From Prolixibacteraceae bacterium (GTDB taxonomy: Bacteria > Bacteroidota > Bacteroidia > Bacteroidales > Prolixibacteraceae), in assembly GCA_028282195.1 (NCBI GenBank), contig JANQII010000165.1:1-64000 (forward strand): a stretch of 64,000 nt of DNA, given 5' to 3'. Shown in pieces: positions 1 through 64,000 of the stretch. The notes under the pieces are model-generated. The model made no database searches and was not told where the DNA came from. It worked only from the letters and a program-made list of their open reading frames with translations. How positions within the stretch are numbered: the first letter of the stretch is position 1; each line of letters opens with the position of its first letter. Made by a program: the position numbers and the translations under genes.

Positions 1-437
1 ATTGATAACACCTTGCACAATCAGCCTATCAACCGAATCGGAAGAGGCCGAATCAAGGATTTCCCTGAATATTCAGCTTCAACCCTTGATTCACATTAAT
101 AGTAATCATTTATCTAATCTTCAATTATTTCTGTATCGCCCCCTTCTGTCTTTCATCTTTGATGAACAGACATTTTCCCCCATGTTGGGGGAAGAAAGAG
201 ATGGGGGTTAATTTTCTAAACTTAAAACCTGTATAAATAACGAAGGCCACCCTCACAAGAGAATGGCCTTTAATAAATATTGTTATAGTCCATACCCTTT
301 TCAGGTTCCCGCGGCTACGACAACTGCTGCAATAAGAATATGGATTGATTTTGTCATCATGTGTAAACAAAGAAAGTGATTATTTTTTTATTCAAATCAT
401 TTTACTGTCTAATGTTAAATATTTTTAAGTTTCAGTT
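1..437. other. Left-edge intergenic region, no confident gene
   Basis: No convincing gene is visible. A minus-strand frame open at the left edge (about 1-72) could be the start of a gene lying mostly outside the window, but it has no clear initiator. The palindrome CTGAATATTCAG (65-76) is flanked by TCAAGG/CCTTGA arms (52-57 and 86-91), giving an operator-like dyad. A hairpin AAGGCCA...TGGCCTT sits at about 243-269. A 19-codon frame rich in Ile, Val and Ala lies at 301-360 on the minus strand and is listed separately. Confidence 0.5.
301..360 (-). CDS. Possible 19-codon Ile/Val/Ala-rich peptide (leader-like)
   Basis: The frame starts with two Met codons and ends at TGA (301-303). Its core reads IHILIAAVVVAAGT. 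It is followed on the same strand by a stem-loop (AAGGCCA/TGGCCTT, about 243-269). A short hydrophobic or branched-chain-rich peptide before a hairpin recalls attenuation leaders, but the hairpin lacks a good T-run on this strand and no biosynthetic gene is visible downstream inside the window. It could be a chance frame. Confidence 0.2.
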   Translation of the reverse strand: MMTKSIHILIAAVVVAAGT

Positions 438-2531
438 TTATTCTTTCAGCCACTTATCTAGCCAGTTTTTAAATACCCGCTGCCAGAGGATTCCGTTTTG
501 AGCTTGCAATACCCAGTGGTTTTCTTCCGGGAAAAACAGGAACTGAGCAGGAATATCACGCAGAACGGCAGCATTGAACGCTCCCATTCCCTGTGCATAT
601 GGAATGCGGAAATCATTTTGACCATGAATAACCAAAATTGGAGTATCCCACTTTTCTACAAAATGGTGTGGTGAGAATGTATACGAACGTTGAGCCGCTT
701 TATTGGTTTTATCCCAAAATGGGCCGCCAATATCCCAGTTTTCAAACCACATCTCTTCTGTTGTCACATACATTTGCTCAAAATTGAAAATACCACAGTG
801 TGAAATAAATGCTTTAAAACGTCCATCATGATGACCAGCAAGGTAATTCACCGAAAAACCACCATAACTCGCTCCTACTGCCCCTAAACGGGTTTCATCA
901 ACAAATGGTTCTTTTGAAACTTCATCAATTGCACTCAAATAATCTTTTATGTTTTGTCCACCATAATCTTTACTGATTTGTTCCAGCCATTCCATACCAA
1001 AGCCTGGCAATCCACGGCGGTTAGGTGCAACAATAATATAATCGTTGGCTGCCATCATCTGGAAATTCCAGCGGTACGACCAAAACTGGCTAACAGTTCC
1101 CTGGGGCCCACCCTGGCAATACAAAACAGTCGGATATTTTTTATTAGGATCAAAATGTGGCGGGTAGATAAGCCAAACCAGCATGTCTTTATTATCGGTG
1201 GTTTTTACCCAGCGCTCCTCAACCTTACCCATTTCAAGTTGGTCAAGAATGCCTTTATTTACTGAAGTTAAAACAACATCTTCCCCTGTCACCTGATCTA
1301 CCAGATAAAGCTCTGCAGGTTGCGACATAGAAACTTTTTGGGCTACAAGTTTTCCATTAGCTGCTTCTGCTACTGTTTGGTAATTGTGAACACCATCTGT
1401 CAACCTGTGTCTTTTTCCATCAACTAAATCAAGGCGATAAATTTCTTCTGTAGCATGAATTCCACTAATAAAAAAGATCGATTTACCATCTTTTGACCAG
1501 TTTAAATGACCAGCATTCTGCTCCCAATTTTCAGAGTAGTTGGTTTTCCCGCCAGTTGCTAAATCCATTACAAATAAACGAGTTTGATCAGATTCATAAC
1601 CATCACGCTCCATGCTCGTCCAGGCTAATTTTTTACCATCTGGGGAAAAAACAGGTTCTTTATCGTAGCCCATCATTCCTTCGGTAAGATTTCTGGTTTT
1701 TCCACTCTCAATATCGTATAAATAAATATCAGAGTTCGTTGATTCAGAGTAAGCTTTACCTGAAAGCTTCTTACATGAATAAACAATTTGCTTTCCATCC
1801 GGGCTCCAGTTAACCTGCTCTAATCCATCAAACGGCTTACCCGGACTATCAAACTTCTCCCCTTCTAAAATATCTTTTCCGGTTGTAATCTCACCATTTC
1901 CATATTCAGCAACAAAAATGTGAGTATAGGTATAATCGTGCCAGCTATCCCAGTGGCGGTACATCAAATCATTTTCCAGACGTGCATTGGCTTTCGGTAA
2001 ATCGGGAAATAAATCTTGAATATTATCATCCAACTTTACAGCCTTAGTATAAAAAATAAGCTTTTGATCTGGTGAATATTTAAAGCCACTTATTCCACCT
2101 TCAACTTTTGAAACCTGCATAATTTCAGTACCGTCCGGATTCATTTCCCAAAGTTGTGTGTCCCCTGATTCAGAAAAAAGAAAACCAATTTTTTTGCCAT
2201 CAGGACGCCACATAGCACTACCTTCTCTAACAGCTGTATCAGTGATCCTTACAGCTTCACCCCCTTCAACTGAAACAGTATATAAATCCCGGTAAGATTT
2301 GTTTTCTTCAATGTGATAATAAGTTACCCCATAAAGTACAGTTTTACCATCAGGCGATAATTCAGCACCACCGATCCGCCCAAAGGACCAAAGTACTTCA
2401 GGAGTCATTACATCAGACTCCAAAGTAGGTGTCTCAGGAACAAAATTCTTTTTTTCTTCTGCCATTTTTTCTTGATTTGTGCATGCTCCAAATAATAAAG
2501 CCATGCAAAAGACTGCGATTGATTTTTTCAT
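438..2531 (-). CDS. S9 family prolyl oligopeptidase-type lipoprotein
   Basis: This is a 697-residue exported serine peptidase of the prolyl oligopeptidase/dipeptidyl aminopeptidase family. The start at 2531 places a lipoprotein signal ending in LLFGAC directly at the N-terminus; an upstream in-frame Met at 2564 would add 11 residues before it. The first ~420 residues are a beta-propeller with repeated SPDGK-type blades. The C-terminal alpha/beta-hydrolase domain carries the nucleophile motif GASYGG (Ser555), then the HGQND Asp and the ENHW His. It should trim peptides at the cell envelope. It is a single gene whose upstream neighbour on the same strand has its own terminator. Substrate is not predictable. 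Confidence 0.93.
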   Translation of the reverse strand: MKKSIAVFCMALLFGACTNQEKMAEEKKNFVPETPTLESDVMTPEVLWSFGRIGGAELSPDGKTVLYGVTYYHIEENKSYRDLYTVSVEGGEAVRITDTAVREGSAMWRPDGKKIGFLFSESGDTQLWEMNPDGTEIMQVSKVEGGISGFKYSPDQKLIFYTKAVKLDDNIQDLFPDLPKANARLENDLMYRHWDSWHDYTYTHIFVAEYGNGEITTGKDILEGEKFDSPGKPFDGLEQVNWSPDGKQIVYSCKKLSGKAYSESTNSDIYLYDIESGKTRNLTEGMMGYDKEPVFSPDGKKLAWTSMERDGYESDQTRLFVMDLATGGKTNYSENWEQNAGHLNWSKDGKSIFFISGIHATEEIYRLDLVDGKRHRLTDGVHNYQTVAEAANGKLVAQKVSMSQPAELYLVDQVTGEDVVLTSVNKGILDQLEMGKVEERWVKTTDNKDMLVWLIYPPHFDPNKKYPTVLYCQGGPQGTVSQFWSYRWNFQMMAANDYIIVAPNRRGLPGFGMEWLEQISKDYGGQNIKDYLSAIDEVSKEPFVDETRLGAVGASYGGFSVNYLAGHHDGRFKAFISHCGIFNFEQMYVTTEEMWFENWDIGGPFWDKTNKAAQRSYTFSPHHFVEKWDTPILVIHGQNDFRIPYAQGMGAFNAAVLRDIPAQFLFFPEENHWVLQAQNGILWQRVFKNWLDKWLKE

Positions 2532-2645
2532 TTGTATTAAGTTTTCAGAAAGTGCAAAATACACTTTTAAGCAGAATTATAAAAACTTATCAGTCATTGG
2601 AAAATTGGAAACCAATAATTGGTATAAGGAATCTCTTCCCAATGG

Positions 2646-2673
2646 CTAATGACTAATGACTAATGACTGATTA
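2646..2673. repeat. Heptamer tandem array (CTAATGA type)
   Basis: Three perfect CTAATGA units are followed by one degenerate unit. It lies in the gap between two minus-strand genes, next to a terminator. It belongs to the dispersed 7-bp array family also seen at 8195 and 13379 (there in the complementary TCATTAG/TCATTGG register). Confidence 0.7.
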
Positions 2674-2709
2674 CAAAAAAACACCCATCCATCAATAGAC
2701 GGACAGGTG
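2674..2709 (-). terminator. Rho-independent terminator after the NigD-like gene
   Basis: On the minus strand a 9-bp stem (CACCTGTCC with GGATGGGTG, two G-U pairs, 10-nt loop) is followed by at least seven T residues. It lies about 30 nt after the stop codon of the NigD-like gene. Confidence 0.75.
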
Positions 2710-2737
2710 CTATCTCAACCAATTGATATTCTACGTA

Positions 2738-3418
2738 TCAATAGCGGTAAACTCCGGAGTAGGTAAAATCTTCTCCATCAAAATCATCACCTGTAACCAC
2801 AAATTGTACTGAATCCTGTCCGGCAATCTGCAAAGATTCCAGGTCAAATGTAACAAAAGAAGACAACCTATAACGTTCTTCATCATCCCGGTTATTATGT
2901 CTCAATTCCAATTGAACCGGAACATCTACGCTAAATACACCTGGAGGTCTCACCAGGTTTATGTAATGAACTTTATTATATCCGTAATAATCAAGTTCAA
3001 ACGTCAGCAGGTTGTTCGATTGCCAAACATCGTTTACATGAATTGGATCATTTCCAATACTGTCTTCAGTTTCTGCAGTAATCTCAAAAATCCCTTTATA
3101 AAGAATATCTTTTAACGAATTTATCTTCACATAATATTCTTCATTTTCTTCATCAACATTTTTATCCCCAAGTATGGTATAATTAACAAGAACACGGTCA
3201 TAATCATCTATACTTTTCCAGGAGTGATAGGAAGTAACCGGAAATAACACAGAACCATCATCCATCTTTATTGTGAATGTATCCTCATGGGTATCATCAA
3301 TCAAACCAAAACCAACCCAAAACTTACCTAAAGAGTAAGAATCATCATCATCTAAATCACAACTAAACAAGCAAATCGCCAGTAGTGCAATTAAACTTAA
3401 TTTCAATAAATTTTTCAT
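2738..3418 (-). CDS. NigD-like lipoprotein
   Basis: This 226-residue lipoprotein is similar in layout to the NigD-like family of Bacteroidota. The start at 3418 gives MKNLLKLSLIALLAICLFSC, a lipoprotein signal with the lipobox Cys at residue 20, followed by an acidic DLDDDD spacer that favours surface export. The mature part looks all-beta, with an N-terminal small barrel-like segment and a C-terminal sandwich. Family members are cell-envelope proteins of poorly defined role; the founding nig genes lie in a bacteriocin locus, and nothing here supports that activity. A terminator follows. Confidence 0.7.
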   Translation of the reverse strand: MKNLLKLSLIALLAICLFSCDLDDDDSYSLGKFWVGFGLIDDTHEDTFTIKMDDGSVLFPVTSYHSWKSIDDYDRVLVNYTILGDKNVDEENEEYYVKINSLKDILYKGIFEITAETEDSIGNDPIHVNDVWQSNNLLTFELDYYGYNKVHYINLVRPPGVFSVDVPVQLELRHNNRDDEERYRLSSFVTFDLESLQIAGQDSVQFVVTGDDFDGEDFTYSGVYRY

Positions 3419-3559
3419 ACACATTTTCCTCTTATTTTCTTTAAGATTAAAACAAGTATAATTTGGTTGCGTCACATAAAAAATGACTGGGATTTTTTCT
3501 TTAAAACAAACTTTAACACTTTTTTTTATTTGGCATGATGATTGATATCTAATTTTCTA

Positions 3560-3567
3560 TATATTTG
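3560..3567 (+). promoter_or_regulatory. Possible -7 box (TATATTTG) for the thioredoxin gene
   Basis: The sequence fits the Bacteroidota TAnnTTTG box and lies 20 bp before the ATG. No well-spaced TTTG -33 element was found. Confidence 0.35.
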
Positions 3568-3587
3568 TATTCTTAAATTTAATTAGC

Positions 3588-4091
3588 ATGAAAAAGCTTA
3601 TAACATCAATTGCCTTTGCATCACTTATATTTGCAGGATGCCCGGGCATTGCTAAAGAAAATAAATCAGTCACCACAACTGCTGCAGAAACAGTAGCTTC
3701 GCATGAAGGAGAAGTAGAGAAAATCACCAAAGAACGTTTCTTAAAAGAAGTCTGGAACTATAATGAATCACCAAAAGAATGGAAATATTTAGGCGATAAA
3801 CCAGCCATTATTGACTTTTACGCTGATTGGTGTGGGCCATGCCGAACTGCATCCCCTATTCTGGATGAAGTATCCAATGAATTTGCAGATAAAATAATTG
3901 TATATAAAATTGATACGCAAAGGGAGCGTGAACTTGCCGGGGTATTCGGGATTCAAAGTATACCTGCTTTTTTATATATCCCCCTGGAAGGAAAACCTGT
4001 AATGATGGCTGGAATTGGCAGAACCAAAGCAGAAACAAAAGAGATGTTTGTTTCAAATATTAATAAGTATTTGCTTGGGAAACAGCCTTAG
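3588..4091 (+). CDS. Periplasmic thioredoxin-like protein
   Basis: This 167-residue exported thioredoxin has an N-terminal signal ending in LIFAGC (lipoprotein-like). The thioredoxin fold starts near residue 55 and contains the canonical DWCGPC active site (FYADWCGPCRTASP) and the cis-Pro loop (QSIPAF). An active-site CGPC suggests a reductant or disulfide-exchange role in the periplasm. The last 4 bp overlap the 3' end of the convergent T9SS protease gene. Confidence 0.9.
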   Translation: MKKLITSIAFASLIFAGCPGIAKENKSVTTTAAETVASHEGEVEKITKERFLKEVWNYNESPKEWKYLGDKPAIIDFYADWCGPCRTASPILDEVSNEFADKIIVYKIDTQRERELAGVFGIQSIPAFLYIPLEGKPVMMAGIGRTKAETKEMFVSNINKYLLGKQP

Positions 4092-6298
4092 TCTCCCAAA
4101 TACAAAACTTTGGATTTGTAGACTTTTTCATCGGTAATAACCCTAACGAAATAAGTTCCGGTTTTATAGCCGGAAAAATCCAGGTCAAGCCATTTGGTAG
4201 GTGAAGACTGGTTAAGGTCTTCATAAACCAGGCGTCCGGAAAAGTCATAGATTCCTATTCGTTTAGGGTTAACTTCTTCTTCAAATTGCAAAAACAACTT
4301 TGAATTACCAGAGCTAACAGGATTTGGGAATGCTTTTAAAGGTGGCACTTCTGTTATAATATCAATATCCTTAAGGTTATAGTCAATGTTGCACAAAACA
4401 ACCTCCATCAATACGGCTGATCCTACTGAGCCAGTCGTTTTATCCTGGTAGGTATACCACTCATTTCCATCTTTTATATAGAACGAATTTGTTGGATTAA
4501 CTTCACGTTTCGCTAAATAAACTGAAAGGGTATCCTCTGAATGCAATTGATCGATTGAAAATGCAATAAAGAAATTGTTCTCAACAGTAACCCTTTCATC
4601 AAATGGAAAATAATTCATTACTCCCGGATCAATATCAACAAGATTATATTCTTGTTCATACATCAGTTTTTCCGGGAAAGAAGCTCCCGTGTATACAAGT
4701 AACTTAAATTTTGAACCGGAAGAGGCAGAATTAAAATCAGCAAGTGCTATCCCAATCGAAACCCCCAGTATATCAGAGCTGGAATCTTTTTCAAACTTTT
4801 CAGCAAAAGTATCATAACCGTACTCATTAACACCAGCCCAATAGCCTTTTTTAATTTCCCCTTCAGTAATCTCAAGATTCTCATGAACATCATCATCCGA
4901 AAAGTTTGTAAATGCCCGGCAAAAATCTTTCCCTTCATAAGGTACCAGGCCACCTATGGCTTGTCTGTCAGAACCATCAGGATCAAGCCAGTCTTTTAAC
5001 CTCATTGCCGGGTCATCAAAATAATCCCAGGCTACATGCAACCTTGAAAAATAATCTCGTACAGGGCTATTGCAGTTTGCAGCACCGCCTGTCAGGCTTC
5101 CAACAAAATTGCCATCCTGATTAAATAGTGCAGCTCCGGATGACCCTTTTTCTGTCGTTCCTTCCTCCCAATTTCCGTTTAAGAAAAAAGCATTGTCAAT
5201 ATATTCATCCCCATATGAATTAATCTTTGGACTATGTCTATCAATTGCAATCTTTTTAATATCACCTTGAGGATGGTGAATACAAACACTAGAATCTGGC
5301 AACGAGCTACTTCTATCCCAACCAACATAATAGGGTCGATAAGCGGGAGGTGGACCTGAACTCATTTCTACCAGGCAAAAATCCAGGCTATCAGAACGTG
5401 CCTTCAGAATACTACCACTAACAGAATTTTTGACGTCACCATCAATCTCACCACAATAAGGTGATTCGTAATTAAAAAGAAAAATGGATTTACCTGCGTC
5501 GTCTCTGGTTTTTATGCAATGTCCCGCGGTATATATGTATGGAGTTCCATCATTTTTAGAATTATTCATCAATGTACCTGAACAAAGTTCAGTTCCACCA
5601 GCTACTATTCGAACGATACCATTTGACACATCACCATAATCATCAAGGTAATCACAATTAATATTTACATTGCACTCTCCTGATAAACCATTTGGTCGTC
5701 TTCCAGCTTTTAAATCAAGTATCCCAATAAAATCGTGATTTACTTCCCCAACTGATATTTTTCCATCAAAGTCAGCATTTTTAGGTTCTTCGTACTGAAT
5801 AACAATGTGGTCGCCATAAACAGGTTCTGTGGCAAGAATGCCTGATGCTTTATTATTATCAGAAGTAAATGCCCCTATTAAATCTTGTTTGTCTGCCGAA
5901 TAAATAAATAAGCGAGCTCCAACAGGCAAGTCATATTCATCAAAAATAAGGTTCAAAGATTTTGCACCCTCTGAACGAATTTCAAGTGTCCAGATATTAT
6001 ATCCTCTATACTCAACCCACTCCCCGGAATTGGAAGTATTTAAGCAAACCGGAATTGATTCAGCAAACCTTAATGATTTTAATTTCAAATCATTAGAATT
6101 AGCTAAACTAGCCTTTACAAGCTTATCATTATTTAAATAGGGTAAGTCAACTAAAACCTTATCGGAAAGCTTTTTTAACCTTGGAAATTCTATTGGATTG
6201 CCTCCTTGAGAAATCTGCGCGAAACCTTGAATTCCAAAAAGAGAAATCAATATGATTAGTATGATTCTTCTCACTACACCTTTTCTGATCCTGGTCAA
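4088..6298 (-). CDS. Secreted trypsin-like serine protease with T9SS sorting domain
   Basis: This 736-residue secreted protease has a signal peptide (cleavage near GFAQ), an N-terminal pro-region of about 190 residues, and a trypsin/lysyl-endopeptidase-like domain. Triad candidates are His260 in TAGHC, Asp306 in DSLDFC and Ser387 in GSSGAAL. A beta-rich domain follows, then a C-terminal T9SS type A sorting domain beginning FPNPVSSG with the usual IYDFSGRLV strand. It should be exported through the outer membrane by T9SS and anchored or released. It is convergent with the thioredoxin gene and divergent from the ThrRS-editing gene. Cleavage specificity (Lys versus other) is not settled. Confidence 0.9.
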   Translation of the reverse strand: MTRIRKGVVRRIILIILISLFGIQGFAQISQGGNPIEFPRLKKLSDKVLVDLPYLNNDKLVKASLANSNDLKLKSLRFAESIPVCLNTSNSGEWVEYRGYNIWTLEIRSEGAKSLNLIFDEYDLPVGARLFIYSADKQDLIGAFTSDNNKASGILATEPVYGDHIVIQYEEPKNADFDGKISVGEVNHDFIGILDLKAGRRPNGLSGECNVNINCDYLDDYGDVSNGIVRIVAGGTELCSGTLMNNSKNDGTPYIYTAGHCIKTRDDAGKSIFLFNYESPYCGEIDGDVKNSVSGSILKARSDSLDFCLVEMSSGPPPAYRPYYVGWDRSSSLPDSSVCIHHPQGDIKKIAIDRHSPKINSYGDEYIDNAFFLNGNWEEGTTEKGSSGAALFNQDGNFVGSLTGGAANCNSPVRDYFSRLHVAWDYFDDPAMRLKDWLDPDGSDRQAIGGLVPYEGKDFCRAFTNFSDDDVHENLEITEGEIKKGYWAGVNEYGYDTFAEKFEKDSSSDILGVSIGIALADFNSASSGSKFKLLVYTGASFPEKLMYEQEYNLVDIDPGVMNYFPFDERVTVENNFFIAFSIDQLHSEDTLSVYLAKREVNPTNSFYIKDGNEWYTYQDKTTGSVGSAVLMEVVLCNIDYNLKDIDIITEVPPLKAFPNPVSSGNSKLFLQFEEEVNPKRIGIYDFSGRLVYEDLNQSSPTKWLDLDFSGYKTGTYFVRVITDEKVYKSKVLYLGD

Positions 6299-6345
6299 AA
6301 TTAGTTTAAAACATCATAAAAAACGAATTTTATTCAGAAACATTA

Positions 6346-6353
6346 TAATTTTG
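6346..6353 (+). promoter_or_regulatory. Possible -7 box (TAATTTTG)
   Basis: The sequence fits TAnnTTTG and lies 20 bp before the ATG of the ThrRS-editing-domain gene, in the divergent gap with the protease gene. The -33 element is unclear. Confidence 0.35.
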
Positions 6354-6373
6354 GGTAAAAACACCATAAAAAA

Positions 6374-6787
6374 ATGAAGGTACTGGTAATGTATGTTAAC
6401 GAGTTCAGTTACAAGCCAAAAGAAAAAAACCTGGAGGATGCCCCAGAAATAACTGAAGGCAAAACCTGCCATAATGCGATATTGGCTTTTGTTCAGGTTG
6501 AAGGGCAGGACGAAGCGAAAGATGTGAAAAGCAGAGAGAAAAAGCTTGTAAACCACTTGAAATGGACAGCCAGAAAAAACAATACTAAAAGTGTTATTCT
6601 ACATTCATTTGCACACCTTTCAGAATCAAAAGCTTCGGCAGAATTTACCAAAGAACTTTTTGATTTGGCTGAAAAACGACTTCAAAATGCGGATTTTACG
6701 ACCATGCAAACTCCTTTTGGCTACTTTTTAGATATGAAAATAGATGCTCCGGGATACTCATTAGCAAGAATATGGGCAAGTTTGTAA
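6374..6787 (+). CDS. Stand-alone archaeal-type threonyl-tRNA synthetase editing domain
   Basis: This 137-residue protein resembles the N-terminal editing domain of archaeal ThrRS, a DTD-like fold that hydrolyses Ser-tRNA(Thr). Recognisable parts are the first strand (MKVLVMYVNEFSYKP), the central ILHSFAHLSE motif, and the C-terminal QTPFGYF segment. No aminoacylation domain is attached, so it would act in trans. Its end overlaps the TatD-like gene by 16 bp and TcdA follows, giving a three-gene operon with a tRNA theme; TcdA acts on t6A of ANN-decoding tRNAs, which include tRNA-Thr. The domain call rests on remembered family motifs. Confidence 0.75.
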   Translation: MKVLVMYVNEFSYKPKEKNLEDAPEITEGKTCHNAILAFVQVEGQDEAKDVKSREKKLVNHLKWTARKNNTKSVILHSFAHLSESKASAEFTKELFDLAEKRLQNADFTTMQTPFGYFLDMKIDAPGYSLARIWASL

Positions 6788-7428
6788 ACATACATACACA
6801 TTCACCTAACTCTGAAAACATTGAAGTAATCAATCAATTTGTTCAGGCTAACTGGAGTCCAGATTCCAACAATATTTACTCTGTAGGTTTTCATCCCTGG
6901 CATATCGATGATTTTGAGATTGATGTAGAAATTGAAAAGCTAAAAAGGCTTGCTAACGCTCCTCAAGTATTGGCCATTGGCGAATGCGGCTTAGACAGGG
7001 CAATTGAAACACCATTGGAAAAACAAGAAGAAGTCTTCAGAAAACAAATTGAAATTACTGAATCAGTGAATAAGCCACTTATTATTCATTCTGTAAAAAG
7101 TTATCCGGACCTGATTCGAATTAAAAAATCAACAAAATCTCATATTCCATGGATTTTGCATGGATACAGCGGAAATATGCAAACAACCGAACAACTCCTT
7201 TCACATGATTTCTATTTTTCATTTGGCGCTATAATCTTGAAAAATCAAGCTAAACTGATTGAGTCATTAAAAATTATTCCTTTGAATAAATTGTTTTTTG
7301 AAACTGATGAAAGCTCCGGTCAAATCGAAACTATTTATACATTTGCAGCCAAAACACTTCAACTCCCTTTGGAAGAGTTGAAAACCAAAATTTTCAAAAA
7401 TTTCAAATCGGTGTTTAACTATGGCTAA
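6772..7428 (+). CDS. TatD family metal-dependent hydrolase
   Basis: This 218-residue amidohydrolase-like TIM barrel has metal-binding HTH near the N-terminus (NIHTHSPN), SVGFHPWH, AIGECGLDR and a C-terminal ETDESS motif, all typical of TatD nucleases. It is a little shorter than the usual ~255 residues and belongs to a compact Bacteroidota subgroup. It probably acts as a 3'-5' DNase or a related phosphoesterase. It overlaps the genes on both sides (16 bp upstream, 8 bp downstream), so the three are translated as an operon. Confidence 0.88.
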   Translation: MGKFVNIHTHSPNSENIEVINQFVQANWSPDSNNIYSVGFHPWHIDDFEIDVEIEKLKRLANAPQVLAIGECGLDRAIETPLEKQEEVFRKQIEITESVNKPLIIHSVKSYPDLIRIKKSTKSHIPWILHGYSGNMQTTEQLLSHDFYFSFGAIILKNQAKLIESLKIIPLNKLFFETDESSGQIETIYTFAAKTLQLPLEELKTKIFKNFKSVFNYG

Positions 7429-8143
7429 ATGGCAGGAACGAACAGCCCTTATGTTGGGTGAAGAAGGATTAGAGAAACTAAAACAAGCGCATGTTTTAGT
7501 GATTGGCCTGGGCGGTGTTGGGGCATATGCAGCAGAGCAACTTTGTCGTGCAGGTATTGGAACAATGACCATAGTTGATGGCGATGTGGTTGAAGAAACA
7601 AATCGCAACAGGCAGCTTCCCGCACTAATCAGCAAGCAGGGAAAGCCAAAAGCAGAAGTTTTGGCAGAACGTTTTTTAGATATCAATCCTGAGCTTAATC
7701 TAAAAGTAATCAATGAATACCTGAAGGATCAGCGAATGGTAGAAATTCTTCATGAAGCCAAATACGATTATGTGGTTGATGCCATTGACACACTTGCTCC
7801 AAAAGTATTTCTAATTTACCATACGGTTCAGGCTGGCTTACCTATTGTGAGTTCGATGGGTGCTGGCGGTAAGTTCGATCCTTCACTGGTTCAGGTTGCC
7901 GATATTTCAAAAAGCTACAACTGCAAATTGGCCAGGGTAATCCGGAAACGACTTCATAAATTGGGTATCCGAAAAGGAATTCCCGTGGTTTTTTCGCCTG
8001 AAGCAGTAGACCCCAAACGGGTCAAGCCGGAGGAATCACAAAACAAAAAATCTACTGTCGGAACAATCTCATATATGCCTCCACTTTTTGGTTGCTTCTG
8101 TTCGTCTGTAGTTATCCGCGACTTGCAAGACAGAAAACAATGA
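7421..8143 (+). CDS. tcdA: tRNA threonylcarbamoyladenosine dehydratase
   Basis: This 240-residue E1-like enzyme of the ThiF/MoeB/HesA superfamily matches TcdA. It has the N-terminal WQERTALMLGEEGLEKL signature, the ATP-binding glycine loop GLGGVG (about residues 29-34) and the NRNRQLPA loop. Its C-terminal half (STVGTISYMPPLFG) is TcdA-like. TcdA cyclises t6A37 to ct6A in tRNAs reading ANN codons, using ATP. The start overlaps the TatD-like gene by 8 bp. A heptamer-repeat region follows and marks the end of the operon. Confidence 0.92.
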   Translation: MAKWQERTALMLGEEGLEKLKQAHVLVIGLGGVGAYAAEQLCRAGIGTMTIVDGDVVEETNRNRQLPALISKQGKPKAEVLAERFLDINPELNLKVINEYLKDQRMVEILHEAKYDYVVDAIDTLAPKVFLIYHTVQAGLPIVSSMGAGGKFDPSLVQVADISKSYNCKLARVIRKRLHKLGIRKGIPVVFSPEAVDPKRVKPEESQNKKSTVGTISYMPPLFGCFCSSVVIRDLQDRKQ

Positions 8144-8194
8144 ATTAATTTGTAATTTATAACCAGAATCTCAAATCAAGATACACTAAAGTTT

Positions 8195-8237
8195 GTCATT
8201 GGTCATTAGTCATTGGTAATTAGTAATTGGTAATTAG
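8195..8237. repeat. Heptamer tandem array (GTCATTG/GTAATTA)
   Basis: Six successive 7-bp units read GTCATTG, GTCATTA, GTCATTG, GTAATTA, GTAATTG, GTAATTA. The register is exact and substitutions fall at fixed positions. Confidence 0.8.
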
Positions 8238-8262
8238 AAAATAGTCAACTGCCATTGGTCAT

Positions 8263-8300
8263 CTTCCTGCTTCTGGCTTCTGACTTCCAACTTTCAGTCA
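8263..8300. repeat. Heptamer tandem array (CTTCTGG type)
   Basis: Five 7-bp units read CTTCCTG, CTTCTGG, CTTCTGA, CTTCCAA, CTTTCAG. It is the same family as the arrays at 9205 (complementary) and 63944. Confidence 0.75.
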
Positions 8301-8435
8301 TTTATGTATGAAAGCTTGTTAATACACAGATTTACCATAAATTCGTCAACTTTAGTTTTTGGAATTTTACTGAAAACTGAATCCTGAAATTGTAAACTTA
8401 CTTCTGAATTTGAATATTTCTGGCACAAGATTTGG

Positions 8436-8443
8436 TAAGTTTG
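8436..8443 (+). promoter_or_regulatory. Possible -7 box (TAAGTTTG)
   Basis: The sequence fits TAnnTTTG, 25 bp before the ATG of the next gene. A TTTG at 8409-8412 lies 23 bp upstream, at the upper limit of the usual spacing. Confidence 0.4.
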
Positions 8444-8468
8444 TGAACGAAACAGAAAGATTACAGCT

Positions 8469-9200
8469 ATGAAACACAAATTTACCTTATTCAGCTTAGC
8501 CCTAATTACAGTTATTTTATTTCATGCCTGCTCCGGACCACAAAACATTATCAAACTTAAACCTGAAGAAGAAGGTGGCAAGTGGTTATACGGACAAAAC
8601 TTTGTTGCAGACTCGCTTTACGGTGTTATTTATGAAGTTGGTTTCGACAAATTTCAAGATAATGAATACTGGTTCGATTTTAACATTGTCAACCGCTCTA
8701 ATATGCCCGTTTTAATTGACCCTTTATATTTTAAATGCCAGGCATACGATGGAGAGCAGCAACCACTAACAACAGAAAAACAAAAAGCGATTGATCCTGA
8801 AGGCGAAATTTTTGAATTGGAAAAAGATCTTTCCAAAAATGAAGCACGACAAAAAAGCAGTGTTGGCTTAAGCCTGATGGCTGCCGGAATTGATATAGCC
8901 TCAGCGATTGCAACATCCACCGATGACAACCCCAACAATGACCATTTTCGAACTCATATTCTTGGCGATGTTCTAATTGATAATGCTGAAACAAAATTTG
9001 AAGCTGAAAGCATTAACGATTTATTACATACCTGGAAAAGTTCTACTATCCGAAAAACCACACTCGAAACAAACTACTCCATGCAAGGAAAAGTATTTTT
9101 CCCGGCTAATCGGGAGGCAGCATACTTCAAAATATTTCTTCCTGTAGATGACGAATATGTACAATTTAATTTTGTGCAAGTGCAGTTTCCGGTAGAGTAA
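8469..9200 (+). CDS. Hypothetical lipoprotein
   Basis: The family is not recognised. The 243-residue product has a lipoprotein signal with lipobox FHAC at residues 18-21 or nearby, so it should be membrane-anchored. The mature part is beta-rich. A short small-residue segment near residues 135-150 (SLMAAGIDIASAIATS) may be amphipathic or membrane-associated. It is monocistronic, between two heptamer-repeat regions. The PLYFKCQAYDGEQ region recalls proteins carrying DUF4352-like ligand folds, but this is not a firm match. Confidence 0.7.
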   Translation: MKHKFTLFSLALITVILFHACSGPQNIIKLKPEEEGGKWLYGQNFVADSLYGVIYEVGFDKFQDNEYWFDFNIVNRSNMPVLIDPLYFKCQAYDGEQQPLTTEKQKAIDPEGEIFELEKDLSKNEARQKSSVGLSLMAAGIDIASAIATSTDDNPNNDHFRTHILGDVLIDNAETKFEAESINDLLHTWKSSTIRKTTLETNYSMQGKVFFPANREAAYFKIFLPVDDEYVQFNFVQVQFPVE

Positions 9201-9204
9201 AAGA

Positions 9205-9240
9205 GCTGGAAGACAGAAGTCAGAAGTTGGAAGCTGGAAG
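9205..9240. repeat. Heptamer tandem array (GCTGGAA/GTCAGAA)
   Basis: Five units read GCTGGAA, GACAGAA, GTCAGAA, GTTGGAA, GCTGGAA. The array starts 4 bp after the lipoprotein stop codon. It is the complement of the CTTCTGG-type arrays elsewhere in the window. Confidence 0.8.
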
Positions 9241-9401
9241 TTTTTCAAGTTTCAAGCTTGCTTAATAGTATATTCAACTGAAGATTGTAACTGCGACTGA
9301 ACACTGGTTATTAGTCAATCTCGAAACTCCCAACCCACTACTCATGAGTTGTTCCTTTGTTAATTTTCAGCTAACATTATTTAAACTTTTTCTAAATAGG
9401 T

Positions 9402-9431
9402 TTTGTTTCTTCAGAAAAATAACTAGGTTTG
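9402..9431 (+). promoter_or_regulatory. Bacteroidota-type promoter of the methionine block
   Basis: TTTG (9402-9405), an 18-bp spacer and TAGGTTTG (9424-9431) match the primary sigma consensus of Bacteroidota. Transcription would start near 9438 and give a leader of about 195 nt before the ATG at 9633. Confidence 0.6.
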
Positions 9432-9445
9432 CAACAACATTAGAT

Positions 9446-9580
9446 GCATAACATGACGAAATTTAATTCATATCAACACACTTTCGCTGCTCAAACCAAG
9501 AGCCGTGTTGTATTTGTTATGCTTTCCAAATCTATGTTTATGCAATAGCCTTCTTTCGGTACACAGCTATTGATTGAAGG
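9446..9580 (+). promoter_or_regulatory. Structured 5' leader, possible riboswitch
   Basis: Several perfect stems can be read. P1 is GCATAACA (9446-9453) with TGTTATGC (9515-9522). Inside it, CAACAC (9474-9479) pairs GTGTTG (9505-9510), and GCTC pairs GAGC (9489-9492/9500-9503). Downstream, CAATAGC (9543-9549) pairs GCTATTG (9566-9572). CCTTC in the loop of that hairpin can pair with GAAGG at 9576-9580, an H-type pseudoknot. Position and pathway suggest SAM or amino-acid sensing, but the SAM-I core (AGAGnGGnGGAGGGA) and the SAM-II core are not seen. Confidence 0.4.
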
Positions 9581-9632
9581 CACACCCGTTTCCGAGTTTA
9601 TTTTACCAACTTTCATTTCAAATTCTTTTATC

Positions 9633-12292
<2,660 letters not shown>

Positions 12293-12334
12293 TTTTTCAT
12301 AGACTATAGTTGTTATTTTAACAGCATCTAAGTC

Positions 12335-12358
12335 CCCGGGAGTATATTTGCTCCCGGG
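12335..12358 (+). promoter_or_regulatory. Strong hairpin between metY and metA
   Basis: A perfect 8-bp stem CCCGGGAG/CTCCCGGG with an 8-nt loop lies 25 bp before the metA ATG. Only ATTT follows, so it is a weak terminator at best. It may be an RNA-processing or partial attenuation site that sets the metY to metA ratio. Confidence 0.5.
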
Positions 12359-12382
12359 ATTTCAACATTAAAACAGAAAACA

Positions 12383-13351
12383 ATGCCACTTAATATTCCT
12401 GACAAATTACCAGCGATCGAATTGCTTCGGGAGGAAAATATTTTTGTTATTGATGAAACCCGTGCCATTCATCAGGACATACGTCCTTTAAAGTTGGTCA
12501 TTTTAAACCTGATGCCTCTAAAAATTTCTACTGAAACAGACTTGTTGCGATTGTTATCGAATACTCCCCTGCAGGTAGAAATTGACTTTTTAAAAATTCG
12601 GGGACATGAGCATAAAAATACATCAGCTGAACATATGAGGATGTTTTACACGACCTTCGATAAAATCAGTGATAATAAATATGATGGCATGATTATTACC
12701 GGCGCGCCTGTTGAACACCTTCCTTTTGAAGATGTGACCTATTGGGATGAAATGAAGGAGATCATGGATTGGTCAGTAAACAATGTTACTTCATCGCTCT
12801 TTATTTGCTGGGCAGCGCAAGCCAGCCTTTTCCATTTTTACGGTGTTCCGAAATATCCGCTTGATAAAAAAATGTTTGGCGTTTTTAAACATCAGGTATC
12901 TGACCATAAATTGCCCATTTTCAGGGGGTTTGATGATGAATACTATGTTCCTCAGTCGCGCCATACCGAGCTTAGGGCTGAAGACATTGTGCAGGTAGAA
13001 AAATTAGATATTGTTTCTCAATCGAAAGATTCGGGGGTAAACATGGTAATGGCTAAAAATGGCAAGCAGATATTTGTTACCGGCCATTCCGAATATTCAA
13101 GGGAAACATTAAATAATGAATACCAGCGTGATCTTGGTAAAGGATTACCGATTGAAGTACCAAGGGATTATTACCCGGATAATGATCCCAAGCAAAAGCC
13201 AATTATGAAATGGCGATCGGCAGCCAACCTGTTTTTCACCAACTGGCTGAACTACTATGTTTACCAAAAAACACCTTACAACCTGGATGATATAGGCAAA
13301 AATGACAAACCGTTGCTGTTTGATTATCATTCTGACGGAAGTGGGATTTGA
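12383..13351 (+). CDS. metA: Homoserine O-acetyltransferase (MetA family)
   Basis: This 322-residue MetA-family enzyme acylates homoserine in methionine synthesis. Catalytic residues fall at the standard numbering: Cys142 in FICWAAQ, His235 and Glu237 in TGHSEYSR. Residue 111 is Glu in ITGAPVE. In this family Glu at that position is associated with acetyl-CoA use and Gly, as in E. coli, with succinyl-CoA, so I predict acetyltransferase activity. This matches the adjacent MetY, which uses O-acetylhomoserine. Annotation pipelines often call it homoserine O-succinyltransferase. Confidence 0.93.
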   Translation: MPLNIPDKLPAIELLREENIFVIDETRAIHQDIRPLKLVILNLMPLKISTETDLLRLLSNTPLQVEIDFLKIRGHEHKNTSAEHMRMFYTTFDKISDNKYDGMIITGAPVEHLPFEDVTYWDEMKEIMDWSVNNVTSSLFICWAAQASLFHFYGVPKYPLDKKMFGVFKHQVSDHKLPIFRGFDDEYYVPQSRHTELRAEDIVQVEKLDIVSQSKDSGVNMVMAKNGKQIFVTGHSEYSRETLNNEYQRDLGKGLPIEVPRDYYPDNDPKQKPIMKWRSAANLFFTNWLNYYVYQKTPYNLDDIGKNDKPLLFDYHSDGSGI

Positions 13352-13853
13352 GAAATCAAAAGTAGCAAGATATTGGTGGTAATTGGTCACTTGTCATCAG
13401 TCATTAGTAAATGGTAGCTTTTTAAGCTTATAGCTTGAATCTTTATACTGAATACTGTGACTGCCCACCTTCCTGGAAAAGAATTTGTCAAAGAAATAGT
13501 AACCGCGAAGAATAATAAGAATGTGCCAGGAACGCAAAACCAAGTTGCAGGATATTTATTTTCTTATAATCCTTTGCGCAATTTTACGCGATCTTTGCGG
13601 TTAAAATTCTACTTTTTAGGCAAGTTCACTCATTTACCCCACTCCTTCCTGTTTTATAAATCACGAATTATGTTTGCTGAAATATTTACCCCTATTGGTT
13701 TTCAATCATTAGTTAATTATTTTTACTGTACTAAAATGATGAGCCCTAAAGTGATTTAATTTTTTAGTTAAGCATTATACTTAATAGTACCTAATCGTAA
13801 TAAAAAAATACACTTACATACCAGTTGAAACACCTTTATCTAAATAATCCATC
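13352..13853. other. Intergenic region with heptamer array and AACCGC repeat
   Basis: A 100-codon frame at 13457-13759 has no protein-like features. The stretch holds a heptamer array (13379-13417). It also has a segment with AACCGCGAAGAATAATAAGAA (13501-13521) and its approximate complement TCTTTGCGGTTAAA (13592-13605), resembling an element seen again near 62291. Confidence 0.55.
13379..13417. repeat. Heptamer tandem array (GTAATTG/GTCATTA)
   Basis: Five units read GTAATTG, GTCACTT, GTCATCA, GTCATTA, GTAAATG. It is the same family as the array at 8195. Confidence 0.7.
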
Positions 13854-14069
13854 ATGAAAAACAAAAACATAAATCTCCTAATTAAAATAGCTTATAACAC
13901 TTCAGCAGTTTTAGTTTTACTTGGAGCTTTCTTTAAACTATCACATTATCCTCACGGTTCGCTTATTTTTACGATAGGTTTTATATCAGGAATGGTAACA
14001 ATGTCTATTGAAAATTACAGCTTAAAGAAAAAAATTAAAGAGTTAGAAAAGGAAAACCAAAATTCTTAA
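13854..14069 (+). CDS. Small two-TM membrane protein
   Basis: This 71-residue protein has two predicted membrane helices (about 10-29 and 35-52) and a charged C-terminal tail (KKKIKELEKENQ) that could form a short coiled coil. The stretch GAFFKLSHYPHGS between the helices recalls the membrane part of the gliding/T9SS motor protein GldL, but it is far too short to be GldL. Function is unknown. It stands alone with about 100 bp on the downstream side. Confidence 0.6.
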   Translation: MKNKNINLLIKIAYNTSAVLVLLGAFFKLSHYPHGSLIFTIGFISGMVTMSIENYSLKKKIKELEKENQNS

Positions 14070-14163
14070 AACTAAGCATCTGGTCATAACCATTTCCAGG
14101 TTCATTCGTAAGAAGAAACTAGTGATTAAAACTTCTACTAATTATTAATTTAAAACCCTTCTT

Positions 14164-14568
14164 ATGAATGTAAAACGATTTTTATTGGCTGCTCTGGCTG
14201 TATTCGTCAGCTTTCAGGTTCTTGACTATGTAATCCACATGCTCATTTTATCCCCAGATTATGAAGCAGTTGCTTCGGTTTGGCGTGCAGACATGATGGA
14301 TATCTTCTGGATCATGTACATAACCGGTGCTGTTATGTCCTTATTATTTGTGTACATTTTTACTAAAGGTTACCAGGGGAAAGGAGTAATGGAAGGAGTG
14401 CGATACGGGCTGGTTATTGGAATTTTTATGATGGCAATTGGAGCTATTAATCAATACGTCATTTATCCAATTCCATTTATTTTGGCTGTAAAATGGTTAA
14501 TATTCGGAACAATTGAGTTTATTATTGCAGGTATAATTACTGCATTGATTTATAAACCAAAACAATAA
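14164..14568 (+). CDS. Hypothetical four-TM membrane protein
   Basis: This 134-residue integral membrane protein has about four hydrophobic helices (8-28, 50-70, 82-102, 108-128). A short periplasmic or extracytoplasmic segment after helix 1 contains DYEAVASVWRADM. I recognise no catalytic motif and do not know the family. A terminator follows 20 bp after the stop, so it is probably monocistronic. Confidence 0.7.
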   Translation: MNVKRFLLAALAVFVSFQVLDYVIHMLILSPDYEAVASVWRADMMDIFWIMYITGAVMSLLFVYIFTKGYQGKGVMEGVRYGLVIGIFMMAIGAINQYVIYPIPFILAVKWLIFGTIEFIIAGIITALIYKPKQ

Positions 14569-14588
14569 AATACCTCCACTTTCTTTTA

Positions 14589-14620
14589 AAATCCGGTTTG
14601 TCTGGCATTCCGGATTTTTT
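14589..14620 (+). terminator. Rho-independent terminator
   Basis: AAATCCGG (14589-14596) pairs with CCGGATTT (14610-14617), and a run of six T ends the signal. It terminates the membrane-protein gene. It also argues against a start for the next gene inside it (TTG at 14598). Confidence 0.8.
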
Positions 14621-14654
14621 GTACCAAACAAATTTATTAATTAAGCCAGTCGTT

Positions 14655-15776
14655 TTGAACTTCAATATTTATAACTGTTTAATTATTGCAGGAATCATCC
14701 AGGGGATTGTTTTCTTTTTAATTGTTCTTTTCTCAAGAAAATATAAAGACAATAGTACAATCGCGTTAGGATTTTTGGTGCTGTCATATGCCTTGGGAAA
14801 TTTACAATATATACTGGCAGATGTCGGTTTGCTTTCATTAATATCAATGTACATTTACATCTATTTACCTTTAGCATCGCTAATTCCTGCTATCATATTT
14901 TTCTATACCAACCTTTTTTTACATCCTTCCAGAGAAATCGGATTAAAACTGAAACTGGTATTCTTACCATTTGTCTTTTTTTTATTGATCACTATGATTT
15001 TCAGGACGATCTTTGTTTTTTCCGATATACAAACCGGCATTTTTGAGAGTTACAGTTTTTTTATACACTTTGTTGAAATATTTTCAATTGCTTTCACATT
15101 GATCCTTCTGACCATATTGATCTCTAAAGTGCGAATTTTTAAAAAACATCAAAACTCGTTCTCCACAAATAAAATCAATACAAACGTTAGCTGGTTGGAG
15201 TACACGCTGTACACAATGTTTTTTTTCACACTGGTTTGGGCGTATCTCATCTACGAAAACCTATATATAAAAAATGGAGAAACCTCATTCTATTTATTAT
15301 GGGTGGCAATTGCTACAACCATTTATTGGCTCGGACATGCTGGTATTTACAAGTATGGTATTATCGAAGAACGGAAGAAACTTAGACAGTACAGTGCCAA
15401 TATCAAAAGAAATAACTTTAAAAAAGAAGGTATCGGGAGTGAACATATCATCCGTCTGGAAAATTTATTAGTGAACCAGAAGTTCTTCTTAGATCCTAAT
15501 TTAACCCTTGATAATGTGGCAAAGAAACTGAATATAAGCCCTGCTCATTTGTCCCGTATAGTAAAGCGGGACATTAATACCAGTTTTGGAGACTATATCA
15601 ACAAGCTTAGGGTAAATGAGGCAAAAGAATATCTTAAAAACCCCGAATTTTCGAGATACACCATTACGGCCATAGGTTTAGAGGCCGGCTTCAATTCCAA
15701 ATCGGCTTTTTATGATGTTTTCAAAAAACAAACGGGTCAAACGCCACTTGCCTATAAAAAGGAAGCTTTAAACTAA
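14655..15776 (+). CDS. Membrane-anchored AraC family transcriptional regulator
   Basis: This regulator has about seven N-terminal membrane helices (residues 1-230) and a C-terminal AraC/XylS DNA-binding domain of about 100 residues. It carries both helix-turn-helix units (LTLDNVAKKLNISPAHLSRIV and ITAIGLEAGFNSKSAFYDVFKKQTG). No ATG exists before the first helix. The TTG at 14598 lies inside a terminator, so the TTG at 14655 (373 residues) is preferred. Such proteins sense an envelope or membrane signal. The target is unknown; the beta-barrel gene downstream is a candidate. Confidence 0.85.
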   Translation: MNFNIYNCLIIAGIIQGIVFFLIVLFSRKYKDNSTIALGFLVLSYALGNLQYILADVGLLSLISMYIYIYLPLASLIPAIIFFYTNLFLHPSREIGLKLKLVFLPFVFFLLITMIFRTIFVFSDIQTGIFESYSFFIHFVEIFSIAFTLILLTILISKVRIFKKHQNSFSTNKINTNVSWLEYTLYTMFFFTLVWAYLIYENLYIKNGETSFYLLWVAIATTIYWLGHAGIYKYGIIEERKKLRQYSANIKRNNFKKEGIGSEHIIRLENLLVNQKFFLDPNLTLDNVAKKLNISPAHLSRIVKRDINTSFGDYINKLRVNEAKEYLKNPEFSRYTITAIGLEAGFNSKSAFYDVFKKQTGQTPLAYKKEALN

Positions 15777-15969
15777 TTGACAAGAATATCTCTTTGAATT
15801 TTTACTTCTAACCGAATTAGTCCTAATTTTTGATATCTACGGGATTTCCGGACTTAATAAGTTTGGCTGTTAACTATGTTTATATTGTTTAGTTTGAAAA
15901 ATACAACTTCGTAACTGAAGCTTTTATTTAAACTTAACTCTTAATTCGAAATACTTTAAACTAACAATT

Positions 15970-16560
15970 ATGAAAAAAGTTATTTATTTATTGCTCATTT
16001 TTTGTCTTCTGCAATCTTTTAAAAGCAATGCGATATTAACTGAATTAGTTTTAATTGGAGGCATTGGTGCAGCAGGGATTAGTGGAAGTGAAAGCTGGAA
16101 AGATCCGGTCGGTGTTCAATTTGCTGCTGTAACCAAAATCCTGGAGATTAATGAAAAATCCTCAGTCAATTCTGGTATAGGCTTTACCCGGCAAGGTGCC
16201 GGATGGGAAGAGGATATTTATTCTGGCAGAGTAAATTTATCCTATGTCAATGTTCCGGTTCTTTACAAGCATGAAATTAGTCGCGGCTTTTATGGGGAAC
16301 TTGGACTACAACCTAGCCTTTTATTAAGCGCAAAGGACAAGTATAATGGCATGACTGAAGACTACAAGGATAGTGTTAAAAAATTTGATTTGGGATTACC
16401 CATTGGGGTTGGTTACAAAATAAATGATCAATTAAGTGTTGGAGTCAGGGCTACTTTTGGTTTAACTAACCTGGATAATACCGGGAGTGAAATTTCCGAC
16501 CATAATTATATCGTTGTAGGATTAGTAAAGTATTCTATTAATTGGCCTGGGAAAAAGTAA
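15970..16560 (+). CDS. Outer membrane beta-barrel protein
   Basis: This 196-residue protein has a signal peptide (residues 1-21) and alternating amphipathic strands typical of the small PorT-like outer membrane beta-barrel family. Examples are NSGIGFTRQGAG, YVNVPVLYKHEI, FYGELGLQPSLLL and LGLPIGVGYKI. Expected to be an 8-strand barrel. It has no enzymatic motif. It lies 190 bp after the AraC-type regulator and may be its target. Confidence 0.8.
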   Translation: MKKVIYLLLIFCLLQSFKSNAILTELVLIGGIGAAGISGSESWKDPVGVQFAAVTKILEINEKSSVNSGIGFTRQGAGWEEDIYSGRVNLSYVNVPVLYKHEISRGFYGELGLQPSLLLSAKDKYNGMTEDYKDSVKKFDLGLPIGVGYKINDQLSVGVRATFGLTNLDNTGSEISDHNYIVVGLVKYSINWPGKK

Positions 16561-17130
16561 ATACAAAATATTTTTTTTGAGTACAAAATGAATCACCATT
16601 TGATTATGCATGGAGAAGTAAATAAAGGCTGCAGTAATCTTTCTTTTTGATATTATCCGTACTTCCAGACAATACAAGTATGCCACTAACTATATTTAGT
16701 AGTCTAAAATAGAAACAAAACGTTGTAACTATGCTGCTAAAAACCCTGTTTAAACTAATACTCGTTGTGTTTGCCTCATACCTCATATTGTTTGTGTTTT
16801 TGAGACGGGGTGAATTAGAAGGTCATATATAAGCATAGCCATTCACAGAAGTTGTCAAGACATTTTAATCAGACTGCCGACTAATTCAAAATCCTTTTAG
16901 ATGTCTTTAAAGGAATTTCCCGTACCTCCAGGGAAGTCCTGCAAAAACAGAACCAACATATTTTTCGGTTTAACCACTCTCTCAAGATTTAACTTACTAT
17001 GACTCGAACTGAAATAAGTCCTGAATAGTGATCATATAATATATCCGGAGTAAAGACTCATTTTTAAAAAATACCTTACTGGTGCCTTTAACCCTTTCCC
17101 ACAATAGGTTACTCAAAACTAACCCAGATT
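16561..17130. other. Intergenic region with one possible small membrane ORF
   Basis: There is no long gene. The only coding-like item is a 33-codon hydrophobic frame at 16731-16832, listed separately. No clear repeats or hairpins were noticed in the rest. Confidence 0.5.
16731..16832 (+). CDS. Possible 33-residue single-TM peptide
   Basis: The frame begins MLLKTLFKLILVVFASYLIL, one membrane helix with a short positively charged and then acidic tail (RRGELEGHI). It has an ATG start and TAA stop, and shape and charge fit a small membrane protein. No homologue is known to me and the upstream signals are weak. Confidence 0.3.
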   Translation: MLLKTLFKLILVVFASYLILFVFLRRGELEGHI

Positions 17131-17820
17131 ATGGAAACACCAGTAAAGATATGCACCGTAAGGTATTTTTTAACGATTTTTTTGACAGTATTCCACTGCT
17201 TTATTTTTGCTCAAACTAACCCCAAAGAAAACGGTGGTAAAAGATTAGGTATTAACTATGGATTGGGAACCCAGCAAAAATTTCCTTTTAATTTAAACTC
17301 ATATACCTATGATGTTGAGTTTATAAAACTTAACTATAGTCAGAATCTGACCAGAAATAAAAACCTGAATATCGCCTTAAGTATCGAGCCGGGAATTTAT
17401 TTTAGCAAAGTAAGTGAAACTGATACCTTCACCTTCGGTGAAAACAACAATGATATGACCGCCAAGTTAAAACATTCAGTCTCCGAAAAAACAATAAACC
17501 GATCGAATGAAATGAATGAATATGTGCTCAATGTGGGTCTGCAAATGATTTATTCAATAAATGAAAACCTTAGTCCGTATCTATTGGGCAGTGTCGGTCC
17601 CATGGTCATAGATAAACAGACCAAAAGACAAAAAAAAGGCTTTGCTTTTTCAGACATATTCGCCATAGGACTTCTTTACAGGACAAATGATATCATCCTT
17701 GATTTGAGGTTTGGGATTCGACATGTGTCCAATGCAGGGTTTGGCCATCCCAACAAAGGTTACAACAGTTCAAATTTTGAAATAGGCCTTTCACTTCCCA
17801 TACAAAAACCTGAAAGATAA
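17131..17820 (+). CDS. PagL-like acyloxyacyl hydrolase (lipid A 3-O-deacylase family)
   Basis: This 229-residue outer membrane protein has a signal peptide (about 1-28) and a beta-barrel. The C-terminal strand carries the PagL signature IRHVSNAGFG. His198 and Ser200 match the catalytic His-x-Ser, with Asn201 next to them. The acidic third residue of the Pseudomonas enzyme appears to be replaced by the Asn-rich NKGYN segment (208-212). PagL removes the 3-O acyl chain of lipid A. The gene is isolated. Activity is uncertain because of the altered third residue. Confidence 0.75.
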   Translation: METPVKICTVRYFLTIFLTVFHCFIFAQTNPKENGGKRLGINYGLGTQQKFPFNLNSYTYDVEFIKLNYSQNLTRNKNLNIALSIEPGIYFSKVSETDTFTFGENNNDMTAKLKHSVSEKTINRSNEMNEYVLNVGLQMIYSINENLSPYLLGSVGPMVIDKQTKRQKKGFAFSDIFAIGLLYRTNDIILDLRFGIRHVSNAGFGHPNKGYNSSNFEIGLSLPIQKPER

Positions 17821-17834
17821 TATTTTATAAATGA

Positions 17835-18029
17835 TTCCACGCCACTTTACCAATAAACCAAGATAGGTTATCTTTGTGGAAGAATAAAGAATATGAACCT
17901 ATTAAATTTATTGAACAATTTCCGGACTGGTATGACTATAATTCCCATTTGAAAGAAGACAGGGAAAGACAGATCATTGTCTTCAAAAAGAGCGGGTATT
18001 TCAAAATGAAAGTACCTGAAGTCCCGTAA
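17835..18029 (+). pseudogene. Remnant coding frame
   Basis: A frame open from 17835 to the TAA at 18027-18029 has protein-like composition (for example EYEPIKFIEQFPDWYDYN and QIIVFKKSGYFKMKVPEVP) but no ATG; TTG at 17874 is the only candidate start. An ATG at 17831 in a neighbouring frame stops after 11 codons. It looks like the 3' end of a decayed gene. The original product is not recognised. Confidence 0.3.
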
Positions 18030-18150
18030 ACCGGAAATACTTTGGGGAAAGAATTTTTGACAGATTGTCCATCGCAATAATGACACCTTGCTGATATAAA
18101 AATGAATAATCAAACATAAAAAATTAAAAAACTTTTAAATTAAAAACCAG

Positions 18151-18801
18151 ATGAAAAAAATAGCAGTTTTATTATCAGGATGCGGGGTTTATGATGGTGC
18201 AGAAATCCACGAAGCCACGTTAAGTTTACTTGCCATTGCACAACAGGGTGCCTCCTACTCTATTTTCGCCCCTAATGTAGATCAACACCATGTAGTTAAC
18301 CACATGACAGGTGAAGAAATGCCTGAAACACGCAATGTATTGACTGAATCGGCAAGAATTGCCCGTGGAAACATTGCTGACTTAAAAGACTATGATCCTG
18401 CTGACTTCGATGCCCTTCTTCTGCCCGGTGGATTTGGAGCTGCCAAAAACCTGAGCTCGTTTGCATTTGAAGGCCCTGAATGTACTGTTAACCCTGATGT
18501 AGAAAAAGCGGTTGCAGAAACTGTAAAAACAGAAAAACCACTTGGTGCACTTTGCATTGCTCCTGCTGTTATTGTTCGAATCCTGAAAGATGCTGAAGTA
18601 ACTATTGGACAAGACTCAGGAACAGCTACAGCAATTGAAAAAATGGGTGGCAAACACACCAATACAACACACGGCGAAATTGTTATAGATGAAAAGTACA
18701 AGCTGGTAACGACACCTTGCTACATGCTTGATGCAAATATTGAGCAAATTTATGCAGGTGCAAACAATGTGGTAGCAAAGTTGATTGAAATGATTTCCTA
18801 A
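18151..18801 (+). CDS. elbB: Isoprenoid biosynthesis glyoxalase ElbB
   Basis: This 216-residue DJ-1/PfpI superfamily protein matches ElbB. The N-terminus KIAVLLSGCGVYDGAEIHEA is diagnostic, followed by LLLPGGFGAAKNLS and the nucleophile-elbow Cys135 in GALCIAPAV. ElbB has glyoxalase activity in vitro and is linked to the isoprenoid pathway. It is convergent with the OmpA-family gene, with only 8 bp between the stop codons. Confidence 0.94.
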   Translation: MKKIAVLLSGCGVYDGAEIHEATLSLLAIAQQGASYSIFAPNVDQHHVVNHMTGEEMPETRNVLTESARIARGNIADLKDYDPADFDALLLPGGFGAAKNLSSFAFEGPECTVNPDVEKAVAETVKTEKPLGALCIAPAVIVRILKDAEVTIGQDSGTATAIEKMGGKHTNTTHGEIVIDEKYKLVTTPCYMLDANIEQIYAGANNVVAKLIEMIS

Positions 18802-18809
18802 AGAGGAAT

Positions 18810-20774
18810 CTATTTAAGAGATAGTATACGAAACTCTGTTCGGCGGTTTTTAGCACGGCCGCCGGCAGTTTCATTTGTATCAATTGGCTTAGACCAGCCA
18901 TAACCTTTAAATGACAACCGGTCAGCATTTACTCCGCGGTCAAGTAAGTAGTTATAGACCGCTGAAGCCCTTTTCTCTGATAACTGATTGTTATATTCTT
19001 CTGTTCCAATAGTATCAGTATGACCACCAATCTCGATTTTAACAGTAGGGTTATTAGCCAAAAACCCTTTTAGCAGCTCCAGTTCGGCAATTGATTCTTT
19101 TAGCAGCTCATACGAGTTGGTTTTAAAGAAGATATTCCGCAAAACGGTACTATTGCCAACTTTAATTCGTTTCAGCTTAATTTCCATAATTTTTGGATCG
19201 CTAACATCCCGTACTTCCTTAAGCGAAAAGTTTTCTGAAAAAAACAGATATCCCTTACCCGAAACATTAAATGCATACTCTTTTCCTAACGGAAGGCACA
19301 TCATAAATTCTCCCTGCCCATCACACCAAATAGTTTTTGCAGTCAGTTTGTTAGCTTCAACATCAATTAACTCTACCTTAGCACATACCGGAAAATATTC
19401 TTCTTCATCAATAACCTTTCCTTTTACATAGGAAACAGGATTTGGCCTGGCTTTTTTAAACAGCTCAAACCGATAAATATCCAAACCTTTTGAACCGGGC
19501 CTGTTCGATGAGTAATAGGCGTTCCTGCCTGAAGCATCAACAATCAGGCCTTGCTCATCTTTGTGTGTGTTAATCGGATAACCTAAGTTGGTGGCTTTTT
19601 GCCAAACGGTATCGTTTTTAAGCCGTGAATAAAAAATATCTAATCCACCCATTCCCGGCCAGTAATCTGATGCAAAATATAATGTTTTGCTATCTGAATG
19701 AATAAAAGGTGACATTTCATTCCCTTTGGTATTAATGGCTTCGCCAAGATTTTCCGGTTTTCCCCAAACCAGGGAGCCGTTAGTTCGTGCTCCTTTCAGT
19801 CTGCATCTCCATAAATCCATTCCACCAACACCTCCGGCACGGTTACTTACAAAATACAAATACTCTCCATTAGCCGAAATAGCAGGCTGAGACTCCCAGG
19901 AAGCAGAATTCACAGGTGCTCCCACATTTTTAGGTTTGGTCCAGTAATTGTCTATTTTTTGTGTGAAGTAAATATCGCAACTCCCGTAGCCATCAGTCTG
20001 TGTGCAAGCAGTAAAGAATATCAGTTTTCCATCAGCCGAAACACTTTGCGCCCCTTCATTGTAGGGTGTATTGATATCTTTTAATGGTTTAGCTTCTTCC
20101 CATTTACCATCAACCAATGACGACATGTAAAAATCTTCCTGAAAGTGAGCTCGTTGCTGATTGGATAAAACAGAAGGTGAAAGCCTTGTAAAAATTATTG
20201 TTTTACCATCAATCGTGAGGCTTGGCCAATACTCATCAAAATCCGTATTTATAGCCTTTCCCAGGTTCTCCGCTTCGTAATCAACAGGATTATTCATAAG
20301 CGAAAGAGCAAATTTACAACGCTTGACATTCTCAACAGATTTCTTGTAAAAGGGGTGATTCCCCGAGTTCTTGTTGATATAGCTTTCAAACGCATTTTTA
20401 GCTTTACCGTAATTGCCCATTTTTAAGTAAGCATTCCCAAGTACATAGAAAATCTTAGGGTATTTAGAAATATCAATCTCCACTGCTTTTTCGAGTGAAG
20501 TTATTTGAAGGCGGGTTGAATCAAGCTCTTTGTAAATATCTGCTGCAAGCAAATGTCCTTCAAAAAAAGAACTGTCTTCAGCAAGTGCACCCTGAAGCAA
20601 CTTTATAGCCTCTAAATCATTTCTAAGGCTATAGGCATCCTGGGCCTCAAGAAATAACTTTCGTGCTTTTTTATTTTCTGTCGAAAGTTTTTGGGCAGAA
20701 ACTATTCCTGCAAGAAAAATTAATATGACTACAACTAATTTCTTCAAATGTCTGGAATTAAGACAATAAGTCAT
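18810..20774 (-). CDS. OmpA family protein with TPR and PD40 propeller
   Basis: This 654-residue envelope protein has a signal peptide (ending near VSAQ) and TPR-like helices (about 30-150). A PD40/WD40-like propeller with repeated YFVSNR/YFASD-type blades spans about 170-430, followed by a carboxypeptidase-regulatory-like beta domain (about 445-530). A C-terminal OmpA peptidoglycan-binding domain carries GGHTDTIGTEEYN, LSEKRA and NRRTEF. The architecture is common in Bacteroidota, including the PorE-like T9SS accessory protein. It probably ties an outer membrane complex to peptidoglycan. Confidence 0.9.
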   Translation of the reverse strand: MTYCLNSRHLKKLVVVILIFLAGIVSAQKLSTENKKARKLFLEAQDAYSLRNDLEAIKLLQGALAEDSSFFEGHLLAADIYKELDSTRLQITSLEKAVEIDISKYPKIFYVLGNAYLKMGNYGKAKNAFESYINKNSGNHPFYKKSVENVKRCKFALSLMNNPVDYEAENLGKAINTDFDEYWPSLTIDGKTIIFTRLSPSVLSNQQRAHFQEDFYMSSLVDGKWEEAKPLKDINTPYNEGAQSVSADGKLIFFTACTQTDGYGSCDIYFTQKIDNYWTKPKNVGAPVNSASWESQPAISANGEYLYFVSNRAGGVGGMDLWRCRLKGARTNGSLVWGKPENLGEAINTKGNEMSPFIHSDSKTLYFASDYWPGMGGLDIFYSRLKNDTVWQKATNLGYPINTHKDEQGLIVDASGRNAYYSSNRPGSKGLDIYRFELFKKARPNPVSYVKGKVIDEEEYFPVCAKVELIDVEANKLTAKTIWCDGQGEFMMCLPLGKEYAFNVSGKGYLFFSENFSLKEVRDVSDPKIMEIKLKRIKVGNSTVLRNIFFKTNSYELLKESIAELELLKGFLANNPTVKIEIGGHTDTIGTEEYNNQLSEKRASAVYNYLLDRGVNADRLSFKGYGWSKPIDTNETAGGRAKNRRTEFRILSLK

Positions 20775-21026
20775 CCACTGTGAATTTATATAACGAAAAA
20801 TAGTGCAAATAAATTTTATATCAATAAAGAAAATCCTTAAAATTGACTATCCTCGTGGTTTTTTAGGGGATACCTGCCTGTTGACAGGTTTCGCTAATTT
20901 TATTTCAGCATTTAGGCTTAAAATCGGATTTTCAGTATTTTACCCCTCTGTCATCCGGTAGTTGCCGGACGACATCCCTGCCTGCGGTAGTCAGGTCTCC
21001 TTATTTCAGGGGAGAAAATAAGGAAA

Positions 21027-21054
21027 CTCAGGGGCAAGCCCCGAGGATTTTTTT
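21027..21054 (+). terminator. Terminator-like hairpin
   Basis: CTC-A-GGGGC pairs with GCCCC-GAG around a two-base loop, with one bulged A, and is followed by a run of seven T. No plus-strand gene precedes it, so it may end an antisense or small RNA transcript. Confidence 0.6.
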
Positions 21055-21295
21055 GATTAAATATCCACCCTCAAAGAAGGTGGGTTTGATTTGCACCCAT
21101 AGGGTACTTAAAAGGAAAATAACACGGAAAGTCAAAATAAGAAATAAGGAACAAAAAATGGATAAAAACGGGGAAGGAACTTTCTGATTGGATATTCCCT
21201 GTCTGCCGTCCCTTCGGGAGGAAATCCGACAGGCAGGCTTATTCGATAGTTTACATTTCATGGTATGAAAATAAAGGCACAGCCCTTTAAACATG

Positions 21296-21321
21296 ACCAC
21301 CATCAAAGAAGGTGGTTTTTT
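21296..21321 (+). terminator. Terminator-like hairpin
   Basis: ACCACC (21296-21301) pairs GGTGGT (21311-21316), followed by five T. A sister hairpin CCACC/GGTGG with almost the same loop (CTCAAAGAA versus ATCAAAGAA) lies at 21067-21085. Confidence 0.6.
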
Positions 21322-21374
21322 AGATTATAATAAAAGAGAGTTACGATTAATAAAGATCATAACCCTTTTCAAAC

Positions 21375-21394
21375 CAGGTAGCGAGAGGCGGGCT
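21375..21394. repeat. att site 1 (distal end of element A)
   Basis: The 20 bp CAGGTAGCGAGAGGCGGGCT are identical to the 3' end of the tRNA-Met at 54962-54981 (tRNA on the minus strand), reaching from just past the acceptor end to the T-arm. Element A begins here; its integrase starts about 165 bp further on. Confidence 0.85.
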
Positions 21395-21517
21395 ATTTTT
21401 TTATTATTCTTTTTTACATCATCAATCTACTTATAAAATTTAATCCCTTTATTTATAGGCGTTTTTGTTCATTTTTTTTACTTTTGAGTTAAATAAAAAA
21501 AGATACAATTAAGACTT

Positions 21518-21536
21518 TGTGTCCCAAATGTGTCCC
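21518..21536. repeat. Paired direct repeat, left end of element A
   Basis: TGTGTCCC-AAA-TGTGTCCC. A near-identical pair (CGTGCCCC-AAA-TGTGCCCC) lies at the right end (28935-28953). The position just outside the integrase gene suggests integrase or excisionase binding sites. Confidence 0.65.
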
Positions 21537-21558
21537 ACAAATCACTATTTAACTCAAA

Positions 21559-22932
21559 ATGGCAAATATCAATTTTGTACTTCGTGACACTTTTAAAAAA
21601 GGAACTTCAGAAAAAGTCAGAGAAGCAAAACTGGCAAAACGTAGATTCGACAATTATTATAACCCAGAGGATACCCCAATACTTCTATATTTTGGTTTTG
21701 ATCGAACACATCGTTTTAAATGCAAAACGGATTTAAAAATAAAACCGAAAGAATGGGATTTTAATAGACAAAGGAAAAAATCCAACATCACAGGAAGCTT
21801 TGAATTCAACAACAGATTAGACTTGCTCCAAAAGAACACGAATGATTTTTACAATAGTATTGCAGTAAATAATCCTGAAATAACTTTTAATAAAGTCAAA
21901 GAGCTGATAGTCGAATTCATAAAAAAAGATCAAAACCCAGATTTTGAAGAAGGAACTGGGTTCTTTGACGTGTTTAGTCAATACATTGAACGCAATAAAA
22001 CAAAAGTATCACCAAGAACGATTCAAAAATTCAATACCCTTAAAAAACGTCTTATTGAGTTTACGCAAGAGAAGAAAACATATGAAAACCTAACATTTTC
22101 TCAAATTGACTTAAACTTCTATGATGATTTCAAAAACTACCTCATACTTGAAGTTGATAATCCCAGAACGGGGAAAAAAGGTTACCTGAACGACACAGTA
22201 GCAAAATATATTGAAAACCTGAAAAATTTCATGAGCTGGTCACTTGACAGGAATTTCCACAACAATAGAGAATTTCAGAAGAAGGACTTTTCATCCAGTC
22301 GCAACCAGAAACAAGATATTGTAACGCTTAGCAAAGAAGAACTTAAAAGTTTATACGAATATGATTTTTCAAACAATAAGAGACTGGAACAAGTAAGAGA
22401 TATATTTTGCTTTGCCTCATTCACCGGTCAACGATGGACAGACATTGCTAATTTGAAGAAAGAACAAATCATTGATGACTCATGGATTTTCATAGCCGAC
22501 AAAACAAAAAAAAGAACTGTTATTCCATTTTTAGGTTTTATCTCTCCCGCATTAGAGATTTTAAAAAAATATAATTACAAACTCCCCTCAATAAGTAACC
22601 AAAAAGCCAATGAATACATTAAGGAAGCCGCTGAAATTGCGAAATTAAATAGACCTGTTAAAATTGAACGGCAAAAAGGAATTGACAAAGTTATTATATC
22701 TAAGCCATTGCATAAGGCTATAAGCATGCACACTGGGCGTAGAACCTGTGTTTCTTTACTTCTAAATGTTGAAAAGATGCCAATTCCTCAAGTAATGGAC
22801 ATTACCCAACACACTGACTTTAAAACACTCAGAAAGTATATCAACGAAGACCCCGACGCACTTAGAAATAACTTAAAAAATACAAGAAGTGTAATTGATT
22901 TTGAGTTAAAAGTTATCAAGAAAGCAAACTGA
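21559..22932 (+). CDS. Tyrosine recombinase/integrase of element A
   Basis: This 457-residue site-specific integrase has an N-terminal arm-binding region, a SAM-like core-binding domain (about 125-235) and a C-terminal catalytic domain. Catalytic residues are visible: Arg292 (FTGQRWTDI), His391-x-x-Arg394 (MHTGRR), His418 (TQHTDF) and Tyr427 (LRKYI). It should join att sites at the tRNA-Met 3' end. It is the first gene inside the left att, reading into the element. The ATG at 21559 is preferred; an overlapping frame at 21530 is a shadow. Confidence 0.93.
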   Translation: MANINFVLRDTFKKGTSEKVREAKLAKRRFDNYYNPEDTPILLYFGFDRTHRFKCKTDLKIKPKEWDFNRQRKKSNITGSFEFNNRLDLLQKNTNDFYNSIAVNNPEITFNKVKELIVEFIKKDQNPDFEEGTGFFDVFSQYIERNKTKVSPRTIQKFNTLKKRLIEFTQEKKTYENLTFSQIDLNFYDDFKNYLILEVDNPRTGKKGYLNDTVAKYIENLKNFMSWSLDRNFHNNREFQKKDFSSSRNQKQDIVTLSKEELKSLYEYDFSNNKRLEQVRDIFCFASFTGQRWTDIANLKKEQIIDDSWIFIADKTKKRTVIPFLGFISPALEILKKYNYKLPSISNQKANEYIKEAAEIAKLNRPVKIERQKGIDKVIISKPLHKAISMHTGRRTCVSLLLNVEKMPIPQVMDITQHTDFKTLRKYINEDPDALRNNLKNTRSVIDFELKVIKKAN

Positions 22933-22947
22933 AAAACCTAATTGCAA

Positions 22948-23943
22948 ATGAAATTAAAAGAATACATTAATAAAGAAGGCTATCACTTGCCTAGATTAAG
23001 TGCTTTTTACAAAAAATACTCAGTAGTTTTTAAAGATTATTATATTTGGGCGTACAATAATACTGTATTCCGAAATGACCCTAAAAACGAAACTATTTTC
23101 ATTCTTTTATCTAATGAACTAAAAGAATATCACAGAAGACTTGACAACAAACTATATTATTCTAATAATCAAAGCACGCCTGCAAGTAATGAGGAAATTA
23201 TTGAAATTGAGAAAATATTCTCTAAAGGTTTTGAAGACGGATTTAATGATCTTGAATTTGCCCTACACCTAAGACGGAATATTATTGACAACATAATTTA
23301 TCGAAATCCATTCTCTCATTCATACTTTGGTTATGGAATTTTAAAAATAAAAGGATATTCAAACGAAAATAAAACTTACCAACTTGAATCAAAAGAAGTA
23401 ATGTATCGAGAAGGATATCGAGAAGGCCGAAAGTTTAAGTCTTTCTTTATATACATAGAGCTTTACGACCATTTTCTCGATTATCCCCAACCATTTTTAA
23501 GACCATTAAAATATTTCAAAAATGAAGCCTATGAATCCTCTATACATTTTACGGAGAAAAAAGACTTTGATCTAAAAAGAGTTCAAAACATAGATGCAAA
23601 AGACAACCGATTAATAGTAAAACAAAATGCAGAGGAACTAATCAATCTCTTTACAACTAGACTAGATGAGTGGTATTCTGATGAAGATATTAAACACTTT
23701 TTAAAAGCTAATTTTAAATGTTTTTTGAAAAAAGAAAAACCAAAACTTCTCAACTCAAACCAAGAAAACACATCTGGGCTCAAAACTATTTTAAATAAAA
23801 TCACTTACGAGCTTTTTGAGATGCAAGGGAAAAAAAGAGAAAAAAGGATACGCTTTGCTGAAATGCTGAAAAATAATTTCACGGTTTTTGAAGATACTTC
23901 TCTAGGCAGCATCGATTCTAATTTATCTAGATATAAAAATTGA
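22948..23943 (+). CDS. Hypothetical protein of element A
   Basis: The family is not recognised. The 331-residue soluble, lysine-rich protein starts at the ATG 15 bp after the integrase stop (an in-frame TTG lies 6 bp earlier). It has a long mixed alpha/beta N-terminal half. Its C-terminal helical region (about 215-330) contains WYSDEDIKHFLKANFKCF and LKTILNKITYELFEMQ. Tight coupling to the integrase and lack of cargo-like features suggest an element-maintenance role. It could be an excision or regulatory factor. Confidence 0.7.
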   Translation: MKLKEYINKEGYHLPRLSAFYKKYSVVFKDYYIWAYNNTVFRNDPKNETIFILLSNELKEYHRRLDNKLYYSNNQSTPASNEEIIEIEKIFSKGFEDGFNDLEFALHLRRNIIDNIIYRNPFSHSYFGYGILKIKGYSNENKTYQLESKEVMYREGYREGRKFKSFFIYIELYDHFLDYPQPFLRPLKYFKNEAYESSIHFTEKKDFDLKRVQNIDAKDNRLIVKQNAEELINLFTTRLDEWYSDEDIKHFLKANFKCFLKKEKPKLLNSNQENTSGLKTILNKITYELFEMQGKKREKRIRFAEMLKNNFTVFEDTSLGSIDSNLSRYKN

Positions 23944-24045
23944 CTCTATTTTATACGCAAAGAAAAAAACATACAACGTGCGTATAAAACGTATTTATTT
24001 TATTTCATTATTTCGGTCTCTAGTTAATCACTAAAAGAATTGATT

Positions 24046-24342
24046 ATGAGACCAGAAAGCATTTTACTACAAAACATTTCTCCCGAAGATTTAAAGCAAC
24101 TAATTTCAGAAGCCGTTGAGGAAAAGTTAATCCAGTTTCAACCTCAACAAGCAAAAAATACAAAGTACTTAACCCGAAAAGAAACTTCTGAGCTTCTTAA
24201 AATCTCACTTCCCACCCTAAACGAATATACAAAGTCAGGTAAAGTTAAAGGACACCGAATAGGTGGTCGGGTTCTTTATCTTGAAAGTGATATTGAACAA
24301 TCACTTACCGAAATTGAAACGTTTAAGTATAAAAGGAGCTAA
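24046..24342 (+). CDS. Helix-turn-helix DNA-binding protein (excisionase-like)
   Basis: This 98-residue protein has a Glu/Lys-rich N-terminal helix (ISPEDLKQLISEAVEEKL) and a MerR/excisionase-type winged HTH (YLTRKETSELLKISLPTLNEY...GKVKGHRIGGRVLYLESDI). The same layout is seen in the HTH protein of element B at 32632. Such proteins sit before replication genes in Bacteroidota elements and are likely to control excision or replication. The ATG at 24046 is chosen over a TTG 6 bp upstream. The next gene starts 2 bp after its stop. Confidence 0.88.
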   Translation: MRPESILLQNISPEDLKQLISEAVEEKLIQFQPQQAKNTKYLTRKETSELLKISLPTLNEYTKSGKVKGHRIGGRVLYLESDIEQSLTEIETFKYKRS

Positions 24343-24344
24343 AA

Positions 24345-25256
24345 ATGTTAGACAATCTAACATTAGAAATATTTGCCCCTGAATATCTTGAACACGCAAA
24401 GGGCAAACAACAACCGTTTAAATATAGAGAGCTTGAATTTAACCCAAATTATTTCAAAGGACGGATTAATTACTGGTATGCCATGCTTGAAAATCTCAGA
24501 ATCCAAATATTTTCGGACACCTTAAAAATTTCAAACTCAATTCACAAATACTATAAAGGGAATAACTATTCCGACTTCCATTTATCAGAATTGCATGAAG
24601 CTTTTGAATTACTATCTAAATGCCTGGGAATTGATATCTTCAAAGCCCAAATAAAGAGCTTTGAAATTGGTTGCAATATTTTGTTTAAAACACAAAAACC
24701 TTTCTTAAATGGACTTAACTCATACAACGGAAACTATTTTGATCCAATGAAAGACAAGAAAACAGAATATGGGAAAAAACTATTTGCAACCGATTACAAC
24801 ATTAAGTTCTATGACAAAACAACTCAGGTTAAAATTAAAGACAAAATAACAATCCCAGATCACTTACTAAGATTTGAGTTTGAAGTTAAGTATTTAAGAT
24901 ATTTACAAAAGAAAGGTATTCCAATTTATAGCGTTGAGGACTTATTTAAACCGAAGATTATAGGAAAGATAATTCATGAGATTTTCAAAGTATATAAGGG
25001 ATTAAATAAAATCATTATTCCAGACTTAACAAGTTTAGATATTGGAGAATTAAAATGCTATGCCATACTAAAAGATAAAGAGCTTACAAATGTGGTTAAG
25101 TCAAAATCAATGCGCAATTATTGCAGTTACAAAAAAAAGATTTTAAATAAAATCGACAACTCAATTTTTGATAAAGTTGAACAGCTTATAGCTGAGAAAT
25201 TCACTCAACTATCAGAAGGTTATTTTCAAACTTGTAATATAGTTGAAAAAGCATGA
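24345..25256 (+). CDS. Phage/plasmid replication protein, gene II/X-like
   Basis: This 303-residue protein resembles replication initiators of the filamentous-phage gene II/X type. It has KSFEIGCNILF, then a YNIKFYDKTTQVK segment and RFEFEVKYLRYLQKKG, the spaced pattern of KxYDK and RxExx motifs found in these Rep proteins. It probably nicks or initiates at an origin, perhaps the palindrome at 26070. It is in one operon with the HTH protein (2-bp gap). Catalytic tyrosines cannot be assigned by eye. Confidence 0.6.
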   Translation: MLDNLTLEIFAPEYLEHAKGKQQPFKYRELEFNPNYFKGRINYWYAMLENLRIQIFSDTLKISNSIHKYYKGNNYSDFHLSELHEAFELLSKCLGIDIFKAQIKSFEIGCNILFKTQKPFLNGLNSYNGNYFDPMKDKKTEYGKKLFATDYNIKFYDKTTQVKIKDKITIPDHLLRFEFEVKYLRYLQKKGIPIYSVEDLFKPKIIGKIIHEIFKVYKGLNKIIIPDLTSLDIGELKCYAILKDKELTNVVKSKSMRNYCSYKKKILNKIDNSIFDKVEQLIAEKFTQLSEGYFQTCNIVEKA

Positions 25257-25366
25257 AAGATAATGCACTAACAATAGAGAGAATTAAGATAAAATCATGA
25301 AAAGGTAAATATTCTCTTTCTCTAAGCATTTAGGTTTTATTTAAAGAGTATTCTCACACCTAAAAA

Positions 25367-25987
25367 ATGGGCAGATATAAAACAGGCGCTAAAACAACAA
25401 GCTCAGTAATTAGACTAGAACTTAGCTACCTAATTAAAAACAGATATATCCAAAGAGGGGAAAAAATAGCTCGTATTTTAAGCTGGACAAATGGTGATAG
25501 CATTGGAATAGAAAGTGTTTACAATGAAAAAGAATCATATATCAGGCTAACTTATATTAATTCGCTCCAAAACGGCACAACTACTGAGCATGATTATAAG
25601 ATACCCGTAACCACAATACCCAGCAATTTAGGAATTGGGGAGGTTCTTTATTTCGTATGTCCCGTAACAGGTAATAAATGCCGGATTCTTTATAAGTGTT
25701 ATGGTTCTTTGACTTTCAAGAGCAGAACTGCATACTCAAAGCGGATTTACTACGACTGTCAAATCTGCTCTAAATTATATTATCATACTGAGAGATACTT
25801 CACACTTGAAAGCCGCCTCAACAAGCTTAAAAAACCTATTAAAACACACTACAGGGGCTTAGCTACTAAATCATCAATCCAATACCAGAGAATCTCAGGA
25901 TTAAAATTGAAACATGATATTGAAAGATGGAAAATTTTTGATTTGGTAGTTGAAAAATATCGAAATAAACTACAAACGCTTCCATAG
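25367..25987 (+). CDS. Cys-rich hypothetical protein linked to Rep
   Basis: This 206-residue protein has a central zinc-ribbon-like Cys pattern: CPVTGNKC, KCYG and DCQIC (about residues 102-145). A basic C-terminal half (RLNKLKKPIKTHYRG, YQRISGLKLKHDIERW) could bind nucleic acid. It follows the replication protein after 110 bp and precedes the large palindrome. I do not know a named family. A role in replication or packaging of element A is inferred from position only. Confidence 0.65.
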   Translation: MGRYKTGAKTTSSVIRLELSYLIKNRYIQRGEKIARILSWTNGDSIGIESVYNEKESYIRLTYINSLQNGTTTEHDYKIPVTTIPSNLGIGEVLYFVCPVTGNKCRILYKCYGSLTFKSRTAYSKRIYYDCQICSKLYYHTERYFTLESRLNKLKKPIKTHYRGLATKSSIQYQRISGLKLKHDIERWKIFDLVVEKYRNKLQTLP

Positions 25988-26069
25988 CCTAACCTGAAAT
26001 AAGTCTATAAAAACAATATTGCTCTATCAAATAAAAACACCTAAATTTACATCATTAAAATATTAGCGT

Positions 26070-26199
26070 AAACTTATATTGTTGTTTGGACAAATCTAGC
26101 AAATTTCAATGGCAACGACAGTAAAAGTGTGCGCCCGTTACGGGCGTGGTATCACTTATTTTGCCATGGTTTTGCTAGAACCTGTCCAAAGATAAGTTT
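26070..26199. repeat. 130-nt multi-block palindrome
   Basis: The complementary blocks, from outside in, are AAACTTAT (26070-26077)/ATAAGTTT (26192-26199), TTTGGACA (26085-26092)/TGTCCAAA (26183-26190), TCTAGCAAA (26095-26103)/TTTGCTAGA (26171-26179), ATGGCAA (26109-26115)/TTGCCAT (26161-26167), AAGTG/CACTT, and CGCCCG/CGGGCG with loop TTA (26132-26146). It could be a rolling-circle origin of element A or a single-strand recombination hairpin. It lies between the replication genes and the cargo. Confidence 0.8.
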
Positions 26200-26261
26200 T
26201 GATTCCACGCTTTCTTTTTTTAATCCCATGTCAGGGGTCAGCATGGATAATAATTATCAAA

Positions 26262-26774
26262 ATGAATAATTTTAAACTTCTATTCTTATCTGTTTTAACA
26301 ATCTCAGTATTATCATGTAGTAAAGATGATGACAAAGAATTATCGGTTGATGAGATGATTTTGGGGACATGGTATCCTGCCGCTGAATACCAACCATGTT
26401 ATGAAAATGATCCAGCCTATGAGCGTAAGGGAATGGGCGTGGCTTATTATGAGTATGACAACTCCAAGGAAGCTGATGAGTGCGTATTGTCAAGCTATCT
26501 TACTTTTAAAGAAAAAGGGAAAGCAACAGTTAGGGCTTATGACTTCTTTGATATCGTGATCACAGATGAGAATGGCAGTCGTATTGGAGAAGAATGTGTA
26601 TTGCTCGATCCTGTTGATGCTGCCTGGATCGTAAGTGGTAATACACTGATGATTACAATGGACGAAGAAATAACAGAGCATAAAATCGAGGAAATAACAG
26701 AAACAACACTGAAATTAATCTATGAATCAGACTGTACTAGCGAACAGCACCATACGGAGTATAGGAAAAAATAA
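26262..26774 (+). CDS. Lipocalin-like lipoprotein
   Basis: This 170-residue lipoprotein starts at 26262; an upstream in-frame Met at 26199 lies inside the palindrome and is rejected. The signal ends in lipobox LSC at residues 15-17, followed by SKDDDKE. The mature part (ILGTWYPA..., YLTFKEKGKATV, ITETTLKLIYES) has the pattern of lipocalin-like domains common in Bacteroidota, probably an 8-strand barrel. It is acidic. The role of this cargo gene is unknown. Confidence 0.7.
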   Translation: MNNFKLLFLSVLTISVLSCSKDDDKELSVDEMILGTWYPAAEYQPCYENDPAYERKGMGVAYYEYDNSKEADECVLSSYLTFKEKGKATVRAYDFFDIVITDENGSRIGEECVLLDPVDAAWIVSGNTLMITMDEEITEHKIEEITETTLKLIYESDCTSEQHHTEYRKK

Positions 26775-26784
26775 AAAAACTCAA

Positions 26785-27495
26785 ATGAGCTACAAAGGTC
26801 TTATAAATTCATTACTATGTGTTATAGCTGCTACTATGCTTAGTAATTGCAACAATCCTAACTACCAAAAACCTCATCTTAACAAAAGTATCTCAATCTC
26901 TGCAAAAGAAAAACAAAAAGAATTCGAAAAGCAACATGAGATCAACAAACAAAAAGAAATTGAGAAACAAAAAAGAGATAGTCTAATTAAGGCGCAAGAA
27001 AAAATTGCATTTAATAATATCAACTTTGGGATTACAAAATCAGAGTTTGAAACAAAAAGAAGATTATTTCTAAATACTTGCAAAGGAGGAAAAGAATACA
27101 AAATCGGAGGGTATGAATTTAGATATATCTATGGATCATTTCATGAAAACAAACTTTACAGCATTAAATTCATGGGACGACATTTTAGTTGGCAAGATTA
27201 TGATCTCTACATGCCTGGCCAATACAAAAGCTTGCTTTCCATGATGAAAATAAAATTTGGAGAACCTACTCGAACATATGGATTACCAAAATGGAATGAA
27301 ATGCGCAAGAATGACATTAAATATTGTACTCAATGGACTATTGGAGTTAAAGAAGTTACAATTCTTGTAAGATGCAATGGAACTGATTACTCTCTTTATG
27401 TACTTATTGACAGAAAAGACATATTAAGCCTTAAAATTAAAGAAAAGGAAAAGGAACAGGAGAGGGCTAATATTAAGGGAGCTGATATGTTTTAA
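26785..27495 (+). CDS. Hypothetical lipoprotein with charged helix
   Basis: This 236-residue lipoprotein starts at 26785, 10 bp after the lipocalin-like gene; a longer frame from 26722 overlaps that gene. Lipobox LSNC is near residue 22. A highly charged helix (about 37-75, KEKQKEFEKQ and EIEKQKRDSL) follows, probably a stalk. The globular domain (NINFGITKSEFETKRR ... MKIKFGEPTRTYG) has a layout often seen in small Bacteroidota envelope proteins of unknown role. Confidence 0.65.
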   Translation: MSYKGLINSLLCVIAATMLSNCNNPNYQKPHLNKSISISAKEKQKEFEKQHEINKQKEIEKQKRDSLIKAQEKIAFNNINFGITKSEFETKRRLFLNTCKGGKEYKIGGYEFRYIYGSFHENKLYSIKFMGRHFSWQDYDLYMPGQYKSLLSMMKIKFGEPTRTYGLPKWNEMRKNDIKYCTQWTIGVKEVTILVRCNGTDYSLYVLIDRKDILSLKIKEKEKEQERANIKGADMF

Positions 27496-27554
27496 CATTT
27501 TAAAAAAATTGTCAAAATCGAATCCTTTAAATCAAGAAAAATAAATCTACCAAT

Positions 27555-28070
27555 ATGAAAAAACTATTTTTTATTACAATATTTTTATGCTTTACCAGCA
27601 TTTCTTTTGCTCAAGAACTAAAAGTAAATGAAATTGACGATTTTACAAACGAGAGAGTTAAAATTACGTCGTGGAAAACAATCACAATGAATATGCAATT
27701 CACGGCATATTTTAAAATTGCTAAAATTAATGATAACATATTTTTTCACTTAAAATTGATTTTTGGCAGTAGAGTATTCTCAATTAAAGAAGATCAGGAA
27801 CTAATGTTTAAGCTGGAAAACGGAGACGTAATCTCACTTTTTAACCCAAAATTCATAATATCATGCAGAGGGTGTGGCTCAATAGACATCAATGGAAGTG
27901 GAATGCAGGGAGTTCATATCGCTTTTCCAATGCCATATCAGAAATCTGTGATGTTAGAGGACAATGTCATTGAGAAGTTCAGAATTTATACCAGTAAGGG
28001 TTATATTGAAAATTGGTTAAAGCCTAAAAATGACAAAAAAATTAAAAAAGCTCTTGCTTTAGTTGAATAA
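27555..28070 (+). CDS. Hypothetical secreted protein
   Basis: This 171-residue exported protein has a signal peptide cleaved near SFAQ (residue 19) and a beta-rich mature part. I do not recognise the family. The sequence DIFTNERVKITSW-like opening and the CRGCGSIDINGSGMQG segment are its most distinctive parts; the CRGC pair could form a disulfide. It follows the lipoprotein gene by 60 bp and is part of the element A cargo. Confidence 0.6.
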   Translation: MKKLFFITIFLCFTSISFAQELKVNEIDDFTNERVKITSWKTITMNMQFTAYFKIAKINDNIFFHLKLIFGSRVFSIKEDQELMFKLENGDVISLFNPKFIISCRGCGSIDINGSGMQGVHIAFPMPYQKSVMLEDNVIEKFRIYTSKGYIENWLKPKNDKKIKKALALVE

Positions 28071-28171
28071 GGAGCACATAAGACAAAAATCCACTTTATT
28101 GCTTGACTAATCATATATCACAAAATATTAATAAAAAAGAACATTGATTTACATCACATTACTTTTACAAA

Positions 28172-28450
28172 ATGCTGAAAAGGACAAAAACATACTTATC
28201 AAATATTGATTCTACAATTCTCTTTTTCACAATAAGTGGATTATTTATCATGGTTATTCTGAGTGGACTTCATGTTATGTTTATTCGTAATTGGGAAGAT
28301 GTATTAGTTGAAGCTCACGGTCTTCTTTTCGATATTATTCTATTTGGCATTATTTTAACAGTCTTCAGTCAAAGAATCGATAAAAAAATGAAAATTCTGA
28401 GATGCCACGAGGAAATTGAGGATTTTTTATACTGGGAAAAAAGAAGCTAA
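28172..28450 (+). CDS. Small two-TM membrane protein, possibly truncated
   Basis: This 92-residue protein has two membrane helices (about 15-37 and 48-66). They are followed by a basic segment and a helix (KKMKILRCHEEIEDFLYWE). The end resembles the membrane-proximal N-terminus of larger Bacteroidota pentapeptide-repeat membrane proteins, where EEIDDFRGW-like text continues into repeats. Here the frame stops just after it. So it may be a truncated derivative or a free-standing short form; this comparison is from memory. Confidence 0.5.
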   Translation: MLKRTKTYLSNIDSTILFFTISGLFIMVILSGLHVMFIRNWEDVLVEAHGLLFDIILFGIILTVFSQRIDKKMKILRCHEEIEDFLYWEKRS

Positions 28451-28480
28451 TCAACTATTAACTAAACAAATATCTAGACT

Positions 28481-28777
28481 ATGATTCAATACTTAATCGC
28501 ATTATACATTATAGCTTGTGCTTTAGTTGGCACAATTGGAATGGGGAGACAAATTGGCTTTTTTCTTGCCTTTTTTATTTCATTATTAACAACTCCTATA
28601 ATTGGATTAATTGTAACAGCATTATCTAGTAAAAGTAGTGTTGAGGTGAATCAAGAAAATCAATCAAAAAATGTTTCAGTTTCTGATGAGCTTTTGAAAT
28701 TGAATGAGCTTAAAGAAAAAGGAATACTTACAGAAGAAGAATTTAATAGACAGAAGGATAAAATACTTTTCCCATAA
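28481..28777 (+). CDS. SHOCT-domain membrane protein
   Basis: This 98-residue protein has two N-terminal membrane helices (about 2-20 and 25-48) and a linker. The C-terminal SHOCT domain (LLKLNELKEKGILTEEEFNRQKDKIL) is a short amphipathic oligomerisation module. It starts 30 bp after the preceding small membrane gene and is probably co-transcribed. It is the last gene of element A before the right-end repeats. Function is unknown beyond likely membrane assembly. Confidence 0.75.
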   Translation: MIQYLIALYIIACALVGTIGMGRQIGFFLAFFISLLTTPIIGLIVTALSSKSSVEVNQENQSKNVSVSDELLKLNELKEKGILTEEEFNRQKDKILFP

Positions 28778-28934
28778 AGACTCATTATAAGTACTGTATT
28801 TTCTCACTACTTATTATCTGTTTAATATTAAACTACCGGATTTATAATATTTCTCCCAATAAAAATAAAATAGAAGATTTTTTAGGGGTCATTACGCGCG
28901 TGTATTTGGTTCATTTTTCCTAAAAAGCTAGCAG

Positions 28935-28953
28935 CGTGCCCCAAATGTGCCCC
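28935..28953. repeat. Paired direct repeat, right end of element A
   Basis: CGTGCCCC-AAA-TGTGCCCC; 16 of 19 positions match the left pair at 21518-21536. Confidence 0.65.
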
Positions 28954-28962
28954 AACAAGAAA

Positions 28963-29010
28963 ACAAAAAAGCCTGAAAGGATTAATCTAACAGGCTTATG
29001 TGAATTTTTA
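28963..29010 (-). terminator. Terminator-like hairpin at right end of element A
   Basis: AAGCCTG and CAGGCTT pair around a loop of about 15 nt. On the minus strand the stem is followed by six T. It lies where it would terminate a tRNA transcript when the element end is joined to the tRNA 3' end, as the 54920-54953 hairpin does for element B. Confidence 0.6.
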
Positions 29011-29012
29011 AT

Positions 29013-29058
29013 GTAGCGAGAGGCGGGCTTGAACCGCCGACCTCATGATTATGAATCA
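29013..29058. repeat. att site 2 (junction of elements A and B)
   Basis: These 46 bp are identical to the 3' part of the tRNA-Met gene (54965-55010), from the acceptor end through the T-arm and variable loop into the anticodon loop. The sequence then diverges, so this is not a complete tRNA. Confidence 0.9.
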
Positions 29059-29182
29059 AATTACATATATTTTCTTTGTTTTTTATCTATTTTCTTCATT
29101 TTGTTAATATGCACATAATCAGAACAATACACAAGAGTTGATCGATTTATGATTTGTTCATTTTGGATATAATCGCTAAGTT

Positions 29183-29221
29183 TGTGTGCAAATTGTGTGC
29201 AAATTTTTCGATTTGCACACA
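29183..29221. repeat. Paired direct repeat plus inverted copy, left end of element B
   Basis: TGTGTGCAAAT is present twice in tandem (29183-29203) and once inverted (ATTTGCACACA, 29211-29221), ending just 14 bp before the integrase ATG. The tandem pair recurs exactly at 54896-54916. They are likely integrase binding sites and possibly autoregulatory. Confidence 0.7.
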
Positions 29222-29235
29222 GAATTTGAAAACAC

Positions 29236-30468
29236 ATGTTTAGTTATGCAAATAATGGTATCACAGTTGCTTCAATCCTTGATCAACGCCGTGAAACAAA
29301 AGAAGGAACATATCCTGTAAAGATACGGGTAACGTTTAAACGAGAACGGAAATATTACTCCACGGGGAAAAATCTGAATATGGACGAGTGGGAAAGACTA
29401 TCGGAAACGAAAAGTAAGAAACTGATCTCTACTCGAACAGATATTCAATGGTCTTTTGATAAGGTAAAGAATGCTGTTATGCAATTAGAGCGAGATGATA
29501 GATTTACTTTTACGGCATTAAACAGCTACTTAAAAAAAGGGGCAGCAGATACTTTGAATTTTGCATTTCAAACCAAACTCGATTCTTTACTTAAAAATGA
29601 CCAAATCAATACACATGAATACTATAGCTATACATTAAAAAGTGTTGAAGATTTTGCAGGAAAAAACATTCCTTTAAGTTTCATTACGCCGGAATGGTTA
29701 AAGAAATATGAAAAATATTTACGGAATGAAGGAAAGTCATATACAACTATAGGGATGCGAGGTCGTGCCATCCGAACTATTATGAACAACGCAAAAGATT
29801 TAAATATCATTAGGGAGATTCAATATCCTTTTGGGAGGGGCAAATATGAAATTCCAGCAGGTCAGGGAAGAAAGCTGGCTTTGACTTTACAACAAATAAA
29901 AGCGCTTGTAACTTACTCCGATGAAAGCAAGGCAACCGAATATTACCGGGATTTATGGTTTTTCTCTTATCTCTGTAATGGAATCAATTTTGCAGATTTA
30001 ATTACCCTGAAATATGCTAACATCCAGAATGACGAAATATATTTCACCCGGGCTAAAACGCTTAATACTTCGAGAGTAAAAAAAGAGATTTGTGCTGTTA
30101 TTACACCTGAAATGAAAGTGATTATGGACAAATGGGGAAATTCAGACAAAAGCCCGGATTCTTACATCTTTGGTTTTCTTAATGGCGGGGAAACACCCAT
30201 ACAGATAAAGAAGAGAGTTCGCGACGTAACCAGTAATTGCAACAGGCGTCTTCGAAAGATTGGCAAAGCAATAGGTATTGAAGGACTTAGTACCTATACT
30301 GCCCGACACTCATACGCTACTGTGCTTAAGAGGTCTGGTGCTAATATTGCTTACATCTCTGAAAGTTTAGGCCATAAAGATTTAAAGACGACGGAAAACT
30401 ATCTGGCCTCTTTTGAAAAAGAGGAACGGATGAAGAATGCAAGTGCCCTGACGAATTTTGGTGATTAA
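29236..30468 (+). CDS. Tyrosine recombinase/integrase of element B
   Basis: This 410-residue integrase has an N-terminal Arm-DNA-binding-like domain, a SAM-like domain (about 100-200) and a catalytic domain. The first catalytic Arg position reads NGINFADL, with Asn251 in place of Arg, as in the IntDOT-like group of Bacteroidota integrases. The remaining site is present: Arg357-His358 (TARHSYA), His380 (LGHKD) and Tyr389 (ENYL). It lies immediately inside att site 2 and faces into element B. It is only distantly similar to the integrase of element A. Confidence 0.93.
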   Translation: MFSYANNGITVASILDQRRETKEGTYPVKIRVTFKRERKYYSTGKNLNMDEWERLSETKSKKLISTRTDIQWSFDKVKNAVMQLERDDRFTFTALNSYLKKGAADTLNFAFQTKLDSLLKNDQINTHEYYSYTLKSVEDFAGKNIPLSFITPEWLKKYEKYLRNEGKSYTTIGMRGRAIRTIMNNAKDLNIIREIQYPFGRGKYEIPAGQGRKLALTLQQIKALVTYSDESKATEYYRDLWFFSYLCNGINFADLITLKYANIQNDEIYFTRAKTLNTSRVKKEICAVITPEMKVIMDKWGNSDKSPDSYIFGFLNGGETPIQIKKRVRDVTSNCNRRLRKIGKAIGIEGLSTYTARHSYATVLKRSGANIAYISESLGHKDLKTTENYLASFEKEERMKNASALTNFGD

Positions 30469-30517
30469 TGATTAAAGAAACATTTATTACTACTTTTACT
30501 GAAAATATTGTGTGTGC

Positions 30518-31870
30518 ATGACAAAAACAATAGAAAATCAAAACATTGAATATAAAACTGTTTGGAAAGATATATATCTGAAATGGATATGTGGATTTGC
30601 CAATGCTGCCGGAGGAAAGATATACATTGGAGTTAACGACGACAAGGAAGTTGTAGGTGTTGATGATGTTAAAAAATTATCAGAAGATATTCCGAATAAA
30701 ATTCAGAATATACTGGGTATTGTTGCGGATGTGAATGTTCTGACAGATAAGGCAACCGGTAGGGATTATCTTGAAATAATTGTAGAATCGTACCCCTATC
30801 CTGTAAATTACAGAGGAGAATATCATTATCGAAGTGGTAGTACTAAGCAGGAGCTAAAAGGCTCGGCACTGAACAAATTTATTCTTGAACGTACGGGTAA
30901 GCATTGGGATGGAATTCCTATTCCAAAGATCTCCATTGATGATTTGTCATTGATTGCTTTACAGCGTTTCCGTAGAGAAGCGGCACGAAGTAGGCGTGTG
31001 GATGAAGATGTATTAGGTGATAGTACGGAACATTTATTACAGGATTTACATTTGATTGACGAAGAAACAGGTCTTCTTAAACGGGCAGCGATTTTGCTTT
31101 TTCATCCCGACCCAGAACGATTTGTAACCGGAGCATATATAAAAATCGGATTCTTCCGGGGCGATGATGATGATTTGGCATTTCATGATGAAGTACGTGG
31201 TTCTTTAATGGAGCAAATAGATAAAGCCATGGATTTACTGACAAGTAAATACATTACTTATTCTATAAGTTATGAGGGGGTGTCACGCAGGGAAACGCCG
31301 ACTTTTCCCAAGGCAGCATTGAGAGAAAGTCTTTTAAACTCGATTGCGCATAAAGATTATGCTTCCGGGGTGCCAGTTCAGATTAGTGTTTATCCTGACC
31401 ATATCGTATTTTGGAATCCAGGACATTTACCGGATGCTATTCCTATGGATACCTTATTACAAAAACACCCTTCTATTCCTTATAATCCAGATATTGCCAA
31501 TACTCTTTTTCGTAGTGGGGATATTGAAATATGGGGAAGAGGCTATCGAAAAATCATAAAAGCGGTATTGGAAAGTAAGCAGTTGCCACCTAATATCAAA
31601 GATATTGGAGGCCTAATGATTACTTATTACAGAGATATTCGTACTCAACTTTTGGAAGAAAAAGCAGATGAAAAATTGATACAAGTTATAGAATATGTCG
31701 CTACAAATGGTAGTATAACAAACTCGGAAATACAGAAAATATTGAACGTCAGCAAAGTAACAGCTACGCGTTTGTTGTGGAAAGCAGATGCATGGTTGGA
31801 ACAAGAGGGGAAAGTAGGGAAAGGGACTAAACATGTGTTTAAATGGAAAAAGATTGCAATTGGTTCATAA
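30518..31870 (+). CDS. AlbA_2 (Schlafen-like) domain ATP-binding protein
   Basis: This 450-residue protein of the RecG-like/AlbA_2 type has an N-terminal Schlafen AlbA_2 domain with EYKTVWKD and GFANAAGGKIYIGVND. A middle helical region follows, then a GHKL-like C-terminal domain (ALRESLLNSIAHKDY and EIWGRGYRKI), and a winged HTH (about 395-440). The ATG at 30518 is chosen over the GTG 6 bp upstream. Members are frequent next to integrases in Bacteroidota elements and probably act in regulation. The TGGTTCAT repeats begin at its stop codon. Confidence 0.85.
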   Translation: MTKTIENQNIEYKTVWKDIYLKWICGFANAAGGKIYIGVNDDKEVVGVDDVKKLSEDIPNKIQNILGIVADVNVLTDKATGRDYLEIIVESYPYPVNYRGEYHYRSGSTKQELKGSALNKFILERTGKHWDGIPIPKISIDDLSLIALQRFRREAARSRRVDEDVLGDSTEHLLQDLHLIDEETGLLKRAAILLFHPDPERFVTGAYIKIGFFRGDDDDLAFHDEVRGSLMEQIDKAMDLLTSKYITYSISYEGVSRRETPTFPKAALRESLLNSIAHKDYASGVPVQISVYPDHIVFWNPGHLPDAIPMDTLLQKHPSIPYNPDIANTLFRSGDIEIWGRGYRKIIKAVLESKQLPPNIKDIGGLMITYYRDIRTQLLEEKADEKLIQVIEYVATNGSITNSEIQKILNVSKVTATRLLWKADAWLEQEGKVGKGTKHVFKWKKIAIGS

Positions 31871-31978
31871 ATGGTTCATCGAATTTCTCAAATGGTTCTT
31901 AAAAGCAAGAGATTTAAATGTATATCATTGATTATCAATGACCAATTAGCTTTTTAAATTGGTTCATAATTGGTTCAT
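31861..31978. repeat. Five direct repeats TGGTTCAT
   Basis: Copies are at 31861-31868, 31872-31879, 31893-31900 (TGGTTCTT), 31960-31967 and 31971-31978. They form two close pairs with 11-bp periodicity plus a single unit, and fill the gap between the AlbA_2 gene and the next HTH gene. The 11-bp phasing puts paired sites on one DNA face, as in operators or iterons. Confidence 0.7.
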
Positions 31979-32001
31979 CCAAAATATTAGTCAAGAATTA
32001 T

Positions 32002-32409
32002 ATGCCCCGTCGTAAGCAATACAAAATACCAGCCAGGCAAACGGCAATTTACGGTGCTATTGTTGCTGAACTTCAGAAAAATCCTGAATTGGCGGACTAC
32101 GATATGGAAACCATTGAAATATCGGTTAAAAAGAAAATTACTCCTCGTATCCGTGATATTGACAAAGCAATAGACAACCTAAAAAGGTATATTGCCGTGA
32201 ATAAAAAATTTATCCGAGTTGTCAACGGTGAAACAATAGTTTCGAAAAAAGATATTGCCAAAATGCTGAAAATTTCGCGGCCAACCCTTGATAAATGGAT
32301 AAGGGATGGATTTATAATTCCTGTACAATCAAATATTTTGCCCAATACTGAGGTATTTCCTCCTGACCTGATTCTGAAACAACTTCAAAATCAAAAGAAC
32401 AAAAAGTAA
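32002..32409 (+). CDS. HTH domain protein
   Basis: This 135-residue basic protein has a helical N-terminal half and a C-terminal helix-turn-helix (about 78-112: VSKKDIAKMLKISRPTLDKWIRDG) of the excisionase/MerR-like type. It is likely a DNA-binding regulator of the element, reading from just after the TGGTTCAT repeats, which could be its operator. The N-terminal half is not recognised. Confidence 0.75.
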   Translation: MPRRKQYKIPARQTAIYGAIVAELQKNPELADYDMETIEISVKKKITPRIRDIDKAIDNLKRYIAVNKKFIRVVNGETIVSKKDIAKMLKISRPTLDKWIRDGFIIPVQSNILPNTEVFPPDLILKQLQNQKNKK

Positions 32410-32631
32410 AAAAAGTTTTCAACTTTACATTGTCTCTGGTTGTCTTCATTTGACTTCCCCATGTAAATAAAATTCGCACAATAAGAATTTTACATGGCGT
32501 TATTTTGTCTCCGTTGTCGTCGTTTGTCTTATTAATGTAAAGCTATTTACATGTTTGATTACCAATTATATTCAGTTTTATTTTACACCCGATTCAGTTA
32601 AGTATTAAGTGTAACTCTAAAATTGAATACT

Positions 32632-32970
32632 ATGTCAAACATTATTGTAACCACGCCCGAGGAATTACGGGCTATCGTAAGTGAAGCGGTTTCCGGTGTC
32701 TTACCGAAACAGGCTTCCACTCAGCCGCAAATTGATACCATGACCCTAAACGATACTTTGGAATTGTTAAAGGAACATGGCTACCCAACATCAAAAGCAA
32801 AGATTTACAAGTTAACTTCTACAGGTAAAATTCCCTGCAAAACGTACGGGAATAAACTGGTCTTTTCGCGGAAAGAAATATTGCAGTGGGCGGAAAACCA
32901 GACCAAACCCAAGCATGATTCAACAAAGGTTAGTTTAGCCCTTGTTCGGAGTGCCAGACGTAAAAGATAA
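32632..32970 (+). CDS. HTH (excisionase-like) protein before the primase-helicase
   Basis: This 112-residue protein has an N-terminal helix (TPEELRAIVSEAVSGVLPKQ) and a MerR-like HTH (LELLKEHGYPTSKAKIYKLTSTGKIPCKTYGNKLVFSRKEI). The layout is the same as the element A protein at 24046. The ATG at 32632 is preferred to the TTG at 32623. It precedes the primase-helicase by 5 bp, so it is in the same operon and probably controls replication or excision. Confidence 0.88.
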   Translation: MSNIIVTTPEELRAIVSEAVSGVLPKQASTQPQIDTMTLNDTLELLKEHGYPTSKAKIYKLTSTGKIPCKTYGNKLVFSRKEILQWAENQTKPKHDSTKVSLALVRSARRKR

Positions 32971-32975
32971 CTGCT

Positions 32976-34178
32976 ATGAAAGGAAAAGCACAAAGTAAAG
33001 GAAAATACATCCGCGTTGGGACGACTTTGCATAAAATAGTACAACGCCCCCTGATCAGCGGAGATTACGTCGAGGAGAAAATTCCGTGGAGTTATGAAAC
33101 ACTCCGACAGGATTACGGGAAGAATAATCTTCCTGAGATTGATAAGTATGACGGATTTTGCATTATTCCAGACCACGTTCATTATAAGCAAGTACACGGA
33201 ACATATCTTAACCAATATGAACCGCTAAATTATGTGCCGGCACCGGGAGAGTTTCCTTATATCCAAAGTTTTCTGAACCATATTTTTGGAGAACAAATCG
33301 AACTGGGGTTGGATTACCTGCAAATCCTCTATACCCGGCCTGCACAAATGCTGCCTATTTTGCTACTGGTTTCCAATGAACGGAATACCGGGAAAACAAC
33401 TTTTCTGCGCTTTCTGAAAATGATTTTCGGCAAGAATGCAACGTTCAATACCAATGAAGATTTCCGCAGCCAGTTTAATGCAGATTGGGCTAACCGTCTG
33501 TTGGTATTGGTTGATGAGCTGTTACTGAATAAAATGGAAGACACGGAGAAAATCAAAAACCTCTCGACTGCTGGCGATTATAAGATGGAAGCAAAGGGCA
33601 AAGACCGGAGGGAGATTGAGTTTTTTGCAAAATTTGTTCTTTGTTCCAATAATGAGCGTAACCCCATTATTATTCCCAGGGAGGAAGTCCGGTTTTGGGT
33701 GCGTAAAATCAACCCGGTAGAAAAAGACAATATCCATCTCAGGGAACAAATGTCCAAAGAAATTCCATACTTCCTGAACTTTCTTCTTTCCCGGAAACTC
33801 TCTTCGAAAAATGAATCCCGGATGTGGTTTAATCCTTTGGAACTCGAAACTCCGGCATTGCAAAAAATCAAAAAGTACAATGCTAATAAAGTTGAAATTG
33901 AAATGGCTGCCTATTGTTACGAGGTTATGGAAGGCTTAGATCTGAATAAGATGCGATGTTGCCCCAAAGATCTTGCAGAAGTATTGCGGGAATCCGGCTT
34001 GCAGACAGACACTAATATAGTTCGGAGCATCCTTAAAGATAGTTGGGGCTTGAATTCTCAAAAGAATGGTGAATACAGTTTTTATCATATAGGCAAAGAA
34101 GGAGAAATTACTCCGGTGAAAAGAAAAGGACGTTATCTCGAAATTGCACTTACCGATATAGACAAAATCCTGTTGTAA
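32976..34178 (+). CDS. Primase-helicase family protein
   Basis: This 400-residue protein has a D5/SF3-like ATPase core: Walker A NERNTGKTTFL (Lys140), Walker B LLVLVDELLL (about 168-177) and a VLCSNNERN sensor motif. The C-terminal part is a winged-helix-like domain. It matches the DUF5906 primase-helicase family that follows the small HTH protein in Bacteroidota mobile elements. It should unwind DNA at the element origin together with the CHC2/Toprim primase downstream. Confidence 0.88.
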   Translation: MKGKAQSKGKYIRVGTTLHKIVQRPLISGDYVEEKIPWSYETLRQDYGKNNLPEIDKYDGFCIIPDHVHYKQVHGTYLNQYEPLNYVPAPGEFPYIQSFLNHIFGEQIELGLDYLQILYTRPAQMLPILLLVSNERNTGKTTFLRFLKMIFGKNATFNTNEDFRSQFNADWANRLLVLVDELLLNKMEDTEKIKNLSTAGDYKMEAKGKDRREIEFFAKFVLCSNNERNPIIIPREEVRFWVRKINPVEKDNIHLREQMSKEIPYFLNFLLSRKLSSKNESRMWFNPLELETPALQKIKKYNANKVEIEMAAYCYEVMEGLDLNKMRCCPKDLAEVLRESGLQTDTNIVRSILKDSWGLNSQKNGEYSFYHIGKEGEITPVKRKGRYLEIALTDIDKILL

Positions 34179-34381
34179 TGTGGTGTTTAATCTTCAAGAG
34201 TATGAAAATCAAGAAGAAATATATCGCAACAAGACGGCAACATATACACAACAAAATCCTGTTTGTTGTGACCGCAATGCAACATCATTACCGTTTGTTG
34301 AGATTTTGTTGTCATTGCAATTCGTTGTTATACTACTTATTAATGTCCTTTTTCAACAAAACAACAAAATAATTGACAAGT
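34179..34381. repeat. Noncoding TTTGTTGT-rich segment between helicase and primase
   Basis: The segment holds many copies of ACAACAAAA and its complement TTTTGTTGT: near 34249-34258, 34261-34269, 34294-34299, 34304-34311, 34323-34328 and 34354-34370. ACAACAAAATC and GATTTTGTTGT form an inverted pair. Competing short frames here have no protein features. It could be an iteron-type origin or an operator region. Confidence 0.5.
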
Positions 34382-35284
34382 ATGGCTCTTTCAGACATAA
34401 AACAAATAAGTATCAGGGAGTACCTGAAGAATATGGATATCCTTCCAAAGAAAGATTTCGGTTATTACGGAATGTACTTTTGTCCGTTCCGCAAAGACCA
34501 GAATGCAAGTTTTAAAGTGGATTACCGTCAAAATATCTGGTACGATTTCGGTGCAAACGAAGGAGGCTCCATTATCGACCTTGTTATGAAGATGAACAAC
34601 TGTACTTTTCATGAAGCAGCAACCCGGTTGGAGAACGATTTTGCAGGTATTAGTCTGAGTTCTTTTTCTTTTCACCGGAGTAATATTTTAGATAAAAAGG
34701 AAAATAGAGAACCATCAATTATTATTCATGACATCAACACAATTTCTCATCCCAAACTAATAGAATGGATAAATGCGCGAAAGATTGATTTGTCGCTCGC
34801 AAATTTATATTGCCGGGAAGTTCATTACCAGGTTCGGAACAGAATGTATTTCTCGGTTGGGTTTGAGAATGACAACGGTGGATATGAACTGAGCAGTCCT
34901 CCCAATTTCAAATGCTGTGTTCCGCCCAAGGAAATTACGACTATAAAGAACGGTAATCACACCTGTTTAACTTTTGAAGGTTTCTGGGATTTCCTTTCAT
35001 ACCTAACCTTACAAAAAACTGAAAGGACAAGATACGATGTGGCTATCTTAAATTCCGTTACCAATGCCTCAAAGTCACTTCCTTTTCTGAAAGAACACAA
35101 AAATATTTGTGCCTATCTGGACAATGATGAAAGTGGACGAAAGGCATTTCAAAAGATAAAATCGTCTTGCTCTTCAACTAATGACATGTCGGTAAAATAT
35201 GTCGGGTACAAAGATCTGAATGATTACCTCTGCGGCAAGAAACAAGTTCAGGAAATAAAGAAAAGCAGGGGTTCCAGACTATAG
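34382..35284 (+). CDS. CHC2/Toprim DNA primase
   Basis: This 300-residue mobile-element primase has an N-terminal CHC2-like zinc-finger domain (about 28-90). The first motif reads CPFRKDQNASFKV and the fold marker is WYDFGANEGGSIIDLV. The His and the second Cys pair of classical DnaG are missing, so zinc binding is doubtful. A C-terminal Toprim domain follows with the catalytic Glu (TFEGFWD) and DxD (YLDNDESG). It should prime replication after transfer. The ATG at 34382 is chosen over a TTG 9 bp upstream. Confidence 0.88.
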   Translation: MALSDIKQISIREYLKNMDILPKKDFGYYGMYFCPFRKDQNASFKVDYRQNIWYDFGANEGGSIIDLVMKMNNCTFHEAATRLENDFAGISLSSFSFHRSNILDKKENREPSIIIHDINTISHPKLIEWINARKIDLSLANLYCREVHYQVRNRMYFSVGFENDNGGYELSSPPNFKCCVPPKEITTIKNGNHTCLTFEGFWDFLSYLTLQKTERTRYDVAILNSVTNASKSLPFLKEHKNICAYLDNDESGRKAFQKIKSSCSSTNDMSVKYVGYKDLNDYLCGKKQVQEIKKSRGSRL

Positions 35285-35301
35285 GCGAATGACTTTTTTC
35301 A

Positions 35302-35345
35302 GCGGAGCAAGTTTGTGTTTTGGTCTGACCAAAACCTTGCTCTGC
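35302..35345. other. Candidate oriT (nested inverted repeat)
   Basis: The perfect repeat GTTTTGGTC (35317-35325)/GACCAAAAC (35327-35335) with a 1-nt centre is enclosed by GCGGAGCAAG (35302-35311)/CTTGCTCTGC (35336-35345). It lies between the primase stop and the MobC start, the usual place for an origin of transfer next to mob genes. The nick site is not identified. Confidence 0.55.
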
Positions 35346-35395
35346 GAGGCCAGAAACATCCCGTCGGTCTCTTTAACGATAAACATGGAATCCAT

Positions 35396-35758
35396 ATGAA
35401 AACGATAAAAAACAGAAATACCAATGGCAGGCCAGCTAAGAAACCTTCCGAAAAGAAAGCATATAAAATAACGGTAAAAATGGCCACAGAAGAATACTAC
35501 TCGCTGAAAGCCAAAGCTGGTTTGGCAGATATTAACCGCAGCGAATTTATCCGTCAGTGCATCCGTTCCACTGCGGTAAAACAACGGCTTACCCCGAAAA
35601 TGATGGGATACATTCGCCAGCTTTCCGGTATGGCCAACAATGTCAACCAGATTGCCCGCACAGCGAATGCTGCCGGATACCAGGAAGTACACAATCATTG
35701 TCTTGTAATGAATGAACGCCTGGATAAAGTAATTAAACGCATTGAAGATGATAGCTAA
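35396..35758 (+). CDS. mobC: Mobilization relaxosome protein MobC
   Basis: This 120-residue basic protein has a ribbon-helix-helix-like N-terminal region (KITVKMATEEYYSLKAKAGLADINRSEFIRQCI) and the MobC C-terminal motif LSGMANNVNQIARTAN. It helps the relaxase open oriT. The start at 35396 fits the family; the frame extends upstream through the candidate oriT, which is not coding. It overlaps the relaxase gene by 11 bp. Confidence 0.88.
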   Translation: MKTIKNRNTNGRPAKKPSEKKAYKITVKMATEEYYSLKAKAGLADINRSEFIRQCIRSTAVKQRLTPKMMGYIRQLSGMANNVNQIARTANAAGYQEVHNHCLVMNERLDKVIKRIEDDS

Positions 35759-36659
35759 GATTGTTCAGGGACGTGGTTTTAAAGGAGCGATAAACTATGT
35801 GTTGGATAAAAAGAATGCCTGTTTGCTTTTTGCAGAAGGAGTACGATTGAAAGACAAAGCATCCGTCATTCAGAGTTTTATTACCCAAAGTAAACTGAAA
35901 CCTAAAATCTCAAAACCGGTTGCACACATCTCGTTAGATTTTTCTGCTCAGGATAAAAGTCGGTTAACCGACAAATTGATGGTCGATATCGCACATGAAT
36001 ACTTAGCGAGAATGGGATATGAAAATACACAGTACATCATTACCCGGCATCATGATACCGACCATCCGCATTTGCACCTGGTAATAAACCGGATTAACAA
36101 CAACGGAAACCGGATTTCCGACCAGAACGAGAAACTTCGCAACACAAAAGTTTGTATGGAACTGACAAAAAAGTATGGTCTTTATATTGCTTCGGGAAAA
36201 GAGAACGTAAAGGAACACCGGCTGAAAGAACCGGATAAAACCAAGTACGAAATTTACCGGATACTCCAATCAACTATACCCAAATGCCGGAGCTGGCAGG
36301 AACTGAATGCAAAACTTAGGAGATTTAGTATCTCCACCGAATTCCGAAAGAATGGGAATACCGACAAAATTCAGGGAGTAAGGTTTAGCAAGAACGGGTA
36401 TGAATTCAATGGCTCAAAAATTGACCGGGCATTTAGCTATTCAAAAATTAATTACCGCCTCCAGCAAAATGCATGGTCAATGAAGATCCGATCAAACCAG
36501 ACACAAATGAACAAGTCGGACAACACAACAGGTTTTTCCACTTTGAGTGGGCTGTTCAATTTATCTAACCCATCATCCGGTTATGATGAAGACCAAGCCG
36601 AATTTTTGAGGCAGGAAGCCCAAAAGCGAAAAAGACGAAAAAAAGGACGCAGGTTATAA
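35748..36659 (+). CDS. Relaxase (MobA/MOB family)
   Basis: This 303-residue mobilization relaxase has an N-terminal motif with the likely nicking Tyr17 (GRGFKGAINYVL). The metal-binding three-His motif is HHDTDHPHLHLV, with His101/102, His108 and His110. The C-terminal part is basic and truncated compared with long relaxase-helicases. It should nick oriT and pilot the strand through a helper conjugation system. It overlaps mobC, and the next gene starts 20 bp later. Confidence 0.92.
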   Translation: MIAKIVQGRGFKGAINYVLDKKNACLLFAEGVRLKDKASVIQSFITQSKLKPKISKPVAHISLDFSAQDKSRLTDKLMVDIAHEYLARMGYENTQYIITRHHDTDHPHLHLVINRINNNGNRISDQNEKLRNTKVCMELTKKYGLYIASGKENVKEHRLKEPDKTKYEIYRILQSTIPKCRSWQELNAKLRRFSISTEFRKNGNTDKIQGVRFSKNGYEFNGSKIDRAFSYSKINYRLQQNAWSMKIRSNQTQMNKSDNTTGFSTLSGLFNLSNPSSGYDEDQAEFLRQEAQKRKRRKKGRRL

Positions 36660-36679
36660 TCAATAAAAGTTAATTAGTT

Positions 36680-37357
36680 ATGAGCACTGGAAAAATGGAT
36701 TCTTCAACGGTTTATGCACTGTTTGAAGAATTAAAACAAAGGATAGATGAAATAGGTAAAGGTGAAATCACAGGCAAACGGGAAAATTCAGGTTTTGATA
36801 GCGAAGAAATTGCCACATTAATACATGAGTTACGCAACAAGGCGATCCAAAAACGGTTTACACCTGAGCAAATAAAGGAATTGCAAAACAACCTGGCACA
36901 GGTTTCTGCCTACTCATTAAGGAAAGTCAATAACGACCTTACCTCTGTATTAAAAGAATTAAAAGCCATAATTACTCCCATCGATGAAAAGCTTAGTTTG
37001 TTACAAAACTCGCAAAATGCAGTTATCTGCAAAAAGCATGGATTTATCGTGGATTTTCGAAATAGTAAAGCAGCTATTACCATCATTACAATGGTTTTAC
37101 TCATTTTACTTTCATGGGGCGGCAATATTTGGCAATTCAGGAAAAATAATCAACTAAAGGATAACGACCTGAAATACCGGTATATCAAAATGGAAGGAAA
37201 AACAAGTCCCCAAGTAATACTCCAATTGGAAACAATTTTTACTTACGACCGGGATCGGGCTAGTATTTCTGCCATCCGGGAACGGGTTGAAACTTATGAA
37301 CGATCAGTCAAAGAACAGGCTGAGAAAATCGAACAAACAAGGCTCAATGTTAAATGA
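36680..37357 (+). CDS. Mobilization-associated single-TM coiled-coil protein
   Basis: This 225-residue protein has a long helical N-terminal half with coiled-coil character. One membrane helix (about 135-153, AAITIITMVLLILLSWGG) follows, then a helical C-terminal part. It lies directly after the relaxase, where Bacteroidota elements often have a membrane protein of this shape, perhaps linking the relaxosome to the membrane. Function is inferred from position only. Confidence 0.75.
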   Translation: MSTGKMDSSTVYALFEELKQRIDEIGKGEITGKRENSGFDSEEIATLIHELRNKAIQKRFTPEQIKELQNNLAQVSAYSLRKVNNDLTSVLKELKAIITPIDEKLSLLQNSQNAVICKKHGFIVDFRNSKAAITIITMVLLILLSWGGNIWQFRKNNQLKDNDLKYRYIKMEGKTSPQVILQLETIFTYDRDRASISAIRERVETYERSVKEQAEKIEQTRLNVK

Positions 37358-37448
37358 AGTGTCGGAAAATAGATATATTATAACAATTCAATGCGAATAG
37401 ATATTAGAAAATGTCAAAACATGGAAATAAAATGAATGAGGGCATCAA

Positions 37449-38246
37449 CTAAATTATTCCCAGTTTCGTTGCAAGAATTACAGCCTCGGAAGAGTTGGAA
37501 ACACTTAGCTTTTTTATCAAGTTCCGGCGATGGTTGTTTACCGTGTTTACACTGATAGAAAGGCTTTCAGCGATCTGGTTGCTTTTTTCTCCTTTCGAAA
37601 TCAATTCCAGAACCTCTTTTTCACGGGTGCTTATATTGTTCCCGTTTGGGCTTTCTCCCCTGAGCGAATAGATTACTTCCCCGGAACGCTTATCACGAAG
37701 TAAAAACTGACCGGGCATATCTAAATTCTGGTTTGGTGAAAAGTCACAAAGTTTAAGGTCAAGCCATATGTTTCCTTTTTTATCCAGCTCGAGAATTTCA
37801 TTTTGAATAAGCAACCGAATCCACTCATCATTATCATTTTTTATCCTGAATTCATGGATAAGTCTGAGATTTTTTCGCTTTTCAACAGGAAGTTGGTAAA
37901 AGTATTTTAAAGTCCAGACACTTCCAGTATTGATAACATAGTCATCCGGGTGGAAACGCCGCCTGAACCATTTGTGGTCGGCGAATGGCAAATGATTGTT
38001 ATGAAAGCCAAAAATACTGTTAAAATTTTCGGAGAAATAGAAATAATCACGCTTGTAAAAATCAAAAGCAACAACAATGCTTGTTTGCAACGAATCAATT
38101 AGTTTTAAAAAAGGGAGAAATTTCTTCTCTGCTTTTTCATAATCAATATCCTCTGACCTGATAACGATTTTATCAAATTGTCTAGCGTGTTCATTGATAC
38201 TTTGTTCTAACCTCTCCATAAGGGATTTTTTCTTAAAAGTAGTCAA
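37449..38246 (-). CDS. LuxR-type transcriptional regulator with PAS-like sensor
   Basis: This 265-residue regulator has an N-terminal PAS-like domain (about 45-175, with YFYFSENFNSIFGF and FHPDDY). The C-terminal LuxR helix-turn-helix (about 205-262) reads ISTREKEVLELISKGEKSNQIAESLSIS and VNNHRRNLIKKL. No receiver domain is seen. It is transcribed divergently from the exported-protein cluster, with a 161-bp shared gap, so it is the obvious candidate controller of that cluster. The next Met (residue 10) is an alternative start. Confidence 0.88.
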   Translation of the reverse strand: MTTFKKKSLMERLEQSINEHARQFDKIVIRSEDIDYEKAEKKFLPFLKLIDSLQTSIVVAFDFYKRDYFYFSENFNSIFGFHNNHLPFADHKWFRRRFHPDDYVINTGSVWTLKYFYQLPVEKRKNLRLIHEFRIKNDNDEWIRLLIQNEILELDKKGNIWLDLKLCDFSPNQNLDMPGQFLLRDKRSGEVIYSLRGESPNGNNISTREKEVLELISKGEKSNQIAESLSISVNTVNNHRRNLIKKLSVSNSSEAVILATKLGII

Positions 38247-38407
38247 AAATGACTATTGGACAATTCTCTAATTATAAATATCTTATTGAAGTTTATTTTC
38301 CTGGGGTGTAAGAGAGATGTACTATTTTTTTTACTAATTGGTAACCCGTAATGTCACATTTTTGATCATATGGGTACTAAAGGGCAAAACATGAAATTTA
38401 GAATATT

Positions 38408-38980
38408 ATGAAAAACATTTACTTTTTACTTTTGGGGATCATTGCGCTAAGTCTTATATCATGTAACAGTTCAAGAAAAATTACGAAAGAAACTGCATCA
38501 GGAGAAGGTCGGGATGTATTTATTGTGCCTTGCGCTGATTTTAGTAAAAACTCAAAAGATGCTTTTCGAGCCACAGCGAGTGCTACAAGCCCCAACCACC
38601 AATTTGCAAAAGAAAAGGCAACAACTTTAGCCAGGAGTGCACTGGCTCAAAAGATTGAAACGTCAGTTGAAACAATGATTGATAATTATGCAAATCAATA
38701 TGACGTTGATAATGAGCAGGAGTTTAAAGAGATTACAAAAGCAATTACCCGGCAGGTGGTAGATCAGAAATTAACTGGACTTAATAAGACATGCGAACAA
38801 AGCTTCACACTTTCTTCAGGGAAATATGAAGTATGGGTTGGTATTGAAATGCCTATGGATAATGTTGGTAAATCTATTTATGACAGCATTTCACAAGAAA
38901 AGAAGATCCGGTTAGATTACGACTATGAGAAATTCAAGGAAGAATTACAAAAAGAACTGGAAAAAAGAAGAGAACAATAA
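38408..38980 (+). CDS. LPP20-like lipoprotein
   Basis: This 190-residue lipoprotein has a signal ending in lipobox LISC (residue 20). The mature part has the LPP20 pattern: FRATASATSPNHQFAKEKATTLARSALAQKI, then a strand (GKYEVWVGIEMP). LPP20-family proteins are outer-membrane-associated lipoproteins of unclear role. The C-terminus is a charged helix. It starts the exported cluster and is followed by a larger secreted protein with a related N-terminal domain. Confidence 0.75.
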   Translation: MKNIYFLLLGIIALSLISCNSSRKITKETASGEGRDVFIVPCADFSKNSKDAFRATASATSPNHQFAKEKATTLARSALAQKIETSVETMIDNYANQYDVDNEQEFKEITKAITRQVVDQKLTGLNKTCEQSFTLSSGKYEVWVGIEMPMDNVGKSIYDSISQEKKIRLDYDYEKFKEELQKELEKRREQ

Positions 38981-39002
38981 CTTTTGAAAACTTCCTGAAT
39001 CT

Positions 39003-40820
39003 ATGAAACTGCCTGTTATAATATTTATTTCATTATGGTCTATTTCATTGAACCTGGAAGCACAGTCCATAACCGAAATAAGAAAATCGGGGAGATATCT
39101 TTATGGGCTGGGAAAATCTGAAGTCTATGAAAAAGCAGACCAGGCAGCTTTAAGCGATTTAATCAGCCAGATAAGCGTTAATGTTGAAGACAGTCTGACC
39201 ATTTTAAGAACAGAGATTGAGGGGGATTATAAAGAATATGCGCATTCGGTCGTTAATACTTATTCATCGGGTAGTTTATCAAATGCACTGCGGCTGGAAG
39301 AAGAAAGAGGTGGGGCTTATACAGTAATCCGTTATTTACCAAAAACTGACCTGAATAAAATTTTCGAGTCCCGTAAACAAGCAATCATTAATTATACTAA
39401 GGAAGGACTTAGGGCAGAATGGAAATTGCAAATTGGCGATGCGCTTCGAAATTTTTACTGGGCAAATATACTTTTAAGAAGTCACCCGGAATACAACAGT
39501 TTAAAATATGTTGAAGGGAATGACACTTTACAGTTAAAAGTTTTTTTACCTAACCGGATAAATGAAATATTCTCAAATATTGAAATAGAAGTTCAGGAAC
39601 AAAGCTATAAACCAGAAGAAAAATACGCCAGATACACGCTTAACCTGAAATATAAAAATAAGGACATACAAAATCTTGATTACACCTATAAGTTCAAAAA
39701 TTCCTGGTCTGGCACTGTTGATGCTGCAAATGGTTTGGCATTTCTTGAATTTTATGGTGACGATGCAAAAAAAGATAAAGAAATTAAAATCAGGGTTGAA
39801 TACATGTATCGGGATAAAGCCTTTTTTGATAAAGATGTTCAAAGCGTACTTTCTTCCGATTTGGATTTACCCTACTTTAATCGTTGTGAACTTACCGCTC
39901 ATCTTGATAAAGTAAAAACTGAAAATCCTCCTCTTTTGGTGGATGTTGAGTCTAAAGAAAAGATTAGCAAAATAGAAAAGCAATCTTTTAAAGATAAGTT
40001 TCAAAGTTTGTTGACTGCAATCGAAAAAAATGAGGTATTTTCTGATACTTCCCTGTTTACCGCTGACGGATTAAAAGCATACAATCAACTAATCAGATAT
40101 GGAAATGCAAAACTACTAACGGATAACAATAATCTTGAAATCATTAAAATTAATAATGAATCGATGGTTCGGTCTGTCCCGATGAAGTTCTCATTCTCAA
40201 AAAACAGGGACTTTGTTGAGGATGTCGTATTTATCCTGAACAATCAAGGTAAAATTGACGATCTGAATTTTTCATTAAGCGAAACGGCTATAAACGATAT
40301 CCTTTCAAAAGAAGATCGTTTTGCCTCACAGGAAGTTAAATTTTTTCTTATCCGGTTTATGGAAAATTATAAAACGGCCTATTGCCTGAAACGGCTGGAT
40401 TACCTTCAAAAAATATTTGATGAGGACGCCCTGATTATTGTAGGAAAAGTAGTTAAAAAGTCAAATCGCCCAGATGATTCGTATTATTCCAACTTTTCAA
40501 ATGAAGAAGTAACATACCAAAAGCTCTCGAAAAAACAATATTTATCCAACCTGAAACGTGTGTTTGACCTGAATGAATTTGTAAATATCCATTTTGAAGA
40601 CAATACCATAAAAAAAGCGAAAAAGGATATCAATATTTACGGAATCCAGATAGCCCAACATTATACATCGGCATCTTATGCCGACAAAGGATATCTTTTT
40701 CTGATGATTGATTTGCGAGATACCTTAAATCCATTGATTCATGTAAGGACATGGCAACCACAAAAAAACAAAGATGGTTCAATTTACGGACTGGAAGATT
40801 TTCCTTTTGAAACCTTATAA
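39003..40820 (+). CDS. Secreted protein with LPP20-like N-terminal domain
   Basis: This 605-residue exported protein has a signal peptide cleaved near LEAQ (residue 21). An LPP20-like domain (about 25-125: GRYLYGLGKSEVYEKADQAALSDLI) is followed by a helical hairpin and a beta-sandwich-like region (about 185-290). The long C-terminal half is unrecognised, with no catalytic motif seen. It is 22 bp after the LPP20-like lipoprotein and 2 bp before the PEGA protein, so the three are one operon. Confidence 0.75.
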   Translation: MKLPVIIFISLWSISLNLEAQSITEIRKSGRYLYGLGKSEVYEKADQAALSDLISQISVNVEDSLTILRTEIEGDYKEYAHSVVNTYSSGSLSNALRLEEERGGAYTVIRYLPKTDLNKIFESRKQAIINYTKEGLRAEWKLQIGDALRNFYWANILLRSHPEYNSLKYVEGNDTLQLKVFLPNRINEIFSNIEIEVQEQSYKPEEKYARYTLNLKYKNKDIQNLDYTYKFKNSWSGTVDAANGLAFLEFYGDDAKKDKEIKIRVEYMYRDKAFFDKDVQSVLSSDLDLPYFNRCELTAHLDKVKTENPPLLVDVESKEKISKIEKQSFKDKFQSLLTAIEKNEVFSDTSLFTADGLKAYNQLIRYGNAKLLTDNNNLEIIKINNESMVRSVPMKFSFSKNRDFVEDVVFILNNQGKIDDLNFSLSETAINDILSKEDRFASQEVKFFLIRFMENYKTAYCLKRLDYLQKIFDEDALIIVGKVVKKSNRPDDSYYSNFSNEEVTYQKLSKKQYLSNLKRVFDLNEFVNIHFEDNTIKKAKKDINIYGIQIAQHYTSASYADKGYLFLMIDLRDTLNPLIHVRTWQPQKNKDGSIYGLEDFPFETL

Positions 40821-40822
40821 TT

Positions 40823-41956
40823 ATGAAAAAATACCTACACCTGTTTTTTATTATCCCGCTTCTGATGATTTTCTGTAATTTTAAAAGTACAGTCCTTTGT
40901 GCCCAGGAACTAAAGGTAGTTAGTTTTAAACATCTTGAAGGGAATACTACAGCCCGTGTAAACAGAAAGCGCGATATTAATGGGCAGAATTGTGCAATTC
41001 TGATTATTAAACACAATTTTAATGATTTTAGTGTTGAAGCCGGAAAAGATTACGAGCATCGCGAAGAGAAAAAAGGCGAAACATGGTTATGGCTATCACC
41101 AGACGAATATCAGATTGTTATTAGAAAAACAGGTTATATTCCGTTACAGGTTTCTCTTAAAAATAAATTAAAAGAACTTGAAACTTACGAGTTGATCGTT
41201 ACCGATGAATTTGGCTCTGTTCATGTTAAGGCTCCTGAAGCGCAAATTTGGTTAGATGACAAAGCTGTAGCAAAAAACGAATATACATTCAGGTTAAAAG
41301 AGGGAAGATATATAATAAAAGCAACGCGCCACAAGTACTATTCTCAGGAAAAATTTGTTGCCTTAAATGCAGGTGATGACCTTGAATATATATTTAACTT
41401 AAAACCTATCATGGGTAATCTTAATATATTATCATCACCAAATGCCACTAAAGGGGCAGATATATTTATTGATAACAGGCTAATAAAGGAAAAAACACCA
41501 GCCAATATTCCATTACTTATCGGAAACTATTCTGTAAAACTAACCAAAGATGGTTTTTTACCATTTAATCAAACCGTAAAAGTAAATGAAAATATAACTA
41601 CAAAGATTACAGCACAAATGCAGGTTGATCCAACTTTGCTTATACAAAAACATAAACGTTTGAAAAATTTCTGGCTAATTTCCACTGTAATAACTTCTGG
41701 TATTGGAGGTTATTCATTGTGGCAGTCTGACAAATTGTATAATGAGTATAAAAGTGCAACAAATAATGCCAGTGATATTCGTCAAAAAGTTGAAATGTAT
41801 GATACGCTTGCTCCGATTGCTCTTGGAGTTTCAGGATTCTGTTTTATTGAATTTATCATCCATGCTTCGAAACAAGGCAAGGCTAAACAAAAACTGAATT
41901 TGTATTCCTCTTATACCAAAGGTGGGGGAATGATGACTTTAAGCTACAACTTTTAA
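40823..41956 (+). CDS. PEGA domain membrane protein
   Basis: This 377-residue exported protein has a signal peptide (to about residue 28). Several PEGA-like beta-sandwich repeats follow, with the typical GEYSVKLTKDGF-like ends (here GNYSVKLTKDGFLPF) and DIFIDNRLIKEKTPA. Near the C-terminus are two hydrophobic segments (FWLISTVITSGIGGY and ALGVSGFCFIEFII). PEGA domains are structural envelope modules. It lies 2 bp after the preceding gene. Confidence 0.82.
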   Translation: MKKYLHLFFIIPLLMIFCNFKSTVLCAQELKVVSFKHLEGNTTARVNRKRDINGQNCAILIIKHNFNDFSVEAGKDYEHREEKKGETWLWLSPDEYQIVIRKTGYIPLQVSLKNKLKELETYELIVTDEFGSVHVKAPEAQIWLDDKAVAKNEYTFRLKEGRYIIKATRHKYYSQEKFVALNAGDDLEYIFNLKPIMGNLNILSSPNATKGADIFIDNRLIKEKTPANIPLLIGNYSVKLTKDGFLPFNQTVKVNENITTKITAQMQVDPTLLIQKHKRLKNFWLISTVITSGIGGYSLWQSDKLYNEYKSATNNASDIRQKVEMYDTLAPIALGVSGFCFIEFIIHASKQGKAKQKLNLYSSYTKGGGMMTLSYNF

Positions 41957-41974
41957 ACCAAAAACCAGTATCCC

Positions 41975-43198
41975 ATGAGTTGGAAACATATAATTTTTCT
42001 GATTGGAATAATTTCTGTATTTCTTTCCTGTGAGAAAAAAAACTGGGATAATCCGTATGATGAACAGTCTTCCCCGGATTTAGACTGGGCTCCATTCATA
42101 TCAAGTATTAAACAAGAAGATGAAAGTATTGTATTGGAATTTGGTTGCAGTGAAACCAATTTTGATTCTTATGTGATAGAAAGAAGTGTTGATAATGGTG
42201 CATTCTCCAAAGTTGCAAGCCCTGCAAAAACTGCAAATAGCTGGACAGACAGTAATATCACATCAGGAGGGAAATTGTATAAGTATAAACTATACTGTAA
42301 GGCAGGGAATAATTTTAGTAATTCTGTTGAAAGAAGCATAACTCCTTATTTAATTCCTGTTATTAAAATTCAAATAGTTCAAGTTACACATATAAAAGCC
42401 AGTTGTAAAATAACAATTGAAAATGATGGTGGAAATACTAATTTGAAAACAGTCGCAGTTTGTTGGAGTCAATATGGATCACCAAATGTCAATAGTGATG
42501 GATACAATAATAAAATCTATAATAGTGATGAAGATTCTTATATAATTGAATTAACAAGATTAAATCCAAATACGACTTACTATTTAAAAGGTATTTTGTG
42601 GTATGGAACAAGTTACATTTATAGCAATGAGATTACTATACAGACTGATAAAATGATAATTGTCCAGACTGAAACTTTTATTGATAGCCGTGATGGACAA
42701 GAATACCCTACAATCAAAATAAACAATCAAACCTGGATGGCTAAGAATTTTTCGCTAAAAGTAAATGACGGATGTTGGGCATATGAAAATAAAGAAAGCC
42801 TGGTTGCCGAATACGGAAGATTATATACGTGGAAGAAAGCAAAGGAAATATGTCCAGCAGGATGGCATTTACCAACCACTAATGAATGGAAGGATTTAAT
42901 TGAATATGTTGGAGGTCAATTTGCCGGGGTAGATCGTTTAAGAACTACATTTGGTTGGTGGTTGGGTAATGGTGGAACTAATGGAAACAATGAAACCGGA
43001 TTCTCTATTTCACCTAGCGGTTGGCACAACATAAACGATGACAGTTTTGGACATCGATACTTGCGAGCTTTTTATTGGACAGCAACAGAATCAGGAAATG
43101 CTAAAGCAGATTATTTTAGTTTTGAATATACTGGTTCATATGGAGTTGGCTCTTATGACAAAAGCTTTGGTTTTTCTGTTCGTTATATTAAAGATTGA
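41975..43198 (+). CDS. FISUMP-domain lipoprotein with fibronectin-like repeats
   Basis: This 407-residue lipoprotein has lipobox LSC (residue 19) and the sequence KKNWDNPYDE, shared with the next gene. Two fibronectin-III-like domains (about 35-125 and 128-225) lead to a C-terminal FISUMP domain (about 230-407). FISUMP markers are IDSRDGQEYPTIKINNQTWMAKN, AGWHLPTTNEWKDL, YWTATE and SVRYIKD. FISUMP proteins are surface proteins of unknown function. It is 18 bp after the PEGA gene. Confidence 0.88.
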   Translation: MSWKHIIFLIGIISVFLSCEKKNWDNPYDEQSSPDLDWAPFISSIKQEDESIVLEFGCSETNFDSYVIERSVDNGAFSKVASPAKTANSWTDSNITSGGKLYKYKLYCKAGNNFSNSVERSITPYLIPVIKIQIVQVTHIKASCKITIENDGGNTNLKTVAVCWSQYGSPNVNSDGYNNKIYNSDEDSYIIELTRLNPNTTYYLKGILWYGTSYIYSNEITIQTDKMIIVQTETFIDSRDGQEYPTIKINNQTWMAKNFSLKVNDGCWAYENKESLVAEYGRLYTWKKAKEICPAGWHLPTTNEWKDLIEYVGGQFAGVDRLRTTFGWWLGNGGTNGNNETGFSISPSGWHNINDDSFGHRYLRAFYWTATESGNAKADYFSFEYTGSYGVGSYDKSFGFSVRYIKD

Positions 43199-43204
43199 AA
43201 AATC

Positions 43205-43891
43205 ATGAGGGGAAAAATATTAATATTAGTTCTAATAAGTTTGATAATTGTAACCTGTAACAAAAAGTACTGGGATAATCCTCATGATGAAAATACCTCT
43301 TCATATTTCGATTGGTCAGCATCTATAACAAGCATTAAACAGGAAGAAGAAAGTATTGTGTTAGAATTTGACTGCGATGAAACCAATTTTGATTCTTATG
43401 TGATAGAAAGAAGTCTTGACAATGGTGTTTTTTCTAAAGTTGCAAGCCCTACAAAAACTGTAAATAGCTGGACTGATAATAATATTACTTTAGGAGGGAA
43501 ACTTCATAAATACAAGATTTATGCTGAAGCAGGGAGTAATTCCAGTAATTATGATGAAGCAGAAATAGTTGCTTATCTCCCTCCAAAATTTAGTGCAAGT
43601 ATTACCCAGATTACATATTATTCATTTTCATGGAAGATTGATGTCTACGATAATGGGGGAGCGCCAATAAATCATCGGTATAATATTTATTACAAAGAAG
43701 AAGATGAAAAATTAAGATCTATAAATGTTAGTTCAAGAGGAGAAATCCCCATTAGTGGTACTTTATCAAACAACACTATGCTGTCAATAAAAGCATCCAC
43801 TGTTTACTATATTCAATTTGAAATAATAAATAATCAAAATAAAAAAGGACTAAGTGAATTTTTTAAAATCACAACAAAGGATGAACCATAA
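43205..43891 (+). CDS. Lipoprotein paralogous to the preceding N-terminus
   Basis: This 228-residue lipoprotein has lipobox VTC near residue 18. Its first 115 residues closely match the previous gene (YWDNPHDEN, ITSIKQEEESIVLEF, TNFDSYVIERSLDNG), so it arose by tandem duplication. It has two fibronectin-III-like domains but no FISUMP domain. The second domain differs from its neighbour. It lies 6 bp after the previous stop. It may be a surface partner or competitor of the longer protein. Confidence 0.8.
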   Translation: MRGKILILVLISLIIVTCNKKYWDNPHDENTSSYFDWSASITSIKQEEESIVLEFDCDETNFDSYVIERSLDNGVFSKVASPTKTVNSWTDNNITLGGKLHKYKIYAEAGSNSSNYDEAEIVAYLPPKFSASITQITYYSFSWKIDVYDNGGAPINHRYNIYYKEEDEKLRSINVSSRGEIPISGTLSNNTMLSIKASTVYYIQFEIINNQNKKGLSEFFKITTKDEP

Positions 43892-44019
43892 TATTTTGCT
43901 CATGATAAAAGTCAATGCTGTAAACAAAATTAAACTTAAAAAAATGAAAACTAACATTTAAAAAGGATTTAAGGTGAAATAAAAAAATCATTTATCAGCA
44001 ATAACTAAAATTTGCAAAC

Positions 44020-44988
44020 ATGAAAAGATTAACAATATTTTTAGTCTGTTTTCTAATCATTACAAATGGATTTTGTCAAGACATCGATGGTATGTTATGT
44101 GGATCTGAAGGTGAAAAACCTTTCTGGATTCTAAGATTTGATATAATTGACTCAGAAACTCATTATCCGATCGATGATGCGATAATAAATATTACTAGTG
44201 AAAGTGGCAAAGAGTTGAAGTGGCCCGCACACCGAGATGGATTCAGTATATTAATAGTAACAGATCCTAATTGTATTCCGGTTGATGGACAAATAGAAAT
44301 TACTTCCCCAAGGTATAGGTTCTATCAAAAGCCAATAAGACGAAATTATTTTAAAACTGAGAAAGATGATCGAATGATATATCTAGAAGGATATAACCAA
44401 AATTGGACCGATTTAAATCAATTACCAGAAACGCAAGAAATATTTGACAAAATAAGGGATAAAAGATACAGGGTTGGAGTGAAGGAAATTAATTCTGAAT
44501 TTGGTTTTAGGGTGGCAAACTTTGCCCCCGCTTGTTTTGAATACAGTGTTGAAATGGAAAGAATCAATGGAGAGGACTTTTACTCGGATCACAGCCCCTA
44601 TAATCGTGTACCTCAAAAAAATAATTCCAATCTGAGAGGATTTCAAATCCCTTCAATTACTTACAATGGAGAGACCATCTATGTTTTTCCCAATGATTTG
44701 ACGAATGGGCCATACCATTGGGATCAGGCTAAAAATGCGTGCAGTTTATTGAATCGGTTAGGTTATGACGATTGGTATTTGCCTTCAAAGGAGGAATTAA
44801 ACGTTTTATATATCAACAAAGACAAAATTGGCGAATTTAATGGATGGTATTGGAGTGCGACTGAGTCATCATCGAGAAATGCCTGGATACAAAATTTTAA
44901 GTATGGAACACAGGAAACCATATATAAAGGAACTACCTACAATATTCACAAAGGCAATATTAAAGTACGATGTATAAGAAAAGAATGA
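44020..44988 (+). CDS. Secreted DUF1566 (Lcl-like) protein
   Basis: This 322-residue exported protein has a signal peptide (cleavage near GFCQ), an unrecognised N-terminal region, and a C-terminal DUF1566/Lcl-type domain (about 215-322). That domain has GPYHWDQAKNACSLL, LGYDDWYLPSKEELNVLY, WYWSATES and IKVRCIRKE. The domain is distantly related in fold to FISUMP (both have WHLP/WYLPS, WSATES and VRCI motifs). Likely a surface or periplasmic binding protein. Confidence 0.82.
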   Translation: MKRLTIFLVCFLIITNGFCQDIDGMLCGSEGEKPFWILRFDIIDSETHYPIDDAIINITSESGKELKWPAHRDGFSILIVTDPNCIPVDGQIEITSPRYRFYQKPIRRNYFKTEKDDRMIYLEGYNQNWTDLNQLPETQEIFDKIRDKRYRVGVKEINSEFGFRVANFAPACFEYSVEMERINGEDFYSDHSPYNRVPQKNNSNLRGFQIPSITYNGETIYVFPNDLTNGPYHWDQAKNACSLLNRLGYDDWYLPSKEELNVLYINKDKIGEFNGWYWSATESSSRNAWIQNFKYGTQETIYKGTTYNIHKGNIKVRCIRKE

Positions 44989-45377
44989 AAATAAATCTAA
45001 AGGTTACCTTTTTGTTACTGATTGTTCTACCAACTATACAGGAATCTGGATTAATAATGTGAGGTTTGGTTTTAACTGTAAATTGCTTGGTGGCGCAGGG
45101 CTTTCTTTTAACGAAGGAAAGTTATTTCAAATGTGGTTTTGCACAAACACAGATCTTAAAGAAATAATGACTCGTAATTTTGAGCCAGGAGTAAGGCATA
45201 GTTACTATACAGATGATAATAAAAGAGAATGGTGGGATGCGACAACTTATTCATGTTGATTATGAAGTTGGTTCTGTTTGGATAGAACAATGGAAAATTA
45301 ATGACAAAGCCTATCAAAGAGATCATAGAAGAACTGATTTTAAAAGATATTTAAGACTAAAAAATCAATCAAAATGA
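44985..45377 (+). pseudogene. Frame-broken exported protein gene
   Basis: Three overlapping reading frames seem to be parts of one gene. A signal-peptide-like start (MKINLKVTFLLLIVLPTI, from 44985) stops at 45060. A second frame without an ATG continues to 45259 (for example LFVTDCSTNYTGIWINNV and REWWDATTY). A third runs from 45237 to 45377 (DYEVGSVWIEQWKIND). Two frameshifts would join them. It starts inside the end of the DUF1566 gene. The product is unrecognised; assembly error is an alternative. Confidence 0.45.
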
Positions 45378-45805
45378 AAAATTTTAATTATTACTTAGTT
45401 GTTATGGTACTTTTTGTTTTTCAAAGTACCTCTGTTTTCTCACAAGGAAAAATAAACAAAGTTATTGATGGGGATTTGTTCACAATTGTTGTGAAAGGAT
45501 ATGCATCTGAAAAATTGTGGATAGGATGTACAATTAATCCTGACACTTATAGCGAAATTGATTTAAAACCTAAACGTGTATCGAAGGGAAATTATGAAGT
45601 GTCATTTAACTTAAGTACTGGTGCTGCCAACAGTTTAATGCGGGGGAATTCTTCAATACCATATGTAGTTGCATTATGGGAAGAAAAAATTAGCTTGAAA
45701 GAATGTGAAAAAAGATATGGAAAAGGCTCAAAGCAATGTAAGTGGGCAAGAAAAAATGGATACCAGTTTGAGGGTAGGATTGATAGGTATTCAGGAAGAT
45801 ATTAA
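45374..45805 (+). CDS. Hypothetical secreted protein
   Basis: This 143-residue exported protein has a signal peptide cleaved near VFSQ (residue 24) and a single beta-rich domain of unknown family (LFTIVVKGYASEKLWIGCTINPDTYSEIDL ... GNYEVSFNLSTGA is its signature, shown in part). Cys residues late in the chain (SLKECEKRYGKGSKQCKW) could form a disulfide. It overlaps the third frame of the broken gene by 4 bp. Confidence 0.6.
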   Translation: MKNFNYYLVVMVLFVFQSTSVFSQGKINKVIDGDLFTIVVKGYASEKLWIGCTINPDTYSEIDLKPKRVSKGNYEVSFNLSTGAANSLMRGNSSIPYVVALWEEKISLKECEKRYGKGSKQCKWARKNGYQFEGRIDRYSGRY

Positions 45806-45822
45806 CCATAAATTACTGAAAG

Positions 45823-46263
45823 ATGAAAAAGATAATAGTATTGGTGACCATATTCCTTCTTAGCATGAATGCATTCTCCTCTAAAATCATAGTAGTTGGT
45901 GTACTTGAAAGATACAACAAACATGAGGATTATTATTGTACTATTAAATCTATGAATGATGCTCCCGAAAGAGTAATTAGACTAAACATAGAAAATGAAC
46001 TAAAACAATACCCGGGATATAATGCGATGACCGATTTTATTCATGTATTTATAGGTTTTCCTGGTGAAAAACATCTTACCATAATTGAATATAAAAATAA
46101 ATATGGAGTAGGAATTGGATGTAATGAAAAAGAAGCATTGAAAAAAGCTGAAAATATAATAAAGCTATATTTTGGAATAGGAAGTTATCCTAAATTCGAA
46201 TTAAATAAAAAGCTTAATTATAAAATCAAATATTCAAAAAATTTAACTGATAAATTAAAATAA
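45823..46263 (+). CDS. Hypothetical exported protein
   Basis: This 146-residue protein has a signal peptide (about 1-19, NAFSSK) and a mixed alpha/beta domain with a central helix (EKEALKKAENIIKLYF). I recognise no family. It is 17 bp after the preceding secreted-protein gene and 4 bp before the FISUMP gene, so it belongs to the same exported-protein operon. Confidence 0.6.
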   Translation: MKKIIVLVTIFLLSMNAFSSKIIVVGVLERYNKHEDYYCTIKSMNDAPERVIRLNIENELKQYPGYNAMTDFIHVFIGFPGEKHLTIIEYKNKYGVGIGCNEKEALKKAENIIKLYFGIGSYPKFELNKKLNYKIKYSKNLTDKLK

Positions 46264-46267
46264 AACT

Positions 46268-46909
46268 ATGAAAACAAATACTATTTTGCTTTTCCTTCTC
46301 TTTGTTTTCTTTAGCTCTAAAGCTCAAAACTCAGGAGTATTCACAGATAAGAGAGATGGTCAAAAATATAAATGGGTAAAAATAGGGAATCAAATATGGA
46401 TGGCAGAGAATTTAAATTATAATTCTGGGCGAGGTTCAGGTAAATATGGTTTAATCTATGGGCGTATTTATGATTGGGAAACCGCAAAAAAAGTTTGTCC
46501 GAGTGGCTGGCACCTACCATCAGACAATGAATGGAAACAATTAGAAGAAACATTAGGGATGCCAGTTTCAGAACTTAATAAAGAGGCTTCTTTTGACAGA
46601 GAGACCGGTCAGGTCGGATTAAAATTAAAATCGAAAAGTGGATGGAGGCTAGGAATGGGTAAACGCAATGGAAATGGCATTGATTTGGTAGGATTTAATG
46701 CTTTACCTGGTGGACATTATAATTTGAGATTAAAGCGTTTTCAACTTTATGGACACACTATTTATTTTTGGACTTCTGATATTCACTCTTGGGATGGTAA
46801 CTATCCAAATATCATCATCAGAGGTATTACTAATGATGATGATGGAATCAATCGTATTAGTTTCCCTGACACTTTTGGTGCATATATAAGATGTATAAGA
46901 AATAACTAA
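46268..46909 (+). CDS. Secreted FISUMP-domain protein
   Basis: This 213-residue exported protein has a signal peptide (cleavage near SSKAQ) followed almost directly by one FISUMP domain. Its motifs are TDKRDGQKYKWVKIGNQIWMAENL, GRIYDWETAKKVCPSGWHLP, FNALPGG and YIRCIRNN. It is the minimal form of the domain found in the lipoprotein at 41975. It is the last gene of the exported cluster. Function of the domain is unknown. Confidence 0.88.
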   Translation: MKTNTILLFLLFVFFSSKAQNSGVFTDKRDGQKYKWVKIGNQIWMAENLNYNSGRGSGKYGLIYGRIYDWETAKKVCPSGWHLPSDNEWKQLEETLGMPVSELNKEASFDRETGQVGLKLKSKSGWRLGMGKRNGNGIDLVGFNALPGGHYNLRLKRFQLYGHTIYFWTSDIHSWDGNYPNIIIRGITNDDDGINRISFPDTFGAYIRCIRNN

Positions 46910-47025
46910 TATCAGGAGAGGCTGTCAAGTTCAGTTATCAAAATTCGGGAATTTGAAAAAGATTTCATATACCTACCTAATGAAAACCTTTAGGGGGCAG
47001 CTTTAATAAACAAAAAAACACAATA

Positions 47026-47346
47026 ATGAAAAAACCTCGTTTTGACTTTATTTACCTGTTGGTTGTATTAGGCATTATATTCCTGATAATACAATTTGAT
47101 ACTTTAAATACCACAACATTAATCACCTATCTGGCTTTTTTCGATATTATTTTGGGTTTCGTTCTCATTTTAAAAGGATTTATCAAATGGGATATGAGTT
47201 ACATATTCACGGGAGCATTTTGTGCTTTGTGCTCTTTTTACTCTTTTAAAGAAATGTCTGATTCCGCTCTTTTCTTTCTTATACTTGGTGGATTGGCAGG
47301 AGTTGGGAACCACGTTCGGAAAACGTTTAAAAATCTGTTGGGATAA
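47026..47346 (+). CDS. Small membrane protein before the sigma factor
   Basis: This 106-residue protein has three to four membrane helices (about 9-25, 30-50, 58-75, 80-95). Family unknown. It lies 20 bp before the ECF sigma gene and may be co-transcribed with it, perhaps as part of the signal-sensing module. Confidence 0.6.
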   Translation: MKKPRFDFIYLLVVLGIIFLIIQFDTLNTTTLITYLAFFDIILGFVLILKGFIKWDMSYIFTGAFCALCSFYSFKEMSDSALFFLILGGLAGVGNHVRKTFKNLLG

Positions 47347-47366
47347 ATTGATTTAAACCAAAATAA

Positions 47367-47984
47367 GTGTCACAAACCATCCGAAATAAGTACAATAAAG
47401 TAGCGTATTCCGAAAAAGATTTAATTACGGGGATAATTCAAAACCAGGACTGGGCCATACGCGAAATTTACAAAACGCAATATGTAGTAATAAAAAAAAT
47501 GGTTTACACATTCAGAAATACAACACTTGAACCGAATGATATTTTCCAGGAGGGTTTAACCCGGGCAATCCTGAATATCAGGAAGGGGAAGTTTAACCAA
47601 CACAGTACTTTTAGTACTTACCTGAATGGAATCTGTAAAAACATTTGTTTAAAACAACTGCATCAGCAAAAAAATATACCCGTTATTGAAGAACAAACAC
47701 CTGATTTTCAAGAAGAAGATTTGTATTATGAAATGCTTTCGTTGATTAATCATATTAAGGCACATTTAAACACTAACTGCCGCGAAATTATTGACCTGCG
47801 TTTTAACCAGGACGATAAACAGACTGACAAATTAAATCCAAAGAATAAGCTAACCGGATTTGAAGAAATTGCCGAAAGGTTGAATATCACGACCGACAAT
47901 GCACGCCAACGTTTTAAACGTTGCCTCGAACAATTGCGGAAAATGGTTTTTGAACATCCTGAGTATAAAACATTATTTGACTAA
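47367..47984 (+). CDS. ECF-type RNA polymerase sigma factor
   Basis: This 205-residue sigma-70 family protein has a region 2 core (LEPNDIFQEGLTRAILNI, FSTYLNGICKNICLKQL). Region 4 (about 160-195) carries a helix-turn-helix (GFEEIAERLNITTDNARQRFKRCLEQL). It starts at a GTG; no ATG lies upstream of region 2. The next gene, 3 bp later, encodes a single-TM protein of anti-sigma shape. It probably controls its own operon, including the C10 protease. Confidence 0.85.
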   Translation: MSQTIRNKYNKVAYSEKDLITGIIQNQDWAIREIYKTQYVVIKKMVYTFRNTTLEPNDIFQEGLTRAILNIRKGKFNQHSTFSTYLNGICKNICLKQLHQQKNIPVIEEQTPDFQEEDLYYEMLSLINHIKAHLNTNCREIIDLRFNQDDKQTDKLNPKNKLTGFEEIAERLNITTDNARQRFKRCLEQLRKMVFEHPEYKTLFD

Positions 47985-47987
47985 ATC

Positions 47988-48668
47988 ATGAGTAAATTAA
48001 CTGATAAAGACTTCAACCTGATTGAGGATTTTATTTCAGGAATCCTTTCACCTGAAGAAGAAAAAAGATTTAGGGAAAGACTGGAAAAAGATACCGGGCT
48101 GGCTAAAGAATATAAGTTCCGTACTAAAATAAAGAAATACTGGAATGATGCAGAAACCTATTCAACCACAAAGGATAAAATAAAACATGTGATTGCTTTT
48201 GAAAAAAAGAAAAAAAGCAATAGGCTTGTTTGGTCAATAGCTGCATCTGTCGCGATCTTAATAGGAATTTCCGCATTGATTTATCCGCAATTAAACATAA
48301 AGGAATCTAGCCTGGTTGATACAAAATCTGATCCTGTTGTTCCCAGGGGTACGCCATTATACATAGAACAACAGCCAGAAAAAGGAAAATTATATACGCT
48401 ACCCCTGACTTTTACAACAAAAGATACTTTACTCATCAGGCGTAAACCGGATTTTCCAGACTCGGGAACAGTAAGTTTAATCGAACAGGAAAATCACAAA
48501 GAAATATTTAGGATGGAATACTCCCGGGAGATTGATTCCATTTTAATTCCTCTATCCCGGATAACTCCCGGAAATTACCAATGGACAATTAACGGCACCA
48601 TGTATTCCGGTAGTTTTCGGATTCAGGAAGGCAATTCACAACAAAACAGCAAAATGGAAGTAAGATGA
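47988..48668 (+). CDS. Putative anti-sigma factor, single TM
   Basis: This 226-residue protein has a cytoplasmic N-terminal helical region (about 1-75) with FISGILSPEEEKRFRERLEKD, a pattern typical of ECF anti-sigma proteins. One membrane helix follows (about 80-98) and then a periplasmic beta-rich domain of about 125 residues. It starts 3 bp after the sigma gene and overlaps the next gene by 4 bp. It likely holds the sigma factor until an envelope signal arrives. Confidence 0.72.
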   Translation: MSKLTDKDFNLIEDFISGILSPEEEKRFRERLEKDTGLAKEYKFRTKIKKYWNDAETYSTTKDKIKHVIAFEKKKKSNRLVWSIAASVAILIGISALIYPQLNIKESSLVDTKSDPVVPRGTPLYIEQQPEKGKLYTLPLTFTTKDTLLIRRKPDFPDSGTVSLIEQENHKEIFRMEYSREIDSILIPLSRITPGNYQWTINGTMYSGSFRIQEGNSQQNSKMEVR

Positions 48669-50122
48669 AAAAAATAGTGTTGCTTTTGATATTCAATTCA
48701 ATAGGATTTTATTCCATTGCACAACCTGATTCCATTATCCGACAATTTCAAATGGATTTTGAAGCTTACAAAAATTCAGTGGATCAGGAATTTAAAAAAT
48801 ATAAAGCTCAAAACGATTCTGCATTTCTTCATTTTTTAGAACAAACATGGAAAGAATTCGAGATTTTTCGCAGGACACAGCCTGTGCGCCCGAAACCTGT
48901 TGAGCAACCTGTTATTAAAGAAAAAGAAGACACGATTCCCCAACAGATTGAAACAATTGTTCCTATTAAATCATCGGCACAGGTGGAAAAAGAAATGCCA
49001 TTCCCTGAATTAAAAGAAGCGGAGGCAATCAAGTTTGAAGCCCGGATAATTTCCCGTCCGTTCAATTGTTTTGGAGAGCAGGTGGAGTGTTATTATTACC
49101 CCGATAAGCTTCCCCGCCTGACTTTTATAAATGAGAACTCTATAAGACAGTTTTATAAAACATTAACAAAGAATGATATTCTTTGGAATTACAACCTCGC
49201 AGGGTTTGAAAAATTTAAAACAAGGCATAAATTAAACGACTGGGGATACTACCTGATAATAAAAAAAGCTTCTGAGAATATTTTCCCCCATCAAAATGAG
49301 CAAATTTTATTTATATGGTATGCTCTTTTGAAAAGCGGGTATCAGGCAAAAGTTAGTTATAACAATAATAAAATATACCTGTTACTCCCGTCACAACAAA
49401 GGTTATTTAATATACTTTATCTCAATGAAGAAGGGACAGATTACTATTTGTTGGACAATCAGGACAAAAAACCCGGAGAACTTAAAACCTATCCGGGATT
49501 TTTTACGAAGAATCCGAAAATCATTTCATTCAAATTAAACGAGCTTCCTGTTTTTAATCATGATAATATAAAAATTCGTCAGATTGCTTACGACCAGCAG
49601 AATATTCAATTAAAATTCAATCCGCAGTTAATCGATTTTTTCAACACGTTTCCCCAATGCGAATTAAACACATATTTGGGAACTCCCATATCACCTGAAA
49701 ATATTAAGATTCTGGATAACTTACTTAACCCTTTATTAACAGGGAAAAATAAAAGAGTTCAGGTGGATATTCTCCTGGATTTTATACAAAAAGCGATTGC
49801 CTATAAAACAGACCAGGAACAATTTGGGAAAGAGCGTTACATGTTTGCCGAAGAATGTTTGTATTATCCTTATGCAGACTGCGAGGACAGAACAAATTTA
49901 CTGGCGGAACTGGTTGCCCGATATACCCAACTGGCAACAATTGTATTAAACTTTCCCGAACATGTTACCCTGGCTGTGAACTTCCCAAATAACGAACAAG
50001 GCGATTTTGTACTTCATAAAGGGAAGAAATACCTTGTTTGTGACCCTACCTTTATAAATGCCAAAAGCGGAATGCTTCCGGTAGATTTAAAAAATAAGAA
50101 GCCAAAAATAGTTGTAAACTAA
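48665..50122 (+). CDS. Exported transglutaminase-like protein
   Basis: This 485-residue protein has a signal peptide (cleaved near YSIAQ), a charged helical N-terminal region and a Pro-rich linker (about 75-110). The C-terminal half is of transglutaminase-like cysteine-protease fold. The triad candidates are Cys406 (YADCEDRTN), His433 (FPEHVTLAV) and Asp460 (LVCDPTF), well spaced for the fold. It may hydrolyse or cross-link peptides in the periplasm. It overlaps the anti-sigma gene by 4 bp and could be the signal-processing or effector enzyme of the module. Confidence 0.78.
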   Translation: MKKIVLLLIFNSIGFYSIAQPDSIIRQFQMDFEAYKNSVDQEFKKYKAQNDSAFLHFLEQTWKEFEIFRRTQPVRPKPVEQPVIKEKEDTIPQQIETIVPIKSSAQVEKEMPFPELKEAEAIKFEARIISRPFNCFGEQVECYYYPDKLPRLTFINENSIRQFYKTLTKNDILWNYNLAGFEKFKTRHKLNDWGYYLIIKKASENIFPHQNEQILFIWYALLKSGYQAKVSYNNNKIYLLLPSQQRLFNILYLNEEGTDYYLLDNQDKKPGELKTYPGFFTKNPKIISFKLNELPVFNHDNIKIRQIAYDQQNIQLKFNPQLIDFFNTFPQCELNTYLGTPISPENIKILDNLLNPLLTGKNKRVQVDILLDFIQKAIAYKTDQEQFGKERYMFAEECLYYPYADCEDRTNLLAELVARYTQLATIVLNFPEHVTLAVNFPNNEQGDFVLHKGKKYLVCDPTFINAKSGMLPVDLKNKKPKIVVN

Positions 50123-50144
50123 GAACTTTATAAAGTTGTCAGAT

Positions 50145-53100
50145 ATGTTCAAATTTTACCTAATCCATAGAAGAAAGTTGATTGCAGCATTTATTGTAAT
50201 TCTTTATTCGTTGCAATTAAATGCACAATTGGTAACTCCTGAATTAGCCCAAAAAGTTGCAGCAAATTTTTATAATTCACAAATGCAGTCAGACAAAAAC
50301 TTTAAAAGTGCTGATGTCGATCAACTCTCACTTGCAAAAGTGTGTTACAGTAAACAAACACTAAAAAATACAGATGAAGAAAAGATACCATTGTATTACA
50401 TTTTTAATATTGAAGATGATAAGGGATTTATAATTGTTTCAGGAAGAAATGGAATAAATCCAGTTATAGGTTACTCAACTAACGGTGAGTTTCCAAAGAA
50501 TAAAAAACATCCTATTTATGATTGGATAGAGTTTATGAAAATCCGGTTATCTTCAAGGTTAGAAAATAAATCGACTGGATTAGATACTAATAATATAAAA
50601 TTTAATTCTCAAGCGTATGCCACAGTTGGTCCACTATTAGGGAATATTGAATGGGATCAAGGTGCACCATATTATTGTTATGTTGTTGATCTTTATGATG
50701 AATTTGTACCAATGGGCTGTGTTGCTATTGCTTGTGCCCAAATAATGCAATATTATAAATATCCATTGATTGGAATAGGAAATATGAATTATAAGGAAAG
50801 TGGAAATGATCCTAAACTTGGGAATATTTATGTCAACTTTGAAGATAATTATTATAACTGGCATTTGTTTGAAGATAAAATAGAATTTAGAAATGATTTG
50901 AGTTGTGATAATGAAAAAAGTGGAGTCTCGGAAGTTATATTTGAAATTGCTGCTTCATTGGAAACTGATTTTGGAAATAGAGCGGATGATGGTAGTGTTG
51001 CATATATTGAGAATGTATTTGGCGCAGATGCACATCATGCATTGGAAGATTATTTTGGATTTAAAGGGATAGAATACAATGGTACTGGCTTGACAACAAG
51101 TTTTAATGAATGGAAAAATTTAATTATCAACGAACTGAACGATCATCGTCCCATAATATATTCTGCAAATGATGGAATAGTTGGTGAGGGACATGCTTTT
51201 ATTTGTGATGGTTATGATAGTGAGAATAGATTTCATTTTAATTGGGGATGGAGAGGTGAAGGAAATGGTTGGTTTTTATTAGATTCTATGCAACCAGATG
51301 TTAGGTGGGGAGATCCTGATTACTCTTATGAGATTTTTTTAACATCTATGTTAACTGGAATTGCGCCTGATTTCGACAATCCTGCTATAGATCAATTTGA
51401 ACCAGATAATACCTATAACAAGGCCACTACATTAGAACACAATAAACCTCAATTGCACAGTATTTCTCCCCAAACCGATCGTGATTATTATAAATTTATT
51501 TTAACCTCTTCTGCAAATGTCACTATCGAAACCAAAGGTGTCAATGGGAATACACAAATGTGGTTGTACGATTCAAATCAACAATACATGGACTATGATG
51601 ACGATTCAGGCGATTCTGGAAGTGGACCAAATAGTAAACTTGTAAGACAACTTTCCAAAGGTACATATTATGTGATGGTGGAAGAAAAAGGAGGTGATGC
51701 AAACATACCAAGTTATGTAATTTCATTGGATGTTGAATATCTTCCAACAAACGAACCGCAATTAAGTAACATTAGTTTTTCACCGCAAACCGGAGATCAA
51801 TCAACTACTTTTAACTTTTATGTGGATTATTACGATGCAAATGGAGATGCACCAGAACAAAATGGTGCAGAATGTTGCATAATCGGTGAAGGATGTAAAA
51901 CCATGCAGCGTATTAGTGGTACTCCTTCAAATGGTACTTACAGGTATTCCATACAATTACCAATTGGATCCCATCAATTCAAATATAACTTTACGAATAC
52001 CGTGGGAGAAAGAGTTGAAACTGAATATATGCAGGGTCCAATAGTTACTCAGGAAGTTGAAAATAGACCTCCAAATAAGCCAACATTAATTACGCCTGAG
52101 AATGGGATAACAGTTTCAGTGCCTTTTACATTTAGTTGGGATTGTACTGATCCAGATGGAGATCAATTGACTTATAATTTTGCAATTAGAAAGGATGGAG
52201 GAAATTGGGACAGTGAGGGATTCACTCAAACGTCATGGGAGATCACTGAAGAACTTGATGAAAATGAATATGGAACTTATGATTGGTATATTATGGCATC
52301 GGATGGAGAATTCGAAACTCAAAGTGATATATGGACATTTATTATACAAGAAAATACTCCCAGTATTAATGTAAATGATTCACTTGCACTTGTAGCACTT
52401 TATAATTTATGTAATGGCAATAACTGGACAAATAATTCAAACTGGCTAACGACTCCTGTTAAAGATTGGTACGGAATAACAGTGGAAAATGCCAGAGTAA
52501 CTCAAATAAATTTAAGTAATAATAATTTGGCTTATCATTTGCCTGAAGAAATCGGTAATTTAACTGAGCTTGTAAAACTTGATGTCGGGAAAAATAATTT
52601 GGAAGGAACAATACCAACTGAAATTGGCAATCTTACAAATTTGGTATATCTTATATTGGGAGACAATTATACTGGGGTTCACAATAAATTTACGGGTGAA
52701 ATACCGATTGAAATTGGAAATTTGAAAAAACTTATGATCCTAATACTAGACTTTAATGAACTGAGTGGAGAAATTCCGGATGAAATATGGAATCTGGAGA
52801 ATCTGATTTACTTAAGGTTACAAGGAAACCAATTCACCGGAAGAATTTCTAATAAAATAGGTAATTTATCAAATTTGCAGTTGTTATGGTTAGGAAAGAA
52901 TCAACTCATCGGAAATATTCCGCAAGAAATTGGGAACTTGTCCAGGTTAATTTATTTAAGTTTGATGAGTAATAAACTCACAGGAGAGATTCCAGAATCA
53001 ATTGATCAATTAACTAATCTAAAAAGTTTTAATGCAGCTGACAATGAGTTATCGTTAATTCCCAACTCATTAGGAAATCTGTCCGGGCTATATTCAATCT

Positions 53101-54500
53101 CATTACATAACAATCAATTTACAGGTGCAGTGCCTTCAACATTTACGAACCTTTCGAATTTAGAGTTGATAAACTTAAGAAATAATAAATTGACGGATAT
53201 ACCTGATTTAAGTAATCTCAAAAACTTAGTTCGGGTTGACCTCTCCAGTAATTCTTTTTCGTTCGAAGACCTTGAAGCTAATATGAATATTACTTTAAAT
53301 ACTGTAGGCCCATCTGGAAACCAATTTGGTAAAGGTTTTTATTACTCCCCTCAAAATAAAATTGGAGAAGCTTATTCTCTAGAAATAAACGAAGAACAAG
53401 ACTATACATTATCAGTTGATTGCGGAGGGACAAATAATCAATATCAATGGTTCAAAAATGATATTGCTTTAAATAATCCTAATTCTGATCCAAGATATAT
53501 TATCAACTCATTCGGTAAAGAAAATGAAGGTATTTATACGTGTAAAATATCCAATTCTTTGGTTCCTGATTTAGTTCTTGAATCTTACCCGATTACACTT
53601 ACAATGCAAGATTTAACGGCACCAACTTTGTCAGTTACCCCATTGTCAAGTTCCAATTTACCTAATCAATTTAGTGTTTTCCTCACTTTTAGCGAAGATG
53701 TAACAGGTGTTGTAGAAGGTATATCTGTAACTAATGGAGTTGCAAATATAACAGGTACCGGTAAAAATTATACTGTAATCATTAATGCAGAAGACAATAC
53801 TGAGGTAACATTATTCATCGCCAACACTGTTACCGATATGGCCGGGAATCATTTTGAAGGAATGTCATATAATTACTCAGTTGGAGATAATACACCTCCA
53901 GTGATGACTGCCTGCTATCCAAATGATACTATAATTGACGACAATCATCCTACTTTCAATTTTTCTTTTAATGAAGAAATCGTTTTGGGCAGTGGAAGCC
54001 TAAGAGTTTATCAGAAAAATGGTACCACAACTCCCACACTTTCAATTCCTTTTGTTGAAAATATGATCGATGGGAAAAATGTTTCGGTAACTTACGAATC
54101 CTCAACTAACAGAAATTTTGAATTAAATACCGAATACTTTGTTACAATAAATGCCGGTTCTTTTGCCGATTTGTCTGGAAATATATTTGAAGGTATTAAA
54201 GATAGTGATACCTGGCATTTCAAAACAGGAACAAATTATGCCACTTCTATAAAAATGATTGTTGACAATTCAATTAATATTTACCCTAACCCCGTAAGTC
54301 AACACCTAAATATTGAATTTACAACAATGCCCAGGAAATACGAAATTGAATTTTACAATACCGTTGGCCAAATGGTTATCCAAAAACAAAGCGCTAACCA
54401 GGTAGAGCAACTAAATTTAAAGGAACTTACAAACGGTATATATTATCTTAAGATTTATAATGAAGAATTTTCAAAAACTGAAAAGATAATCGTAAAATAA
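50145..54500 (+). CDS. C10 peptidase fused to LRR and Ig-like domains, T9SS substrate
   Basis: This 1451-residue secreted multidomain protein has a signal peptide (to about LNAQ) and an inhibitory pro-region. A streptopain-type C10 cysteine protease domain (about 165-405) has Cys192 in MGCVAIACAQIMQYY and His350 in GEGHAFICDGY. Next are a PPC-like domain (about 420-535), two Ig/fibronectin-like domains, and leucine-rich repeats of the LxxLxLxxNxLxGxIPxEIGNL plant-like type (about 745-1060). Ig- and SbsA-like domains follow, then a T9SS type A sorting domain starting YPNPVSQ. The ATG at 50145 is chosen. It is the last gene of the sigma-controlled operon. Confidence 0.9.
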   Translation: MFKFYLIHRRKLIAAFIVILYSLQLNAQLVTPELAQKVAANFYNSQMQSDKNFKSADVDQLSLAKVCYSKQTLKNTDEEKIPLYYIFNIEDDKGFIIVSGRNGINPVIGYSTNGEFPKNKKHPIYDWIEFMKIRLSSRLENKSTGLDTNNIKFNSQAYATVGPLLGNIEWDQGAPYYCYVVDLYDEFVPMGCVAIACAQIMQYYKYPLIGIGNMNYKESGNDPKLGNIYVNFEDNYYNWHLFEDKIEFRNDLSCDNEKSGVSEVIFEIAASLETDFGNRADDGSVAYIENVFGADAHHALEDYFGFKGIEYNGTGLTTSFNEWKNLIINELNDHRPIIYSANDGIVGEGHAFICDGYDSENRFHFNWGWRGEGNGWFLLDSMQPDVRWGDPDYSYEIFLTSMLTGIAPDFDNPAIDQFEPDNTYNKATTLEHNKPQLHSISPQTDRDYYKFILTSSANVTIETKGVNGNTQMWLYDSNQQYMDYDDDSGDSGSGPNSKLVRQLSKGTYYVMVEEKGGDANIPSYVISLDVEYLPTNEPQLSNISFSPQTGDQSTTFNFYVDYYDANGDAPEQNGAECCIIGEGCKTMQRISGTPSNGTYRYSIQLPIGSHQFKYNFTNTVGERVETEYMQGPIVTQEVENRPPNKPTLITPENGITVSVPFTFSWDCTDPDGDQLTYNFAIRKDGGNWDSEGFTQTSWEITEELDENEYGTYDWYIMASDGEFETQSDIWTFIIQENTPSINVNDSLALVALYNLCNGNNWTNNSNWLTTPVKDWYGITVENARVTQINLSNNNLAYHLPEEIGNLTELVKLDVGKNNLEGTIPTEIGNLTNLVYLILGDNYTGVHNKFTGEIPIEIGNLKKLMILILDFNELSGEIPDEIWNLENLIYLRLQGNQFTGRISNKIGNLSNLQLLWLGKNQLIGNIPQEIGNLSRLIYLSLMSNKLTGEIPESIDQLTNLKSFNAADNELSLIPNSLGNLSGLYSISLHNNQFTGAVPSTFTNLSNLELINLRNNKLTDIPDLSNLKNLVRVDLSSNSFSFEDLEANMNITLNTVGPSGNQFGKGFYYSPQNKIGEAYSLEINEEQDYTLSVDCGGTNNQYQWFKNDIALNNPNSDPRYIINSFGKENEGIYTCKISNSLVPDLVLESYPITLTMQDLTAPTLSVTPLSSSNLPNQFSVFLTFSEDVTGVVEGISVTNGVANITGTGKNYTVIINAEDNTEVTLFIANTVTDMAGNHFEGMSYNYSVGDNTPPVMTACYPNDTIIDDNHPTFNFSFNEEIVLGSGSLRVYQKNGTTTPTLSIPFVENMIDGKNVSVTYESSTNRNFELNTEYFVTINAGSFADLSGNIFEGIKDSDTWHFKTGTNYATSIKMIVDNSINIYPNPVSQHLNIEFTTMPRKYEIEFYNTVGQMVIQKQSANQVEQLNLKELTNGIYYLKIYNEEFSKTEKIIVK

Positions 54501-54895
54501 AGTTTAAAAAACGGATTGCGAAATTTAGTTTATAACATCCAATGTATAAAAAAACTTTTGAAAACGAATAAATCGCTCACTTAGGAAGTTTAAGCCCGGG
54601 TCTGAGATCAGCCAAAAGACTACGGCATAAAACCATTCATTTCAAAATTGAAAGAATTGATTTCTATCATCGCTTAATGCCAATTTCAAAAAGACTTAAC
54701 CCTCATAAACTCTGATTAAAACTTTTTGAAACCCCACATTAATACTTCCAATTTTTCAATCATTATTTATTCCGTTTCCTTTTGTCCATTTCATCCCCTA
54801 TACTTACTGGGTACCTATGCGTTCAATTAAGCCGGACTATGGCAATTTTACAACTTTTTAACGGCCAATCTCACGGATCATTAATAGCTACAATC
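54501..54895. other. Noncoding right end of element B
   Basis: No gene is recognised. A frame without an ATG at about 54574-54714 (for example KTIHFKIERIDFYHRLMP) might be a gene remnant. The end-repeat, terminator, tRNA and tRNA remnant that follow are listed separately. Confidence 0.45.
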
Positions 54896-54916
54896 TGTGT
54901 GCAAATTGTGTGCAAA
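54896..54916. repeat. Paired direct repeat, right end of element B
   Basis: TGTGTGCAAAT-TGTGTGCAAA, identical over 21 bp to 29183-29203 at the left end. Confidence 0.75.
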
Positions 54917-54919
54917 CAA

Positions 54920-54953
54920 AAAGAGATTACAACTTCATTCCTATTGTAATCTC
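54920..54953 (-). terminator. Terminator of the tRNA-Met transcript
   Basis: AGAGATTACAA and TTGTAATCTCT form a perfect 11-bp stem with a loop of about 11 nt. On the minus strand it is followed by TTTTTG. It lies just after the tRNA 3' end and is supplied by element B; T residues on the other side make it potentially bidirectional. Confidence 0.75.
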
Positions 54954-54965
54954 TTGATTTTCAGG

Positions 54966-55039
54966 TAGCGAGAGGCGGGCTTGAACCGCCGACCTCATGA
55001 TTATGAATCATGCGCTCTAACCAGCTGAGCTACCTCGCC
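54966..55039 (-). tRNA. tRNA-Met (anticodon CAT)
   Basis: The gene folds as a complete cloverleaf. The acceptor GGCGAGG pairs TCTCGCT (with G-T pairs at both ends of the stem), the D-arm is GCTC/GAGC, the anticodon arm CATGA/TCATG has loop TTCATAA, and the T-arm is GGCGG/CCGCC with TTCAAGC. A73 is followed by CC and then T, so the terminal A is added. The elongator tRNA-Met is more likely than the CAT-anticodon Ile tRNA, judged by overall similarity. Its 3' 46 bp are the att copy of element B. Confidence 0.92.
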
Positions 55040-55062
55040 AAAATATCTTTCCATTTTGGAAT

Positions 55063-55127
55063 CGACCTCATGATTATGAATCATACATTCTAATCATCCC
55101 GATAGCTATCGGGAGAGCTACCTCGCC
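55063..55127 (-). pseudogene. tRNA-Met remnant with palindrome insertion
   Basis: On the minus strand the remnant keeps the tRNA 5' acceptor strand and D-stem start (GGCGAGGTAGCTC) and the anticodon arm (ATGATTCATAATCATGAGGTCG). Its T-arm and 3' acceptor strand are missing. The D-loop carries an inserted CCCGATAGCTATCGGG (55098-55113). The whole remnant is bracketed by ATTTTGGAAT (55053-55062) and ATTCCAAAAT (55128-55137). It cannot make a functional tRNA. Confidence 0.8.
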
Positions 55128-55260
55128 ATTCCAAAATTGCGGTGCAAATATAGTATTTATTTTTTATCGACCTTTATTTCTTCCATATTTTTTACCCCCC
55201 CTTGCAGATGTGAATTGATTTATTCTCTGATTATCGCTATATTGCAAAAAATGTATTGAA

Positions 55261-55644
55261 ATGAATACAAAAACTAAAATACAATTAGAATACCCTATCA
55301 ATTGTTCCCCAAAAGTTTTATTTAATCGTCTTAGTACTGCTTCCGGGCTTGCTGAATGGTTCGCTGACGACGTGAGGGTCAGAGGGAAAAACTTTACTTT
55401 TATCTGGGAAGGGACTGAGCAAGAATCAGAAAAAACACTTCACAAAGAAAATAAGCTTGTTCGTTTTTCCTGGCTCGAAGAAGAACTTGAAGGAACTTAT
55501 TTTGAATTTAAGATTAATAAAGACGAACTAACCGGTGATGTATCTTTAATCATTATCGATTTTTCTGACGAGGACGAAGAAAAAGAAACAGCCGATTTGT
55601 GGGACACCCAAATTTCCGACTTAAAGCACATCTTAGGTTGCTAA
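55261..55644 (+). CDS. START-like (SRPBCC) domain protein
   Basis: This 127-residue cytosolic protein has the START-like/AHSA1-type helix-grip fold: KIQLEYPINCSPKVLFNRLSTASGLAEWF at the N-terminus, a middle beta-sheet, and an acidic loop followed by a C-terminal helix (ADLWDTQISDLKHIL). It is a widely conserved Bacteroidota protein of unknown ligand. It is the first chromosomal gene after the tRNA region and precedes the LptF/G-like permease. Confidence 0.88.
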   Translation: MNTKTKIQLEYPINCSPKVLFNRLSTASGLAEWFADDVRVRGKNFTFIWEGTEQESEKTLHKENKLVRFSWLEEELEGTYFEFKINKDELTGDVSLIIIDFSDEDEEKETADLWDTQISDLKHILGC

Positions 55645-55677
55645 GCTTTTTTAACTTTTAATTTCTCCAAAATAACT

Positions 55678-55685
55678 TAGCTTTG
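55678..55685 (+). promoter_or_regulatory. Possible -7 box (TAGCTTTG)
   Basis: The sequence fits TAnnTTTG, 22 bp before the ATG of the LptF/G permease. The -33 element is not clear. Confidence 0.4.
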
Positions 55686-55707
55686 TAATCGTTTCCAAAT
55701 ACGAAAA

Positions 55708-57210
55708 ATGAAGCGTTTACACACATTTATATTAAAAAGCTTTTTAGGCCCTTTTTTTATGACATTTTTTATTTGTGTTTTCATACTGCTTATGCAGTTT
55801 TTATGGAAATACATCGATGATCTTGTAGGAAAAGGGCTTGAATGGAATATTATTGCAGAGCTTTTGCTTTATGCTTCTTTTGCGTTAGTACCAATGGCTT
55901 TCCCGCTGGCAATGCTACTTGCTTCGATCATGACTTTTGGTGCACTTGGTGAAAACTACGAGCTGGTTGCAATTAAGGCTTCAGGAATTTCTCTTTTCAG
56001 AACGATGCGTCCACTATTCTTTGTGGCAATAATTTTATCAGGCTTTGCATTCTATTTTGCAAACAATATTCTTCCGGTAACCAATACAAAGTTCGGGCAA
56101 TTGCTGGTTAGTGTAAAAAGACAAAAACCAGAGATGGTTATAAATGAAGGTGTTTTTACCAATGATATTGACGGATTCAGCATCAGGGTTGAAGAAAAAA
56201 GCAGAACGAGCAATATGCTCTACAATATCATGATATATGACCATCGGGAAAATAAGGGAAATATCCAGGTGACTGTTGCTGATTCGGGGCATATGAAAAT
56301 CTCTGAAGATAAAAAATTCATGACCCTTACCTTGTTTAATGGTGAATCAAATACAAATCAAAACCCCAATGAACGGGGCAAGAACAAAAGATATCCGTAT
56401 AGGCGTGATAAATTTAGCAAACAGGTCATAAACATTAGCCTTAAAGACTTCGACTTTAAAAGGACTGATTCTGAGCGAATGCGTCCGAATTACAGAATGA
56501 TGAATATCGACCAGCTTAATCATTTTGAAGATTCACTTAACAACGACTATAAAGTAAGGGTGAGAAGGTTTGCTCTGAATATGCATTATAACTATGTTAC
56601 CAACAGGGAACTTGTAAACCTTACTCAAGCTCACGACTCCCTGATGAAGGTTCATAATTTCAAAGCCGACACGGTTATTGACTATACAAGCTTGTTTAAG
56701 TCACTGGATCCCATGGAGAAAAATCAAAGTCTGCAAGAAGCTATTGCAGGTGCCAGAAGCAATCTTCAAAAAATTGACCAGAATATTATTACCCTGTATA
56801 ATGTTAAGAAGAACCTGAACAAGTACACCATGGAAAAACACCGCAAATTCACACTTTCATTTGCTTGTTTAATTTTCTTTTTCATTGGGGCACCGCTTGG
56901 CGCTATAATTCGAAAAGGCGGCCTTGGAATGCCCGTTGTTGTTTCAATACTCCTGTTTATCACGTATTATATAATTTCAATTTCAGGTGAAAAATTTGCC
57001 CGTGAAGATTTATGGTCCATGTTTAGGGGCATGTGGTTCTCTACATTTATATTTTTACCCGTTGGTATTTATCTGACATACAAATCAGCTAACGATTCAG
57101 GAATGCTGAATATTGAAACCTATCAGAATCACATAAAACGGTTTATCCGATTTTTCAAAAAAAATAGCCGGGAAGAAACGATCAATGAAAATTCTTCAGC
57201 TAACAAATAA
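55708..57210 (+). CDS. LptF/LptG family LPS export permease
   Basis: This 500-residue membrane protein of the LptF/G (YjgP/YjgQ) family has N-terminal helices (about 12-32, 50-75, 98-118), a periplasmic jellyroll domain of about 240 residues, and C-terminal helices (about 385-405, 410-430, 440-465). Motifs such as FGALGENYELVAIKASGISLFR are typical of the family. It works with LptB2 to extract LPS. A helical insertion (about 260-375) makes it longer than the E. coli proteins, as usual in Bacteroidota. Its end overlaps the next glycosyltransferase gene by 26 bp. Confidence 0.92.
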   Translation: MKRLHTFILKSFLGPFFMTFFICVFILLMQFLWKYIDDLVGKGLEWNIIAELLLYASFALVPMAFPLAMLLASIMTFGALGENYELVAIKASGISLFRTMRPLFFVAIILSGFAFYFANNILPVTNTKFGQLLVSVKRQKPEMVINEGVFTNDIDGFSIRVEEKSRTSNMLYNIMIYDHRENKGNIQVTVADSGHMKISEDKKFMTLTLFNGESNTNQNPNERGKNKRYPYRRDKFSKQVINISLKDFDFKRTDSERMRPNYRMMNIDQLNHFEDSLNNDYKVRVRRFALNMHYNYVTNRELVNLTQAHDSLMKVHNFKADTVIDYTSLFKSLDPMEKNQSLQEAIAGARSNLQKIDQNIITLYNVKKNLNKYTMEKHRKFTLSFACLIFFFIGAPLGAIIRKGGLGMPVVVSILLFITYYIISISGEKFAREDLWSMFRGMWFSTFIFLPVGIYLTYKSANDSGMLNIETYQNHIKRFIRFFKKNSREETINENSSANK

Positions 57211-58390
57211 AATCCCATGGCCTCCTAAAGACGGAGGTTCAATAGCAACATTGGCATTAACAAAAGGATTCTCAATGCTTGGACATGATGTTACTGTGCT
57301 TTCTATGAACACAAAAAAGCATCATGTTGAGTTTGATGAGATCCCGGAAAATATGAAAGCATCTACAGATATAATTCTTGTTGATGTTCCTGCCAAAATC
57401 TCATTCCAGGGCATTTTATTTAATCTGCTTTTTTCGAAACTGCCATACAATGCTGTTCGGTTTATTGATGAAAACTATAGCTGTAAACTTGTTGAGATTT
57501 TGAAAAATGAGACATTTGACATTATTCATCTTGAAGGATTATACTTATGCCCGTACATTCCTATTATCAGGAAATACAGTAAGGCTTTAATTGCTTATCG
57601 TGCTCATAATATTGAATCAGAAATTTGGGAGCGTAGCACCAAACTTGCAAAAGGAATAAGGCGATTCTATTTAAAAATTCTTGCTAAAAGAATTAAAGAA
57701 TTTGAGATTAGCTACCTCAACCAATATGATGTATTGGTGTCGATTACAGAACGTGATGGGTTGATTCTTGATCAACTGGGCAATACACGCCCTAAACATA
57801 CGGCACAATCCGGAATTGACTTAAACGCGATGGTACCCACTGCCAAAAACCTTGAATATCCTTCTTTATTTCATATTGGTGCATTAGACTGGGCCCCAAA
57901 CCAGGAAGGTTTGTTGTGGTTTTTTGATAATTGCTGGCGTAAATTAAGAAAACTACATCCTAATCTCAAGTTTTATCTTGCCGGAAGAAATGCCCCTGAC
58001 TGGTTTGAAAAGCTTATTGCTATTGATGGAATAAACTACCTGGGCGAAATTGATGATGCCCACGAGTTTATTAATTCGAAAGCCATTATGGTTGTTCCTC
58101 TTCACTCAGGAAGCGGAATGAGAATAAAGATTGTAGAAGGGATGGCCCTGGGGAAAGCAATAGTTACCACTGAAATTGGCACTGAAGGAATACCAACTAC
58201 CCACAAGGATAATATTATGGTTGCTAATGATCCTGATAGGTTCATTTCATCAATATCAGAATTAATTACCAATCGTCCTCTTTTTGATAAGATATGCAGG
58301 AACTCGGTAGATTTTATTCATGAAAAGTTTGATAACCTGGTTATCTCCGGTTCATTAATCGATTTTTACAAAAAACAAATTAATGATTGA
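57185..58390 (+). CDS. Glycosyltransferase family 4 protein
   Basis: This 401-residue GT-B fold enzyme has an N-terminal acceptor domain with the GGSIATLALTKGFSMLGHDVTVLS glycine loop. Its C-terminal donor-binding domain includes GALDWAPNQEG, GEIDDAHEFI and HSGSGMRIKIVEGMALGKAIV. It is likely to add a sugar in surface polysaccharide or LPS assembly. It overlaps the permease gene (26 bp) and the next glycosyltransferase (8 bp), forming one operon. Donor and acceptor are unknown. Confidence 0.9.
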   Translation: MKILQLTNKIPWPPKDGGSIATLALTKGFSMLGHDVTVLSMNTKKHHVEFDEIPENMKASTDIILVDVPAKISFQGILFNLLFSKLPYNAVRFIDENYSCKLVEILKNETFDIIHLEGLYLCPYIPIIRKYSKALIAYRAHNIESEIWERSTKLAKGIRRFYLKILAKRIKEFEISYLNQYDVLVSITERDGLILDQLGNTRPKHTAQSGIDLNAMVPTAKNLEYPSLFHIGALDWAPNQEGLLWFFDNCWRKLRKLHPNLKFYLAGRNAPDWFEKLIAIDGINYLGEIDDAHEFINSKAIMVVPLHSGSGMRIKIVEGMALGKAIVTTEIGTEGIPTTHKDNIMVANDPDRFISSISELITNRPLFDKICRNSVDFIHEKFDNLVISGSLIDFYKKQIND

Positions 58391-59570
58391 AACTATCTTC
58401 CTGATATTATTTCTTACAGTTTTTTATACCTACATTGGGTACGCCATTTTAATCTGGATTTTGGTTTCTTTAAAACGATCTTTTAAAAAAAAGGATATAG
58501 TTCCTGAACTTGACTTAAATGAACTTCCGCGTGTTTGCTTATTCGTAACTGCTTATAACGAGATTGACTGTATTGATCAGAAAGTCAACAACACTTTCGA
58601 TCTAAATTATCCGAAAGAAAAGATTCAGTATTTATGGGTAACCGATGGTTCTGATGATGGAACTCCGGAACTATTAAAGAAGTACCCTCATCAACAAGTA
58701 ACACATCAACCCGAAAGAAAGGGGAAAATTGACGCAATTAACCGGGGAATGCAGCTGGTACAAGCACCTATTGTAATTTTTTCAGATAGTAATACGCTTT
58801 TAGGCGAAGACACCATCTCTGAGATTGTTAAAAAGTTCCAAAATCCTTCCGTTGGTTGTGTTGCAGGGGAAAAGCGCATACTAAACCTTGAAAGTGATAC
58901 AGCAGCTGGCTCAGGCGAAGGACTATACTGGAAACTTGAATCTGTTATTAAAAAGATGGATGCTGAATTAAGTTCAGCAATTGGAGCTGCCGGTGAGATT
59001 TTTGCTATTCGCAAAGACCTTTTTAAAGAAGTTGAAAAAGACACTTTGCTTGATGATTTTATCATTTCATTGCGAATTGCATTAGACGGTTACCGCATAG
59101 CCTATTCCCCAAACGCTTATGCCGTTGAAAGCGCATCTCTAAATGTAAAAGAAGAATTAAAACGAAAAACCAGGATTGCTGCCGGGGGAATTCAAACCCT
59201 GTTCAGGCTACCCAAATTGCTAAATCCATTTAAAACCGGCTGGCTAAGTATTCAGTATATCTCACACAAAGTTTTACGATGGACAATTGCTCCTTTTGCC
59301 CTTTTCCTGCTATTTTTTATCAATTTTTTAATCTTACTGAAAACCAACAATTGGTTAGATCCTACATTCTTTTCTTTATTCTTTTACCTACAAGCATTTA
59401 TGTACATAGTCGCAATAATTGGCTGGTTTTTCGAAAACAAGAAAATAAGGCTTAAGCTTTTCTTTATCCCTTATTACTTCGTTGCAATGAACTATGCTTC
59501 AATTAAAGGTTTTTTTCGCTATTTTATTGGGCAACAATCTGTTCTTTGGGAGAAATCCAAACGTGCATAG
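58383..59570 (+). CDS. Glycosyltransferase family 2 membrane protein
   Basis: This 395-residue protein has one N-terminal membrane helix (about 3-25). A GT-A catalytic domain follows with PRVCLFVTAYNE, the DSNTLLG DxD-like motif, EGLYWKLE and the LLDDF acceptor motif. Three C-terminal helices (about 298-320, 330-350, 355-380) complete it. It looks like a processive or lipid-linked sugar transferase of the hyaluronan/cellulose-synthase-like class. It overlaps the upstream glycosyltransferase by 8 bp. Confidence 0.9.
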   Translation: MIETIFLILFLTVFYTYIGYAILIWILVSLKRSFKKKDIVPELDLNELPRVCLFVTAYNEIDCIDQKVNNTFDLNYPKEKIQYLWVTDGSDDGTPELLKKYPHQQVTHQPERKGKIDAINRGMQLVQAPIVIFSDSNTLLGEDTISEIVKKFQNPSVGCVAGEKRILNLESDTAAGSGEGLYWKLESVIKKMDAELSSAIGAAGEIFAIRKDLFKEVEKDTLLDDFIISLRIALDGYRIAYSPNAYAVESASLNVKEELKRKTRIAAGGIQTLFRLPKLLNPFKTGWLSIQYISHKVLRWTIAPFALFLLFFINFLILLKTNNWLDPTFFSLFFYLQAFMYIVAIIGWFFENKKIRLKLFFIPYYFVAMNYASIKGFFRYFIGQQSVLWEKSKRA

Positions 59571-59583
59571 TTGCGTAATATCA

Positions 59584-59613
59584 TTTGTAAATTGATTATT
59601 TTCTTTAGTTTTG
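59584..59613 (+). promoter_or_regulatory. Promoter of ribBA
   Basis: TTTG (59584-59587), an 18-bp spacer and TAGTTTTG (59606-59613) match the Bacteroidota consensus, with the same spacer as the promoter at 9402. The leader would be only about 25 nt, so no FMN riboswitch is present. Confidence 0.65.
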
Positions 59614-59642
59614 CAACGGCATTTGAAAACCAGTGAATTGTA

Positions 59643-60872
59643 ATGAGTGAATTCAAATTAAATACTATTCCTGAAGCAGTTTCTGCTATAAAAGACGGGG
59701 AGTTAGTGATTGTTGTTGATGACGAAAATCGCGAAAATGAGGGGGACTTTATTGCTGCTGCTGAATTAATTACACCAGAAAAAGTAAATTTTATGGTCAC
59801 TCATGGCCGTGGCCTTATATGTGCTCCAATTACAGAACAGCGCTGTGAAGAACTTGACCTTGACCTGATGGTTGGCAAGAATACTTCTTCACATGAAACA
59901 CCGTTTACCGTATCTGTGGACCTTATTGGACATGGATGTACAACAGGAATCTCTGCCAGTGACCGTGCAAAAACACTCAAAGCACTCGCGGATTATAATA
60001 CCAAACCGGAAGAGCTTGGGCGTCCGGGACATATTTTCCCTTTAAAAGCTAAAAACCGCGGTGTTTTACGCCGTTCGGGACATACTGAAGCAGCCGTTGA
60101 TCTGGCCCGCATGGCAGGCTTAAAACCAGCCGGTGTTCTGATTGAGATCATGAACGAAGATGGTAGCATGGCCCGCTTACCCGAGTTGGTAAAAATTGCT
60201 GAGAAGTTTGATCTGAAGATCATTACGATAAAAGACCTGATCGCTTTCCGCTTACAATCCGAAAGCTTAATTGAGCAAGGCGAGGAAGTTAATTTGCCAA
60301 CAAAGTATGGTGATTTTAGAGTAGTTCCATTCCGCCAAAAGTCAACCGGCGCTGAACATGTTGCCCTGATAAAAGGCAACTGGAAAGCTGACGAGCCTGT
60401 TCTTGTAAGGATGCATTCTTCGTGTATGACAGGGGATATTTTTGGGTCACTTCGTTGTGAGTGCGGGGACCAGCTCCGGAAATCAATGGAAATGGTTGAG
60501 AAAGATGGCAAAGGCATTATTGTATACTTAATGCAGGAGGGCCGTGGTATCGGGCTTTTAAATAAAATAGCTGCTTACAAACTTCAGGATGAAGGCATGG
60601 ACACCATTGAGGCTAACGTTCATCTTGGCTTTGATGCTGATGAAAGAGACTACGGGGTTGGCGCACAAATCCTTCGCAATCTTGGTGTAAAAAAGATGAA
60701 ACTGATCACAAATAATCCTGTTAAACGTGTTGGTATTGAAGCTTATGGATTAGAAGTTAATTCAATTGTCCCGATGGAAGTGGAACCAAACGAATTTAAT
60801 CAGCGCTACATGAAAACCAAGCGCGATAAAATGGGTCATTTTCTTCAAAAATTTAAATACGGCGACGAATAA
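59643..60872 (+). CDS. ribBA: Bifunctional DHBP synthase/GTP cyclohydrolase II
   Basis: This 409-residue riboflavin-pathway enzyme joins two activities. The N-terminal 3,4-dihydroxy-2-butanone-4-phosphate synthase (about 1-205) has [13 protein letters not shown], the acidic loop that binds metal, and HTEAAVDLA. The C-terminal GTP cyclohydrolase II (about 210-409) has zinc Cys residues in [19 protein letters not shown] and the GRGIGL motif. Both domains look intact. A small DUF5522 gene starts 8 bp after its stop. Confidence 0.96.
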
Positions 60873-60880
60873 GTTACTCT

Positions 60881-61096
60881 ATGGGAATGTTTGATCACCT
60901 TTTCGGCGACAGTTACGACAACCTGGAAGAAGGCAAAGATTTCTACCTTCATAAAGGATACCGGGTAATGACTGAAAGCTATTTGGTGAGAAGAGGATAT
61001 TGCTGTTCTAATGGATGCAAACATTGCCCATACTCCCCAAAAGCCCAAAAAGGAAACAGGAAGTTAAGACCAGATATTGCAAAAAAATATCAATAA
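60881..61096 (+). CDS. DUF5522 Cys-rich small protein
   Basis: This 71-residue protein has the DUF5522 signature: YRVMTESYLVRRGYCCSNGC, then KHCPY. The clustered Cys residues suggest a metal site. The family is often found with housekeeping genes in Bacteroidota; its function is unknown. It is in the ribBA operon (8-bp gap). Start at 60881 or the Met two codons later. Confidence 0.85.
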   Translation: MGMFDHLFGDSYDNLEEGKDFYLHKGYRVMTESYLVRRGYCCSNGCKHCPYSPKAQKGNRKLRPDIAKKYQ

Positions 61097-61127
61097 TAAT
61101 TTATAAAACCTACCCCATTCTTTTATC

Positions 61128-61135
61128 TATCTTTG
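61128..61135 (+). promoter_or_regulatory. Possible -7 box (TATCTTTG) of fmt
   Basis: The sequence fits TAnnTTTG, 17 bp before the fmt ATG. A matching TTTG upstream is not evident. Confidence 0.45.
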
Positions 61136-61152
61136 CACAAAATCTTTAAAGC

Positions 61153-62118
61153 ATGACAGGAAAAGACTTGCGTATTGTATTTATGGGAACGCCCGATTTT
61201 GCCGTTGCCAGCCTTAAAGCACTAGTTGAAAACGGCTACCAGGTTGCAGGTGTAATCACTTCACCGGATAAACCTGCCGGGCGTGGCCGAAAACTGAATG
61301 AACCGGCAGTAAAAAAATATGCCGTAGAAAATAATTTACGCATTCTTCAACCTGAAAAATTAAAGAACCCTGATTTTATTACTGAACTGGAATCATTAAA
61401 AGCCGATCTTCAGGTAGTGGTTGCTTTCCGCATGCTTCCTAAGATTGTATGGGACATGCCACGATTGGGCACATTCAATCTCCATGCTTCATTATTGCCT
61501 CAATACAGAGGTGCAGCGCCTCTAAACTGGGCTATCATAAATGGCGAAAAAGAAACTGGGGTTACAACATTCCTGTTAGACCATGAAATTGACACCGGAA
61601 GAATTCTTTTTAAAGAAAAGGTTGAAATTGAAAATAATGACAATGTTGGTGTTCTTCATGATAAATTGATGGAAATCGGTTCAAGACTAGTCTTAAAAAC
61701 TGTCGATTCCCTTGCTTCCGGCGATTATAAAGCCATTGACCAAGATGCGTTGGGGAAAGCTGAAAACCTGAAACATGCTCCAAAGATTTTTAAAGATGAT
61801 TGCAGAATTGACTGGTCGAAGCCGGCGCAAAAAGTTCATAACCTAATTCGCGGTTTATCGCCCTACCCCGCAGCCTGGACTGAATTAGTTGATGAAAATG
61901 ACCAAACCATTGGCCTAAAAGTTTTTGCTACAGAAATTGATGAAGAAACAAACAAAACATCAGGGACTGTTTCAACGGATGGAAAAACTTTTTTGAAAGT
62001 AGCTTCATCAGATAGATTTATCAACATCAAAGAGCTTCAGCTTGCAGGTAAAAAAAGAATGAAGACTGAAGATTTTTTACGAGGATTTCAAGATATTGTG
62101 AAATATAAGCTGACCTAA
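61153..62118 (+). CDS. fmt: Methionyl-tRNA formyltransferase
   Basis: This 321-residue enzyme formylates initiator Met-tRNA. It shows VFMGTPDFAVASL at the N-terminus, the TSPDKPAGRGRKL loop, the catalytic NLHASLLPQYRGAAPLNWAI motif and HEIDTGRIL. A C-terminal OB-like domain (about 205-321) is present. Length is normal for the family. It is monocistronic, with its own promoter-like box and about 250 bp of noncoding DNA downstream. Confidence 0.96.
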   Translation: MTGKDLRIVFMGTPDFAVASLKALVENGYQVAGVITSPDKPAGRGRKLNEPAVKKYAVENNLRILQPEKLKNPDFITELESLKADLQVVVAFRMLPKIVWDMPRLGTFNLHASLLPQYRGAAPLNWAIINGEKETGVTTFLLDHEIDTGRILFKEKVEIENNDNVGVLHDKLMEIGSRLVLKTVDSLASGDYKAIDQDALGKAENLKHAPKIFKDDCRIDWSKPAQKVHNLIRGLSPYPAAWTELVDENDQTIGLKVFATEIDEETNKTSGTVSTDGKTFLKVASSDRFINIKELQLAGKKRMKTEDFLRGFQDIVKYKLT

Positions 62119-62372
62119 AGATTTGATTTGGGTAATATAAAACATCAGTAGTCACCAGTTGATATTTCATGTTACGGAAGAATAAGAGAACACAGCTTAC
62201 TCACAGCTGATAATGAGAATCTTTAAATAATACATTAAGTCTTTTTTTGCTCTTTTCATTTAAGGGTTGTTCAGGAAGAAGAATAATTAACCGCAAAGAA
62301 TATTAAGAACCAGGTATTCAATAATCCAGATGTTGCACTCTTTCTATACCCTTAGCGTACATTGCAGTTCGT
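62119..62372. other. Intergenic region with AACCGCAAAG repeat
   Basis: The region between convergent fmt and the glucosaminidase gene has no gene. It contains TTAACCGCAAAGAATATTAAGAACCAGG (62289-62316, shown here as its core words AACCGCAAAGAAT and TTAAGAA-CCAGG), similar to the element at 13501. Confidence 0.45.
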
Positions 62373-63323
62373 TCATTTTTTGGGTTTCCTGGTCCTAAGG
62401 TAAATAATAGAACCAACGACTGGTCTTTCATCCCTTTTCATTCGGTTCCGGCGATACAATGGTTTCAATTTTATTCCATACCGCTGCGAAATGAAGTGCA
62501 TGCTGTCATCAGCTTTAAACCGATGGGTTTTATGCCTTTTATTTGCTCTTTTCCGCTTTGGTTCTATGTACAAAATCTCATTTTCACGTAATCTTTTGCC
62601 TGAATAATAATCGTTATAAGTATATATCTCCCAGGCCTTCATTCCAAACTCACTCGCAATTGACTCAAAACTATCCCCGGTCTTGACCTCAATTGATTTT
62701 AAACCATTCCTGAGAGTCACTTTACGGTGCTTATATGGATTAATCAGATTCCCATTTTCTACTTTCTTCTTATGAAAACCATTCTTTTCCAGGCGTGCTA
62801 ATTCAGCTTTATCGAGCCCTTGATCATACAGGTAAAGCTTGCTTTCTTCAATAATTCGAATTAATTCTGTTGCATAGTGTGAAGCTGTTGCATAACCTGC
62901 TTTTTTCAATCCTCTTGCCCAGCCTTTATAATCCGTAATATCCAAATCAAAAAGGCTTGCATATCTTGGGTTTACCATTAAAAAATTTGAGTGATCGATA
63001 TATGATTCTTCAACTGAATTGTAGTGACGAAAGCACTCATTTCTCCTGTCATCATCATGATAAACCCGCTTACCTCTCCAAGAGCTTTTACATTTTATAC
63101 CAAAATGATTATTTGATTTTACACTAAGCTTACTATTTCCATTTCCTGACTCCAGACATCCCTGCGCCAGCTTTATACTTGCAGGAACCCCGCTTCGTAT
63201 CATTTCACGAATGGCCAGGTTTTTATATTTTTCAATGTACTGTTCGCGGGTTATAATCCGTTGAGAAAAACTATTGAGAGAAAGTATTGAGATGACCAAA
63301 ACAGCCAGGAATTTCGTATACAT
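62373..63323 (-). CDS. Glucosaminidase with LysM domains
   Basis: This 316-residue exported cell-wall hydrolase has a signal peptide (cleaved near NSFSQ). A glucosaminidase (FlgJ-like) domain (about 25-165) has the catalytic Glu in QGCLESGNGNS, NNHFGIKC and YKGWARGLKKAGYAT. Two LysM-type peptidoglycan-binding repeats follow in the C-terminal part (about 205-250 and 265-312). It cuts glycan strands in peptidoglycan, probably in division or remodelling. It is divergent from cdd. Confidence 0.93.
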   Translation of the reverse strand: MYTKFLAVLVISILSLNSFSQRIITREQYIEKYKNLAIREMIRSGVPASIKLAQGCLESGNGNSKLSVKSNNHFGIKCKSSWRGKRVYHDDDRRNECFRHYNSVEESYIDHSNFLMVNPRYASLFDLDITDYKGWARGLKKAGYATASHYATELIRIIEESKLYLYDQGLDKAELARLEKNGFHKKKVENGNLINPYKHRKVTLRNGLKSIEVKTGDSFESIASEFGMKAWEIYTYNDYYSGKRLRENEILYIEPKRKRANKRHKTHRFKADDSMHFISQRYGIKLKPLYRRNRMKRDERPVVGSIIYLRTRKPKK

Positions 63324-63380
63324 AAAATCAAAATTTTAGCAAAAATAAAAAAAGCCTCCATTTTTCAGCGCAGAAAACAG

Positions 63381-63388
63381 TACATTTG
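63381..63388 (+). promoter_or_regulatory. Possible -7 box (TACATTTG) of cdd
   Basis: The sequence fits TAnnTTTG, 22 bp before the cdd ATG, in the divergent gap with the glucosaminidase gene. The -33 element is unclear. Confidence 0.4.
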
Positions 63389-63410
63389 AAATGAAAGAAA
63401 TTATTCTTTT

Positions 63411-63893
63411 ATGAAAACGAAAGAAATCCGATTTATTATATCCGAATTTACCGACATTTTTGAGTTGAATTTAGACGATCAAAAACTTCTTGAGGCTGCC
63501 AGAAGTGTTTCTAAGAATGCATATGCTCCATATTCCAGATTTTGTGTGGGAGCTGCAGTTGAACTTGACAACGGTGAAATTATAACTGGAAGCAACCAGG
63601 AAAATGCAGCATTTCCGTCTGGCCTTTGTGCAGAAAGGGTTGCCCTTTTCTACGCTAACTCCCGATATCCTGAATCGGCAGTTAAAACGATTGCAGTCAC
63701 CGCTTTTAATAATGGGAAGCCTGTTTTAGAAGCTGTCGCACCATGTGGTTCCTGCCGGCAGGTTTTGGCCGAAACAGAATCCCGTTATAAAAATGATATT
63801 CGGGTTATTCTGGATGGAAAAAAGAATATTGTCCTTCTTGAAAATGCAAAAAGTCTGTTGCCCTTAACTTTTACTCCAGACTTTTTAAAGTAA
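63411..63893 (+). CDS. cdd: Cytidine deaminase
   Basis: This 160-residue tetramer-type cytidine deaminase has YSRFCVGAAVE, the zinc and proton-shuttle motif GLCAERVAL (Cys ligand and catalytic Glu) and the second zinc motif PCGSCRQVL. It converts cytidine or deoxycytidine to uridine forms in pyrimidine salvage. Length is slightly above the usual 130-140, owing to an N-terminal extension of about 25 residues. Confidence 0.95.
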   Translation: MKTKEIRFIISEFTDIFELNLDDQKLLEAARSVSKNAYAPYSRFCVGAAVELDNGEIITGSNQENAAFPSGLCAERVALFYANSRYPESAVKTIAVTAFNNGKPVLEAVAPCGSCRQVLAETESRYKNDIRVILDGKKNIVLLENAKSLLPLTFTPDFLK

Positions 63894-63943
63894 GCTATTT
63901 AACGTGAGTTTCTATAAATTTTTATGCGAAAAGGCTTGAAGTC

Positions 63944-63981
63944 TTACTTCTAACTTCCAGCTTCTTGCTTCTGGCTTCCAG
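63944..63981. repeat. Heptamer tandem array (CTTC type)
   Basis: Five units read TTACTTC, TAACTTC, CAGCTTC, TTGCTTC, TGGCTTC. The array starts about 50 bp after the cdd stop and matches the family of the arrays at 8263 and 9205. Confidence 0.75.
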
Positions 63982-64000
63982 CAAATGGGTTATTTCCCGA

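What the first reader, a model, noticed from the sequence alone, without database searches (positions are those of the whole stretch)
47026..54500. Mobile ECF sigma / anti-sigma / transglutaminase / C10-LRR protease module
Five genes are nearly contiguous (gaps of 3 and 22 bp, one 4-bp overlap, and 20 bp before the sigma gene). They encode a small membrane protein, ECF sigma, a single-TM anti-sigma, an exported transglutaminase-like enzyme (Cys406/His433/Asp460) and a 1451-residue T9SS protease with plant-type LRRs. A dedicated regulator travelling with a surface protease on a mobilizable element is unusual. It suggests a self-contained sensing and secretion cassette, in which the transglutaminase-like protein may process the signal or modify the protease.
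Basis: partly seen in the sequence, partly recalled or inferred. Interest (0 to 1): 0.7.

Follow-up and report, generated by a model that had tools for sequence, protein, structure and literature searches.

The report
Mobile sigma-controlled envelope protein operon
A mobile DNA element in a Bacteroidales bacterium carries a self-regulated set of cell-surface genes whose switch, a sigma factor, appears to recognise its own signature sequence, while the striking surface protease first noticed looks like a late add-on to that set.

Summary
The five-gene "cassette" is the wrong unit. Across relatives the conserved core is sigma, anti-sigma and an exported transglutaminase-fold protein (TGL), together with Lpp20-type, caspase and FISUMP genes. 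The small membrane gene was found only here; a C10 protease adjoins TGL in 2 of 81 loci. TGL carries an invariant Cys-His-Asp triad (81 of 81); its fold is nearest LapG, a periplasmic cysteine protease, although the LapG Pfam model does not match. I found a promoter-like motif, TGTCACA-N14-GGTACWA, at the sigma gene and before Lpp20-type operons: 13 hits against 0.8 expected in nine loci not used to see it; in a fresh set, 4 of 4 loci with sigma or anti-sigma and 0 of 11 others. In the window it marks two units: the Lpp20/PEGA/FISUMP operon (38408 on) and the sigma operon, which ends in the C10-LRR protease. Best reading: a mobile ECF regulon for surface lipoproteins and a LapG-like protease. 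All regulation is predicted; nothing was tested at the bench.

The parts
29006..29058 (.). attL: copy of the 3' part of tRNA-Met (53-nt repeat, 96% to attR)
54958..55010 (.). attR, inside the tRNA-Met gene 54964-55039 (-)
29236..30468 (+). tyrosine integrase of the element
   Evidence: Pfam Phage_integrase; 21-nt repeats at 29183 and 54896
34373..35284 (+). primase-like protein (CHC2 zinc finger, Toprim), element backbone
   Evidence: backbone conserved in relatives
35742..36659 (+). MobA/VirD2-type relaxase
   Evidence: Pfam Relaxase 4.8e-36; relatives in 62 of 140 family genomes
37449..38246 (-). PAS/LuxR-type regulator, divergent from the Lpp20 operon
38352..38379 (+). promoter-like motif TGTCACAT-N14-GTACTA, 0 mismatches, before the Lpp20 gene
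38408..38980 (+). Lpp20-family lipoprotein (190 aa)
   Evidence: profile to PDB Lpp20 5ok8 E 1.4e-4; Foldseek Lpp20 E 9e-4
39003..40820 (+). 605-aa exported protein with weak LPP20 match
   Evidence: 60% identical over 56% of its length in the L002 genome
40823..41956 (+). PEGA-domain exported protein
41975..46909 (+). surface-type gene run: FISUMP (41975, 46268), fn3-like (43205), Lcl_C (44020), two unknowns (45374, 45823)
47026..47346 (+). small membrane protein, found only in this locus
47367..47984 (+). ECF sigma factor (205 aa)
   Evidence: TIGR02937 1.4e-17
47368..47395 (+). promoter-like motif overlapping the sigma start codon
47988..48668 (+). single-pass anti-sigma factor
   Evidence: weak NCBIfam anti-sigma hit 4e-4
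48665..50122 (+). exported transglutaminase/LapG-fold protein (TGL), Cys406-His433-Asp460
50136..54500 (+). T9SS-type C10 protease with I69 prodomain, LRRs and sorting tail; accessory last gene of the sigma operon

Best explanation
The module is cargo of an IME in tRNA-Met. Membrane-held anti-sigma restrains the ECF sigma factor (inferred from gene pairing). On an envelope signal, still unknown, the freed sigma recognises TGTCACA-N14-GGTACWA (predicted from conservation). In the window this fires two units: the Lpp20/PEGA/FISUMP operon from 38408, and a unit starting at the 5' end of the sigma gene that makes anti-sigma, TGL and, here only, the C10-LRR protease. TGL is an exported cysteine-protease-fold enzyme of LapG type whose likely job is to trim or release the co-regulated surface lipoproteins (inferred). 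The C10-LRR protease is an appended, T9SS-exported effector co-transcribed by position (inferred).
For: Conserved unit: sigma and anti-sigma sit before TGL in 7 of 81 loci of the first set (in an 8th, L006, the anti-sigma is cut by the contig end) and in further loci of family and order genomes. The 11 sigma-linked TGLs tested form one clade, 97/94 support, in a tree of 84. Nearest relative L002 has the same gene order from the Lpp20 gene to TGL, with Lpp20 73% and TGL 49% identical. Motif: 13 hits in 9 loci not used to see it, 0.82 expected from control loci; of spacers 10-25 only 17 stands out (13 hits, next highest 4). Strict pattern: 15 hits in 10 genomes of the sigma-linked clade against 1 in 10 genomes without TGL. 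Fresh loci: 4 of 4 with sigma or anti-sigma, 0 of 11 without (one of the four, L238, was assigned by hand, see Tried and rejected). In G144 it precedes an Lpp20-caspase-FISUMP operon on a different contig from sigma. Motif copies at sigma genes use two reading frames, so the conservation is at DNA level. TGL fold: LapG Z 10.9 and 9.5. No terminator-like site 46800-55100.
Against: No expression data. Reversed-pattern control gives 4 hits in 20 genomes (3 in the sigma-linked ones), and three sigma-linked genomes (G004, G145, G146) have no exact hit, only 1-mismatch copies. Two of the four exact hits in the window's own genome lie outside the module: one inside a gene, one about 320 nt before a gene of another kind. 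At the window's sigma gene the only standard start, GTG 47367, overlaps the -35 box, so a transcript from there would not encode full sigma: either another promoter makes sigma, or my start or promoter call is wrong. TGL's substrate and protease activity are not shown; Foldseek E is only 1.6e-3. sigma/anti-sigma pairing rests on adjacency.
Confidence: 0.7

Rival explanations
1. One reading: a self-contained five-gene cassette in which TGL processes or modifies the C10-LRR protease.
For: Tight spacing, no terminator-like site, and one independent adjacency: in L064 a C10 protease (912 aa) follows TGL by about 25 bp after Lpp20 and CHASE2 genes.
Against: C10 next to TGL in 2 of 81 loci and in 0 of 15 further loci (L240 left out as a duplicate of L011); membrane gene in 1 of 81; the genome of the nearest relative, L002, gives no C10-domain match at E<=0.001; 9 C10 loci elsewhere show no sigma/anti-sigma/TGL in their 2.8-4.2 kb.
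Confidence: 0.12
2. The C10-LRR protease is a genuine sigma-regulon effector recruited by position, and T9SS-exported effectors are a recurrent output of this regulon.
For: Last gene of the sigma operon; in L004 a T9SS-tail protein has its own 1-mismatch motif copy just upstream of the sigma gene; L064 adjacency.
Against: No motif directly before 50136; C10 not found beside this sigma elsewhere.
Confidence: 0.3
3. The motif is a binding site for some other regulator (for example the divergent LuxR-type protein), not the sigma factor's promoter.
For: The motif is inferred from co-occurrence only.
Against: Two-box layout with fixed 17-nt spacer, -35 half identical to the published ECF41 -35 (PMC3426412, passages), 47-80 nt before Lpp20-type starts; absent in 11 of 11 fresh TGL loci that lack sigma and anti-sigma. 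LuxR-type relatives by phmmer in only 4 of 81 loci.
Confidence: 0.12

Closest known systems
LapG (bacterial transglutaminase-like cysteine protease, Peptidase_C93)
   Same: Exported; transglutaminase-like fold; Cys-His-Asp triad; best structural match (Z 10.9).
   Different: No PF06035 match (0 of 118 phylum genomes including this one); extra ~330-residue N-terminal part; sits with Lpp20/FISUMP/sigma genes.
ECF41 sigma factors (PMC3426412, passages read)
   Same: -35 TGTCACA and a similar spacer; regulon limited to neighbouring genes.
   Different: -10 is GGTACWA, not CGTC; no large C-terminal extension; membrane anti-sigma instead; different targets.
Lpp20 outer-membrane lipoproteins
   Same: Profile and fold match.
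   Different: Here under an ECF sigma with PEGA/FISUMP/caspase genes; no flagellar genes seen in the loci read.
Bacteroidota integrative mobilizable elements
   Same: Tyrosine integrase, tRNA att, relaxase, primase-like gene, variable cargo.
   Different: Carries its own ECF regulon; a same-genus relative of the element (L166) carries a different sigma/anti-sigma with a WD40-like caspase protein.
Type III-E CRISPR CASP-sigma with Csx29 (PMC10028731, listing and abstract start only)
   Same: ECF sigma paired with a caspase-superfamily protease, as recalled.
   Different: No CRISPR genes in the parts examined; here the proteases are exported.

Membership tests
LapG / Peptidase_C93 | Match to PF06035 | tested here: not met
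   No Pfam hit at E<=1; 0 of 118 genomes incl. G000, Caulobacter control rings
LapG / Peptidase_C93 | Transglutaminase-like fold with Cys-His-Asp | tested here: met
LapG / Peptidase_C93 | Cleaves a surface adhesin, inhibited by LapD | not testable with these tools
   no biochemical data
Transglutaminase-like superfamily | Pfam transglutaminase-like models | tested here: inconclusive
   window protein none; of 30 relatives 3 match DUF553 and 2 Transglut_core weakly
ECF sigma factor | sigma regions 2 and 4, no region 3 | tested here: met
ECF41 | large C-terminal regulatory extension | tested here: not met
   protein ends 12 residues after the sigma model match
ECF41 | promoter TGTCACA-n16-CGTC | tested here: not met
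   -35 matches, -10 is GGTACWA (PMC3426412 passages)
Integrative mobilizable element | integrase, att repeats, relaxase | tested here: met
Integrative mobilizable element | empty site in relatives | tested here: inconclusive
   3 of 6 sibling species have an intact tRNA-Met in the same place before START_2/LptF-G and 1 of 6 in the other orientation; TGL absent in all 6; flanks not matched base by base
Lpp20 family | profile and fold | tested here: met
   Pfam LPP20 only 1.4e-3, below cut-off
C10 peptidase, T9SS cargo | C10 domain, Cys and His, type A sorting tail | tested here: met
   (Cys/His motif recalled)
Anti-phage defence system | PADLOC model match | tested here: not met
   sigma, anti-sigma, TGL, Lpp20, 605-aa and PEGA proteins: 0 hits

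The most novel reading that the evidence does not exclude
An undescribed ECF group with its own promoter code (TGTCACA-N14-GGTACWA) runs a mobile Bacteroidota surface-remodelling system. Its promoter overlaps the sigma gene's own start, so activation makes anti-sigma and TGL but little new sigma: a built-in brake. TGL is a LapG-like protease that acts on the anti-sigma or on lectin-fold lipoproteins, closing the loop between surface state and transcription.
Probability: 0.2. Interest if true: 0.8.

Novelty: new variant of a known kind. Interest (0 to 1): 0.58.

Why it matters
It turns a loose gene-neighbourhood guess into a testable regulon: one sigma factor, one promoter signature, two transcription units and a small set of exported targets, all on an element that can move. 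It gives a function lead for a widespread exported protein family without a Pfam match of its own (TGL) and for Lpp20-type, FISUMP and exported caspase proteins in Bacteroidota, which I found no paper treating together (searches; open-access library only).

Tried and rejected
Five-gene unit: rejected on co-occurrence. Enumerating 4-mer pairs upstream of nine sigma genes gave nothing above shuffles; the motif was seen by eye in that same output in three sites (window Lpp20, L002 Lpp20, L004 sigma), and the test leaves out those three loci. In the window alone the loose 3-mismatch pattern is no more frequent than chance, 11 against 10.6; only the comparison across loci carries weight. In one search the sigma-bearing set counted L144, which repeats part of L002, so its 21 hits include one site twice. 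In the fresh set I put L238 among the positives by hand: only the end of its anti-sigma is on the contig (E 3.4e-12), and the script's own cut-off of 1e-15 labelled it 'no'. By the script's labels the split is 3 of 3 against 1 of 12. L241's motif copy has one mismatch in the -35 box (TGTAAC). PDB profile search with TGL: no relevant hit. Relaxase in the seven genomes of the sigma-bearing loci: 0 of 7, so mobility by this element type is not shown for the relatives. Motif in the sister IME L166 or in 20 other IME cargo stretches: none. L240 is the same sequence as L011 and L129 the same as L006; neither is counted twice. L128 shows sigma next to TGL without anti-sigma at a contig end; not explained. 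Viral, phage and plasmid collections were not searched. Family HMMs used for the neighbour counts were built from the same loci, so F1/F4/F6 counts are clusters, not independent annotations.

Full report
Observation. All five ORFs and their spacing are as described. Pfam confirms an ECF-type sigma factor and a C10 peptidase with I69 prodomain, PPC, LRRs, Ig-like domains and a T9SS tail; the transglutaminase-like protein (TGL) has no Pfam hit. The genome (G000, 5.84 Mb, 348 contigs) holds one TGL copy. L006, titled Prolixibacteraceae, has the same sequence as contig G121:C326 (L129) of a same-family genome, so the window is probably from that family.

The mobile element. A 53-nt direct repeat at 29006-29058 and 54958-55010 (96%) is the 3' part of tRNA-Met; its 33-nt core occurs exactly twice, 0 expected. 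A tyrosine integrase starts 178 nt inside the left end, and a 21-nt arm-like repeat stands near both ends. Relaxase, DUF5906 and primase-like genes follow. So the module is inside a ~25.95 kb IME, and the C10 gene is its last cargo gene. Relaxase relatives occur in 62 of 140 family genomes. In 20 stretches downstream of related relaxases plus L166, cargo differs: SusCD-like loci, metal-resistance-like genes, defence-like genes (read from sequence starts and a few HMMs, not fully annotated). L166, in the window's own genus, carries on a closely related backbone (integrase 72%, relaxase 76%) another ECF sigma, another anti-sigma and a WD40-like caspase protein.

What is conserved. A scan of genome contigs gave 80 TGL loci (122 stretches encoded relatives, the best 80 were kept). 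With the window that is 81. Sigma and anti-sigma stand before TGL in 7 of 81, the membrane gene in 1 of 81, a C10 domain beside TGL in 2 of 81. Lpp20-type clusters (F1, F4 or F6) lie within six genes of TGL in 54 of 81, FISUMP-type in 23, caspase-type in 20, CHASE2 in 12 (the window and L002 fall outside the six-gene limit, their Lpp20 genes being 13 and 9 ORFs away). L002, the nearest relative, repeats the window's order Lpp20, 605-aa, PEGA, surface lipoproteins, sigma, anti-sigma, TGL, and then changes strand. Others read sigma, anti-sigma, TGL, F6, F1, caspase, FISUMP. A tree of 84 TGLs puts the 11 sigma-linked ones in one clade (97/94; 1 change, 0 of 500 shuffles as low). TGL is in 31 of 140 family genomes but in none of 6 other species of the genus, as expected for cargo.

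TGL. Cys406, His433 and Asp460 are invariant in 81 of 81. AlphaFold2 with 30 sequences: pLDDT 87.2, pTM 0.83. Residues ~332-485 are a transglutaminase-like domain; the best matches are LapG (Z 10.9, rmsd 3.8 over 139 residues; Foldseek E 1.6e-3, probability 1.0), above transglutaminases and PNGase (Z about 8). The LapG Pfam family itself does not match. I therefore call it LapG-like in fold, not a LapG.

Lpp20. The profile of the window's 190-aa lipoprotein and its relatives matches Lpp20 (E 1.4e-4) and another lipoprotein chain (9hmf, E 2.9e-4) in the PDB, and its model matches Lpp20 best.

A promoter code. Comparing upstream regions I saw TGTCACAT-N14-RTACTA in three places. Scanned with one mismatch allowed and a 17-nt gap between TGTCAC and TACTA, sigma-bearing loci have 9.28 hits per 100 kb and control TGL loci 0.77; at gaps 16 and 18 there is little difference, at gap 15 it is 1.77 against 0.38 (4 and 5 hits). 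In nine loci not used to see it: 13 hits, 0.82 expected, P 6e-12. Exact pattern in 20 whole genomes: 15 hits in 10 genomes of the sigma-linked clade (13 of 15 at or before sigma, Lpp20-type or lipoprotein genes), 1 in 10 genomes without TGL; reversed-pattern control 3 and 1. In a fresh set of 15 loci, 4 of 4 with sigma or anti-sigma have it and 0 of 11 others (Fisher P 7e-4; one of the four assigned by hand, otherwise 3 of 3 against 1 of 12). Twenty-two sites give the consensus TGTCACAW...GGTAC(T/A)AA. Motif-to-start distance is 47-80 nt for Lpp20-type genes. At sigma genes the motif overlaps the ORF's 5' end in 7 of 8 sites and in two reading frames, so the DNA is what is conserved. In the window the only standard sigma start, GTG 47367, has an in-frame stop just before it and overlaps the -35 box. 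Either sigma is made from a longer transcript, or translation begins at an unusual codon; L004 and L239 have an ATG right after the motif.

How it probably works. Shown here: gene order, conservation, motif statistics, predicted folds. Inferred: anti-sigma holds sigma; an envelope signal frees it; sigma switches on the Lpp20/PEGA/FISUMP operon and the anti-sigma/TGL unit; the C10-LRR protease comes along by read-through, there being no terminator-like site. TGL would then trim or release co-regulated surface proteins, as LapG does with its adhesin (recalled).

Comparison with what is known. The -35 half equals that of ECF41 (PMC3426412, passages), but the -10 and the protein architecture differ. 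In a Flavobacterium study (PMC9723704, passages) an ECF-type motif with a CGT -10 box precedes T9SS genes; ours is different. Paper searches for the combinations used here listed nothing that I recognised as this system; I read listings and, for three papers, passages, and the library holds only open-access papers.

Verdict. Real, mobile and probably regulated as a unit, with different boundaries from those proposed. New variant of a known kind.

Noticed in passing
21000-29006: A second tyrosine integrase (21559-22932) and a stretch ending at the left att copy, with GTGCCCCAA-like repeats near 28938, suggest a second element in tandem at the same tRNA-Met.
   Followed up: partly
55063-55125: Third, degenerate copy of the tRNA-Met anticodon part just beyond the intact tRNA: likely scar of an older insertion.
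   Followed up: no
42007-42306 and 43234-43533: 300-nt direct repeat (78%) between the starts of two surface lipoprotein genes (FISUMP 41975 and fn3-like 43205): lipoprotein duplication within the cargo.
   Followed up: no
L166 (G135:C4:880000-899999): Related IME in the same genus carries a different ECF sigma/anti-sigma with a 1315-aa WD40-like caspase protein; no copy of the motif found there.
   Followed up: partly
L064:7774-14263: Lpp20-CHASE2-TGL-C10 protease operon in a Bacteroidaceae genome: independent TGL-C10 adjacency.
   Followed up: partly
30512-31870: Schlafen AlbA_2 / RecG-type ATPase gene in the IME; PADLOC pAgo-type models match it at 3e-18.
   Followed up: no
L014:1577-2815 and TGL N-termini: MltC-type lytic transglycosylases lie near TGL in 6 of 81 loci and their models cross-match TGL proteins, probably through the N-terminal part; possibly a shared docking region.
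   Followed up: no
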